Assembly (NCBI GenBank): GCA_002179805.1 | Contig: NAVB01000857.1 | Location: 1 to 64,000, forward strand | Reading direction: 5' to 3' | DNA: 64,000 bases | Origin: Acanthamoeba lenticulata | Taxonomy: Eukaryota; Discosea; Longamoebia; Acanthamoebidae | Part shown: positions 1 to 64,000 of the stretch, one piece after another | Numbering within the stretch: position 1 is the first letter of the stretch | How the letters are laid out: each line of letters opens with the position of its first letter | Position numbers and translations under genes: made by a program | Notes under the pieces: model-generated | Seen by the model: the letters and a program-made list of their open reading frames with translations, nothing else | Databases searched by the model: none | What the model was told of the DNA's origin: nothing

Positions 1-91
1 TCAAGAACAGCTTCCGGGTTGAAGCACCGCACAAATTGTTGGTAACGTTGTTGTTGTTGGTTGTTGTGTGGGTGTAAGCGGATGACGCAAT

Positions 92-1478
92 TTAGTGCGA
101 CTCGTTGGGGTTGTGGAAGTGGAACTTCTGGGCACCGACGGCAGCCATGACCGAGTCGAAGATACCGAACTGACCGGCAGTGAGGGTACCGATCATGATG
201 CAACGAGCGGGGAGACCAGTGAGGCAGAGCTTGACGAAGCCCATCTCGCGGGCGATGGTGAGGAGACGCGAGGTCGTGCTGCCAGTACCACCGGCGCCCT
301 TCTTGTTGATCTTGGACAGGAGCGTATCGGCGGGGTGCGAGACCACGGCGGCGACAACACCAGCAATCACGCCAGAAAGCAGCGAGATCGACAGGTTGGT
401 GCCACTGCTGGCCTTGTCCGGCGTGGTGCCGGCGCTCTTGTAGATGAGCTCAGCAGCCTTACCCTGGACGGCGAACTTGGCCATCGTGTAGGGGATCTGC
501 TTGAAGAGGATGGGGCCCAGACCGGCGTAGAAGCCGAGGATGCCGTCGGTCGAGAGCATGCGCGCGGCACCAGCACCGAGGCCCTTGGGGAAGGTCGGGT
601 CCGACACGGAACGGATACGGATGGCCTCAAGCGGGCACAGGAAGAGATCGGCAATGAACTCAGCCATGGCCGACGAGGCCAGGTAGATGCCCGTGCGGTT
701 CTCCCAAGCCTTCTGCTCGCCGACGGCCTGGGCGATGTTCACCTTGAAGAACTCCACACCGCCGAACTTGAACCAACCCTGAACGAAGTAGCCGGCCGCC
801 GTGGCACCCAGACCTGAGACACACAACACAAAAAAGTGCGCGCGTTTTTAGTGTGTTTTGTTGTTTGTTTTTTCTTTTGCAAAAGAAAATCTGGAAAAGA
901 AAAAAGACCAAAATAACCGGAAAAAAAAAAGCGCCTTGGTCGTACCGGTGGCCAGGGCGCCGGCGCCCTCAGTGGACACGACCTGACGGAAGGCCGAGAC
1001 CATGCCCTTGTTGTACTTCTGGGGGTCCAACTGAATGCGGGTCCTAGTGTAGTGTGGTGGTACGGCGCGGAGGTCAGATTCATTCATGAATGGAAGTGTT
1101 CAAGAGAAGAGTTCATCGCTCTTCAAGACAAAGAATTTTCAAAAATTCAGGCAAATTGATGCAAATGAACACTCCCCATACAAGCGTCGCAAATGAATGG
1201 ACGCAAATGAACAAAGCGGGGAGGAACATATGGGCGGTTCGTCGGGTAAATTTTGACAAATCGAGGGTAAAAATAAGACCCCTCGAAGGAGGATGAAAAC
1301 CATCCCCCACAAGAAAGACTGCTCTTCCCATCATGATCGATCCCAAGAACACGTACTTGACCACGTCAATGGGGCAGACAGCGCCATGAGTAACGGAGCA
1401 GCAGAGACCACCGGCGGCGGCAGCCTTGACGTAGTACATCAGATCGAACACGGGAGCCTGGTGTTGGTGGTGCGCCAT
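92..1478 (-). CDS. Mitochondrial phosphate carrier (SLC25A3/Mir1 type)
   Basis: Imports phosphate (with H+) across the inner mitochondrial membrane for ATP synthesis. Three exons: 1478-1357, 1043-946 and 813-92, giving 313 aa; both junctions keep phase and use GTACG-type donors. The three mitochondrial-carrier repeats each show the signature: CPIDVVKTR in repeat 1, CPLEAIRIR in repeat 2 and HPADTLLSKIN in repeat 3. The segment GLGATAAGYFVQGWFKFGG after the second intron, and the HPAD form of repeat 3, are typical of the phosphate carrier rather than of ADP/ATP or dicarboxylate carriers. There is no obvious cleavable presequence: the start MAHHQHQAPVFDLMYY runs straight into the first membrane helix. 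Length is normal for the family. It is transcribed divergently from the PWWP gene. The identification is firm at family level. Confidence 0.93.
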
Positions 1479-2673
1479 TGTGGTTTTTTTGTGGGATCAA
1501 GGGGTCCGATTCAGCCGAGGGCGGTGTGTGGGCGAAGGCAGGCGAAAAGGAAAAGGCGCGGTTCGGGACGGGACGGAGGCAGCACAGTCGCCGGCCGTCA
1601 CCCCGTCCGAACAGCCCAACCGCTCCCGGAAAAGAGCTGGCTCCCCAAATTGACGCCAAAGAAAAGAAACTAAGGAAAAAGAAATAAATAATGGTCCTGG
1701 AGAGACTGAACAGATTTGGCCAGACGAAGCTAATCCGCTGTTCAAACATTTGGGTGAGAAGAAACGAATGGGCTAGCTGGAATGGACAAGACATGTCATC
1801 GCGCCAGACTAAACTAGTTCCCATCTGAATAAAAAACAAAAATAAAACGGAAAAAGCACAAAGTAGCCGTTGGGGGGGGGGGGTTGAGAGCGCCCACCAC
1901 ACCGCGACCAAAAGATAGAGAGAGCAACACTACTGGAGGAGTACGGGTGGGCGCGTCACAACAGTTCACTGCTTTTGGGAGAAGAGAAGCGCTGCAGTTT
2001 TGTGTGCAGGACGCAACGCCAAACCGCACCACCAAACCAAATCGCAGCAGGAGAGGCCAGGTTGTTGACCACCACGTCCGCCTCGCCTTCATCTTCTGCT
2101 TTTTCGCGCCGTTCTCCTGCTGCTGCTGCTGCTTCTGTCTCCAGACCACCACCAGCACAGCTCAACCTCTTGCGCTCTCCCCAGCCGACGTTAACGTCGC
2201 GGCCGTCTGCAACTCTACCCCCCACCACTGCCGCAGCTCAGGGGGGCGAGTCGCGGGCAGCAACCGCCAACAACAGACACCAACACCACCAGCACCACCG
2301 CACTAGTGGCCACCACCTGCCAAAGCGATTGCAGCGTAAACGCGTTGCAACACTTCAGCAGCAGCAGCAGCAGCAGCACACCACCTCAGTAGCCTCTCCT
2401 CGTTTCAATTCTTCTTCATCTTCTTCTTCTTCTTCTTCTCCCCAAAATCGCAACGGTGCTGGCAAGACCAGTCGCGCTCTCCCTCATCCTCCCCATCGCC
2501 AGTCCCCGGTGGTCGCTGCAGCCCCCCCTAAACCAACCAATCCGCACAGCCAAAAGCAGCAACCGGCCAAGCCGGCAGCAGCGTCACTCCCACAACAACA
2601 ACTACAACTACAACAACAACAAACAGCCCCAGAAGAAGACGAGACCGTCCGATTCTTCGTTACACGACTCAAG
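1479..2673. promoter_or_regulatory. Divergent intergenic region and 5' leader of the PWWP gene
   Basis: About 1.2 kb between the start codons of the phosphate carrier (minus) and the PWWP protein (plus). It must hold both promoters, but no TATA box or other element could be assigned with confidence. A run of 12 G lies near 1872-1883. From 1975 to 2673 the plus strand stays open in the PWWP frame without any in-frame ATG; this stretch encodes Gln and Ser runs and may be leader or part of an upstream coding exon. Confidence 0.4.
2356..2376 (+). repeat. CAG trinucleotide repeat, seven units
   Basis: Seven uninterrupted CAG units, reading as a Gln run in the PWWP frame upstream of its first in-frame ATG. 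A TCT/TCC serine-coding run follows at about 2408-2440. Confidence 0.9.
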
Positions 2674-5554
2674 ATGAGTAAATTCAAGGTTGGTGACATC
2701 GTGTGGGTCAAATTGCGCAGCTTCCCTTGGTGGCCGGCTCAGGTGCGAAGTCCCCCCCCCCCAAGATCGTTCTGCGATTTTTTTAAACAAACACTGAATG
2801 GACTAGAGTAATTGGGAAGGAATTTGTTATTTGCCGGCACTGAACCCTTCCCCTCTTATGATGATCATCCATTTCGCAGTTGTCTTTTTGTTTAATCAGA
2901 TAGTAGTGCATTGAATTTTCTTTATTTCTTTACTTGCGTACTGAGAACTGGTTACGCGTGCGCGGTCCACGCAGGTGTTCAATGAAGAGGATCCCAGCCT
3001 TAGTCAAGAGGTGCACGACGAAAAGAGGAAGGGCACCATCCTAGTGCGCTTCTACGGCGAACACAACTAGTACGTGTTGTGCTGCTTGTTGTTCTTCTTG
3101 TTGTTGTTGTTGTTGGAGCTTCTTTCTCTCGCTCTCCCTCCCCCCTCTATTCTTGCTCGTTCTCACGCCACAAGGGGCTGTTGGCGTTGTGGTGTGGGCT
3201 ATGCACCAGTTCGTGGGTGGAGGGGAAGCCCAAATGCATGCTGCCCTTCCGCGGCAAGCACTACAACGAAAAGGCTCGGGTCAAGAGTAGCGGCCTCAAG
3301 CAAGCGCTCGAAGAAGCTCTTGAAGACGAGAAAATCCAGGGCGGTCCTCCTCCCGAGGAAGAAGAAGAAGAAGAAGAAGATGATGAAGAAGATGATGGCG
3401 AGGAGGAACAGCAGGAGCACGCCAAGCAGGCCAAGAGCGCTAAACCGAGCAAGCCGAACTCGGAGCCCCAGCGCAAGCGGAAACGGGAGGAAGACGACGA
3501 CAAAGACGACAGCGAGGGAAAGGACAAGTCCCAGCAGCAAGCCAAGCAGAAGCGACGCCTGCAGCAGCAATCCAAGCGCAAGAGCTCCGGTGGTGGTGAC
3601 GAGGGAGACAGCGCCCCGGCCACGGAGGAACCGCGCAAGCGTTCGCCGCAGAGCGCGGCCGCGAACGATGACGCCGGCGAGAGTAAGAAACACAAGCGGA
3701 ACAAGCGGGAGAGCAGCGGCGGGACGGCTAAAGACGAGGACAGCGAAAGCAAGCAGAAGCAGAAGGAAGAGCGAAAGAGGAAGCGCGAGGAGCGTCAGCA
3801 GCAAAAGAAGAATGAACCTCAGAAGGAGGCCAAGGACAAGAAAAAGGAGAAGAAGAGCAAGGAAGGCGGCGAGGCTGGCGGCTCCAGCAGCGAGAAGCGA
3901 CAGAAGACCAAGAAGCCGATGGACGAAGCCGCCTACACGCAAAAGCTCGCCGCGCTGCACCGCGATCTCAAGCGAGCCGCCATGCAAAAGCTTGCCCAGG
4001 ACTTTGCGTCGACGATCAAGAAGATCAAGGCCATCCCGGTCACCATTCGCATGCTTCACGTACGTGTGTGGAGCAGCAGCGCCTACCTTGGAGAATCGTG
4101 ATGATCTTTGGTCGAGTAATAACTCAAACATGTCGCTCACCAACTTCAACAGGAGACTGGCATCGGGCGTACGGTCAAGAAGCTGTCCAAGCTGCAGGAC
4201 AAGGACATTGCGGACCCGTCGGCCGATCTGCTGAAGCACTTCGTCTCGGTCATGGACAACGCCATTCACACCAACGACGCCACTATCCAAACCATTCAGG
4301 TGAGCTCTTTCATTCATTTTCATTTTCATTTTTTTTCGAACCAAAAAAAACAACAAAAAAACAAAAACAAAAACAAAAAACAGAGTTTAATAATAACAAA
4401 CATAATTGGTGCAGCGTAAGCCTGCCCCGGCAACCAAGGGAGCTAGCAGCGAAGATGCGAAGACAGGAGCCGCGGCGGACGCTGAGTCGGCTGTGTCTCT
4501 GTCCACCAGCACTACAACCTCCGCCACCACTCCCATCGATGCTGCCGTTGCTGCCGAGCCGCCGACGGTGGCCAAGAGCGAGAAGGACGCTTCGGATGGA
4601 CTTGACGAACTGGGAGCCCTCATCGAGGAGTCCGAGGCGGCACAGTCCGCGACCAACCTGGCGGCAGAGAACCAAACCGCGTCCATCACGACCAGCTCGC
4701 CGCCTCCTGCTGATTCTACTGCGGAATCGACTACTGCGGCGACAGCCGGGGACGACATGGACTTGGAGACGAGTTCGGTGGCAGCCACGGCCACACCACC
4801 GGTAGCAGCCGCCCCGCAGGCCACTGAGGCAGCGGCGGCGCCGGAAGCCCCCGACGGTACACCGGAGGACCCCACAAAAGCATTCGAGGTACCTTCGGGA
4901 GAGCAGGCAGAACAGCGTGACAATGGTGGTCCGGCGGCGACGGCGGCCGAGGAGGTTTCTGCGACAACAACGCCCTCGGTTCCGCCTTCCGGCGAAAGCA
5001 AGGAGTCGACCGCGGCGACACCTCAGAAGAGAGCCGAAGAAGAGCCAGCGAACCGTGGCAGCAGCAGCAACAACAAGAGCGGCGCCGAACAGCATTCTGA
5101 CCGCGACAAACAGAAGCACGATAGTCCTCGCGCTCGTGATTCGGATCAGCGGGCGGACAGATCCGCGGCGAGTCGGGACCAGCGTCCCAGCTCTGGCGGC
5201 AGCAGCAGCAGGGACGCGAGGGACAGAGATCACCACCGGAGTGGCGACCGCGACCGGGATCGTGATCGTGACCGTGATTACGACCGCGATCGCGACCGTG
5301 AGCGTGACCGCGCTCGCGAGAGAGATCGTGATCGCAACCATGATCGACTCAGCGGCAGCGGCGGCGGAGGCCGAGATCATCACGACCGTGAAGACCGCGA
5401 CCGAGACAGGCGCAGTGGCGGCAGTACCGGCAAGGACCACCGCGACTACCGTGACAGCGGCAGCAGCCGTGATCATCAGCGGACGAGCGGCAGCAACGGC
5501 GGCGGAGGCGGCGGAGGAAGCACGAGCAATGGCAGGTCGGAGAGGAGGACCTGA
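2674..5554 (+). CDS. PWWP-domain chromatin protein with TFIIS-N/LEDGF-like domain and RD/RE-rich tail
   Basis: Likely nuclear reader of methylated histone or nucleosomal DNA. Exons 2674-2742, 2975-3069, 3210-4059, 4153-4299 and 4415-5554 join in frame to give 766 aa. The N-terminus MSKFKVGDIVWVKLRSFPWW is a PWWP domain whose aromatic cage core continues through KGTILVRFYGEHNYSW, about residues 1-75. A long Lys/Glu/Gln-rich linker follows. At about 305-390 a helical segment (PVTIRMLHETGIGRTVKKL) resembles the TFIIS N-terminal/LEDGF integrase-binding fold. The tail is Ala/Thr-rich, then made of alternating Asp-Arg repeats like those of splicing factors. The start at 2674 is the first in-frame ATG and fits the usual PWWP start, though the frame is open 699 nt upstream without ATG. 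The HDGF/LEDGF-like architecture is inferred from domain order only. Confidence 0.82.
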
Positions 5555-5924
5555 GCCTTCCCCTCCCCGCACCTCAACTAGTCCTGGAGGTTGTTACCGT
5601 TGTAGCGACATGTCTCCTTTCCAGAATTTTCATTTGTCTCTCTCATAGAGAGAAGCTCACATGGGCGAAAAACAAAGCGACCTCCGTCGTTGGCATCTTC
5701 GGCCCTGACCCGCGACAGGCGGAAACAACAAGAGTGTGCCGTGCGGTTTGCGGACTGCGGGCTCTTGTTGTTGGTGCGGGCGCCCCAACGGGAGAGGCCC
5801 AAAACACAAAAATTCCTCAATTTAGCGTTTCAAACCCACAAAAGAAGAAGAAGAAGAAGGCAGTGCGACTCCTCAACTGAGCGGTTTTAAGGCAGCAGCA
5901 GCAGAAGAAGAGAAGAACACCAAC
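5555..5924. other. Intergenic spacer between PWWP and sulfite oxidase genes
   Basis: 370 bp between genes on the same strand. It should contain the PWWP 3' UTR and the promoter and 5' UTR of the next gene. GAAGAAG-type purine runs precede the sulfite oxidase ATG. No open gene, RNA gene or clear promoter motif was seen. Confidence 0.5.
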
Positions 5925-7478
5925 ATGTCTGCGACAGAAGCAAGAAATGCTCGGCCTGAGGTGCTGTCCAAGACGACGAGCGACAAGACGCAGACCGACG
6001 TGCAGAAAATGACCTTCCCCTACCACACGGACAAAACCAACAACTTCACGCACGAAGAAGTGTCCCTCGCCAGCCGCTGCCACGGTTTCCCGCTCGAGGG
6101 GCTCGACCTGGCTATCACTCCCGCGGGCATGCACTACCTCCTCATCCACTTTGACGTGCCTGTGGGCGAGGCCACGCACGAAGTCAATTACCGGCTCAAG
6201 CTGCGCGGTTTGTTCGACAACAAGCTCGAGCTGTCCCTGGCGGACATCAAGAAGAAGCCTCGCGTGAGCATTCCCGTGACAATGGAGTGCGCCGGCAACG
6301 GCCGCATCAACATGAAGAAGCGGTACGCCCACCGGAAAAAACCCCGTGATCGCTATGTCATGTCAACCCAATTAAGAATAACAGTGCACAACCTCACGCG
6401 GTTGCCCTAACGTGCGCACTTAACATGTTCTTCGTTGGGGGGGGGGTAGGTATTGGACTCACGTGCCGTGGCAAAATGAAGCCCTCGGCACGGCAGTGTG
6501 GACTGGCACGCCGCTCAAGGGCATCCTCAAGGACGCCGGGCTTCAAAGCTCGGCCATCGAGCTCCTCTTCACCGGCATGGACAAGGGCCTCCAGGGCGGC
6601 GAGATGCAGCACTACCAACGCTCCCTCACGATTGACGACGCCACCCGCGATGAGGTTAGGCCACTTTCTCTTCCTCTCTCTCTCTCTCTCTCCGTGTAAT
6701 GATGGTCACTGACGATGACCATGATGATCACCTACTTGTCCAGGTGATCTTGGCCTATGAGATGAACGGCTCGCCCCTGCTTCCGCAACATGGAGCGCCG
6801 CTGCGGCTCATCGTGCCCGGGTGGTACGGCATGACCAACGTCAAGTGGCTCGACTCCATCGAAGCCGTCTCCGTGCCCTTCGATGGCTACCAAATGCAAG
6901 CCTACATGTTCACCCAGTTCCCCGGTGATCCCCATGGCCAACGCATGCGGTACCTCAAGGTGCGGTCGCTCATGATTCCCCCCGGCGTGCCCGACTTCTT
7001 CACTCGCGTGCGACTCGTCCCTGAAGGTACCATAATCAAGACCACTGTTCATCTTCATCTTCTTCTTCTTTCTCCTCCTTGACGAGTAGCGTTGCTGACT
7101 GCGATGTGGTCACCAGGTGACGTCAAGCTGAAGGGACGCGCTTGGGCGGGCCCGGTGGCCGTCAAACAAGTGCTGGTGAGCGTCGATGGTGGCACGACGT
7201 GGCAGGAAGCCAAGCTCGCGCCCAAGCCCGTCGGGCAGTTTGCCTGGATCGGGTGGACGTTCGAGTGGAAGAACGCACGCGTGGGCAAGTACTTCCTCCG
7301 GACGAAGGCCATTGACGAGAAGGGCAACGTGCAGGACGAGGTGGAAACGTGGAACTACTACGCCATGGGCGCAACGGTGCCGCAGTCTGTCCCTGTCCTA
7401 GTGATCAGCCGCCAAGAGTGGAACATCACTGGCAAGCCCCTGCATAACGCCCCTCGCCCAGAGGAAGCCCGGCTGTGA
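5925..7478 (+). CDS. Sulfite oxidase family molybdenum-cofactor enzyme
   Basis: Expected to oxidise sulfite to sulfate with a molybdopterin cofactor, the last step of sulfur amino acid breakdown and of sulfite detoxification. Exons 5925-6322, 6450-6654, 6744-7026 and 7117-7478 keep phase and give 415 aa. The Mo-ligand cysteine sits in MECAGNGR near residue 125. Further Moco-domain segments are LLFTGMDKG, RLIVPGWYGMTNVKWL and SLMIPPGVPDF; the C-terminal dimerisation domain follows (VSVDGGTTWQEAKL to WNYYAMG). There is no cytochrome b5 domain and no mitochondrial presequence, unlike the animal enzyme. After the usual end of the family a short tail finishes in EEARL; the tripeptide ARL fits a PTS1 peroxisomal signal, as in plant sulfite oxidase (SNL). 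The core resembles bacterial family members (from memory), so an old transfer is possible. Confidence 0.88.
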
Positions 7479-7841
7479 GTGTGTGCCCAAAGGCAAGAAA
7501 ACAAAGAAAACAAGCAATAAATACTGCGCATTTTCTTTATTTTCTCGTGTTTTCCTTGCTTCGGGCGAAGTTGCCCCACAAGGCGCGTGCCAATGGCTGC
7601 AGAGGGGGCAGCCTATTTATTTTTTTATGTGACCTGGGCCAAGGGTCAGTTCTGCCACTTTTGTTGAAACGCGGCAACACCCCTACCTGCGCGCTCGGTC
7701 TACTATTTGTCTTGGTGTCGTCAACTGCCCTGGCAGGATTTCACTCCTTCTTTCGATTTGGCACCACCACAACTAGAACCGCAATTACTTCACACACGTG
7801 TCCCTGCAGTGGTTACCTGATTCCAGCGGACCCCAAGCAAG
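7479..7841. other. Intergenic spacer upstream of the RNF213-like gene
   Basis: 363 bp holding the 3' UTR and poly(A) signal of the sulfite oxidase gene and the presumed promoter of the RNF213-like gene. No further gene is visible. No TATA box was assigned. Confidence 0.4.
7516..7521 (+). terminator. AATAAA polyadenylation signal of the sulfite oxidase gene
   Basis: Canonical AATAAA hexamer 38 nt after the sulfite oxidase stop codon, in an AT-rich stretch. Confidence 0.6.
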
Positions 7842-10800
7842 ATGGAGTCTGACTTATCTACCGTAAAGCGCATACAAACCACAATCCAAACGGCCATGCT
7901 CAATTGTCTAATTTTTGAAAAATTGGGTTGGTGTGCAGATTCAAGATGATTTGGTTGCGATGCTGGTTTCGCTACGTTCGGGACTGGAGGGCATGGAACC
8001 AAAGGAAGTTGCCAACGTACTGCTGAGCTCGCTCGACGCCTTTATCGGGGCCAGTGCAAGCGACCTCGACGGCCCTGACCGCGTGCGCCTCTATCATGGC
8101 CTGCATGTTGCTGGCTTCTTGCCCGACAACGAATGGTTAGTGCGCGTGCGCACCCTCGCTGGCGGTGACGGCGTGCCGCTGCCCGAATGGATGCTCGGCT
8201 TGACGACCTATTTGCCGCCGTCCATGCTCCCACCACCCCTTACCGAGGACATGCTCGTTCAAGGTTTGCTCTTCTCTCTCTTTCTCCTCCTTTTCGTAAT
8301 TGTTCGAAGAAGTCATTTTTATTTTTCACTTTTATTATCTATTTTATTAACATCATCACACGACCTAAACCAAACACACGTAAGCCTACGCAAACGCCAA
8401 CGACCTCGCGCAGCTCTCGGCCTTGTGCAAAGAGCACCTGGCCGTGATAGATCAACTAAGCCCAGAGGTCAAGGCCCCACTACGCACAGCGCTTCAGCGC
8501 CTCCTTGCGCAAGCCTTTGTCCGTAAGTTGACTTGCCCCTCCCCTCCCTCCTCTTCCCAATCCTTCCATTCTCTTTGAACCTCAACTCAAAAGCACTTTA
8601 TCGATTGCGCCAAACCACACATGTGCACAGGGAACGAGCTGAAGCCGCCACAGCTGTTGGCGCTCTTCCCTCAAGCAGACATTCTTGCCCTCAGCAAGCT
8701 TTACTCCGAAGCTTGGGCTATGGCACGACGATCGCACCCGTCATCCCCAACTGCCCCCCCGCGCCCTCCACCTCTCACCGAGGAGCGAGTTAGACAAGGT
8801 AAAGCGTGACAACGTCTGCAGAGCTTTTGTTGTCCCAGCCTCGTGAAAAGTGCTGCACGTTATGATGCCAAACTTGACTTGGGGTGCTAATGATTCTTAC
8901 TATTTTTATTCTGGTGACTTGCGCCTTTGCGTCGCGCAGCTTATGAGGGTACAAAGACGCTTCAGGAACTCACCGCCTTGAGCAAGGAGCACTTGGCTGA
9001 AATTGAGAAGCTTGAACCCGGGGCAAAAACACAACTGCGCACAGCCTTGCGGCATAATCTGGTTGAGGCCTGTGTCCGTATGTAGATTCCTTCCTTGATA
9101 CTCTAAATGTGTGTGTGTGTGTGTTTGTGTTAGTGTGTCTTTTTGCTTGCTGACTTACACGTGCAAACATACAGGGAACAAACTGGGAATGTCGTCGTTG
9201 CTCTCCCTCTTCCCGCGTGAAGAGGCAGGTGTCCTTGCGCCACTCTTTGCTGCTGCCCTTGCTCGTTTCAACCATAAGTCTACGCCTGCGCCCGCGCCCG
9301 CATCCGCGCCTGCGCCCACGCCCGCACCCGCGCCTGCGCCTGCGACTACGCCCAACCCTGAGTCGGCCAGATCATCGATCTCCACGCAGACAGCTGGTAC
9401 CCCTCTTCGGCAGCCGCCAGCACCAGCGGCCGTTGAGCCGCGCGAGCCCTTCGCTACACCAACCACCAGCAAGCCCTTGCCTGCTCTTCCGCGAAACGCA
9501 AGACCGCAGGAGGTGGCTGACGACGATTTGAAGCAGGACCGTCCTGTATCTGATCACCGAAGCGGCAAAGGGGCAGCAGGAGACTTTGAACTTATTCCGG
9601 TCCGCTCGGTCGGCACTCACATCGGGCAGCCGCCGAGCAGCAGCAGCAGCAACAACCGCACCAACAGCAGTGTCAGCATCCCCATCAACGCCAGCGTCAG
9701 AAGTAGTAGCACCAACGTGAGCAGCTCCCTGCACCGATCGCAGACCGGTGCCAGCGGAGACCTCCTGCAGCACAACTTCTTCGTCATGGTGCCCTTTGAA
9801 ACGGGCTACGAGAGCAGCCCATTGAGGGTCGTTCTGATGGGCGACCTCCCCATTGCTGGCGCCTGGAGGCTCGAGGATGGCATTGAGCTCGAGCGCTGCC
9901 ATGCTACCCACGTCTACCACTGCTCACTGGTGATTCCCCGCTACTCGTCGCTTCGCTACAAGTTCATCTTTGTGCTGGCGAATGGGAACGGCGTGTGGGA
10001 AAAGAGGACCGGCGATCGGTTCACTTCGAACAAACTGGTGCACTTTGACGTCGTCGACGGCATCGAGCACAACGACTCCATGTGGGCCAAAGCACTCAAC
10101 AAAACGATCAGTCTCATCATCCCGGTGGGCCGTGGCAAGATCAGCGGCGACTACCAGCCCGATCGGCAAGTCGAATTCGCGATGGCCCTCGTGACCCGCG
10201 TGCAAGCTGTGGCCACCGCACCACCGGAGATTAAGCTGGCCGGCTACCGCACCATGCTCGCCCAGGGGCGTGAGTTGGTGCTTGGCTGGAACCCCTACGG
10301 CCAGGAGCATTTCTCGGCGCAGAGCACCACCGACCTCATCCGGAGGCTGCACCAGGTCACGTCACGCGGTGACGATCCCCTCCACAACTCGATCATCCAC
10401 TGTATTCTACTGGCCCTCCTGACCTCGAAGCGGCCATCTTGGAGAGCACCCGTCTCGGCTGAACTGTGCTCTCTCGTGCCTTCGGCCTGTCTGGCTCTCT
10501 TGGAGGCATCGCATGCCTTCCTTAGTGAGGAGCTCGACAACTTCTTCAATAACCTCTGCTCCTGGATCGACTACCTGTACCGGGACCTGCACAATCTCCA
10601 GTGGCTCTTCTACGTGCCGCTCCTCAACATTCTTTCACTCAGCACCAATCGCCGGGTGCAGCGTCTCGCGGAGCAGTTCTCTGCCGATGCGCTCTCGAGC
10701 TACCGCTTTACCGACCTCCAATACGCCGACTTGCTCAAGCAGTTACGGCGTGTGTGGCACTACCAAAATGCTGTGGCCACGCCCTTCCTCGACATGTCGG

Positions 10801-13800
10801 TCTTCTTGCTGCACCTCGCGCCCTCGCTCACCTGTATGCGTTTCCTACTCGTGCTGCAGCTGCTGCTGCTGCTGATGATGAGCTCCCTTTCTCACCTTTT
10901 CTTTCCCCCAAATCTCGGCAGCGCTCAAGGCACTCTCCGACTTCCTGATCGAATCTGAGACCAAGTGGAGCCCAGAGCTCAAGAGTGCCTTCGTCTCGGC
11001 CAGCATCGAGCGCCTTCGGCCCGAGAGTCTCGAGCTGGCCCTGCAAATCCGGCTGCCCCACAACGACGGCACCATCTGCCTGGCTGGCGAAGATCCCGAG
11101 TTCCAGCACAAGCTGCTGCACACCAAGCTAGCCCAGCTGATCAACGAGGCCAAGGACAAGGGCGTGCAGATTGCCAGCCAGCTCGTTGCATCGATGCCGA
11201 CCGAAATTCTCTCACGCCCGCTCTTCGAACGGTTGGTCTCCTCGGCTGGGGGCGACGCTGGCCGGCTACCCGAGACTGTCGACCTGCTCGCTCCCTTCAC
11301 GCATGTGCAAGGCCTCCGGGCCGAGCTGAGCGATGACAAGGTCTTTGCTTGGATCTCGCGTGCGCTGGACCGTTCGCACGACCTACCGCTGACCGAGGTC
11401 GTGATGGCCCTCGATCGCCTGCTGCGGCTCGATCTGTTTGGCAACCGCGTCGTGGAACTGGCCAAGGGCTTCCTGCACCGTGCGTCGGCGCTCAAGGCCA
11501 TCGAATGGCGCTGTGGCGAGCGTCTTCCGTCCCCGTTGGATGTCGACCTAGAGGACTCGCTGAACCGGATGGTCAAAGATGACCTCGCTCCGCAGCTGCA
11601 CCAAGAGCTCGGCTTGCGCGGGGCGCTCAAGTGCCTGAAGAGCATCGTAGGCTCGCGCTCGTGCAACGCTCCGCTGGCGCTGGAGGTTATCCAGATCCTG
11701 TGTGACAGGGGCCTCCCGCGCGTCGTTGGCGTCGAGGGGATTCTGGAACAGGCCCGGCTCTGGCGCAAGTTCGTGCAGCTGATCGATGTTGCCACCTCAG
11801 GCCAGGAGCGTCAGATCGCCCAAACCATGCTCCAGAGACAGTTGGCCATCAGGGACCAGATCAAGACCAGCATCGCAGCTCTCACGGCGAGCCTGGCCAG
11901 TCGAGAGATCGTGTTCTCGCTGCTCGCCAAAGTTGCGACCCACAGCAAGACCTTCCTTAACCTGGTCAAGGTAGGTCGCACGAATGATCTTCTCATTCAC
12001 TGCCCTCTCTCTCTCTCTCTCTCTCTCAGCTTTGAGCTCACTTTTCGGTCCATCTTCGCTGCTTTGCTTACAGGTACTGGACAAGGATGCTCACGAGAAG
12101 GTGGAGAGCAATCTTGCTGCTTGCCAGGCGCTCAGCGCGGACTGCACGAGAAAGCTGGAAGCGCTCAACGTGCTCCTGTCGCGCTACTGCCAAACGCTGG
12201 AGCTGCAAGGCGACCTGGCCACGCTCAGCCAGGCGGTGCAGGACCTACAGAACACGTTCGAAGGGCGAACCCTAAACGACGTGCACCAGCAGCTGCAGAA
12301 GCACTGGACGGCGCAGATGGATCAATCGCTGTACATGCTGCACGAGCTGCGATCGAACGAGCTGTTCCTCAGCATCTGGAACCAAACTGCTCACGAGATC
12401 GGCCTGCCTGCCCCTGACGCCGCTGCCGCTGCAGATCAGTCCGCTCACCTCAACGCAGCGGACAACGGCGAAATTTGGCACTGGAACGTGGACGACTATG
12501 ACAGCGACGATGAAGACGGGACGCCCAAGGCGGCCACTGACCCTGCTGGTGGAGCGCAAGCTCCTCCCGCCGCCGAGGCAGCGCTCCCGGCACCAGTTGT
12601 TCCTCACGTCGCAGTCGCGTTTAGCACGCTCAAGGAGCTCAACGACTCGCTCATCACGCGTGTCCGCGCTCGGTGCCAATCTCTGGGCACGGAGATCATA
12701 AGCGGCAAGATCCCAATCTCTCAGCTGCGCGACCTGCTGACCAGCGTCGACCTCAACGCCCTGACCGGCGACCTGGCCCAAATCCTGGCGGTCGTGCTGG
12801 GCAGCGCTCCCAGCGCCTCCGCCTCCTCTTCCGTCGCCATCACAGCTGGCGCCAAGCAGAGCGCCGCCATCTTGGCCGAGAGACTGGCCCCGCTGCAACT
12901 GGGCCTGCGGTTGCACCATCTGGTGAGCTCATTCCTGGACTTTGTCGCGAGTCTCCAATGGGGCCTGGAGAACGACGCCACGGCGCTGGCGACCTGGACT
13001 ACATCTATCAACAGCTGCCTCAATTCAGGCCACCTGGATGAGCTTAACGCGCATCTACAGGCGGAGCCGATCATCAAGTTACTCCGACGCCTCTCGTTCA
13101 ACGATCCGGCCGTACAGACCGAAGCGATCGGCGTGCTGGCGGACTTCTTCCATTCCGTGGCTCAGGCCAGCGACTTCATCGCGCAGCTGCGCGAGTTCCC
13201 AGACCAGAGCGCGCTGCGTGCTCTGCTCGACCTGTGCAGGAGCAACACGGACAAGGACTCGGAGCTGCAAGCTCTGCAAAATTTCCGTGACGCCGCCAAT
13301 GTCATCAATGCCTTTGATGACACGCCATCGCCGTCAGCGCATCGCATGTTGCAGTGGGACCGCTTCGTTGAGGCGCTGGACTCCCTGAATGTTCATGCTG
13401 GCACGAGCAGGCTCTTCACCAACGTCAACGCGCAGATGGTCGAGCTGCAGCGCGTGTTCGCCGACGCCCGCCGGGGATCGTCCACGCGCGCCATCGCCGA
13501 TCTCTACCTACTAGTCGAAGGTGGCCACTTCTGCTTCGTAGCGCCCAGAAAGGCGCACGCGTTGCATGCCGCGCTCGTCGCTCCCCAGTGCCTCTTTGCC
13601 GTTATGCCGACGTCTGGCAGTGGTGGCGACGGAGCTCCACGAAAGGAAGAGATCAAGAGGAACCTGGAGTGGCTCGAAGAGCTGCGCAATCGCCTCATGT
13701 TGGCCACCGACGCCGAGAGTGGCGAGCTTGCCCACATCAACCACTTCCTCGATATGCTGATGTGGGTCAAGGAGATCAACGAGAAGCGCGTCGAGCTCTT

Positions 13801-16800
13801 CATTGCCGGCCATCCTCGGTTCCAGGCCTACGACGAGCGCGTGCCGGTGAAGCAGCCTGACCTCACGCTGCTCACACTCGAGAAGGCTGAGCTGGAGCGC
13901 TGCCTGGAACACTGGGTCGCCACACTCGACCGCCTCCGGCAGGAGCACTACTTCCTCAACTTCTTCACCATTCATCAGCTCCTGGCCCTCTTGCCGCTGG
14001 TCGACCAGCTTCGACGGGAGGGACGCATGCCGGATGAACTGACGTCCCTCCTTCGCTTCATCAAGCTCGATCTCGACCCCGACGTCGTTGGCGATCAGCT
14101 TCTGGCTTCCTTTGGCGACTCGGTACCTTGTGTCTTTCTCCGCTTTTCTCAGCGAGCGGCGTTATTGACATTTTCCCCCTTCTCTCTGTCAATCATTGTC
14201 GCTGGGGCCAGCCTCTGTGGGAGGGCGGCGCGAACGAAGAGGGTCCTGTGACGAAGCGATTGGCCATCCTCGGCGGCGTCCTGGCGGCCGCGTTCCAGGC
14301 CAGCAGCGAGTGCCTTCGCCCGTGGGGCAGCCAAGCGGTGGGAGTCAACGTGGCTACCGATTTCATCTCGGGCGAACCCAACGTGCTTGTGGCTGCCGAT
14401 CGCAACGCGGTGCTCGTGCAGCTGGTGTCACTCTACGCCCAGCAGTGCCAGCGCCTGCCCGAGGCCGACGAGGTGCTCATCTGCTCGACCGGCACAACGC
14501 GCGAGCACCTGAGGCTCTTTATGCTGCGCTGCCTCGGCGCTGAAGCGGCAAACCGGTCCTCGCGGCTGTACTGCCTGGCACACATCGAGCAGCTTTCGTT
14601 CGAGCTCCAGAGCTTCATCACGCAGTTCCACGCTCAGCTTTGCGCGACGGCCAAGCGGCTCAAGGACGACGTGGTCCCGCGCTACCGACTCGCCGTCATC
14701 TCCGGTGAGGCCGAGGGTCAAGAGGCCGTAACGACGTGGGCCGGCTATGTGCGCCAGCGCCGAGGCCTGGTACCGATGGACGAGATCGTTGCGGCGCTCA
14801 AGCGCTACTTTGCCTCGAGGGAAATGCGCGTCTGCTCGTTCGCGAGCGAGTTTGCTGGCATGGGCAAGACGCACGTCATCAACGGCTGGTGCCGTCGCGA
14901 GACCGGGTATGCACCTTGCCGGGTCTTGGTGCATGGCCTCACGAGCTTGCCAGAGCTGGCCGCACTGCTGTGGGACAACGCGCACCAGCCCGTGTTCCAC
15001 TTCGACCTGGCGCCCAACGTGGACACGGGCTTCAACACGCTGCTCTTCGAACTGCTCATCCTCGGCGCTGCGCAAGCCACGCACGGGCAGCTCGTGTTCT
15101 GGCCACGCGACTCGACGCTCGCCATCGAGGTGCCCAACTCGATCGACAACGTCACGCGCAAGCGGCTCCACTTCCTCGACCTCCTCCCGGCCACCATGGT
15201 CAGGGAGGCCGACAACCCCATCAGCACCAGCTGCGACCTGGACGACCCACAGAACGTGCCTGTGATGGCCACCTACATGGTCAACGGCCAGCGCCTGCAC
15301 CAAAACCGCGTGCAGTACGTATGCAAGTTCCTCAAGGCCTACGGCGACAACCAGCTGTCCGGCGCCAATGTCCGGCCGCATCTGTTGCCCGATATGCAGC
15401 GCGAAGAGTGCATGGCGCTGTTGGAGCGGCACTGCCCCAACTGGACCGGTCTCACGTTGGTCCTGCGCTTGAACTTCATCAACTACCTCTTTGAGCAGTT
15501 GCGGGCCTTTGAAGAAAGCGACTTCTTCGAGGTGGAGCTCCTCGAGGGACCGGCGCGCGTGCTGCGGCAGGCTGTGGTCCAGTGGCTGATTGACACGACG
15601 GCCGACTTTGCGTCGTGCTCGATGGACCCGCGCCAGTCGACGAGCTTCGACCTCAGCGAGACCTTCAAGCTCTCGCGGCAATGGGGCGACCGCCGACAGC
15701 CCTACCTCATCTTCAACAGCGAGGGCGGCGGCTCCGTGTCGCCGCTGTGGATGGAGCCCGAGCGAGCGGCCAACCCCGAGCACGTGAGCCTTTTGCGCAA
15801 CCTCTCATGCCACACGTGCAACAGCGGCCGCCGCACGGTCCACAACTGCTCAGTGCCGAGCCTGGTCGACTTCACCGAGGGGCTCGGGCGATATCTGCTC
15901 TCGATCCTGTTCGGCGTGCCCGAGAGTCAGATCGTCGAGGCCGGCGAGGCCAACGAGAGCCGGGCCGAGTACGTGCTCACACTGGACAACTTCCTCAAGA
16001 TTGTGGCCATCCACTTCCGCGTCAAGGCTCGCATCCCAGTGATCATTATGGTCTGCCCTTCTTATCTTCAGCTTTCATGACCATGAATGTATGCTGACAC
16101 CTTATGCGCACAGGGTGAGACTGGCTGCGGCAAGACCCGCCTGCTCGAGTACATGTGCGCTTGCCAGGGCGCTCCGCTGAAGAAGCGTGACGTGCACGGT
16201 GGTGTCTCACTGTCGGATCTTCACGGCGACATGCTCGAGGCCATCGCCATGGCCCGGGAAACGCCCGATGTGCCCACCTACATGTACGTGCTCTCCCTGC
16301 TGTTTTTGGTATATTTTTCATCATTTTTTTAATCATTTAAATAAGACAAAGATTTTTTTTAAACACCTTTTTTTGCTGACCACTCTTCCATTAGCTTTTT
16401 TGATGAGTTCAACACCAAGGAGGAGCCAGGTTTCTTCAAGTGTTCGGCATCCCAAAGCTCTTTGATGATCATGTGTGTTGCGCGATGCCAATTTCTTGTT
16501 ATGATTGTTGTGTGTCCATCTCTTCAGCTATTGTGTGCGACCGCCGGCTGAGGGAAGAGGCTCTGCCGAGCAATCTGGTGGTCATCGGGGCGTGCAACCC
16601 CTACCGCCGCAGCGTCTCGACGTCGACGGCCGGCCTGGTCTACCAGTACGCCGACAGGCCCAGGGAAGACCTCGCGCAGCTGGCCTACATGGTCCACCCG
16701 CTGCCCGAGGTCATGAAGCAGTACGTGTGGGACTTTGGCTCCCTCACCAAAGAGGCCGAGCGGAAGTACATCGAGCGCCTCCTGGCTCGCTGTTCAGTCG

Positions 16801-19800
16801 TCAGGTTCCAGAGGATGTACCTTCTGTTCTGCCGAGCGGTGTACATCTCGCACGAGTTCATCAAGGAGCACGAGACCGACATCCACGGGACGGTGAGCTT
16901 GCGCGACGTCCTCCGCTGCTGCGCCCTCTACGAGTGGTTCTTTACCTACCTGTGCGAGAACCGCAAGGCCCCCGACACGGAGGCCACCAGCGGCAAGGCC
17001 CTCTGCCTCGCACTGGCCATCTGCTACTACTTCCGTCTCTCGTACGTGACTTTGAGTTGCCGCCCGTTGTTGTCCTCCTCGACTTCTTCTTCGGCTCATT
17101 CTCTTGCCACCATTCTGGTTTGATCCTGTTCAGGGCGGATCGGCCCGGAAACGCCAACACTCCCGTGAATGGACGTAAGCAAACCAACAGCGCCGGTGGC
17201 GGTGGCGGCGGAGGCAAGCTCCGCGCCAAGTACACAAACCGCCTCCCGGCTCCGCTGCCTGACCGCTTGGAGAACATCATGCGAACGGAAAGCGCGTGGA
17301 TCCTGGACAATATGGAGCTGCCGCCCGGGACGGCCAAGAACCAGGCCCTGCGCGAGAACGTGTTCGTCCTGCTCGTCTGCATTTACAACAAGATCCCCGT
17401 CTTCGTACGTCTGCAGCTCCTTCCCCCTTGGGGTTGTGCCTGGGCCAGTCTAACATGAATGGCTTCGGTCCGCGATATTCAGCTGGTGGGCAAGCCGGGC
17501 AGCTCCAAGACCTTGGCCATGACGCTCATCCGCAACAACTTTGGCCAGCGGAGGAAGCTGGCCCTGCCGTCCATCGACATCACGAGCCACCAGTGCTCGC
17601 CCCAGTCGACCTCGGAGGGCATCCGCGAGAGCTACCAGCGCGCGTGCCGGCTGAGCGACATAGAGGGCCGTGTGTGCGGCGTGCTGCTGCTCGAGGAGGT
17701 GGGTCTGGCCGAGCTGAGCCCGCATCTGCCGCTCAAGGTGCTGCACTCGATCCTGGACGAGGCGCGGGTGTCCGTGGTGGGCATCTCCAACTGGGCCCTC
17801 GACCCGGCCAAGATGAACCGCGCTGTACGTTGTCGCCGCCAGCTCAGCTGCCTGCATGTTTGTTGCCCTCTCTCTCTCTGACGAGCCCCGTGATTTCCAG
17901 GTGCACCTGGAGCGACCAGCGCCCAACGTGAAGGACCTGGAGATCACCATGCGACAGATGCTCGTCGCGCAGGGCGACTGCATGCTTGTGCAGCACCTGT
18001 TGAAGCATCTGGCTGAGGCCTACAACGAGATCTACCACAACCACCAAAAGGTCAAGCCGGACTTCTACGGTCTGCGCGATTTCTACGCCCTCGTGCGCGA
18101 CCTGCATCAGGGCCTGCAGAGTCAGCCCAAGCAGGGCGCCCAAAACTGGCGCGAACAATCCAACAAGATGCCGAGCGTCGAGTTCGCGATGCTGCGCCGC
18201 GCGGTGAGCTTCAACTTCAACGGCCAGGGCGCCCAAGAATTCGCCAAGCTGCTTCGAATCTTCCTCGACAAGACGCGCATTCAGGTGCCCGATGAGCAAA
18301 AGCAGCCGCTGAACACGCTCAACATCATCAAGCAGAACCTTGCCGCTGGGGACAGCGTCCGGCACCTCATGCTGCTCACCAAGAACGACGCCGCGCTTCA
18401 GATTCTGTTTGACTTCAACGTGGTGCAGCACCAGCGCACCAAGATCCTCTTCGGGTCCGACTACCCCAACGACCAGAACGACAACTACTCGTGCCGCATG
18501 ATCCAGCAGGTCCGCATGTCGATGGAGCGCGGCGACTGCCTCATCCTGCTCCACCAGGAGAACTTCTACGAGAGCCTCTACGATCTTCTCAACCAGAACC
18601 ACATGCACGTAGGTGACTGCAAGTACTGCTGGATCGCGCTGGGCGCGCACTCGCGCCAGTGCGTGGTGCACGACAAGTTCAAGTGCATCGTCATCGTTGA
18701 CAAGGACCGCGCGCTCCTGCCCACGGGCCTCCCGGCACCCTTCCTCAACCGCTTCGTCAAGCTGATGCTCTCGCCGGCCGACATCATTCAGCGCTACAAC
18801 GCCGCGGACGTCGTTGAGAAGCTCACGCAGTGGATGGCGGCCTGTGCGGCGCCGTCGAGCGTGGATCAGGCCTTCGTGGGCTACCACGAGGGCTTTGCGC
18901 AGTCGTTGGTCGTCGCCGTGCTCGGCCACTTCAAGGAGCGCATGTCGGAGGTACAAGCCACACACAAGCAAGTGGCCGAGGTCAAAGCCATGCTGCTGCG
19001 CAAGGCACAGGAGTGGGCCCTCTTCACGGCCACTCTCGAGACCGGCATGCGGCTGGCCGACGCCAACCAGCCCGACGTCCGCGAGTTTGCTCCGATTTAC
19101 CGCGCGCAGCCACACCTCAACCTGGCCCAACTGTGCGCCTACGCCCAGGAGCACTACTGGAACGCCGACGGAGGCGGCCTGCAGCTCGAGGCGCTCACGC
19201 ACAGCACGCGGGTGCACCAACTGGAACGCGCCGTGGGCAATGTCAATGCTGCTGTCAAGGTCGTACACTTGGTCAACCTGACGAGCGAGCACGAGCTCCT
19301 CGGCATCTTGTCGGACTTCTACGCCACCAAGCGCTCCGCGCGCGATTTCGAAGACCTCCGCGCGGATGACAAGGGCAAAGACAAGACTGACGAAGGCGAT
19401 ACCGATGCTGTGGAAGCTGCGGCTCCTGCTGCTGGGGACAACGAGGTCGACAACAATGACGACGAAGAGCGCTATCTGTTGGTGGCCGCACACGCGCCGG
19501 GTTGCAGCGACGACCGCGTGCGGCACTTCAAGTTCCTGTGCTCGCGCGAGCGCGCTCGGTTCGTGGTGGCCCAGAACGGCAAGAAGCCACGACACGTGAT
19601 CATCCTCCGCTTCTTGCCGCGCGCTGCGTCGACGGCGTCCAACGCCCCAGCCGCCGCAGCGGGATCGCGCCAGCGGGCATCGTCCGCCACCGAGACCAAG
19701 ATCGACGTCGAGCGCCAGTATCGGCACGTCTACCTCGACAACGTGTTCAGCGGCAGCGAGACGGGCGAGCCCGAGATCGAGCAGATGCTCAACCGGTCGA

Positions 19801-22800
19801 TGAGCGACATCCTGCACCAGGACTCGATCGCACACGCCGTCCTGCCGGAGCTCATCCGGCGTGAGTACCGGCGGACGCTCAACCGCCTCCAGTTCTCGAT
19901 GACGACAGGTGAAGCTGCGGCCGAAACGATGCGCCGCCAGGCGGCGCTGATCTCCTTGATGGAGCGCGTCCTGAAGCGACAGGAGTTTGTCGTCGGGCTC
20001 GCTGAGCAGCTCGTCTACGCCGCCAAGGCCACCGAGGACGATGCCAACGGCGGTGCCGTCGAGTGGCAGGCCAGGCTGCTGCGGACCAACGCGAGCAGCC
20101 GCGAGGGGTCGCTCCGCGCGGCGTTCTACCAGCACCTGGTCAACAGCACTGCACGCCAGCTGTCGTGGCTGCTGGCCCAGGTGGCCGCCAACAGCAACCT
20201 CGAGCTCCTCGACTCGTGCCTGCAGCAGCGGGCCGACCACCCACTCGGCCGGCTGTGGCTTGCGCTCTTGGCTACGCCGGGCCTGTGGCCGTTCGAGGCC
20301 ATCGCCGGCGGCGGTGGCAGCGGCAATGCTGCCGGCGGGCCGAGGCTCGAGGTGCAGCAGCAAATCAAGGCCACGTTCCCCTTCAGCACGGCCGTCGTGT
20401 CGGCCGTCGAGCTGCTGCGCCACGACGCCGAGACCAACGCGCAGGCGCTCGACAAGGAGTTTGAAGACCCAGTCCAAGCCACCAATGAGGCCCTGCAGCA
20501 GATCATCGCCAATGGCAAGCTGCACGAGCTGAGCGACCTGGACGACAGCATCGCGCGGCGCTACCTCAACGACTTTGTCGAGATCAAGGTGCGCGGTAGC
20601 GGCAGCATCACGGTCGACGATAACGGGCGCCTCTTCACGACGGCCAAGCGGCTGCTCGAGGCCCTCTTGCTCGCTGCCATGCAGCAGGCGGGCAACCTTG
20701 CCACTCAGGTGGCCGCCATCCATGCGGCCTTCTGGGCCGTGGAGGGCTTCGCCAACGAGCTCTTCATCGCGCTCAACGTGCTGGGCCACCAGGGCACCAC
20801 GATCGACTTCAACCTCCCGTCAGTCGCGCGTCACCCGCTGCCGCTGGTGTGCCAGCAGCTGGCCATCGTGCGGTCGCTCCTGTCCGCGCTGGACCTGCCC
20901 GCGCAGGAGAACGGCCTCAACGACGCTGCCGTGGCTGCCTGGGCCGCGCGCTGTGTGGAGCTCCGCGGTGGCGTCAATTCCCTTCTGGCGCTGCTGGCCG
21001 CCTCCCGGCCTCAGCCTGAGGGCGACGCAGCTGCTGGCCAGGGCGATAAGGACAAGCCGAAGGAGGACGGGGAACAAGCGAAAGAAGACGAGGAACGAGA
21101 CGATGAGGAAGAGGACGAAGAGGACGAAGAGGATGAGGACCTGCGGCGGGCGCGTGAGGAAATGCGCGAGGAGCTGATCGATGTCGAGCATCAGTGGCGG
21201 CTGGCGCAGCTGCTGGCTGACTTCCATCAGATCGTGGTGGTGCCGCTCGGCATGCCCTTCGGCTCCCTTGTCCTGTTCGACCGCCTGCTGCACGACCAAC
21301 TGCGCACTGTTCAGGATCTGGCCAAGCACGAGGCCCTCAAGATCGTGATCGAGTTCCTTCGCAGGGGTCTCGCCGTGCCCACCAATCCGGCGCGCCACTG
21401 GCAGCAGCTGAACCGGTTCGCCGAAGAGTTTGTGCTGAGCGCCTTCCTGCCGACCATCCTCGAGCACCCGGCCGACCTGGCCATGGGCCTCGAGCTCCTG
21501 GGCCGCGCCATCGTCGACCGGAGCGACCTGTTCTCCGTGGCGGCCGATGGTGTTGAGCTCTCGCCACCGGCCAAGAGCGCCATCATTGGCAAGCTCCTGC
21601 GCGGCCACCACTCCATCCAGCAGTGGAACGAATCGGGTGCGCGCCGCGTGTTAGCCGACCAGCTGGCGACCCTTACTGTCCCCAAGCCGGGCGTGGCCAC
21701 CATCACCGCTGACGACCAGCCGCTGGCGGTGCTCTACCTCGAGTGCTTTGAGGACTGGCTTGAGTCGGCCTCGGGCCTCAGGGCTCATCACCTCAAGGAC
21801 CAGACGGGCCACGCGGCGGCCTGGCTCCAGAGCACGAGTCTCATCGATCGCCTGCACGCTGTGGCGCTGACCCGCGTCGTCGTGCGGCGACTTGCCGACG
21901 AGCTCCTCGGCTGCGTGCTCGAAGCCGATGCCCCGCTCGACCTGGTCCGACAGCGCCAGCGCGAGCAGGTGCTCGAGGCCGCCAACAACTTGCTTCCCAC
22001 CGCGGCGCGACTTTCTACCGGGCCGGGCAAGCTGCCTCTGGGCCAGCCCGTGCTTCACCTCGTGCGCGAGCTCGCCCGGCGGAGCGGCCTCCAGCTGGCC
22101 AAGGCCGTGCTTTGCAGCCCTCGAGCGCGCGAGCTCCTGCCTTGGCTGGCCGAGCTCGACATCGAGCGCCTACTTCTCGCGGGCTCCGGCAGCCGCTGCG
22201 AGCGGGTTCCCTCGGTGGACGCCTGCGCGCTGCTCCAGCTGCCCGATTATCAGGCCTGGTGCGATGGCCTGAGCAACGCCCTGCAGGTGGGCGAGCCGAG
22301 CGGCCTCAAGAACCGGCTCCTTCCGGCCGGCGCCGCGCCGCTGCTGCCCTATGCCCTGTTCCCGGCGCTCTTCCGCCAAACGGCCGTGCGCTACGCCGAA
22401 GACAACGGCCGGAGCCTGGGCAATGGCCGCGCCTGGCTCGAGCAGTTCCTGAACCAGCAGTACGCCAACGCGCTCGGCGTCGGGCGTAAGGAGTGGGCCC
22501 ATTTGGCCTCGTGCTACGTGAACAACAAATGGGCGCTCGAGCGCTGGCGCGTCAGCGAGGCCACGCCCTACGAGACGATGGCCACCCACTCGCTGCTCGC
22601 TCATCTGGCCGGGGTCATCAGCCGCCTGGGCGAGCGCGCCACGCCGCTGTGGAGCCTCCTCCTGGCCCCGCAGACGCAGGCCGACTGCTACCTGCCCTCC
22701 ATGCCCGACGACCCGCGCCTGCGCATCGCCCGCGAGTCCATGCGCCTGCCCGGCAACACCTACCTCAGCACCTGCGACCACGTCTACAACGTCCCGCCGT

Positions 22801-25274
22801 GCGGCATGCCCATGAGCATCGAGGACTGCGGCGTCGACGGCTGCGCGGCCAAGGTCGGCGGGACGAAGCACCAGCCTCTGCCGGGCCACAAGCTCCTGAT
22901 CGAGACGGGCCGCGGCCAGCCGCGCACCTTCGGCGCTACTGTGGAGATGGTCGACGTCAACACGCTGACCAACAAGACGCCCAAAGGCTACTGCCCGCTT
23001 GTGCTGGTGGAGAACGCGGTGTGGCGCGTGCGCGACTGCCCGTCGGCGTCGGCCTTCTGGTTCCTGCGATTCCTGGTCGACGCGACGCTGCTTCTGAGCT
23101 CGGCGGCCAACTTTGGCGGCGCCTCCAAGGCCCACGCGCTGGCCCTCGCCGGCATCAACCTCAACGAGGCCGAGGCCGACGAGCAGCACTTTGGGCAGCG
23201 GGCGAGCCAGTCGTGGCAGACGCTGAGCGGGCTGATCGCGACCAACCAGGAGGACGCGCTTCTGCTCATGCACTGGGCCCTCGACAGCCTGGCCTCGGCT
23301 GCGGCCCCGCCGGGAGGGGACCAGGACTACTCGCGTCTGGATACGCTGGCCAAGCGGCAAGAGTGGGAGCAATGGGCCGTGGGCGCGACGCAGGGCCTCT
23401 TCACGGCCGCCACGGCCGAGGCCAAGCTGCGCGAGCTCAAGGTCCGCATGCAGCAAGCAGCCCAGCCGGAGCAAAAGCAGGTGCTTGAGGCTGTTACCGA
23501 GACTGTCGACCCCGAGCTGGCCCAGGGCCGCGCCGACGACGGCGCCTACCGGACGCACAACCAACCGGCGCTGTGGCGCACACGGACCCGCGTGTCGGTG
23601 GAGGACTTCAAGCGCCGGTTCGTCGGCGGCGGCGGTGGCGCGGCGCCAGCGGCGGCGGACGGGCGGTACCCGACGCTGACGACGCTGCTGGCCGAGGAGC
23701 AGCTGCTGCGCTGCGTGGCGACGCTGCCCGACGTGCTGGCCTGGAAGAGCGCCGTCGAGCAGCACTTCAACAAGCGGCTCGACAAGCAGACGGCCGAGAC
23801 GCGCACCGTGGCCGAGGTCCTTCGCGGCCTCTCGCCTCAGCAGCGGCGCGAGTGGACAGCGCTCTTCAGGCGGTTCGCCGACGGGTGGAACCAGGCGCGC
23901 GCGTTTGTGCGGAGCAACGACGGCGAGGACCTAGTCCTCACAACCGACATGCACGACGGCGTACGTGTGGCCTCGTTCTCTGATCTGGGCTCTTTGATTA
24001 CTGACTTGATGGGGGTCTTGCGTGAACAACAGGTGGCGCTGGCGTACTCGATCAACATGCTGGTGGGCGAGGGCGCGCAGGGCGTGGCGCTGGTCAAGTG
24101 GCTCGTGGCCAAGCACAACGACCTCCTCACGCGCATGCACCGCACGCTCGCGGCAGAGATCGCGGCCGACGACGGGGCGCTGAACGCCGAGCAGGCCGAT
24201 GCGGTCTACCGGGCCAAGCTGTCGCGGTTCGGGCAGGTGGCGCTCCACCTCGTCCGCACGCGGCACATGCTGCAGCCGTTCCCCGCCCAGGGCGGGCCCA
24301 TCGAGCGTGCGCTCCAGCTGGCGGCCGCGCGGTCCTACGCCTACGGGCAGGGCCACCACACGGCCTACGACTTTGAGCGCATGGAGCGGTTCGTGTTTGA
24401 CGAGTGCGTCCACGGGCGGCCGCTGATCAACCCGGACCCGGCCCAGCTCCGGATGATGAGCTTCCTCAACGAGACCGGCGCCAGCAACCTGCTCCGCCAG
24501 ATCGAAGCCGCTGTGTCGCCCCAGCGCGAGCTGGCCGACGGCGTGCGGCAGCGCTTGCAGCAGGAGCTGGCCACGCCCGAGCTGGCCCAGCGCTGCCTCC
24601 GCGCGGTGGAGATGTGCCTCCACTTCCTCCGGGCCTCGGGCGGCGACGCGCGTCAGCCGCTGGTCGAGTACGCCGAGGACGTGCTCCTCCTCGACTGCCA
24701 GGACGAGGCCAGCGGCCTCCACTTTGGCTTCCTCGCCGGGCCCGGCGGGGTGTGCCTGGCCGACATCAACGCCCTGTGGCGCGAGCTGCATCGGCTGGTC
24801 TACCCGGACCCGTTCAGCGCGCTCGCGGCCAAGTACCGCGAGAAGCTGCCCAAGGAGCTCGCCAAGCAGTTCAAGCGCTACTGCGAGACCCGCCTGTCGG
24901 CGCCCTCGCGGGCCATCCTGGCCGACACGCTCGAGGCCTACGTACGCAACACGCTCCTCGAGGAGACCCAGCGGCCCGACGCCGGCCTGCTCGAGTACGT
25001 GGGCAACCTCCTCACCAACAACGACTGGCGCGAGGCCTTCGAGCTCGAGCCCCTTGAGCTGGGGCCCTTGACCGAGTTCAGCCAAGCCATGCCCCCCACC
25101 CTCGCCGCCGAACAACAGCAGCAGCAGCAGCCTGCGGCGGGCCATCGCCGGACCCCCGTCCGCACCAACAGCAAGAAGACGCAGAAGGAGCCGCAGACCT
25201 TCCCCACAGCCCTCAAGGTCAAGCACTGCCTCGAGGCCTCGCGCATGGCCCGCGCTCTAGCCGCAAGCGCGTAG
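7842..25274 (+). CDS. RNF213/mysterin-like giant AAA+ ATPase E3 ubiquitin ligase, copy 1
   Basis: Sixteen exons (7842-7862, 7939-8263, 8385-8522, 8631-8798, 8940-9077, 9175-10833, 10922-11970, 12074-14122, 14212-16050, 16114-16283, 16395-16429, 16528-17041, 17134-17404, 17483-17824, 17901-23960, 24033-25274) join in frame to about 5339 aa; from memory, human RNF213 is about 5200. Order: a duplicated helical module (residues about 116-320), a Pro/Ala linker, a CBM20-like glycan-binding domain (about 460-565), a long stalk, then AAA modules. Walker A motifs are FAGMGKTHV (about 2060), GETGCGKT (2463) and GKPGSSKT (2795); Walker B-like FFDEF and LLLEEV follow the last two. An RZ finger (CDHVYNVPPC, then CGVDGC, about 4525-4570) is the likely E3 catalytic centre. 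No RING pattern was found. The 21-nt first exon and the 35-nt exon 11 are the least certain; ATG 7960 is an alternative start. Confidence 0.9.
8385..9290 (+). repeat. Duplicated two-exon module in the N-terminus of RNF213-like copy 1
   Basis: Exons 8385-8522 and 8940-9077 are both 138 nt, in the same phase, and encode related peptides: AYANANDLAQLSALCKEHLA against AYEGTKTLQELTALSKEHLA. Each is followed by an exon opening with RNELKPPQLLALFPQ or RNKLGMSSLLSLFPR. The whole exon pair was therefore duplicated in tandem, introns included. Confidence 0.8.
9105..9130 (+). repeat. GT-rich microsatellite in intron 5 of RNF213-like copy 1
   Basis: A (TG)n tract between the exons ending at 9077 and starting at 9175. 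Similar simple repeats occur in other introns: CT-rich near 12005-12028, AC-rich near 32092-32108, and GT-rich near 52985-53008. Confidence 0.8.
22520..24135 (+). repeat. Near-identical block shared with RNF213-like copy 2 (forward arm)
   Basis: This block, from NNKWALERWRVS to KHNDLLTRM and including the 72-nt intron, matches 60775-62370 on the minus strand almost residue for residue. Sequence on either side is only moderately similar. Boundaries are by eye and approximate. Confidence 0.75.
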
Positions 25275-25357
25275 ACGCGTCTCTGTACAGCACAGACCCC
25301 CCGGGAAGAACAAACCCCATCTTGCTCTTCATCCTTTTTTTCATCATTTCAACGCGT

Positions 25358-26902
25358 TCATAAGATGTCGACGCCTGCGCGTCGTCGAGGCAGGATCGCC
25401 CCTCGTCCTGCGGCGCGGAAGAAGGTGATGGCAGCCGCCACGAGCAGGATGGCGCTGCCCAGCCCCATGGCCCACAAGACCAGATCCTCCCCGCCCAGGC
25501 CCCACTCTTCGATCCACCGAGGCGTTGGCTCCGGCGACATGGTGCCGTCGTCGTAGTAGGTGCGCAACCAATGTCGTCGCGTGCAAGAGTTGTCCAGCTT
25601 GACCTTCTTTGCAGGCTCTGTTTCTTGCCTGATCTCGTCCGTAACGACCGTGCAAAGGTGGCAGAGGTCGTCATTGTCCACATTGTAGGCCAAGAAGGCC
25701 GGGTCATAGTGAGACATGGGAGGCTTGTAGTCGAAGTAGCTCATGTAGAGTTTGTCGTCCTTCTCCAGCACGCGAAGGAAGTCGGCCAGAGCCTTTGGGT
25801 TGGCAAACGCATCGACCCGAATCACGGAGTGATTGTTGGGCACGAACGGCGAGTAGTCCTTGGGCCCATCAACGATTGGAAGCGCCCCAGCCTGGAAGGC
25901 GTGGAGCAGCTTCTCCGTCACGTAGTCGTCGCAGTTGGCGTTCTCCCAGGCCAAAACAAACTTGTACTGCCCAAGCAGAGCTATGAGCTGGTGTGATGAG
26001 GCTGTTAGTGCCAAATGTCTTCCAACGACCAGTGCGGTTAAGCGTGCGGTACCTCGCTTTCTCCGATGTCCCGTTCCTTGCCGGCCACATTGCGCATGCA
26101 GTCCCCGAAGGAATGGACTGGGTAATGCTTCATCAGCGCTTCGATAAACTCCTCGCGCTTGTTGAACGACTTGCAGTTGTTGGCCACCCACACGATGGCG
26201 TTCTTCCGTTGTGTTGGATGAGTCGCAAATGGCGCGTCTGTGACCTGCCGCAGGGAGCTGCGCAGATAGGGGACGGGGATCTCCGAGTGAAGCTGATAGC
26301 CCATCCGCAGGTTGAACATCCCAAGCCGGTCGGCATTGAGCGAGAGCTTGTCGCATTGCCGCTCCCAGAACTTGAAGCGGTAGTACCACCCGCAGGAGCG
26401 GTGGTCGTAGAGAGGATTCTCATCCGACCAGTAGACCCACAGCTGGCGTCGTGGCTTACGGGCTGGGATCTTGTGCATTTCGATGTCTCTTGAGTGAAAC
26501 ACGAGGGCGTCGGCTTCAACAGATACGTTGCTCGTGAAGCGGCACTGTGTAGTGCCTGCCCCGTTGTGTGCTGTGAGTGGAGAGGCACGTCAAAAGCGCA
26601 ATGTCACACCAAGAGAACACCGAACCTGAGCCTGCACGGGAAGGACAAGTGCGGACAAACGGCTTGGCCGTCACGTCGCGGCCGAAGCGTGGTGTATAAT
26701 AGAGGATGGTGGTGACGTTTGTGAGTTCGGATGGCAGCAGTTCGTCCTCGAGCAGCTCAACCACCCGCCCGTCGCCAGAGTCCACCAGCAAGTAACACAG
26801 CAGGGCGAGAGCCAGGCACAGTGTGAAGAGCACGTACGGCGTGCGCTCCACCCAAGCAGACCCTGCACCTGCGTTGTTGTGAATCTCTCGTCTCTCCTTC
26901 AT
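25358..26902 (-). CDS. GT10-family alpha-fucosyltransferase with N- and C-terminal membrane segments
   Basis: Expected to transfer fucose from GDP-fucose to glycans in the Golgi. Exons 26902-26626, 26555-26053 and 25987-25358 give 469 aa in frame. Residues about 22-42 (VLFTLCLALALLCYLLV) form a signal anchor. Family segments follow: ADALVFHSRDIE, QLWVYWSDENP, VWVANNC, then the donor-binding motif YKFVLAWENANCDDYVTEKL and ALPIVDG with YSPFVPNNHSVI, all typical of GT10. Unusually, a second hydrophobic stretch near the C-terminus (LVLWAMGLGSAILLVAAAIT) precedes an Arg-rich tail, so the enzyme may span the membrane twice. Acceptor specificity (alpha-1,3 or otherwise) cannot be read from the sequence. 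It converges on the RNF213-like gene with about 83 bp between stop codons. Confidence 0.87.
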
Positions 26903-27011
26903 CCTTACGTCCTCTGCAGGGGCATCACTCTTCTCCTTGATAATATTTTTTTCTCCTTATTTTCAAATCATTACCCAAATTAGGTCAAATTGTTTGCCTT
27001 TCCTCGCCGTC

Positions 27012-30000
27012 TCATACGTCGTGCCGCCAAGAGGGCAAGCTCAGGGTCGACGCGCCCAACGGGCTCCGCCCGACGCCGCTGGCAAAGCCAACGTTGTTGA
27101 GCTGTTGGTGTTGCTGCTGCTGCACGAGGACCTGCTTGAGGAGCTGGTGGTTGTCCTTGACTTTCTTCTTGACCTTGTGGATCTCGACGATCGGGTCGTG
27201 CTCGGCCTTGCTGGCCGCCAGCTGCCGCTCGACCTCCTCCATGGCCTGCGACCGCTCGATGGGGAAGATGGACAATATGTCCTCCTCGCTCCCGGAGCTG
27301 ATCTTCTTGAAGATCTCCCGCTGCACGTGCGTGAACCGCAGCGACGCCCGCCAGCCCTGCTCGCGCCCCGGCCCCGCCCCGCTGCTGCTGTCGTCGCCGT
27401 CCTCGTCGTTGTCGTCGTCGTCGTCGAAGAAGGCGTCACCGGCGTCGTCGCCGGCGAGCGGGGAACGGCGGCTGGCGCGCTTGCGGGCCTTGTGCTGCTG
27501 CTTGATGGCGTCGCGCTTGTACTTGAGGAACGCAAAGAAGTAGAGGTAGTGCCACAGGTCGTGCTCCCCGCTGATGTGCCGCGCAAACACTGCAGCAAAG
27601 AGAGAAAGAGGCCAGCTGCAGGTGAGATTCCCGAGGCCACAGCAAAAAACAAAGGGTCCTTGATGTGAGCGTACTGGCGCGGCCTCCGAGGGACTGGAAC
27701 TTGTCGCGAGCGACGGAGCAGATGAAGCAATTGCTCGCGATCCACGACCTAAAGTCAGACTCGCGATCGCGCAACACTGTGCGATGCCATCGCGCACGCG
27801 CGTGAGCTCACAGACAAGATCAGGCATGGACGCGGGGCTGGAGGGCGCGTACGGCCAAAGGTGTCGACGATGATGGCGAGGCAGATGTTGAGGAGGAACA
27901 TGCCCACCACGACCCAGAAGCCCAGCAGGTAGATGGCCCACCCGGTGATCTCCCACCATGGGTCCTCGATCGGCGCGTTGGGCAGCACCTGGATGATGCC
28001 GCCCTGCAGCGGCAGCCTGTGTGTGGCGCACAAATACAAACATAAATAAATTAAAATGAGAACAATAATAATTAACAATAAAAATCTCAAAGTAAAAATA
28101 AATTTCTAAAATAAGTTTTAAATAATTAATAAAGAAAAAGAGTGCGTACCCCATCTGCATGTTGCAGAGCATGCACTGGAGGACGGTGTCGCAGTAGGCG
28201 TTGTTCTCCGGGACGTAGTACTTGGACAGGAACAGGTACCCGAAGATGGAGAAGACGTAGACCACCGGCAGGATGAACAGCGCCATGAGGAAGAGGCGGG
28301 GCGCGGTCATGCGGATGACGCGGAGGATGGTGCGCAGGGGCGGGCTCCACACGACGACGAAGAAGAGCGAGCAGACGAACCAGTAGGGGAAGTGGACGGT
28401 GCCGAGGACGGACGAGACAAAGTAGAGGGTGTGGAAGAGGAGCGGGAGGTCGGTGCCGATGTGCCACGCGGTCCAGAGCCAGTAGCGCACGTGGGCGGTC
28501 CAGCGCATGCGGAGGAGCCACGAGAGGCCCGTGATGCGGGTCTGCTGGAGCTGGGCCAGGATGGTCTTCTTGCGCTCGGACTTGAGCTTGAGCATGTTCT
28601 GCAGGCGCGGACGCGAGCGGCCCGAGAAGGAGAAGCGCGTGCCGAGCAGGGCCTGCACGATCCCGAGGTGGGACCACGTCGACAAATACGCGGCCCAGCG
28701 CTTGGCGTTGGCCGGCGGTGCGCGCGCGTAGAGCAGGACCAGCAGGATGGCACCGGCCGACACGGCGTGGACGATCATTAGGACCAGCGCGACCCAGCGC
28801 ACTGCCGGGTCGCGGTAGTCCGAGTGTCCGTAGCCGATGAGGATCAGCAGGTTGATCACCACCGCCAGCAGGTACGTGAACCAGCCAAAGTACTTGGTGT
28901 AGCTCCCCAGCAGTCCCGACAGCGCTGCGCGATGGCCCGTCATCACCGCCGCCCAGTGAGTTGTGGGCCGCAGTAGCACATGAGCAGCACGAGCGGGGCC
29001 GAAAAGGGCGTGGTGAACCTTGGCGGTTGCGGAGGACGGGTGACGTCTGCCTGCGCCGGTGCTCCTCGTACTCCATCTCGATTAGGACCTTCTCCGACCA
29101 GGACACGAACCTGCTCCCCGCAGACCGTGTGAGAGCGGAGCTCTGGGTCCGACACACCGCGGGAACGCGCGCGTACGTGGTGATGCGCTCGGTGGCGCTC
29201 TCCCAGGTGTGCTCGACGGGATTGGTGACAAAGGCGTCCTGCAGGTGCGCAAAGTCGTTGGAGCACCGGTCGTGGCTCGAGCAGTGCTGCGCGCACACGG
29301 CCGGCAGCGGGAAGTAGACGCTCTGGATCGTGCCCCCGCTCTTCTTGCTGCCCGCCTCCTGCTTGTCCGTCACCACCTCAATGTGCCCTGCATGCCCACC
29401 ATCATCGTTACGGCGACGACTACTACAACGAAGATGACGACGATAAGCGGCGGCGACGAACCGATCTGGATGGGGAAGTGCCGTGAGACGAGGGCGACAG
29501 AGTTGGACAGGGGCTCGGCGTTGGCGCGAGGCGGGAACAGGACCCGCGAGATGCGCCGATAGCGCTCGCTGCCATCGGCTGTGGTTGTGGAATGTGAGTT
29601 ATGTGCGGCTTGTTACAAGAGCGAGAAGCATGGGGCGGCACCTTGGGACAAAATTTTGATGAGCATGACAAAGAGGATGGGCAGTCGCGCCTCCTCGCCA
29701 AAGATGTCGATCGACTGCTGGCCCTCGCAGCGCTGCCTGTCGGCGAGCTCGAGCCACTCGTCAAACACGTAGTGGTGGCTGCTGAGGCCGGCGTCCAAGT
29801 CCGCCTCCTCGTCCTCCTCGCTTCCCACGCTGGCCTTGTTCAACGTGTGGATCCGGTCCTTCTTGGTCGCCGACGTCGACAGCGACGTTGCCGACGATGA
29901 CGACGCCGCCGTCAAGACGTCGAGCGAGCTCTTGGGCGGCGGCGGCATCGATGCGCCTCCGGCCAACATGTCCTTGGACGACCTGCATAGGCGGTCACGG

Positions 30001-33000
30001 TCAAGCCCACATAAGCGGAGCGAGATTGAGGGAGCTGGGACGAACGTCGTGATCTTCTCAAAGTCGAGCCGGGAGGCCAGGAGCTGGACCGTGTCGCTGT
30101 TAGGATTGCCCTCGACCAGACCCATCAACAGCTCCAGCAACGCCGTCTGCGTGAGCAAGGAGTTGAAAATCAAAACAAGACAGACACAATATCAGCAATG
30201 CCCGCCTGCCGAGCCCGCACGTACGGTGATGGACTTGATCTGCTCGTGCGTGAGCTTGAGCGACGCTGATGAGTGCATGTGCGCGTTGAAGTCGGACAAC
30301 TGCATCCTGTCGGGTTTTCATGCAATGCATGGACCAATGGAAACATGGCGAGGTTAACGAGATGCACGGCTGCCGATTGGGCGACAGAGAGGTAATACGC
30401 ACAGCGGGTTGGCGACATCGGCGATGTTGGCCTGCTTGATAAGATACTCAATGTTCTCCTCGCTGCCCTCGGTGAAGGCCGTCAGCGTGTACAGGACCTG
30501 CGTCACCAGCGCCGCGTTGTGGCGCATGATGACGTGGCGCAGCTTGCGCAGGTACTTGACGGCGAGGCCGATCAGGTTGACCTGGCCGCCCTCGCCGGCG
30601 TCCGCGGCCGCGGCCGCGTCGGCCACAGCCGCGGCGGAGGACTGCTGACCGTCGCCGGCGTCGGCCCGCTGGCTCCGCATGTACTGCTGGATCTGCTTCT
30701 GCTCGATCTCGCGGTTCTGGAGGTTCATCTGTTCGACGTAGAGCAGGTCCTCGTAGAGCTGCGGGTCCTCGTGCCGCAGCTTCATGCGGATCTTTTCTTC
30801 ACGCGGTTCGTCGCTCTGAAGAAAGTCGTCGCGGGAGCACAGCTGCTGGAGCAGCTCGAAGACGGCCTGAATCGGGGCCGGGTCGTACATGGCCAGCAGG
30901 TCGCCCGTCGAGTTGAGGTTGTGTCGGATCCTGAAGTGGGCGGACGTGTTGGTGCCAATTAGCGCGTGGCCAATGGGCACAAGGCCGAAAGAACTCAAGG
31001 GCAAGCGCAAGGGCGTACCGCTCGGTCTGCTTGATGGACCGCTCGATGAAATTCTTGATGTCGGCAAAAAAGGTCGAGGCGCTGGACGTGTAGGCGCTCA
31101 GCATGAAGGCCCTGATGCTGTCTTCGCTCTATATCGCCACAAGCATCAGGTCAATGGTGATGATAACGATCGTAAAGATGGTGAAGAGGCGAACCTTGAA
31201 GGACTGGCCGCTGCTTCGCCAGGCCCGGCAGTCGGCGATGCGCTGTTTGATGGACTTGGCCGCCCGGTTGGCATCGATGAGGGTCACCAAAAACTTGGCG
31301 GCCTCGTACACGACCTGCGGGCTGTCCGACTGGAACAGAGGCAACGTGTAGATGATGGCCTCCTTGATCAGATTCCTGTCCTCGCTGTCCCACTTGAAGC
31401 GCACTCGCCTGTCGACAATAACGAACGACGAGCGGACCGTCAGAAGGGCCAAGGGCCAAGGGCAAGGGACGGCCAGGCTGAAGAAGTGTACCGCAAGATT
31501 CGCAGACACGAGACGTGCAGGTCCATGACCATGCGCTGGCTGAAGCCCGACGACTCGCGGATGTCCAGCTGCCGGATGAACACGCGCTTGGTGGCGTTGC
31601 GGCTGAGGCCCGTGAGCCCGGCCATTTCCTTCCACACGTCGCGGTCCTTGTGGCGCAGCACGGCTTCGAGCCGGTCGAGGTGTCGCGCGAGCTGCCGTGC
31701 GCTGTTGCCGTCTCCCGAGAAGACCGACAGCGGCAGCTCGTAGACCGACGCGAGCGACTTGTGCGTGGCCCCGCCGCCACCGCCGGCGCCGGCGTCGCCG
31801 TCGGCCTTGGCGTGTCCTCCGGCATTGGAGCCAAACACGTCATCGGCGGGTGACCCGATGCGGGCGGGCCGCTGGCGGTGCCACCGGAACAGGAAGCGCC
31901 TCCACCAGCCGCCTCGGCGCGCGCCGTTCTCGAGGGGGTCGCGGCTGACGCTCAAGGTCTCAAACTCCTCGTAGCGCGGGGAGCCGGCCAGGTCGCGCCG
32001 GCTGCCAATAGGGTTCAGCGATTCGCTGTCGGTCTTGATGCGGGGCACGCTCTGGAGCTGGACCGAGCTCAGGAACTGGTCGTGATACCTGCACACACAC
32101 ACACACACGTCATGCTTGGGATTGGTGGACGAACGCGATTGTGTTGCAGCAGGGAAAGGTACCGAGTGAGGCGGTTAGTGAGGCTGGACGAGACGGCCTG
32201 CTCGCGCTTGTCGGCCTCGGCCTCGTCGTCGTCGACGTTGAACACCGTGGCGTGAATACCCGACTTGAAGATGAGCGTCCGACCCAAGTCCTCGTCCTCC
32301 AGGTCCACGTCTGTGCGTATGTCGTCAGTTGCGGCGAGGCTACACGACCGAGCCAGGTCACAGCCACACACGTACCGTCAAAATCGTGGGTAAGCCGCGT
32401 CGCGTCATCGTCGAGGTCGGTCGTGGCCGCTTCATCGGTGTGCACGTCGCACTGGTGCAGGGTGTCGATCAGCCGGCACACGTGCTCCAGGCCGAGCAGG
32501 TCCACACCGACCACAGGCACGTCCTCCTGTGCCGCATGTGTCAGTGCGCTTACTCGAAGCCATCTCGAGTGGAGGGGCGCGCCCATCGTACAATGGCCTC
32601 GTGCTTCTTGTCCTTGGACTGGATCAAGTCATCGAGCAGCTTCGACAGGTGGACCGCCGTCTCGAGGATGTCCTTGGCCACCAGCCGCGCTCGGTGGTTG
32701 TCCACGTTCGGGCTGTCGTGCGGCGAGGTCAATCCATCAAGCTCAAGTTCATACGGCAAAATAAAAAGGACTTGTCGTACTCGTAGGGGGACTTGGCGGC
32801 GGCGGGGCTCAACGGAGGGGCCGCGGTCTCGGCGCCCGTAGATCGAGCAGGGACGTCAGGCGTCACCAGGATGGACGGGATCACCTGCGAATGCGGGACA
32901 AGCGTGATGAGCCAATGAAAAAAAAAGACAGAAGGCAAGAGGAGAAGGGAGGAGAAGGACCAAGGACTGGTCGAGGGCTTGCGTGTCGGACGGGGCAAGA

Positions 33001-36000
33001 GGCAGCTCGAGCGGGTTGAAGGCCCCGCCAAAGAGGTTCGTCAGGAACGGCAAAAGAATGCGAAACACGTAGCTGCTGTCGTCCTCCACTGCCTCATCGG
33101 CGATCTTGCACGCCTTCTTCGCCTGTTTCAACTTGGCGTTGCTGTTCTCATCCTCATCCTCATCTTCATCCTCCTCTTCCTCATCATCAGTGTCTTCTGC
33201 AGCTTTGTCGCCGTTCTCGTCATCATCACTGCTTGATTCTTCGTCTTCGTTGTCGACTTCGTATTCGTCATCGTCATCGTCATCTCGCTTCTCTTTGCCT
33301 TTCTTCTTCGTTTTTTTCCGTTTCTTGTCCTTCTTCTTGTCCTTTTTCTTCTTCTTGCGGCGGATCCCACGTTTCCGCCCCTTCTGGGCCTTGCGCCGCT
33401 TGCGCTGCTCCTTCAACTGTTGCTGCGCGTGGCGCTGCTCCTGGAGGGCCATCGCGAATCGGCGCAGCTCCTGCACAGCCTTGGCCAGGAAGTCGAGCAG
33501 CGACGGGAACCACAGCGGCCGCTGCTCCTCGAGGATCTGCTCGCACAGCCCCACATGATCATCCCATCGCCATCAACATCATGAGTTTGTCGGCAGAAAG
33601 GGGCGGAGGGCCCACCTCGTATGTGTCGACTTCGGTGTTGAGGTAGACCTCGTCGAGGAAGTGGAGGTAGGCGGCCTTGGTCGTGTTGGGAATGTTAGGC
33701 ATGTTGATAATGGACAGGCACGCGTTGAACGACAGGATCTTCTGGCACGCGCTCTCGGCCACGTAGTTCTTCTGGTCGGCGCACAGGGCCAGCAGGCGCA
33801 CCACCTGCGTGTTGTGGTGGATGTTTTTGGCGATCGAGGCCGCCGAGTGCAGGCCCAGCCCGCGGGTCTTGTTCTCGATCAGCTTGATCACGAGACTCTG
33901 CGTGCTGGCCATCGGTTCTCCGCCCTCGATCGGGTAAATCAGCCGCTGCGGCAGTTCGGTGGAATGTTTGGCATGTGAGGCATGTGAGACAGGCACGGCA
34001 GGAATGGGGAACGGTGAGCACCTCGAGCGTGGAGACGACCGCCGTGGTGAGGCGAGTTCGATGGCGCTGGTCGTTGCGAATCGTGGCGTCCTTGGGATCG
34101 ACCGGTGCCGCGCCACGGCCGCCCTCCATCGAGGGCTGGCCGTCCTCCTCGCCCGGCAGAGAGAACGACGAGAAGCCGGTGGCCTGCATCATGGCCCCCG
34201 ACGAGTCCTCGGACTCAAGCTCCAGGAAGCTGACCAGCCGCTGGATGAGCGCCACGTTGGCCTCGGAGGCCAGCAGTCGGTTGTTGTGGAAGATCGCCTG
34301 CACCACGGCTGCCACGTCCTCCACAGCCGCGCAGTGCCACAGCTGCCGCGACAGGAGCACTTCGGTGTGCGCCAGCAGAACGCTTTGACAGGCGCCGTTG
34401 TTGGCGCAAAACTGCAAGTGGCCCCGACACCCTTTGTGAGTTCCCGTGCGCGCAACGAGTTGGATGAGTCAAGTTCCATACCCGCTTGAGAAGCAGACAG
34501 CAGGCGGCGATGATGGGCTGGTCTTTGCTGGGCTCCCACGGGCGCTTGAGGATGTTAAGGGCCTCCTCGTGCACAAACATGTTGCGGAACAGTTTCTGGT
34601 TCACCCGCACCTGCTCTGGCTCGTAGGCGGCCGGGTCCAGGAGCGACGCCAGCGCCACGATCGAGTTGTCGGCGTTGGGCCGCGTTAGAAACTCGGGATC
34701 GGCCTGAGTTAACGACGTTCACCGCACAGGTCAGGTCAAGCCACAAGAGAGAACGGAGACGGGACGAGGGTCAGGCCGACCTGCTGGGCACGGAGCAGCT
34801 TCGTCTGCCGCCGGATGACGAGATAGGCCTGCCAGGCCTGGCCCTCGACCAGCACTTGGAGCCGGTTGATCGCGTGCCAGACCTCGTCGACGTGGCTCCG
34901 ATTGCGCCGCAGGAGGTGAAGGGCGGTGGAGATGAACTGTGGGTCGCTCTCGCCAATGAGGCTCACCATGACACTGTCCAGGTCGATGCGCTCGGCGGCC
35001 AGGTTGAAGATGGTCAGCTTGCCGCCGTCGGCCGACTTGGACTCTGTCGACCGGAAACGCCCGCGCGAGTGGTCCACCGAGTTCGCACCTGGCGCGGACC
35101 CACTCCCGCCAGAGGCCGTGCCCGAGGCGGCCGCGCGGCGTACGTCGAGCGAGATGCGGGGCGGGCCCGGCAGGAAGGCCAGCGCCTTGCCCAGGTTCGC
35201 GCGGTCCTCGCCGACCTTGCCCAGCGAGCGCAGGAGCTCGTAGCGCAGGGCCACCTTGTAGACCCGCTTGGCCTGCTTGCGGAAGCGCGAGTCCTCGTCC
35301 AGGCAGCGCGACGCGGCTCGGTGGAGCGCGCCAATGTCGAGCTCCTGCGTCTTCTCCTTGCCCACGCGGAAGTGGAACTTGGCCTGGTCTGCTTGTGTTT
35401 GGGGCGCGTCAAACTTGGCCTGGACGGCGCGAAGCAGCTCGAGCACGCGCGTGTTGGCAGCCACGTCGAACATGAGATCCACGATCTGGCAGATCTCCTT
35501 CTTAGTGGCCACCAGGAGGGCCTCCTCCGTGGCCGACGCCAGCTGTTCGCGCCGACACCGGAGGATGACCAGCAAATAGGCTATATAGCCACGTTGCCGC
35601 ACATGTGAGCGCGGCCACATTTGAGGGATTCTCAGCCTTGGGTGGTGGCGCGTACCGAGGAGAGGGTGGGCCGGATCGTCGGCCGCGTCGTCGGCCAGGT
35701 CTCGCTGCCGGATGAAGCGGTCCTCGTCCTCCAGCGGAGCGGCCTCGAGGTGGTGTCGGAAGAACCGCTTGAACGATGTCGGGTAGAGGAAGTCGTTCTC
35801 GCCGACGAGCCGGAACGAGATCAGGAATCGAAGCATCTTGATCGCCTGCTCCCGTCCAGTCGATCAATACAAGAAAGGAAATCATAAATTGATTTTTAAA
35901 AAAAAGAAAAAAGAAAAGCAAAGGGTCAAGAACCTCGAAGAGGAGCTCCTTGTCGGGGTACTCGATGTAGTGCAAGGGGTTGGTGATAGACCGGAGCTGG

Positions 36001-39000
36001 TGTAAATAAGTGTTGAAAAATAATTACACAGAGCAAATGAGTCACCAGACAAAGAGGAGAAAAGGAAGGCGGGGCAGACTGACGGACCTGGCCGCGAATG
36101 GCGCCGTAGAGGGCGATGAGGGAGGCTTTGTCGCTGTCGGTGAGCAGAGCCGTGTACCGCCGACGGCTGAGCTCGCTGGCCAGCTTCTTTTGGCCCAGCA
36201 GCGGTGCCTGCATGGGGCGAGGATTGTAGATGCATGCATGCACGCAGAGGAGTCAGCCCATGCGGTGCTTGATCGCCAGGATGCAGCTTTGAGAGGGGGG
36301 AGCTGAACCCAAATTTTGATCGGCTTGAGCGAGGTAAGCGGATACTTGTCGACAAACACGTGAAGCATGCTGCGCCAGTACATGGCCATCAGGGCCGACG
36401 GCCGGAAATTCTCGATCGACGTCAGTACCTGCAGGTGGCGGGCTCAGTTGGTGAGCGCGCGTCGAGACTCGGCTGGAACAATAATAAGAGCGCCAAAGCG
36501 ACGAACCCGGGCCGTGTGCTGGCTGTTGAGGAGCAGGTTGTCCTGGAGCAGCAATCGCATCGAGTTGTAGTTCCGGCCCTGTTCCGACCCCCGCCGTCAA
36601 CAACAGAGGATTATGGGACACATGGCGTCGACGAAGAGCGAGAGCGCGTACGATGCAGAGGCTCGTGAAGAGGTGGGTGGCCGCCGCGTAGAAGTGGTAC
36701 ACGTAGCCGTAGCGCGGGTTGTTGAAGAACGTGTTGGTCGTGATGTCGAACCATGTATCGGGGTCGTCCTCGGCCCGATCGGGCTGCAGGCACACGAGCA
36801 GCTTGCCCTCGTCCGAGAGCTGCCGCGTGCGGGGCCAGACGCGTGAGCCAACGAGGAGCACACGAGAAACAGCAGACAGCAGCAGCAGACCCACACCTTG
36901 GAGAGGAAAAACATGTTGCGGGTGGCGTTGGTCGGACGCCCGATGCGGAGAGCGTTGATGATGGCGTTCTGGTAGGCCGGCATGGCCACCCCGTTCTCCT
37001 CGCACAGCTGCGCCAGCACCGACAGATGATTGAACCTGCGCGACCCGCCCGCCATCCAAGTCACCGACGCCCATGCATGTGAATACTAAAGCGGATTGTG
37101 GCCTGTGTGTGTGCGATTGTGTACCCGGCCTCGTAGTGATTAAGGCTCGAGTAGTCGAATTCCTTGAGCGCGTCACACAAAAGTTGAATCATTTGAAGCA
37201 CGTAGCCCTCGGCCTCGGTTGACGCCTGGGTGGAGCACGTTCATGGTTGGCAGTCTGCCCAAAAGGTGCAGTTTCTCACACGTGGGTCAGGTGCACCTTG
37301 CTCAGCAGCCGCGGGTTGTTTGCAAAGACTTTGCTCAACGTGCGCGACACCAGGCCGAGCTTGGCCTTGTGGCCCCGCGCCACGACCGGCTTGTTGATGT
37401 CCTTGTTGAGCTGTTAGCACCACGATCCACCACCAAGCACCAGCGAGCTGCTGCGTCAGGTTGTGCACTTCCTTAGGGAGAAGAGGTCGGGGCGGGTGCG
37501 TGCCTGCTGGCGCAGGACGTAGCGGTAGTCCTTGTCCGAGATCAGGAGCACCGCCGCCTGGTGCGACGCCGCGGCGGCCAGCCGCAGCAGGTGGTGCACC
37601 AGATGGCAGACGGCGTAGACGAACGGATAGACGGGCCGCAGCTCCTGCACGCCGTTGTTGTCCACTTGTCGCAGGCGCCACGGGTTGAAGCGACTGCTCT
37701 CCATCCGCGTGAAGCGCTTCAAAATGTTGAAGAATCGGTCGATGATCTGCGCACAGGCGGTCAACATCACCACCATCATCACAAGCCTGACGAGGAGGAC
37801 CCGACCATGTTGTCGCCGATAAGCTTGCAGTAGGAGTAGACGGACGAGGAGCCCGGCGAGCCGACGGTGCAGAAGGTGCGCAGTCGACCCAGCGCCTCCT
37901 TGATGTTCCGCAGGCCCGGGCTCAGCTTCACGTCGGGCTCCTCCTTGAGCAGGCCCAAGATCTTGTCGCGCTTCTTGTTGCCGTACAGATCGTCAAACTG
38001 GTTGCGAGTGGCCACGAAAGAAGGCGCTTCGGTCAATCTCGACTTCTTCGCGCCCAAGACGAGCAAGAAAGAAGGAGGAGCAAAGCACCTCCTTGAGGAA
38101 GAGGTCGATCTCGGTGACGGCGGCCTCGACGTCGCTGATGGCGGCCACCTCCCGATTGGGCACTGGCCGCAGCACAAACACGTCGCTCGTCCTCAACTTG
38201 GTCGAGAGCAGAATCTGTGGCCGCCCCGCCCATCGTCGCCGTCATCGTCGTCATCGGTTGAGTCCAAGCAAGCGCACGCGAAAGGACTCGCTAACGAGGT
38301 ACCTCATGGTATTTGAGGTGGTGGCGTAGCTGCAGCGAAGTGTCGTCGAGCTCAAACAGCGACGGGCGGCAGTGGAGCCACCGGTCGCCGGCCTCCGCGT
38401 GAATCTGCACCGACGCGCCAAGCCTGACCTTGCCCCGCCGGTCCTGCTTGCTCCCGGCCTTGAGTGTGAAGACCGTCTCGGGCGTCGGCTGAGGCGAGAG
38501 AGTGGCCATCGCATCCGAATCAAATCGGGCCTGCGGGCCAATGGGAAGCGCGCTGCTGTTTTGAAGGCTTCCTGCGTAAGAAAAAAAAAGATAAGAGGAA
38601 ATCAAGATAACAATTTGATAAATATTTAAATAAATGAGAGGGTCAACAAGGATAAGAGACCCGTGGACAAGTTGGTTGTCGTCCCGAACGGTGGCGCAAC
38701 CGATCCGCTGAAGTCGTTGGCGTCGGTGATCGCTGGCCCCTGAGAAAGATCATAAGAAGGCCATCAGGACCACTGATCGCGCACTGAGGAAAAGACGCCA
38801 GCAGAGGAGGAGGGCGCAGACCAATGAGAGGTACATGGCCTCTGGGTAGGGCGTGAACAGCTTGAATCGGCACCGCGTCTTGTCCCACGTGATCGTCCGC
38901 TCTGTGCACAGGCGCGAGGCATGAGAAAGGGTCTACGTCTCATTGAGGCACTTGTCGACGTACCGTCGTCTAGGATCTCAACCTCGAAGATCGAGTGGTA

Positions 39001-40530
39001 CGTGTCGGGCACCTTGGCGGCGCGCCAGAATGACTCCAGGTGCGCTCGGTGGGGGTCCATGCCCTTGCTGGCCACGTTGCCAACGACGTAGCCCTTCATT
39101 GGGATGGACCCCTCCGTCGAGTCGTCCTGGTAGTAGAGCCTGAACTTGCGCCCGGACTGCATACACGTGGACAAGATCCCACCCGCGCGTCAGTGTCTTT
39201 TGAAGAGCCGCGAGCCGCAAGGTTTCAGCGCGGGGAGGCAGGGACGGACCTCGAGCAGAGTCTTTTTCTTGAGAAGCTTGCTGTCCTGGACGGCCATCTT
39301 CCACCCGATCTTGTTTTTGTCGGTCGAGAGCAGAAGCTGGAACCCACCCCCGTCGGGCGTGCTGGCCGAGGACTGATGAATGAATCCCTCATGCACAGCC
39401 GATACGTGGCTCACGAGCACGATCGACTCGCCGGGCAAGACCTGGCCAAAGACCGAGACTCGGTAAGCCTCCCGTGCGAGTGCCAGGGCACCTCTCGCCG
39501 CAAAGGGGACGCGTACATTCTTGCCCGCTTTCTTGGGTCCGTTGCGCGGCCACACGGTGAACCAGCAGTTCTTGCTTCCGTTCTCCAGGGCGATGATGTA
39601 CGTGCCCTGATGCAACGCCTCACGCCTATGAGACTTCACGATCACCGCAGTGCGGCCGAGACAGGCCAGACCGGGATGGAGCAGGAGCGGCGCACCTGAC
39701 GGCCCTGGCCTGGCATCTTGGACCTCCGCTGGGGCACGCGGAGAGCGGGCGAGGCGCCAGCGGGGACCGGCACAAAGTGTCGGGCGAGGAACTTTTGCGT
39801 GGCGATGTGGCGCAGCTGGATCGTCTGGCCGTAGGCGAGCGGCGTCTTGGACTCGCGGCTGGCCGTCTCCTCTAGCTGCTGCTCTCGTCGCACTTGCTGT
39901 CCTCCCGAACAGAACCCGCCCAATGCTGTGATGAGAAAGCAGAGCCGCAGCAACAATGGCGATGACTCTAAATGAGGGCAACAGTTGCACCTCATCACTC
40001 TTGATCTCCTCGAGCGTGCGCTTGGAGCTACGAAGGGAGCGGCCGAGCGGTGCGGTCGCGGTGTCGGTCCGGTAGTTGGTGCGGGGCAGGATCTCAAACA
40101 AGGCATCTGCTAAGTTGCCCCACCCAGTGCCAGTGAGTGTCCGATAGAGCATGAATACATGGCGGCGAGAGGGACGAGGGAAAGAGGAACCGTGAGCGTA
40201 CCTTGGGAGTGCTGCTTCTTTTTCGGCCGCACGGCGAGCAAGTCGCCACTGGCAAGGACAAGAAATTATTTTTTTAAAAAAATGATAATATCATAGGCAT
40301 AACAAACTTGATACAGAATGTGTTTATTTTTATTGTGCAAAAAAAAAATTAAAAAATTAAAAAAATGGCAGCGTAGATGCGTACCGCTTGGTAGGCGCGA
40401 TGCACATTTCGTCGTCGTCTTCGGAGAGGAGGAGAACCACGTCACCGATTGACACCGGCTGCCTCTTGTCATCTGAGACTAGACCCTTCCCGGGGGCGCC
40501 GGGACCCGCTTGGTGCGGCAAACCCAGCAT
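27012..40530 (-). CDS. Inositol 1,4,5-trisphosphate receptor family calcium channel
   Basis: A large intron-rich gene for an IP3R/RyR-superfamily release channel, probably in the ER or contractile vacuole membrane. N-terminal exons: 40530-40385 (VSIGDVVLLLSEDD, beta-trefoil start), 40248-40202, 40106-39991, 39896-39696, 39633-39250, 39156-38964; these carry MIR-type segments (TPLAYGQTIQLRHIATQKFL). RIH-like helical exons follow between about 38000 and 29600, interrupted by a Lys/Asp/Glu-rich low-complexity stretch at 33120-33370. The channel part has VYFPLPAVC, five hydrophobic segments (28930-28170), the pore exon 28016-27853, the exon 27776-27675 with CFICSVARDKF, and the last exon 27589-27012 with HISGEHDLWHYLYFF and a coiled-coil tail. 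These are IP3R landmarks. The selectivity filter is atypical (QGGIIQ). Middle exons were not all delimited. Confidence 0.85.
33120..33380 (-). repeat. Charged low-complexity segment inside the IP3R-like gene
   Basis: Coding DNA for a Lys run followed by alternating Asp/Glu runs in the middle of the RIH region of the channel. Probably a disordered cytosolic loop. It is not conserved in the family as far as I recall. Confidence 0.7.
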
Positions 40531-40822
40531 GGAGGGCCTGCACGACCGCCGCAGTTATTTTCTGAACGTGTCTTGATGTTTTTCTTTTTTTTTCTTTGTG
40601 AAAGAAAAGATAAGAAAATGTGAGATCTTACGGAAATACCCGACAAGATGACCTCCACTCAGAAAAATGTGAAACGCGCACGGGAAAGTCAACCGTTCCA
40701 ACTCAGGCGCAACGTGGGAGCTCGTTTGCGTCGGGCGAAGCAATACTTGTGGAGCGCACGTAGCTAAGGCAGAAGTATTCAGCTTTTATCTAGCGAGGGG
40801 ACGGTGGACACGGCTGGCGGCC
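40531..40822. promoter_or_regulatory. Divergent promoter region between the IP3R-like and phosphatase genes
   Basis: 292 bp between two head-to-head start codons. Both promoters should lie here or be shared. AT-rich runs occur at 40575-40620 but no standard element was identified. Confidence 0.4.
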
Positions 40823-41827
40823 ATGTGGTATGACGATGACGTTGACGACGTCCAGTCTGATTTCAGCAGTGATTCATCTACGCACACAACGCCAAGTGCC
40901 TCCCCGGACATCTTCAAGCTTGCAGGAGGATTGCCTCGGGCTTTTGCCGTGACCATGGCAGAGACATCAATAGAATTGCCCCACAATCTGTACTCGGCCG
41001 CTCCGGGTTTGATCGGAATGGGCGCCCCGACTTGTGCCGACCACATTCGGAACTTGCATGCCCTGCATAACGTACGTCGTTTCTCGTGCAGCTGCTCACA
41101 CTCTCAGTCATACAACTGCTACCGGCCTTCTTCTCACGTTCGTACTTTTTTCAATTTCGAAAACCTCCAGGTGCGGTTGGTGATTAATCTGCGAGAGACT
41201 CCCAACTGTGCCGACTGGTTCGAGGGGTTGCCCGTTCGATCGGTTCACCTCCCCATTCCAAGCTATTGCGCGCCGTCACTGGAGACCATGGTCACCATCC
41301 TTGGCCTCATGCTGGAGGCACGTCAAGCACACGACGACGTGCAAGATGAAGGTGATGTAGCCATGGGCCGAACGACGACGACTACGCCAGCGGTGGCTGT
41401 GCACTGCCTGGAAGGCAAGGGCAGGACGGGAACTGTCTGTGCCGCCTACATGCTGTATAAGCACCGAGACTTGAGTGCTGACGAGGCAATGGCTCTCGTC
41501 CGAGCACGAAGCCCACTCTCCATTGAGAGCCGTGAGCAGGAGGAGTTCCTGCTTCACTTTGCCCGCCTTCGCGACGTGCGTGCCGACGACGGTCTGGCTG
41601 GCCTCCTTGCCGAGTGCCACTCCGCGACGAATTGCATGACAGCCGCAACACGAGAAGGCAAATTGGCTACTTCTGCTGCTGTTGTTGTTGTCCCGTCCAA
41701 GTGGCGCGCTCCGGCGCGATGTAGCTCTTCTCTGGCAACAACAGTAGTGAAGCGAGCGAGGAGAAGCGTCGGCGAAGATGTCGGCGAAGAGGACGACAGC
41801 GACGAATTGGGCTGGTACTGTTCTTGA
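40823..41827 (+). CDS. DUSP23-like dual-specificity protein phosphatase
   Basis: Two exons, 40823-41071 and 41171-41827, give 301 aa; the 99-nt intron is a multiple of three without stops, so unspliced RNA would also stay open. The catalytic loop HCLEGKGRTGT has the Cys nucleophile and Arg of the CX5R signature. The preceding segment GMGAPTCADHIRNLHALHN, then VRLVINL, and the following AYMLYKHRDLSADEAMALVR align with small atypical phosphatases such as DUSP23. In place of the usual IPDF general-acid segment the protein has IPSY, so the expected catalytic Asp is Ser. There is an N-terminal acidic and Ser-rich extension of about 45 aa and a disordered C-terminus. Substrate unknown; it is divergent from the IP3R-like gene. 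Confidence 0.85.
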   Translation: MWYDDDVDDVQSDFSSDSSTHTTPSASPDIFKLAGGLPRAFAVTMAETSIELPHNLYSAAPGLIGMGAPTCADHIRNLHALHNVRRFSCSCSHSQSYNCYRPSSHVRTFFNFENLQVRLVINLRETPNCADWFEGLPVRSVHLPIPSYCAPSLETMVTILGLMLEARQAHDDVQDEGDVAMGRTTTTTPAVAVHCLEGKGRTGTVCAAYMLYKHRDLSADEAMALVRARSPLSIESREQEEFLLHFARLRDVRADDGLAGLLAECHSATNCMTAATREGKLATSAAVVVVPSKWRAPARCSSSLATTVVKRARRSVGEDVGEEDDSDELGWYCS

Positions 41828-41962
41828 TACCCTCGCAAGAGGTAAACTTTGCACATAAAAAAAACACGAAGAAGCAGCCCAAGCTCATGGATCGGTTCTA
41901 AGTTGGGGAAAGCTTTTGGTTGAAGTGGCAGAGATTATCATGGTGAAGTGTAGGAGACCAAA

Positions 41963-42081
41963 AGGATACGACACGGTGGATTCCCGGGTGGTCGCCCACC
42001 CCAGTACTAACACCGCCTGGCGCAGCTTAACTTCGCTGTTCAGATGGGAAGCGGTGCTTTCTGCGCAGTATGGCCGTATCC
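41963..42081 (-). rRNA. 5S ribosomal RNA
   Basis: A 119-nt sequence with 5S features: it begins GGATACGGCCATACTG, contains CCCATCTGAACAGCG and GAAGTTAAGC (the universal 5S loop), and ends CGTATCC, which pairs with the 5' end. A run of four T at the 3' end (41963-41960 on the minus strand) is a Pol III terminator. Single dispersed copy, with a tRNA gene 111 bp upstream on the same strand. Confidence 0.95.
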
Positions 42082-42192
42082 GTCATATGTGCTCATCTGT
42101 ACAAAGGCCAGCTTGAAGGTCAACACAAGTGTTCCTTACCAGTCTGTCGCATTCGGCTGGCCCGCAAGCCAACTAAACATAAAACGAAAAGA

Positions 42193-42264
42193 AGGGGGCG
42201 CCCGGGTTTGAACCGGGGACCTGACGATCTGCAGTCGCCTGCTCTACCACTGAGCTACGCCCCC
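42193..42264 (-). tRNA. tRNA-Cys (anticodon GCA), intronless
   Basis: 72 nt folding as a full cloverleaf: acceptor stem GGGGGCG/CGCCCCC, D arm GCTC-AGTGGTA-GAGC, anticodon loop CTGCAGA (anticodon GCA), T arm CCCGG-TTCAAAC-CCGGG and discriminator T. CCA is not encoded. T runs just downstream (TTTTCGTTTT on the minus strand, about 42181-42190) serve as the Pol III terminator. Confidence 0.96.
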
Positions 42265-42355
42265 TCCACAGTTTTCATCTAAATAACTGCAGTATTCACA
42301 AAAGCACTTTTTCCTGTCCTTAAATTGCTCCCCAATTTCATCTTACCCTCTGCGT

Positions 42356-43435
42356 ATGGCTGAAGTGGACAAGAGGGTGTGCGTGGAGGACCTCATGGTG
42401 GAGCTGGTTTCTCTTATTTTCCAATTTGTGGAGCCCCCTGCCCTTCCCGCGTGCGGTGCCGTGTGCCGACGTTGGAGTCACGCCCTCCAATATCTGCTTG
42501 TTGTTCGCCCAAGCACCAAGCTCCCGCGCGTGGCTCTACGAGGAGGCCAGCCCCCTTTTGCAGCCCTCGTGGCGGGCAAAGGCTGGCTGACAACACTGCA
42601 GTGGGTGCGCTCCAGTGGGTGCATTTGGGACGATCGCGTCTGCTCCAGCGCAGCCAAGGAAGGCCACCTGGCCGTGCTCCAGTGGGCGCGTGCCAACAAC
42701 TGCCCATGGGACGAAAACACCTGCTCAGCGGCTGCTCTGGGAGGCCATCTGGCCGTGCTTCAGTGGGCGCGTGCCAACGGCTGCCCATGGAATAGTGAGA
42801 CATGCACCATGGCAGCCTTTCAAGGCCACCTGGCCGTGCTCCAGTGGGCGCGCGCCAATGGATGCCCATGGAACGAGGCCATCTGCTTCCTTGCGGCCAG
42901 GGAGGGCCACCTGGATGTGCTCCAGTGGGCGCGTGCCAACGGCTGCCCGTGGGACACATGGACCTGTACAAATGCGGCCGTAAATGGCCACCTGGCTGTG
43001 CTACAGTGGGCGCGCACCAATGGATGCCCATGGGACCGGTGGACCTGCAGGAAAGCAGCTTCCAATGGCCACCTGGCCGTGCTCCAGTGGGCTCGTGCCA
43101 ACAACTGCCCATGGGACGAAAACACCTGCTCAGCGGCTGCTCTGGCAGGCCATCTGGCCGTGCTCCAGTGGGCGCAGGCCCATGGCTGCCCGGTGGACGA
43201 GAGGACATGCTCCAACGCAGCCAAGGGAGGCCACCTGGCCGTGCTTCAGTGGGCGCGCGCCGTTGGATGTCCTTGGGACGAATACACCTGTGCTTATGCA
43301 GCTCTGGGAGGCCACCTAGAGGTGCTTCAGTGGGCCCGTGCTAATGGCTGCCCGTGGGACAAGCGCACCCGCATCTATGCGAAGAAGTTCCCAGACGTGC
43401 TCGAGTGGGTGCGCGCCAATGGCGGCCCAGAATAA
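42356..43435 (+). CDS. F-box plus ankyrin-type repeat protein (intronless)
   Basis: 359 aa in one exon. Residues about 9-48 (LMVELVSLIFQFVEPPALPA, then CRRWSHAL) form a degenerate F-box, which would recruit Skp1 in an SCF ubiquitin ligase. The rest is about ten tandem repeats of 26-27 aa built on GHLAVLQWARANGCPWDE followed by TC and AA positions; these are the divergent ankyrin repeats common in Acanthamoeba and its giant viruses, and would bind substrate. Repeat units are very similar to one another in DNA as well as protein, suggesting recent expansion. The lack of introns contrasts with its neighbours. An AATAAA hexamer overlaps the stop codon. Target unknown. Confidence 0.85.
   Translation: MAEVDKRVCVEDLMVELVSLIFQFVEPPALPACGAVCRRWSHALQYLLVVRPSTKLPRVALRGGQPPFAALVAGKGWLTTLQWVRSSGCIWDDRVCSSAAKEGHLAVLQWARANNCPWDENTCSAAALGGHLAVLQWARANGCPWNSETCTMAAFQGHLAVLQWARANGCPWNEAICFLAAREGHLDVLQWARANGCPWDTWTCTNAAVNGHLAVLQWARTNGCPWDRWTCRKAASNGHLAVLQWARANNCPWDENTCSAAALAGHLAVLQWAQAHGCPVDERTCSNAAKGGHLAVLQWARAVGCPWDEYTCAYAALGGHLEVLQWARANGCPWDKRTRIYAKKFPDVLEWVRANGGPE
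42630..43420 (+). repeat. Tandem ankyrin-repeat-coding units of about 78-81 bp
   Basis: About ten consecutive copies of a unit containing the conserved DNA core GGCCACCTGGCCGTGCT followed by CCAGTGGGCGCGTGCCAA. Some pairs, such as those around 42690-42770 and 43080-43160, are nearly identical. Confidence 0.85.
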
Positions 43436-43436
43436 A
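43431..43436 (+). terminator. AATAAA overlapping the stop codon of the ankyrin gene
   Basis: The sequence GAATAAAG contains both the in-frame TAA stop (43433-43435) and an AATAAA hexamer. Poly(A) sites would then lie only a few tens of bases after the stop, consistent with the convergent neighbour starting at 43518. Further AATAAA-like sequence lies near 43503. Confidence 0.45.
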
Positions 43437-43517
43437 GTCCTCAAAGGAATCTTGAGATTTCAACGTGAGATTAATGTTAGTCAAAAACATTGAAGTAATA
43501 ATAAAATAAATGATTGA

Positions 43518-46500
43518 TCACAGACGATCGTCTCCCACACGGGCAGCCAGAACGCTGAGACGTAGCTTCTGCGCCTTCCGCCGGCGCGCCCACGCGATCG
43601 ACGCCACCACGATCACGCCCACCACAAACGCCACCGCCACTGGAATCGCCACTGCTGTCGCCACGATCAGCGCCAGGTTGTCGTCGCTGCTTCCGCCGCC
43701 ACTGCCATCGCCGCCTCCCGAAGACTCGCCGAGCAGGAGGCCCAGCGAGAGGCTCGGGTCATATTCAAGCGACTGCTTGAACGCTGGCAGCACCAGCTCA
43801 AGCCTCAGCTGTGATCTTGTCGTCACCTCACCATCTTCCGTCGTCGTGGAGTTGACGAAGGCGAGATCGTGGGCGAGGCGGGCGAAGAGGCCGTCGGCCA
43901 GGGCCACGTCAAACACCTCCACGGCCACCACCACGCCCGCTTGTTGTGCAGTCCGTGCCGCAGCGGCAGGCGTGGCGAGCCGGACGAGGTAGGTGGTCAT
44001 GTCGCGCTTGGGCGTGTCGCTCTTTCGAATGATCTCCACCTCGACTGGCTCGTTATGATTATTATTGTTGTTGCTGGTCATCGCTTGCGCGAGAAGCGCA
44101 ACCAGGTCGTACTTCAGCGTGAAGCCTCCCTCGCCGAGTACGGAGGCGTCCGAGGAGGTAAGGTTGAGAGACCACTTGACCGAACCGGCGCTCACGACAA
44201 AGTCTGTCTCGGCAAATGACGCCGTCGTCGCCTGCCGATGGAAGGTAAACGTCTGCGCGAAGCTCGTCGAGTTGTCCAGCGCAGCCTCGTAGATCCACGT
44301 CGTCGAGTTGTTGTCCGCTTGCCGCACGTTGTAGGAGGTCGGAGTCACCGAGTCGTTGTTGCTGCCTCCGCTGGAAGCGATCACGTTGGCGAGGCTCAGC
44401 GAGACGCCCACCTGCCCATCGTTGTTGTTGACTTCTGTTTTGGTCGAGCCCGTGACCGAGACTGCCGGGGTCGAGTTGCTGAAGGTCGAAGTCGTGTTGA
44501 TCACTTGCGACGAGGCGATGACCACAGGTGTCGATGATGGTGACGGCCGCGGGCAATCGTCTGCGCCACGTGTACATGATTCCGTTTAACGTGTGGAGGT
44601 CATGACCCTTGCACCTCAATGGTAGCAAGAACACGAACCACGAGAGGCAACTCGAGCGCCAGGCGAGGAGAACGAGACACTCGAGGTGTCCTGCACTTGC
44701 GAGCAGCACTGCATTGCTCCATTGCACTTGAAGCCTATGAATGAATAAACCAGTAAATGGCCATGGCTAAATAAAAATGCAAAATCAAGTTCGAAAAATA
44801 AAATAAAATAAAATCAAAATAGAAATCAAAATCAAAATAAATTAAATATTGATTTTTCGCTTTCATGTACCCAAGTAGGCGATGTCGTTGGTCGAGTTCT
44901 CAGCCACAATGTCCACCGCGAGACTGCTGCGCAGAAGCCATAGACCGCCGTTCGCCACATACAGCCCTGTACCCTCCATCCAAAGATTGACCCATCATCA
45001 TCACCATTGTAGCAGCGGGGGGGGGGAGCTTCTGGCGTTTTGGTCATGTACCGGTGGAATTGCCCTGGATGGTGATCGACGTGCTCGCCGTCTGCTGCCA
45101 CTGTCCAGTCCGGCACATGGGACCACCAATCGATGGTGACTGTCAGATCCGAGGCCCTTTCGCCCCTCTCTTCAACGGTATCGGCAGCGGTCGAGTTTTA
45201 TGCGTGCAACAGCTCGTCATGCGTGTGGAACCAACAATCATCGGGCCAACTCGACGCCACCGTTGTTGACACGGGAGTGCTCTTCGACGGCGGTTTGTGG
45301 AACCAGCAGGGCACCTGCAAGATCCAAGCCCTCCGCACAGGTTCTCTCTCTTCCTGCTTACTGAAAAATTTAATAACTTTAACATTAATTAAGTTGAATG
45401 AATAAATTAAAATATAATTATATTTCAAAACATAAAAATAAAAACCTATCTCACTCGCGGCAATATAAATGGGCAGGTGTGAAATTGGGCAGGTTGGGTG
45501 TGTGGACGCAGACCGGTTCGACCACAATTTACGTTTCGCCGGCCAACATCAGCACCGTGGCCTATGGTACGCTCCTCAATCCACGATCACTTTTTTGCTC
45601 TTTTGGCTCATGGTGCGGGTCCCAATCAGGCGTGAACGTGGCGGGAGGCAGCTGGCGCTCGACAAGTGGGAGCTTGGCCACCATCGGTGGCAGGACCAAC
45701 GCCGTCGGCGTGCTCCTCAATGGCACCACCCCGATGGAGCAGAACGGGCGGCTCAACATCACCATCGACTGTGCCGGCTCGGCGGGCATCGAGAGCTTGT
45801 GCGCCGCCGTCCTTCTCCAGCAGCAAGCTGCTGCCTCCGGCTCACCGGTGTGGAAGCAGAACCAGACAACGACCGTCCGCGTCAACGGCGCTTATGGTGC
45901 GCCCTTCCCTCCTCAAGGATGATGGCCAAACTCAATCATCAGCTGGCGAGTTGACTGGTGCGGGCAGGCATTTATGTGAAGCCGAACACGCAAAAAGACT
46001 TGGGACTGGGACCGACGGCCAAGTCGGCGGATGTGTTGGCCTGGGAGGTCCACCTGCCGCCCGAGTAGAGGACCACGCCTGTTTTAATAAAAAAATGAGC
46101 TCAAGGTCATTGCTCCCCAGGACAGACGTCCGATGTACCCATGCAGTCGTTCAGAACAAAGGCGATTGGAGACTCTTGCACCCACTTGCCCAGGAGGACC
46201 ACACCTGATGCACTCCACATTTTCAGCAAATTGATCCATTTTTTCGTAGGACGTACGAACCAGTGCCCGCTGTACACGTCATGGCTGAGTTACGTGTGCC
46301 CGAGTTCTGTAGCCATTGTCCTCCCTGTTCCACCCTCACGCCTGGCGTATGGCATCGGGATCATCAGTCACAATGGACAAAGAGAGAGACACAGAGAGCG
46401 AGAGGGAGAGATCGGCAAGACACGTGCCTGTTCCAGATCCGACTTGCATGTACAACGCACCTCGCTGTTTCCACAGACCGCCTGCTCCCACATGCACTCC

Positions 46501-47782
46501 TGCACTCACGTCATTGTTGGGCGGGAGTATGAGCAACACGATTGACCACGAGCTGCTGTAACGAGCTTGATGTTGACGGGGGGGGGGGAGCAAGCACCTC
46601 CAACGCCACTCTGCAACTCAAATTGGGCATCTCCACTTTGCTCCCACACGCCTCCAGATTGAACGAGGACCGCTAAAGAGAAGAACAACAGCGCGAATGA
46701 ATGATGTGGTTGCAGACAAACAATGCGGGATGAGTTGGCTCATGTACTTTTTAGGCGAGATGTAAAGTTGGCCGAGCCTGTCTGATTCCAAAGGCCTGAC
46801 CCACTGAAGTAAATGCTTGCACCATCTGATCGTTTTAATAGTTAGAAATTGACAAAACCAAACAAAATAATAATACGAAGAAGAGAAGCGTACTCGCAGA
46901 GTTCACGCCACTGAGGCGCAAGGCAGCTTGCTGCTGCCATGTCCCATCAAGTATATAGACACCTGAGTGCATTGAGTTAAACAACTTAAAGAAGGCGAGA
47001 TATGAGTGGGAGTTCTGGATGTGTACCACGTGCAGAGGTATGATGGATCACGAGCTCGGCTGCCTGGGTCCATGTACCATTATCCAATCTGACTGCCGCT
47101 GCACACCATCATGTGAGATGAAGGTGCACTAGGGACTAGGAAAGGAGATCACGCGTGCCTTCAGGTGGTACATCTGCAGTAATGTTTATGGTCAGGGGAA
47201 CTGCTTGGTACAGTGTTGCCGTGGTGTTGAGCTGTACCGCAACTTGAAATAAAGTTTAAAGACCAGGTTGGCCATTTAGTTCATGTAGGGCTGAGAGAGA
47301 AGCTTCTACGTACAGCCCTTCACTTCCAATGGTCCAGATCCACTCAAGCTAAAGCTTGAGCTGCCTTGAATGGAGAGCCACACTGCTTCTGTGGTCATGA
47401 TCACAGTAGGCCCAGAAAATCTACAGCTCAAAGAAGCCATTAAAAGAAAAGGACCACAAGAAAAACTAAACTAAACTTAACTAATCTAAACAAAACTAAG
47501 AAGACGCACATAAGCTGGATGTTTGACGTAGTGGCCACCAAGGTTGGTTCAGCATATTGACCTGGAGCCACCTCCATTGAGGTGCAACCAGCTGCAATGC
47601 CACTACTAATTTGTCCAGTTGTGTTGGATGGTGACACAACGCAGGCATAACCTGCACCTGCCAAATGGAGTTGGAGGGAAAGGAAAAAATGAAGCAAGAG
47701 GGAGGCAAAGGAAAGTACTGGTATAGGCCTGTGCCAAGGTGAAGAGCACGAGCACCACAGCGAGCTGTGTGTGTGTCCTCAT
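43518..47782 (-). pseudogene. Putative type I surface repeat protein, copy A, with an internally inverted segment
   Basis: Homologous over its length to the collinear copy B (50421-54770). It starts at 47782 with a signal peptide (MRTHTQLAVVLVLFTLAQA), followed by many small exons, each coding one or two repeats of the form G-hydrophobic...W-x-Q...hydrophobic strand (for example GVHVGAGGLWKQRGALYMQV and GGVWEQSGDAQFELQ). The last exon, 44560-43518, codes an extracellular Asn/Ser/Thr-rich domain, a membrane helix (LALIVATAVAIPVAVAFVVG) and a short basic tail. The pattern suggests a secreted beta-helix-like ectodomain anchored at the surface; no named family was recognised. The central exons (45104-45992) lie on the plus strand, so this copy cannot make the full protein as assembled. 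It could be a pseudogene, an assembly error or an invertible locus. Confidence 0.65.
45104..45992 (+). other. Inverted internal segment of surface protein copy A
   Basis: On the plus strand this block encodes, in order, SGTWDHQSMV, SSCVWNQQSSGQLDATVVDTG, GVWTQTGSTTIYVSP, GVNVAGGSWRSTSG, PVWKQNQTTTVRVNGAYG and the exon start GIYVKPNTQ. Copy B encodes the same series on the minus strand, between repeats that copy A still encodes on the minus strand at each side. The left junction falls between minus-coded QWQQTAST (45050-45103) and plus-coded SGTWDHQ; the right junction falls after ACACGCA, next to minus-coded GPSPKSF. Introns inside the block are inverted too. The heptamer CCAGTCC occurs in inverted orientation close to both junctions. 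Confidence 0.8.
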
Positions 47783-48242
47783 GCAAGTTTTCTGATTGTG
47801 TGCAGGAAAGATAAATTGCCTGGTCCCTTAATTACTAACATTCATTAAATAACGGCCAAGCCGCAGGTCAGACGCGTCCATGCATGCGGCATCGGTAGTG
47901 GTGCTTCCCGCCGACATGACCTCCACGGAGATGCGTCGACTAGCCCGGTGGCACGTCGCCGTGCTCTTCTTTTTTGGGATTCTCGTCAAAATGTACCAGT
48001 TGTTACGTCGCCCGCTGGCGCAGTGCGAGCGCCCTCTAAAGGCCCCGACGCCCGCTGGCGCAGTGCGAGCAACACCTCTGTGGCCTCAGCGTGTTGTGGG
48101 GTGGACACATCGGGAGCAAGTTTTTTTTCCGCCTTCCGCTTGCCCTATTTTGGCAACTCGTAGCTTTGGCGCGAACGCACCAACGGCCGTATCGCAAAAG
48201 CAGCCTGCGTGGAGAAGCGAAGCCCGCAAGAAGCCGACAATC
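47783..48242. other. Spacer between surface protein copy A and the P-loop gene
   Basis: 460 bp between two divergent genes. It holds a 22-bp direct repeat but no convincing conserved gene. The plus strand is open from 47880 with a hydrophobic segment, which may be an upstream exon of the P-loop gene or chance. Confidence 0.35.
48009..48070 (+). repeat. Two 22-bp direct repeats
   Basis: The sequence CGCCCGCTGGCGCAGTGCGA with two further shared bases occurs at 48009-48030 and again at 48049-48070, separated by 18 bp. It lies in the spacer upstream of the P-loop gene. Function unknown. Confidence 0.85.
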
Positions 48243-50152
48243 ATGGACACTCCACCGGGAACAACAAAGACCCTCAGGTGGGACGAGTACACGATCTCCA
48301 AGTTCCGCGCAGGCCGAATCGATTAATGATGAGCGCATTCGCGGCGTGACCTTCCGCCAGCTTTTGAACTACAACGACATCGAGTTGGCGCAGTTGGCAG
48401 ATGGTGACCTCAGCACACAGGTACCTGTACAGCTCAAATAGGATATTTGCAAATATGGTCCTTACCTTTTTTTTGATTTTATTTTGAACGGCTAGTCGGC
48501 TTTCCGAAGACTGCAGCAGTATGCAAAGGGCTACCAGTTTTGGGCGGATGCGTTGGTTGACGATGGACCCATCTTTTCCCTCGGTCGGAGTTGCTTCGTC
48601 ATCACGCCACAGCTCGTGGAGGCAGCACTGCCACCAGAAGCGCAGGAGCAGCTACGCGAGCTCGCTATTGACAACGCGGAGGATCCGGCGTTGGCCTTGA
48701 GCGAGCTCCTCGAAATGCTTGCCAATTCCGCAGACTTTCCTAACGGCCGGTTTAGCCTACCTCGGCTCGACCTTGCCCATCGTGCTGAAGCGCTAAACGA
48801 CCTGGCCCAACTGATCCAGCGGCTCCACCTGGGCAGAGCCCATGGGAACGGCGGCACGGGACGCATACTGCTAGGGCCAAAGGGAACCGGCAAGTCGGCC
48901 TTCCTGCAGGCCCTCGCCATCGCAACGGCCCTCCTGTGCCCGAGGCTGACAGTTGTCTACATCAACTATGCCTCGGTGGTGCACGACCTATCGAGCCCCA
49001 TCTCGCCAGCGCATATGCTGCATTACGCGGACCTCTGCTTTCGAGCCGACGCGGGCGCCCTGGCCAACAACTCGTCCCACTTGCCGAACCCCAACGACTG
49101 GCAGGCCACCTACGCCAAGCTGACAACCTCGTCCACGCAGCGGTTCCTCATCATTGCCGACGAGTTCAACAAGGTCTACTCGACCAAAGGCCTGGCCGAA
49201 ATCGTGGCGCAGTTCCAATTGCTCGGAACGCAACGGAGGGTCGGGTGTCTGCCGTGCTTTCGGGCAGCAGCGCAGCCCTGTTCAACCTATGCTACGGGCA
49301 CATTGATCCAGCCACGCGGTTGAAGTATCCCAGCTACAATGGCGTAAGCTTGAACTCGGGACGCTACACCCACCTGCGCATGCTACCCGCCCGCGGTCGT
49401 GAGCAATTCCGCCGTGTGCTCGAGCACATCCAGCACGCTGCACAGCAAGGCTATAAGGAGCATCTGTCCTTTAACCAGCGTGATCTCGAGAAGGTCAACG
49501 TGGCGCTCAGGGACGAACGTCGGCTCATGCAGCTCTACGCACTCACGGGAGGCAAGTTCCGATATCTCCAGGAGTTCTTCACGGCGAGCACGGACAGCCA
49601 GCCCGGCGCCTACTCAACATTCATTAGCCGCATCACACGCGACTTCAACGAGCAATGGGCAGCTGACCCGCACTTCCAGGGGGTGATGAAGAAGCTTGTG
49701 GAAATGAGGGAAGCCCTCCGGGCGGCCGCCCGCGGGACCGACGGCTCAGCCGACGTGGCGTTCTGGGCCGAGGTATGGGTCGACGCCCAGCAGCTGTCCG
49801 CTGCCGGTCTCTCGGAGTACCATGCCTACGAGCTCGGCGACAAGAACCTTCTCTGTGTGGAGTCGACCAAGGCTGGCCTGCGGGTCACGTTTGAGGCTGG
49901 CATCCAGGAGGATCTGTGCCGGGTACACGCCCACTTGGAGAGGCAATCTTCGTGTAAGCCTGTACTCGTTTTTTGCCTCTGTGGCATCACTTTCTCCTCC
50001 CATAACAGGCCCGACTGTCGAGTGACGCTGGGGGCGTATGAGTGCGTGTGCGCTATCCTTACGGGCAGCTCGGTATCGACGCCGAAGACCTTGTGCTCAA
50101 GTCGCTCGAGCTCCCGCCAACTCGAAGCAACGTGTCTACCGTGCGTCGTTGA
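48243..50152 (+). pseudogene. P-loop NTPase gene with reading-frame break(s)
   Basis: The codable part reads: an exon ending at 48420 (GVTFRQLLNYNDIELAQL), an exon from 48496 with SAFRRLQQYAKGYQFWADAL, a Walker A motif (LLGPKGTGKSAFLQAL), a Walker B-like motif (RFLIIADEFNKVY), then, in another frame, SAVLSGSSAALFNLCYG, which fits a sensor-1 strand. The change of frame at about 49235-49245 has no intron signal and looks like a single-base loss. A splice 49953/50043 would add a last exon ending at 50152. The 5' end is unclear: the ATG at 48243 is in a different frame from the first conserved exon. It is an AAA/STAND-like ATPase of unknown role; a Crinkler-type effector NTPase is possible but not shown. 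It sits between two paralogous surface genes on the other strand. Confidence 0.6.
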
Positions 50153-50404
50153 GAAGCGGGAAACGCTACAGCACCAGGGCCTAAATGATATGAAGCGACT
50201 AGAGCGCGTTGAACAAGCAGCGGCAACACCTACGGCAATCGAAAAGCTGCAGCGTCCGGCGTTACCGCTGAACACGTCCGGAGCTCTTTCGGCCGCTTTC
50301 GGGCTCATAATCTGCCACTTCATCGGCACACAAATGCGACTTATTCCTTTTTACAAGCGTGGACAGAGAGCAGGGGCAGACAGAGAGAGAGAGAGAGCGA
50401 TCAC

Positions 50405-50410
50405 AATAAA
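50405..50410 (+). terminator. AATAAA poly(A) signal, plus strand
   Basis: AATAAA hexamer following a GA-rich tract, about 250 nt after the proposed stop of the P-loop gene and just before the convergent surface gene ends at 50421. Confidence 0.4.
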
Positions 50411-50420
50411 CTGATTACAT

Positions 50421-53400
50421 TCAAAGACGATCGTCGTTCACACGCGCCGCCAGACTGCTCATGCGGCTCAGACGCAACCTCTGTGCCTTCCGCCGACGCG
50501 CCCACGCGATCGACGCCACCACGATCACGCCCACCACAAACGCCACGGCCACTGGAATCGCCACTGCTGTCGCCACGATCAGCGCCAGGTTGTCGTCGCT
50601 GCTTCCGCTGCCGCCGTCTCCGCCGCTTGACGAAGGAGGTCCGTTGAGCAGGAGGCCCAGCGAGAGGCTCGGGTCATAGACCAGCGACTGCTTGAACGCT
50701 GGCAGCTCCAGCTCGAGCCTCAGCTGTGACAAGGTCTTCTTCACCTCTCCGGAGGAGGTTTGTGTTGTGGTGTTAATGAGGACAAGGTCGTGGGTGAGGC
50801 GAGCGAAGAGACCGTCGACCAGGGCCAAGTCAAACACCTCCACAGCCACCACCACGCTCGGCTGCTGTTTTGCTGTCGTGGTGCTGTTGGTGGAAGCCGT
50901 GGTATTTGTCGAGGAGTCGTTGCCAGCAGAAGCGGCAGTTGCGAAGCGGACGAGGTAGGTGGTCATGTCGCGCTTGGGCGTGTCGCTCTTCCTGATCACC
51001 TCCACCCCGACCGACTCGTTGTTTTTGAGAGCCTGAGAGACGAGCGCCACCAGGTCGTACTCGAGCGTGAACTCCTCGCTCAGAGTCGTGCTGTCTGACG
51101 ACGTGAAGTTGAGCGACCACTTGATCGCGCCGGCGCTGACGGCAAAGTCCGTCTCGGCAAACGACGTCGTTGTTGCCTGCCGATGGAAGGCGAATGTCTG
51201 CGCCACATTCGTCGTGTTGTCCAGCGCGGCCTTGTAAACCCACGTTGTGGGATTGTTGTTGACTTGTTGCACGTCGTAGGAGGTCGGGGTGACAAAAGAG
51301 GAGCCGTTGCCGTTGCCGCCGGTGGTCACGTTGGCCAGGTTGAGCGTGAGGCTCACGCCCCTCGAGGGCCCGTTGTTGACGGTGTCCGTTTTGGTGGAGC
51401 CCGTGACAGAGACCGTTGGGGTGGAGGTGCTGAAGGTGGCTTCCGTGTTGATGACCTCTGACGAGGCGACGAATGCTGGTGTCGATGACGGCGACGGCCA
51501 CGGGCAATCGTCTGCCGTTGTCGACACATCCAAGCAATTAATTGTGCAAAAATAAAAAAAGAAAAAAAAGAAAAGAGAACACGAACCACGAGAGGCGACT
51601 CCAGCGCCAGGCGAGGAGTAGAAGACGCTCGAGGTGTCCTGCACTTGCCCGCAGCACTGCATCGAATCATCGCACCGGAACCCTGCCGAACGCATAGTGG
51701 TCGGCATTCAAGCCAAACGTGTGAGCCAAAAGCGATGATAGCAGGAAGAGGCGGCACAGTCGGTCTTGCTTCGCACCGTAGGTGACGTCGTTGGTCGAGT
51801 TCTCGGCCAAAACGCTCACCGCGAGGCTGCTGCGCAGAAGCCACACGCCGCTGTTCGCCACGTAAAGTCCTGTCCATTCCCATCCTCATAAATGAGTCCT
51901 TGGACAGAGACAAGGGGGGATAGCGCATTGAAATACCGGTGGACTCGCCCTGGATGGTGATGGACGTGTTCGCCGTCTGCTGCCACTGCGTTTGCGGCAT
52001 CATGTGAATGCCTGCCCCCGTGCCAGCCAGTCAATGGCCCAACCCGTCAGCTGATGCTTGGTACGGTTGCACCGAATGCTGGGCCATCACCATCAACGAG
52101 GGGAGGAGAAGGCGAGGAGGCGCACACCATCGGCGCCATTGACGCGGATGGTCGTCGTCTGGTTCTGCTTCCAAATCGGTGAGCCGGAGTCCAGTTCCTC
52201 GAGCACCACGCCGCCGCATGAGTTCTCGATGTCCGCCAAGTTGGAACAGTCGATGGTGATGTCGAGCCGCCCGTTCTGCTCGAACAGGGTGGTGCCTTTG
52301 AGGAACACGCCGACGGCGTTGGTCCTGCCCACGATGGTGGTCAAGCTGCCACTTTTCGAAACCCAGCTGCCTCCCGCCACGTTCACGCCTGGTGCACATC
52401 GGTCGGTTGTTGCCCAACAGCCTTGTTAGGCGCCCTTGTTCCACCACAGAGCCAACCACCACAAAAACACGCACCAGAGGCCAGGGTGGTGTTGTCGAGT
52501 GGCGAAACGTTTATTCTGGTCGAGCCGCTCTGCGTCCACACACTCGACATGCCCAAGTTCACACCTGCCCATTCAAGAATGGCAACAAAATTCAATTATT
52601 TTGCGGTAAAAATCATAAAAAAAAAGAAGTGGAAAAAAAAAACCAAGAAAGAGAAAGAGAGAGGGACCGGTGTAGGGGGCTTGAATCTTGCAGGTGCCCA
52701 GCTGGTTCCACGAGCCGCCGTTGAAAAGCACTCCAGTGTCAGCAACGATGGCGTCGAGTTGGCCCGATGATTGTTGGTTCCACACGCATGACGAGCGGCT
52801 GCACTCGTTGAAGAGCACCGCGGTCGGTATCGGTGAGGAACTTGATCTGATGGCCACCATGGACTGATGGTCCCACGTGCCGGACTGATAAAAAGCCACA
52901 AACGACTGGGAACCACTGGTCGCGTCGACAAAAACGTTGGCCTTTGAGGTCCATTTGCCACCAAGGTTCAGGAGCACACCTGTAAAGTGTGTGTGTGTGT
53001 GTGTGTGCGTACAGCCCCGTTCTTGACCAGGATCACTTCATTTGAGGCAAAAGGACACGACAGTCCGTACCGGTGCCGCTGTTCAGAACGAAGTTGATCG
53101 CAGACTCCTGGGTCCACCTGCCGATGAGATTCACGCCTGATGCACACACCGCACCTCACCAGGGTGATGAGACATTTCTAAAAATGATAATTAAAAGAGG
53201 GAACTGAATGCACAAACCTTCACCACCATCATTGCAGGTGATGGTTGAGTTACGCGCGCCCAAGTTCTGAAGCCAGTGCCCGAGGATTCGAAAGCCTGGC
53301 GTCATCCATGGCTGGTGGTAAGCAGAAGGGAGAGAGTGAGAGAGAGAGAGAGAGGAGAATAAAGACACGTGCCTGTTCCGCTCTGGACGTGCATGTCAAC

Positions 53401-54770
53401 CACGCCATGCTGATTCCACACGCTGTTTCTTCCCAAATATAAGCCTGCAGTCACGTCATTGTAATCGAGGCTGGAGCATGAGCAATCTGGGTCTCATGGC
53501 CTCACAGACGCTAGCACACGGGCGGCGTATAAGGGGAGCAAGCACCCTCAGCGCTGCCATGCAAATCAAATGTGGCATCTCCGCTTTGCTCCCATCTGCC
53601 TCCCCCTTGCACGATTGCGGCTGAAGAGTGGCGAAGAAGGTGCTGGTGTTGGCAGCGGATGCAGGAGTAGTTGCCAACTCACGCACCACCCAAACGGTGA
53701 GTCCACGTACCTTGACTGCGCGCTGTGAAGCTGGCCGGGCCTGTCTGATTCCAAAGACTCACCTCATCAAGCGTAACGCCTCCGCCAGCTTCACATTGGT
53801 CAGCAAGGGAGACGTGTTGGATCACTCAAGACAACAAGACGAGTAAACGCACTGTAACTGCCCAAGCTGTTGACTTGCAGGGCAGCTTGCTGGTGCCATG
53901 TTCCACCACGCATCAAGACACCTGTTGTTGGTGTTAAAAACTGGCGAGGTGTGATGTGCAAAGGGACGTCTTGATACCAGTTGGACCAAAATGACTGATT
54001 GTCAGCTCAGCCGCTTGGATCCATGTACCGTTGTTGAGCTGTGCTGGCCCTGCACATCCAAGTGTGGTTCAGAGAAGGGGTCAGCTGAAGTATGCTTGTG
54101 GGCAATGAGGAGAGGACGTGCCAAGAGGGGAGGCATCTGTGTCTGTAATGTTCATGGTGAGAGGCACTTCTTGGAATAGTGTTCCTGTAGTGTTCAACAA
54201 AAACCCAACTTCAAGTAGAAAGTTGAGTCTATCAAAAAAAAGAAAAAGAAAACAACAAGAAGAGGGTTCAACACACAGTTCTTCAGTTCCAGTGGTCCAG
54301 GACCACCTAAACTAAAGTTGGAGCTGCCTTTTAGGGAAAGCCACACCTCTTCCCCTGCTGCTGTATTCGTGATGATGGTTGCCCCTTCAAATCTGTGGTC
54401 CATTAAAAAAACTGCTTTTTAAAATCACCAGCAGAGGAGGGACAATAATGAAGGAAGGGTTAGGACAGGTAAATGCGTACATAAGCTCTATTGAGTCAGT
54501 TGACAAGGTCAAAGTCGGTTCCTCATATTGGCCTGGAGTCACGTTCATGGAAGTACACCCACCTCCAATGGCATCAAAAATCACACCCGTTGTGTTGGCC
54601 ACGGGCGACACAGTGCAGGGAACAGTTTGGCCTGCCCATACACATTTGAATAAGAAAACCTTCAGCCAACAGGCGAAACAAAAAAGACATGTGGGTTGGT
54701 TACTGATATGGGCCTGGGCCAAGGTGAGAACAAGAACCATGACGGCCAGCTCTGCGTGTGACCTCCACAT
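50421..54770 (-). CDS. Putative type I surface repeat protein, copy B (collinear)
   Basis: It starts at 54770 with the signal peptide MWRSHAELAVMVLVLTLAQA. Small exons then encode repeats matching copy A one for one, including GGCTSMNVTPGQYEEPTL, WLSLKGSSNFSLGGPGPLEL, GVNLIGRWTQESAINFVL, GGKWTSKANVFVDATSGSQS, SSCVWNQQSSGQLDAIVADT, SVWTQSGSTRINVSP and PIWKQNQTTTIRVNGADG, then QWQQTANTSITIQGESTG. The last exon, 51511-50421, codes a Thr/Asn-rich membrane-proximal domain with many N-glycosylation sites, one membrane helix and a basic cytosolic tail (WARRRKAQRLRL). The W-x-Q repeat with regular beta spacing suggests a beta-helix or stacked-strand ectodomain, possibly for adhesion or recognition. 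No known family was recognised. Exon boundaries are only partly resolved. Confidence 0.7.
53325..53362 (+). repeat. GA-rich microsatellite in an intron of surface protein copy B
   Basis: A GAGAGAG tract between repeat-coding exons. Copy A has a comparable GA-rich tract near 46375-46415 at the matching intron. Confidence 0.7.
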
Positions 54771-54992
54771 CCTGGCGACAGATCTAGCAGAATGACAACC
54801 TTTTTGCCCGGCTCCGGTCCATTTTTTACTTGGCTCTCTCATTGGCTGCTTTTATTGCGCGTTGATGCAAGCTTGATTGCAGTGAGGGTATTTGTTTCTT
54901 TCATTTCCAGCACTTCCTTTTTTTCCTGCCACTGGGCAAAACAGACAAGAACACATCCTGCAGGACTGACCAGCAGGACGGATTCCATCTCG

Positions 54993-57900
54993 CTATTGGT
55001 CCAGTTCCACCAACTTTTCGAGAACGCAAGTGCACTCCTCTTTGCTTGACGACGCTCCCTTCCCCTCCTCTTCGTCTTCCTTTTCCTTCCCCTCTTCTTC
55101 CTCCTTCTCCTCTTCTCCCTCCTCTTCTTCTGCTTCTTCCTCCTCTTTCTGCTCCTCTTTCTCCTTCTGCGCTTCTTCAGGCTGTGGCATCGAGGATTGC
55201 TCCTCAGCGGGGTTGAGTGTCGATGATGAACCTGCTTGCGCAGCCTTCTTCATCAACTGCTTGAGGCCGCGCGAGATAAACTTCCTGTTGGTTGTCGAAC
55301 GAACGGTTGTCAGAAGGATGGCAGCCCGACGCCAAAAGAAAAGATAAATACAAATAAAAATAGAATAAAAATAAAAATAAAAATAAAAATAATAAAAAAA
55401 GAACTAAAGGGTGACGTACGCAATGTGCATGCGTGCTCTCGTTACTGCCACCAGCTGCGTACCGCTGATGCTGATTGAGCGCTTTTCGGTATCGACCAGC
55501 ACGACAACGCCGTACTTGTTTTCGATGGTCGCTTTGCTGAGCTTGTCCACCGATACGGCCGCCTCGGGAACGTAGGCGATCGTCATGACTGCCAACGGCT
55601 TATCCGCGTCGTAGTTCGCCAGTGGCTGCGGCGCCTCGGGACTCGTCGTGTTAGAAAGGTTCGCTGCGGGGGCGGTGGGCTCGGCCTTGACCGCTCCGAA
55701 ATGCTTGCCTAGATGCGCCACAAAGGCGCTGACGCACTCACGCGCGCCAACCACCTGAATCTGACGGTCCACCACGCCGGCCGCGACGTCAAAGGACTCG
55801 GCAAGCGTGGACCACTTTGGGGCGACCTTGGGATTGCTTGGCAGCGCCAGCGAGCAATCGACGACGATCTTGGTGCGCAGGCGGTTGGCCTCCACCAGCA
55901 CACTCTCGAAGTCGTCCGCGTGCTCGCCGAGCACGTCGACCACCATGTGCGCGGGCGTGTCCTGGAAAAAGACAGCCATCGCTGGGTCGCAGGAGGCGTG
56001 GAGCTGCTTAAGCTTCGTGTGCATGTAGGCGCGCACGAGCTGGTCCTTGGGTCCAATCTTGAACTGGATTCGGCGACGCACGACGGCGCTCAGGAGGACG
56101 CCGATCTCCTGCCAGGCGCGGGCCACGCCCTCGGGGGCGCGGCCCCCGATCCGCACGTAAGAGAGCCGGCCAGACTCGGAGTAGCGGACGATCACGTGGG
56201 CAGAGACTGCGTGGCGCTCCTCAATCGCCACGAGGGCCGGCGGGCGTTTGGCCAAATACATGGCCAGCCCGGCATCGGCCAACTGCTCCGCGCGATCGAA
56301 CCTCTCTTCGCGAATCACCGCCAACGAGACGCCGGCGATGTGGACCGGCCCGGCGAGCTGTTCATGGAGACGCTGGAGGCAGGCCTCGGTGCTCACCTCG
56401 ACCGTGGCCAGCTTTTGCCACACGTGCACATGGCCCAGCGCCTGAGCAGCCTCCTTGTCCTGCTCCGGTCCGACAAGCGGTCTGAGCAGCGCGAGAAGCT
56501 CGGACTCGACCTGCTGCTGCGCCAGCTTGGCGAGGGCCAACGTGTCGCAGCCGAGGCAAAGCTTCCAGCAAGGCACATCGCCTTGGAACGACGTTACCCG
56601 CACGGTGTTGTTGGGCAGGGCGATGTCATAGAAGGATGCGATCTTGCGATCGGCGGGCGCAGGCCTGTATCTGATGTAGGCCGACGTCCCATCGCGCAAC
56701 GCAATAAAGGTGGTCGCGACGATGTTGAGTTCCTTCTGGACGAGCTGCCGCACCTCCTTAGCAGTCGTGTCTTCCGACAAGCCCGACAGCAGCAGCACCG
56801 CTTCGGTCGGCTTCTCCGGACCCTTTGCGGCCGCACTGCCGTTAGCGGCCTTGGCCGGCTTGGCCGGGGCCTTGGCTTGTGGCGCCGCTGTTGGGACCGT
56901 TGGAGCCGCGGCGTTTTTTGCTGTGGGCTTGGCCTGTGGCGTTGCTGCCGTCGTCGCCGCCACCGGTGGCTTTGCCGCGGTGGCTGGAGTTGGGACAGCG
57001 GCCTTTGGCGACGACGCACTGACTAGCGCGGTGATGTGTGCCAAGCAGGTATTAACCGGCTTGCTGTCGCCAACCAGGCGCAGACAGCGCGTGGGCTCGC
57101 GTTCAATGAACACGCCGGGCGCGAGCTTCTTGAGCTTCTCCACAATCAGCTCTGCAGCGAGGTCGGCAGGGAGAGGCGGCGAGAGGACGACGGTGACCCG
57201 CGCCCGCGCGGAGAGGACCTGGTTGTACAGCGCACGGACGGCGGTCTCGTTGATCGCCACCGTAAGCACCGTTACAGAGCCCACGCCATTGCCGCCAGCT
57301 TCCGGTGGCTCTTGGAGGACATGCAGCGCCGAGTCGCAACTAAAGTTCAGAAGCGGCTGAAGGTTGCGCCGGAAGCACGACCGCACGAGCGGGTCCTTGA
57401 ACTTGAACGTGGCCTGCTTCCGCGGGAACGCGGCCAGGGCGACCTCGAGGGCGTGCCAGGCGGCCTCCAGGGTCGAGGCGGAGACGCGGCCGGAGAGGCG
57501 GAGCTCAAAGGTCTTCTTGCCTTGCTCCTTCTGGCCGACGACCGGCGTGATGACCACGCCGTATCTTCGCCCGATGTGATCGAGCACGCCGGACTGCTTC
57601 TTGAGGTAATAGAGCATCACGGGCTCGTTGAGCGCCTGGATGCGCTCGAGCACCGCCGGGGACCCGGCCGTCGGCGGCGACCGGACCTGCACCGCCTCGG
57701 CGGCAAGCGAAGCTCGGCGCGGGCTGGTCGCTGCCCGCGGGGAGACCATCGGCGCGGTGGCTGGGGCTGCCTTAGCAAGGCCAGCTGACACCTCTTTGGC
57801 AAAGGAGCTCGGCGGGAACCACTGGCGATGCTGCGGGACAGGTCCGGCGCTGCTCGTCGACGAGGCCGTATTGGGAGCATCAAACCTCAACGTCGGCGTC

Positions 57901-59413
57901 GGCGGCGATGACGGGGCGGCCGTCGCTTGACCGGCCACACGAAGGTGCTTGGCTTTAAGCAGCAAATCCTTGACCGCGGGGCAGGGGCCGGGGCCGAGGC
58001 AGGCCACGGCCCACGACGACTGCTCGAACCGGACCACCTCGAGCAGGCGGTCGGCATCCTTGCCCAGGCAGTTGACCAGCGTCGATTGCACTGACTCGGT
58101 CGATATGTCCGCTGACGGCAGAAGCAGCTTGACGTGGTCATGCAACAGCCTAATTTTTATCTGCAGTGTGCGATTGGCTCAACTTAATAAACTTGGCCAA
58201 TCACGTTCCGCGGGAGAGGAGCGAACGACTTACCTGCTTACGCAGAAGGGTGATGTGCTGGCTCGCGACCTCATCGTACCGCTCGGGCGTGAGCCGCACC
58301 ACCACCACTTGGCCCTCGCTGTCGACGTGCGTGACGTCCGATTCGGCAAGCGCGTGGCCGAAGCGGTCCTCCCATGCACAGAGCAGGGCCTGCGTCGAGA
58401 GCCGCTTGGGCAAATACAGGACCACATCCCGGACCTCGTCGGGCTTCACCAGCTGGACGTCGGTCTGCTTGATCTTGAGGACCCCGAGCTCGACGAGCTC
58501 GCGCTGCTCATCGACCGAGTTGAGTTCCACATAGGGTTCGGCTCCGTCGCCGCCGTCGAGGTGGATCATCTCCTCGTCAACGGCGATGTCCTGCGCTTCG
58601 AGGGCCCAACGCACGGCGGCTGCAGGCGCGTCGGCCGGGAGGTTGCGCAGGATAAGCTTAGGATTGCGGGTTCCGCCGAGCAGTCCCGAGCTGGAACTGG
58701 CGCTCTTCAGTTCTTCTACGGCTATCTGGATACGTCAAGAAGAACGAGTTAGGAATAAAAACAACTTGAAGATAACATTAATTTTATTTTTATTTAACGA
58801 AGATAAAATAAAATGAATTATAAAAGAACGAAAAGACGAAAACGACGAATAAAATGAAAAAACAAAAGGCCTACCTTGGGCGTGTGGTCAAAGGCTGAGT
58901 CGCCGACTCGTTCCATGGCCTCCCACGTGCGGCGCAACTGGTCTTCGCTTTCGGTGGTATCTATACCAGCGTAGGTGCGCAGGGCGCGTAGAAGGCGCAG
59001 TGCACAATCGTAGCCTTGTTCGATCACCTCCCAGTGGGTCGTAGCTGCATAGGGCAAAAACGTCAATCAAACAAGCGTCAAATCAAACGAGCGAGTATCT
59101 TGATTATCGCGGGAGCGGGGCTAATACTTTTGTGGTGGTAACAGTTGAGGGCGGTAAGGATGGTAAGAAAGTTGGCTGTAATGATGGGAGAACCCTCCAG
59201 CTGCAGCTGCTTCTTCTTGTTGACCCAGCTGCCGGCTTGGGGGCTTTGCCAGCGCTTGGCCAGCTGCTGGAGCATCAATCGCACATCAGTCGAAGCCACG
59301 TCGGCAGCCTCGGGCTGCGTTGCCACAAAGGTAAGCAAGTGGCGTCGGAGCTCGTTCTCCAGCAGGTCGAAGAAGACATTGACCGACGTCGTAGTGTTGG
59401 GCGCCCCCTCCAT
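54993..59413 (-). CDS. KH/RRM-like tandem array protein with acidic tail
   Basis: Exons 59413-59128, 59044-58875, 58725-58234, 58160-55420 and 55284-54993 join in frame to about 1326 aa. An upstream ATG at 59572 is in the same frame and is an alternative start; an acceptor-like ACTCACAG before 59440 suggests an earlier non-coding or coding exon. RRM-like units begin KLILRNLPADAP and VLLLSGLSEDTTAKEV. Two copies of a KH-like module share the pattern FK-x-LVR...L-x-SCD-A, seen as FKFKDPLVRSCF and FKIGPKDQLVRAYM. Another KH-like end reads RSISISGTQLVAVTRARMHI. An Ala/Pro linker splits the array, and the C-terminus is a Glu/Lys run. The build resembles the RRM/KH regions of PARP14 and PARP10, but no PARP, macro or RING domain is present. 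Probably binds RNA or acts as a scaffold. It follows the second RNF213-like gene at about 208 bp. Confidence 0.65.
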
Positions 59414-59621
59414 CCACTTCAGAGCAGTAGTGTTTGTGGCCTGTGAGTTTTCTTTGTGCCTGCTCTCGTCGTGTTCGTTCTTTTTATTTGGCCTTGGTAA
59501 CAAAGTGCTGCCCGTGCCGGAATCCCGTCGAATGGCCTCTCTCTGCGACGGTAACAAAGTCTTTGTACGCATGGTTGTGCACCATCCAGGCTTTTTCTTG
59601 TCACCAAACAAGCTTGCAGGT

Positions 59622-62600
59622 CTAGCATCTGGCTTTCGACCAAACTCGTGCCTCTCGAGAGGCCGCGAAGCAGTGTTTGACCTTGACCTCAGTCGGAAAG
59701 TGCTCCTCCGAGTGCATTTGGCCAGCGAAGCCCGGGCCTGGCCGGCGCCTGTGGCCAGGTTCGGGTTGCACCGGCAACAACGTAGTCAGGTCGTCCTCCT
59801 CGGCCGTCGCGGGCGCCAGCTTGGGCGGCATTGTGCTCTTTAACTCGGCCAGCACTTCTTCTTCGAGCGGCTCCAGCTCCATGGCCTTGCGCCAGATGTT
59901 GTCCGTCAGCAGCTTCTCCACGTATTCGAGCAGGCCCGCCTCGGGTCGCAGCGTCTCCTCCTCGAGGAGGGAGACCCGCACAAAGGCCTCGAGCGTCTCG
60001 ACCAGGACGGCGCCCGCGGCCGGCTGCAGCCGCATGCAATAGCGGCGGAATCGCTCCTTAAGGTCTCCGTCGAACTTGGCCCTGTACTTGGCGGCCAGCG
60101 CGCTGAACGGATCCGGAAAGACGAGCCTATGCAGCTCGCGCCACAGCGCGGTGACTTCGGCCAGGCGCACGCCGGCGAGGAAGCCCAAGTGCAGACCATG
60201 GGCCTCATTGCGGCAGTCGAGGAGCAGCACATCACGCGCGTAGTTTACCAGCAGCATGTCCGGGTCACCGCCAGAGGCCCGGAGGAAGTGAAGGCACATC
60301 TCGATGGCCCGCAGGCAGCGCTGGGCCAGCTCGGGCGTGGTCAGCTCCTGGCGCAAGCGCTCCTGCACCTCCTTGGCCAGCCCGCGTTGAGCGCCGACCA
60401 CGGCCTCGACCTGCTTGAGCAGGTTGGTCGCGCCCGCACCGGTCACAAAGCTCATCATCCGCAGCTGGGCCGGGTTGGGGTCGATGAACGGCCGGCCGTG
60501 GACGCACTGCTCGTAGGCAAACTGCTCCACGCGGTCGACGTCGTAGGTCGTGTGGTGCCCTCGCCCGTAGGCATAGGACCGCTCGGCCGCGAGCTGGAGC
60601 ACACGCCCGATGACCGGCTCATTCGTGGGCAGAGGCTGCAGCAGGTGCCGCGCGCGAACCAGGTGCAGCGGGACGAGCCCAAACCGCTGCAGCTTGGCCC
60701 GCCAGGCCTTGTCGGCCTCCTCCGCCGTGCACTGGGCACTGACAGCGGCAACGTCGGCGGTCAGAGCCCGATACATGCGCGTGAGGAGGTCGTTGTGCTT
60801 GGCCACGAGCCACTTGACCAGCGCCACGCCCTGCGCGCCCTCGCCCACCAGCATGTTGATCGAGTACGCCAGCGCCACCTGTTGTTCAAGCACGCGAGAC
60901 CCCCATCAAGTCAGTAATCAAAGAATCCAGGTCAGAGAACGAGGCCACACGTACGCCGTCGTGCATGTCGGTTGTGAGGACCAGATCCTCGCCGTCGTGG
61001 CTCCGCACAAACGCGCGCGCCTGGTTCCACCCGTCGGCGAACCGCCTGAAGAGCGCTGTCCACTCGCGCTGCTGCGGCGGGGCGAGGCCGCGGAGGACCT
61101 CGGCCACGGTGCGCGTCTCGGCTGTGTGCTTGTCGAGACGCTTGTTGAAGTGCTGCTCGACGGCGCTCTTCCAGGCCAGCACGTCAGGCAGCGTCGCCAC
61201 GCAGCGCAGCAGCTGCTCCTCGGCCAGAAGCGTCGTCAGCGTCGGGTACCGCCCGCTGTCGCCGCCGATATCGGCACCGGCGAAGCGGCGCTTGAAGTCC
61301 TCCACCGACACGCTGGTCCGTGTACGCCACAGCGCGGGCCGATTCTCCTTGCGATAGGCCCCGCCGTCCTCCTCGCCAGACACGAGCTCTGGCCTGACGG
61401 TCTCGGTGACAGCCTCGAGTACGCTGCGCTGGGCGGGCTTGGCGTCCTGCTGCATGCGGGCCTTGAGCTCGCGCAGCTTGGCCTCGGCCGTGGCGGCCGT
61501 GAAGAGGCCCTGCGTCGCGCCCACGGCCCATTGCTCCCACTCTTGCCGCTTGGCCAGCGTGTCCAGACGCGAGTAGTCCTGGTCCCCTCCCGGCGGGGCC
61601 GCAGCCGAGGCCAGGCTGTCGAGGGCCCAGTGCATGAGCAGGAGTGCGTCCTCCTGGTTGGTCGCGATCAGCCCGCTCAGCGTCTGCCACGATTGGCTCG
61701 CCCGCTGCCCAAAGTAGTGCTCGTCGTCAGCGTTGGCCTCGTTGAGATTGATGTTGGCGAGGGCCAGCGCATGGGCCTTGGAGGCGCCGCCAAAATTGGC
61801 CGCTGAGCTCAGAAGCAGCGTCGCGTCGACCAGGAACCGCAGGAACCAGAAGGCCGACGCCGACGGGCAGTCGCGCACGCGCCACGCCGCATTCTCCACC
61901 AGCACAAGCGGGCAGTAGCCTTTGGGCGTCTTGTTGGTCAGCGTGTTGACGTCGATCATCTCCACCGTGGCACCGTACGTGCGCGGTTGGCCGCTGCCCG
62001 TCTCGATCAGGAGCTTGTGGCCCGGCAGCGGCTGGTGCCTCGTCCCGCCGACCTTGGCCGCGCAGCCGTCGACGCCGCAGTCCTCGATGTTCATGGGCAT
62101 GCCGCACGGCGGGACGGTGTAAACGTGGTCGCAGGTGCTGAGGTAGGTGTTGCCGGGCAGGCGCATGGACTCGCGGGCGATGCGCAGGCGCGGGTCGTCG
62201 GGCATGGAGGGCAGGTAGCAGCCGGCCTGCGTTTGCGGGGCCAGGAGGAGGCTCCACAGCGGCGTGGCGCGCTCGCCCAGGCGGCTGATGACCCCGGCCA
62301 GATGCGAGAGCAGAGACCACATGACCATGGTCTCGTAGGGCGTCGTCGTGCTGACGCGCCAGCGCTCGAGCGCCCAGTTGTTGTTGGCGTAGCGCGCAGC
62401 TAGCTCCGCCCACGCGCTGTTCTGCCGCACATTCGCAAGCTCCAGCGCGTAGTCGTGGGCTAAGAAATGGGCCAGCTGCGCGAGGCCCTTGCCCTTGAGC
62501 TGGGGCTTGTCCTCGGCGTGCCACACGGCCAGCGTGTGGTACAGGTCGGGGAAGAGGCCGTACGGCAGGCTCCCGGCCAGGGCGCGCTTGAGCTGGCTCA

Positions 62601-64000
62601 GGTTGCCTCGCAGCGCCAGCGACAAAGCGTCGCGCAATGGATCGGCCAGCCCGAAGAGCAGCCCAATGTCCACGGACGGGACGCGGTCGCTCTGCCAGGC
62701 GGCCGAGAGCCTCAAGTGGTCCAGCTGGACGCGTTCGAAGCGGTCCAGCCAGGGAAGGCCAAGGTTACGCGCCCGCGGGTTGTCCAGGATGAAGAGGACC
62801 AGCTGGAGGCCGGTTCGTCGGGCCAGCTCGCGCACCAGGTGCAGCATGGGCTGGCCCAGCGGCAGCGCGCGCTCGCTGGTGGGCTGGGTCAGGGTGGGCA
62901 TCAGGCCGTTGGCGGCGTCGAGGACGTGCTGTCTCTGCTGTAGCTCAAGCGCGTCAAGGCGCACGTCGGGCTTGAGCACGCACCGGTAGAGCTCGTCGGC
63001 AAGCCGGCGCATGACCACGCGCACCAGGGCAATAGCCTGCAGGCGGTCGATGAGGTGGTCACTTCGCAGCCAGACTGGTGCATGCACCGCGTGCTCGGCC
63101 AGATTGTGGTGCGTCTCCACAAGCCAGTCCTCAAAGCACTCGAGGTAGAGCACCGCCAGCGGCTGGTCGTCGGCCACCTCCGCCTGGCCTTGCTGGGCCA
63201 AAATCTCCTCCAGCGCGTTGGCCAACATGGCGCGATGGCTGGAGCCGTTCCACGCGGGGAGAGAGTCGAAGCCGCGCATGAGCGTGCGGATGATGGCGCC
63301 CTTTGCCGCTGGCATCAGGCACACCCCGGTCGGCTTCTGGCCAGGTCCCTCGATGGGCGCCGCGACAAAGAGCGTGCTGCGGTCGATCAAGGCCGAGCCC
63401 AGCGCGGCCAGGGCCAGCGCGGCCTGCGCCGGGTGTGCGGAAATGGCGGGCATGAAGGCGCTCAAGATGAACTCCTCGGCGAATCGGCTCAGCTGGTGCC
63501 AGTGCCGCGTCGCAGAGTCAGAGCTGTCGGTGGTGGAGACGGCGATGTCCTGATGGAGGTGGTCGAGCACGAGCTTGAGGGCCGCCTGGGTCGCAAGCTG
63601 CTTTGCTGTGGGCAAGCGCTTGAGCAGGAAGCGGTTGAAGCTGTCCAGTTGAGCCGGGGGCAGGCCGAGGGGCGCCACCACGAGCTGGTGGTATGCGACC
63701 ACCAGCTGCAGCAAGCACCATCGGTGCTCGACGTCGAGATGCTCCTCCCTGAGTTCGAGCTTTGCCCGACGCACGTCATCGTCGAGCTCGCCGTCATCGT
63801 CAGTGTCGTTACCTGGTAGGGCAGAGTGAAGCGGAGCGGCAAGCTGCAGGAGCGAGCGGACGCAGCTCCGGAGCTCGACGCAGCGCACAGCCCACGCGGC
63901 CGCGGCCGGCGCAGTGAGGCCCAGCGTCGCGGGAAGTTGAAGTGCCGACAGAAGGCACTGCAGGATTGCAATCTGCTGCAAAGCCAGCGGAAGCGGATGA
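59622..64000 (-). CDS. RNF213-like giant E3 ligase, copy 2 (C-terminal part, cut by window edge)
   Basis: Only the C-terminal 1434 codons lie in the window; the exon is open at base 64000. Exons 63999-60955 (continuing off the edge) and 60878-59622 are separated by a 76-nt intron at the same position as the 72-nt intron of copy 1. The product matches residues about 3900-5339 of copy 1. It retains the RZ finger (CDHVYTVPPC, CGVDGC) and the flanking shell region. Similarity is patchy: moderate upstream of 62370, nearly complete from about 62370 to 60775, then moderate again to the end (KVKHCFAASREARVW). It lies in opposite orientation to copy 1 and about 34 kb from it. The reading frame is intact throughout. 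Confidence 0.9.
60775..62370 (-). repeat. Near-identical block shared with RNF213-like copy 1 (reverse arm)
   Basis: Reverse-orientation partner of 22520-24135. The intron inside it (60954-60879) differs from that of copy 1 by four substitutions and a 4-nt insertion. Together the two arms form a widely spaced inverted repeat. Confidence 0.75.

What the first reader, a model, noticed from the sequence alone, without database searches (positions are those of the whole stretch)
45104..45992. Intragenic inversion of about 0.89 kb in a surface-protein gene
Copy A encodes its N-terminal and C-terminal repeats on the minus strand but a central block of exons on the plus strand. Copy B (50421-54770) encodes the same repeats in one orientation and order, so the ancestral layout is clear. 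Restoring the block would rejoin split repeats on both sides (GIYVKPNTQ with WQQTAST, and GPSPKSF with QSGTWDHQ). The heptamer CCAGTCC lies in inverted orientation near both ends. It may be a haplotype or assembly error, a recent breakage, or an invertible cassette that switches a surface protein on and off, which would be new for an amoeba.
Basis: partly seen in the sequence, partly recalled or inferred. Interest (0 to 1): 0.85.

Follow-up and report, generated by a model that had tools for sequence, protein, structure and literature searches.

The report
Recent flip inside duplicated surface gene
One of two neighbouring copies of a surface-protein-like gene, probably from an amoeba, has a 0.89 kb piece turned backwards; the rest of the gene looks undamaged and nothing at the ends looks like a switch, so it is most likely a recent accident that broke the gene.

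Summary
Copy A (43518-47782, minus) has the same 18 exons as copy B (50421-54770, minus; 982 codons), but 45104-45992 (second half of exon 12 to first half of exon 15) lies on plus. All 14 related gene units read elsewhere in the assembly keep one orientation, so A is derived. The flip is A's only visible lesion: exon pieces are open, 34 of 34 expected splice sites are present, and 16 of 16 whole exons agree with B modulo 3; hence it is recent. The switch reading lacks support: the best inverted match near the ends is the 7-mer, off-register with the breaks and near chance (30 of 400 random pairs do as well within +-20 nt). No second orientation was listed in the 48.5 Mb assembly. Best explanation: an end-joining inversion that truncates A, with a stop 6 codons past the join. 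In-frame skipping of exons 12-15 is possible but needs a 1172-nt intron where others are 56-136 nt. Assembly error is unlikely but not excluded; no reads were available. The species was not identified.

The parts
43518..47782 (-). Copy A: surface-protein-like gene (hydrophobic start, W-centred repeats, long last exon with one hydrophobic segment; these features judged by eye) interrupted by the inversion
45993..47782 (-). Copy A 5' part: exons 1-11 and first half of exon 12, all open, splice sites present
45104..45992 (+). Inverted block: second half of exon 12, exons 13 and 14, first half of exon 15, coding strand now plus; right end uncertain by 1-2 nt
43518..45103 (-). Copy A 3' part: second half of exon 15, exons 16-18 with the hydrophobic segment and stop codon, all open
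45972..45974 (-). First in-frame stop met when exon 12 reads on into the inverted block, 6 codons past the join
45105..45111 (+). CCAGTCC, 1 nt inside the left break
   Evidence: near chance
46003..46009 (+). GGACTGG, about 11 nt outside the right break
   Evidence: near chance
50421..54770 (-). Copy B: intact collinear paralogue, 18 exons, 982 aa
   Evidence: exon ends chosen by eye
51987..52887 (-). Segment of copy B that corresponds to the inverted block

Best explanation
A real, recent, copy-neutral inversion of about 889 bp inside copy A, made by two breaks in exons 12 and 15 that were rejoined without homology (non-homologous or microhomology end joining). Shown: the inversion in the assembly, its break ends, the intact look of everything else, and the lack of inverted repeats beyond chance. 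Inferred: that it exists in the organism, the repair route and the effect. On transcription from A's own start, exon 12 runs into the reversed block and meets a stop 6 codons on. The predicted product is a fragment without the C-terminal hydrophobic segment, or no product if the mRNA is degraded. Copy A is thus a very young pseudogene, or a broken allele whose intact homologue may still exist; copy B and other relatives remain.
For: Opposite-strand alignments with E down to 6e-85; all 18 exons accounted for. 14 of 14 other units keep one orientation for exons recognised at 24 bits or more; by my reading of that list 10 of the 14 show block exons together with 3' exons, 2 carry only one of these parts with a contig or stretch end in the way, 1 is a truncated fragment (C286) and 1 shows no block exon above the limit. 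C286 and B align in one piece across the left break. Splice sites of A: 17 donors (15 GT, 2 GC; B also has 15 and 2, at the same exons) and 17 acceptors AG; 16 of 16 whole exons agree with B modulo 3. A-lineage changes in the block by codon position: 8,9,17; 4,3,8; 6,5,13 with three outgroups; synonymous share 16 of 34, 7 of 15, 10 of 24 against about 28% neutral, p 0.013, 0.095, 0.10. Simulated neutral divergence before the first disabling change (assumed indel:substitution 0.1 or 0.05): block alone 95% limit 3.7% or 5.0%, block plus 3' part 1.3% or 2.0%; A and B differ by 18% in aligned codons of the block and 20% in the 3' part. The exon-12 and exon-15 pieces together are one nucleotide over a multiple of three, a small scar. 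A human precedent with a like signature (one blunt join, one 10-bp insertion, no homologous repeats, exon skipped) is the PRKN exon-5 inversion, PMC8421701 (passages and discussion read).
Against: No reads, so neither an assembly error nor a mixture of orientations can be excluded. Exon boundaries were chosen by eye to fit frame and GT/GC-AG, so splice and phase intactness is partly built in; openness of the homologous cores is not. Only one of three outgroup tests is below 0.05, and the same test does not see constraint in the block of intact copy B either (synonymous 9 of 34, 3 of 12, 12 of 42; p 0.64, 0.69, 0.52), so it has little power to tell intact from decaying. The decay bound rests on assumed mutation ratios. 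Repair by end joining is inferred from the lack of homology.
Confidence: 0.72

Rival explanations
1. Assembly artefact: the collinear gene exists in the organism and the 889-bp piece was placed backwards.
For: Everything else in A looks intact, which is also what a wrong assembly of an intact gene would give; no reads could be seen.
Against: Wrong orientation would be expected to need inverted repeats of about overlap length or a gap at both ends (general knowledge). The longest exact inverted match within 100 nt of the ends is 7 nt (8 within 200 nt), and the window holds no N. No collinear version was listed elsewhere in the assembly.
Confidence: 0.14
2. Both orientations coexist as alleles on homologous chromosomes and the assembly shows one (this overlaps with the best explanation). 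If the organism is Acanthamoeba, its genome is stated to be highly polyploid and aneuploid (PMC12210455, passage seen), so a young inversion need not be fixed.
For: Youth of the event.
Against: No second contig with the other orientation or near-identical sequence was listed in the 48.5 Mb assembly; a collapsed assembly could hide it.
Confidence: 0.25
3. The inversion is tolerated: splicing jumps from exon 11 to exon 16 and leaves out the half exons and the reversed block, giving an in-frame protein some 250 residues shorter that still has its C-terminal segment.
For: Junctions on both sides are phase 1 in my gene model, so removing exons 12-15 keeps the frame; each half exon lacks one splice site. 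Skipping of an inverted exon is documented in PRKN, there with 93 bp of intron included.
Against: The new intron would be 1172 nt, against 56-136 nt for the other introns of A and B; genes with short introns are usually spliced by intron definition (general knowledge), which would not favour skipping.
Confidence: 0.15
4. Invertible cassette that switches the protein on and off.
For: Block and flanks are all open, as a switch would keep them.
Against: No inverted repeats beyond chance; heptamer off-register with the breaks. No second orientation listed. None of 14 related units shows a strand switch. The yeast flip/flop systems described in PMC6692504 use inverted repeats, for example 2 kb in Ascoidea rubescens (passages seen).
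Confidence: 0.03

Closest known systems
Human PRKN exon-5 intragenic inversion (PMC8421701; passages and discussion read)
   Same: Copy-neutral inversion inside a gene; joins without homologous repeats and with a small scar; effect through the transcript
   Different: Breaks there are in introns and enclose one exon of a 77 kb segment; here both are inside exons and enclose two whole and two half exons in 0.89 kb; no RNA data here
Factor VIII (F8) inversion of haemophilia A (as described in PMC8421701)
   Same: Inversion that splits a gene
   Different: Recurrent, between inverted segmental duplications; none here
Flip/flop mating-type switching of yeasts (PMC6692504; passages seen)
   Same: Eukaryotic DNA inversion
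   Different: Reversible, between inverted repeats, for example 138 kb in Komagataella phaffii; nothing of the kind seen here
Ureaplasma MBA surface-antigen locus (PMC3047005; search listing and start of abstract only)
   Same: Inversion that touches a surface-protein gene
   Different: Specific inverted repeats there (a recombinase is recalled, not read); no such repeats here
Dictyostelium ComC supersandwich domain (Pfam PF22933; link to Dictyostelium recalled)
   Same: Weak profile match of A's last exon (E 0.029)
   Different: 14.5 bits against a cut-off of 24, so not a member by this test; not listed for B's last exon

Membership tests
Intragenic inversion by end joining | Segment reversed relative to collinear relatives, copy number unchanged | tested here: met
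Intragenic inversion by end joining | No extended homology at the joins, small scar | tested here: met
Intragenic inversion by end joining | Joins present in the organism's DNA | not testable with these tools
   no reads
Invertible switch (site-specific or homologous) | Inverted repeats at both ends, in register with the breaks | tested here: not met
   7-mer only, off-register; as good in 30 of 400 random pairs within +-20 nt; gapped score reached by 72% of 150 random pairs
Invertible switch (site-specific or homologous) | Both orientations found | tested here: inconclusive
   only one orientation listed in the assembly; reads not available
Invertible switch (site-specific or homologous) | A recombinase that acts on it | not tested
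   no search made
Pseudogene | Reading frame or transcript interrupted | tested here: met
   strand switch inside two exons, stop 6 codons past the join
Pseudogene | Relaxed constraint | tested here: inconclusive
   A-lineage changes in the block are third-position biased, p 0.013, 0.095, 0.10; the test shows no constraint in intact B either
ComC supersandwich family (PF22933) | Profile score over the curated cut-off | tested here: not met
   14.5 bits, cut-off 24

The most novel reading that the evidence does not exclude
The block flips in both directions in living populations through an undescribed route that needs no inverted repeats, or both orientations are kept as alleles in a polyploid nucleus, so that the C-terminal anchor of a surface protein is switched on and off.
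Probability: 0.04. Interest if true: 0.85.

Novelty: new member of a known kind. Interest (0 to 1): 0.3.

Why it matters
If real, it is a clean snapshot of gene loss by rearrangement: a duplicated gene caught soon after an inversion, before visible point-mutational decay, beside an intact reference copy. It also allows a direct test of what a short-intron splicing system does with half exons and a reversed block. It does not, on present evidence, show antigen switching in an amoeba.

Tried and rejected
Homologues of the B protein in the 5.8-billion protein collection: 7991 candidates scored, none at E <= 0.001, so no orthologue of A or B from another genome was found there. Pfam gave no family over cut-off for the four pieces tested. 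AlphaFold models of exon 12 of B (mean pLDDT 38) and of the last exon (mean pLDDT 34) are too poor to use; no fold search was run. A profile of the W-centred repeats, scanned over loci L009-L038 and window 40001-56000 at 9 bits or more, showed mixed strands in the window itself and in two loci. L010 holds two opposed genes. In L033 a 10-residue match of 11.7 bits lies within an apparent copia-like element (zinc-knuckle motif, judged by eye) and was taken as chance. Of the 20 remote loci, 15 had no repeat match at all, so they say little. In one search one opposite-strand match (L015 664-702, 26 bits) abuts the same-strand match of the last exon and was treated as chance. A first polarisation script gave no result, most likely because of a wrong program option, and was rerun. 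Gene conversion was considered for the A/B identity step from the first half of exon 12 (67%) to the second half (82%), which coincides with the right break; it was set aside because the N-terminal exons also match less well in an outgroup (149 of 319 codons covered, against 176 of 195 in the block). It was not tested further. Searches of the paper library with Acanthamoeba, inversion, surface protein and genome assembly (2 papers), with Acanthamoeba, genome, scaffolds, ploidy and gene conversion (2 papers), and for eukaryotic invertible surface antigens (15 of 27 listed) showed no title or abstract start that reports such a case; this covers only those searches and that library.

Full report
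What is there. The window carries two tandem copies of a surface-protein-like gene on the minus strand. Copy B (50421-54770) has 18 exons and an open reading frame of 982 residues: a hydrophobic start, many short repeats centred on a tryptophan, and a long last exon with one hydrophobic segment (exon ends set by eye from frame, homology and GT/GC-AG; the protein features also judged by eye). Copy A (43518-47782) has counterparts of all 18 exons. Nucleotide alignment puts 45106-45355, 45468-45908 and 45962-45992 on the opposite strand of B, with same-strand matches on both sides. The block is 45104-45992; the right end is uncertain by 1-2 nt. Both ends lie inside exons: exon 12 and exon 15 are each split in two.

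Which arrangement is older. In loci cut from contigs C666, C286, C1493, C988, C34 and C1180 of the same assembly, 14 gene units of the family could be read. In all 14 the exons recognised at 24 bits or more share one strand (one 26-bit opposite match was discounted). By my reading of that list, 10 of the 14 show block exons together with 3' exons, 2 lack one of these parts at a contig or stretch end, 1 (C286) is truncated, and 1 shows no block exon above the limit. C286, a fragment close to B with gaps that are not multiples of three in its last exon (my reading of the alignment), runs collinearly with B across the left break. The inversion is therefore specific to A among the copies seen. The family is large: 153 matches to the last exon of B at E <= 0.001, counted exon-wise and as a lower bound.

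How old it is. Apart from the flip, A looks whole: 17 of 17 donors (15 GT, 2 GC) and 17 of 17 acceptors AG, as in B, and 16 of 16 whole exons agree with B in length modulo 3. No exon piece has an internal stop. Because I chose the boundaries, part of this is built in; the openness of the homologous cores is not. Changes assigned to the A lineage with three paralogues as outgroup are third-position biased in the block: 8,9,17; 4,3,8; 6,5,13 by codon position, over 176, 107 and 176 of 195 codons. Their synonymous share (16 of 34, 7 of 15, 10 of 24) lies above the neutral 28%, with p 0.013, 0.095 and 0.10. Against my reading, the same test gives no sign of constraint in the block of intact copy B (9 of 34, 3 of 12, 12 of 42; p 0.64, 0.69, 0.52), so it discriminates poorly and I rest the dating on the lack of lesions. 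A simulation of neutral decay with assumed indel ratios gives a 95% limit of 3.7-5.0% divergence since the flip from the block alone, or 1.3-2.0% if the 3' part is counted as unselected too. A and B differ by 18% in aligned codons of the block and 20% in the 3' part. The flip is thus young relative to the A/B split.

How it arose. Site-specific or homologous inversion needs inverted repeats in register with the breaks. Around the two ends the longest exact inverted match is 7 nt within 100 nt and 8 nt within 200 nt; the gapped score of 9 (60-nt flanks) is reached by 72% of 150 random pairs. A match as long as the heptamer within 20 nt of both ends occurs in 30 of 400 random pairs, and within 100 nt in 92.5%. 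One copy of the heptamer is 1 nt inside the left break and the other about 11 nt outside the right break, so it does not mark the break points. By alignment the two would lie on the same strand in the ancestral arrangement, and so could not have driven the flip (inference). The exon-12 and exon-15 pieces together are one nucleotide over a multiple of three. This fits breakage with end joining, as proposed for the PRKN exon-5 inversion in people (PMC8421701; passages and discussion).

What it does. Read as it stands, exon 12 enters the block and meets a stop 6 codons later. The expected product is a shortened protein without the C-terminal hydrophobic segment, or nothing. Because the junctions around exons 12-15 are phase 1 in the model, skipping from exon 11 to exon 16 would keep the frame, but this would require a 1172-nt intron where the others are 56-136 nt. 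I consider loss of function most likely; no expression data were available.

Could it be an artefact or a mixture. The window has no N, and no repeat that would misplace the piece was found. Searches of the 48.5 Mb assembly listed, besides the block itself, only copies at 72-78% identity over longer stretches (85-90% over 40-57 nt), and none in the opposite layout; the tool scores only its best candidates, so absence is not proven. Reads were not available, so artefact (about 0.14) and coexistence of both orientations remain open. The latter is plausible if the organism is Acanthamoeba, which PMC12210455 calls highly polyploid and aneuploid (passage). The organism itself was not identified by any search; Acanthamoeba is my guess from composition and neighbouring genes.

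Verdict. A real-looking, recent, gene-breaking inversion of a known kind; the switch hypothesis has no positive evidence that a plain inversion would not also give.

Noticed in passing
window 48553-50400: A P-loop gene on plus between the two copies (AAA/NACHT-like Pfam matches, all below cut-off) seems to change reading frame near 49240 without an obvious intron (read by eye); it may be broken or hold a sequencing error.
   Followed up: partly
window exons 4 and 9 of both copies (donors after 47159, 46428, 54122, 53373): Two introns in each copy appear to use GC instead of GT donors, shared between A and B.
   Followed up: partly
window exon 12, about 45993/45104 in A: A/B nucleotide identity steps from 67% to 82% at the right break of the inversion; constraint is likely, gene conversion not tested.
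   Followed up: partly
L014 5268-6435 (C286): Truncated, gapped fragment closest to copy B; an example of ordinary decay in this family.
   Followed up: partly
L033 about 3167-4300 (C208): What looks like part of a copia-like element (zinc-knuckle motif) beside or inside a distant family member.
   Followed up: no
G000, many contigs: Large family of proteins with this last exon: 153 exon-wise matches; no homologue at E <= 0.001 in the protein collection.
   Followed up: partly
window 42356-43435 and 40823-41827: An ankyrin-repeat gene (with an F-box-like match just below cut-off) and a dual-specificity phosphatase gene lie next to copy A's 3' end.
   Followed up: no
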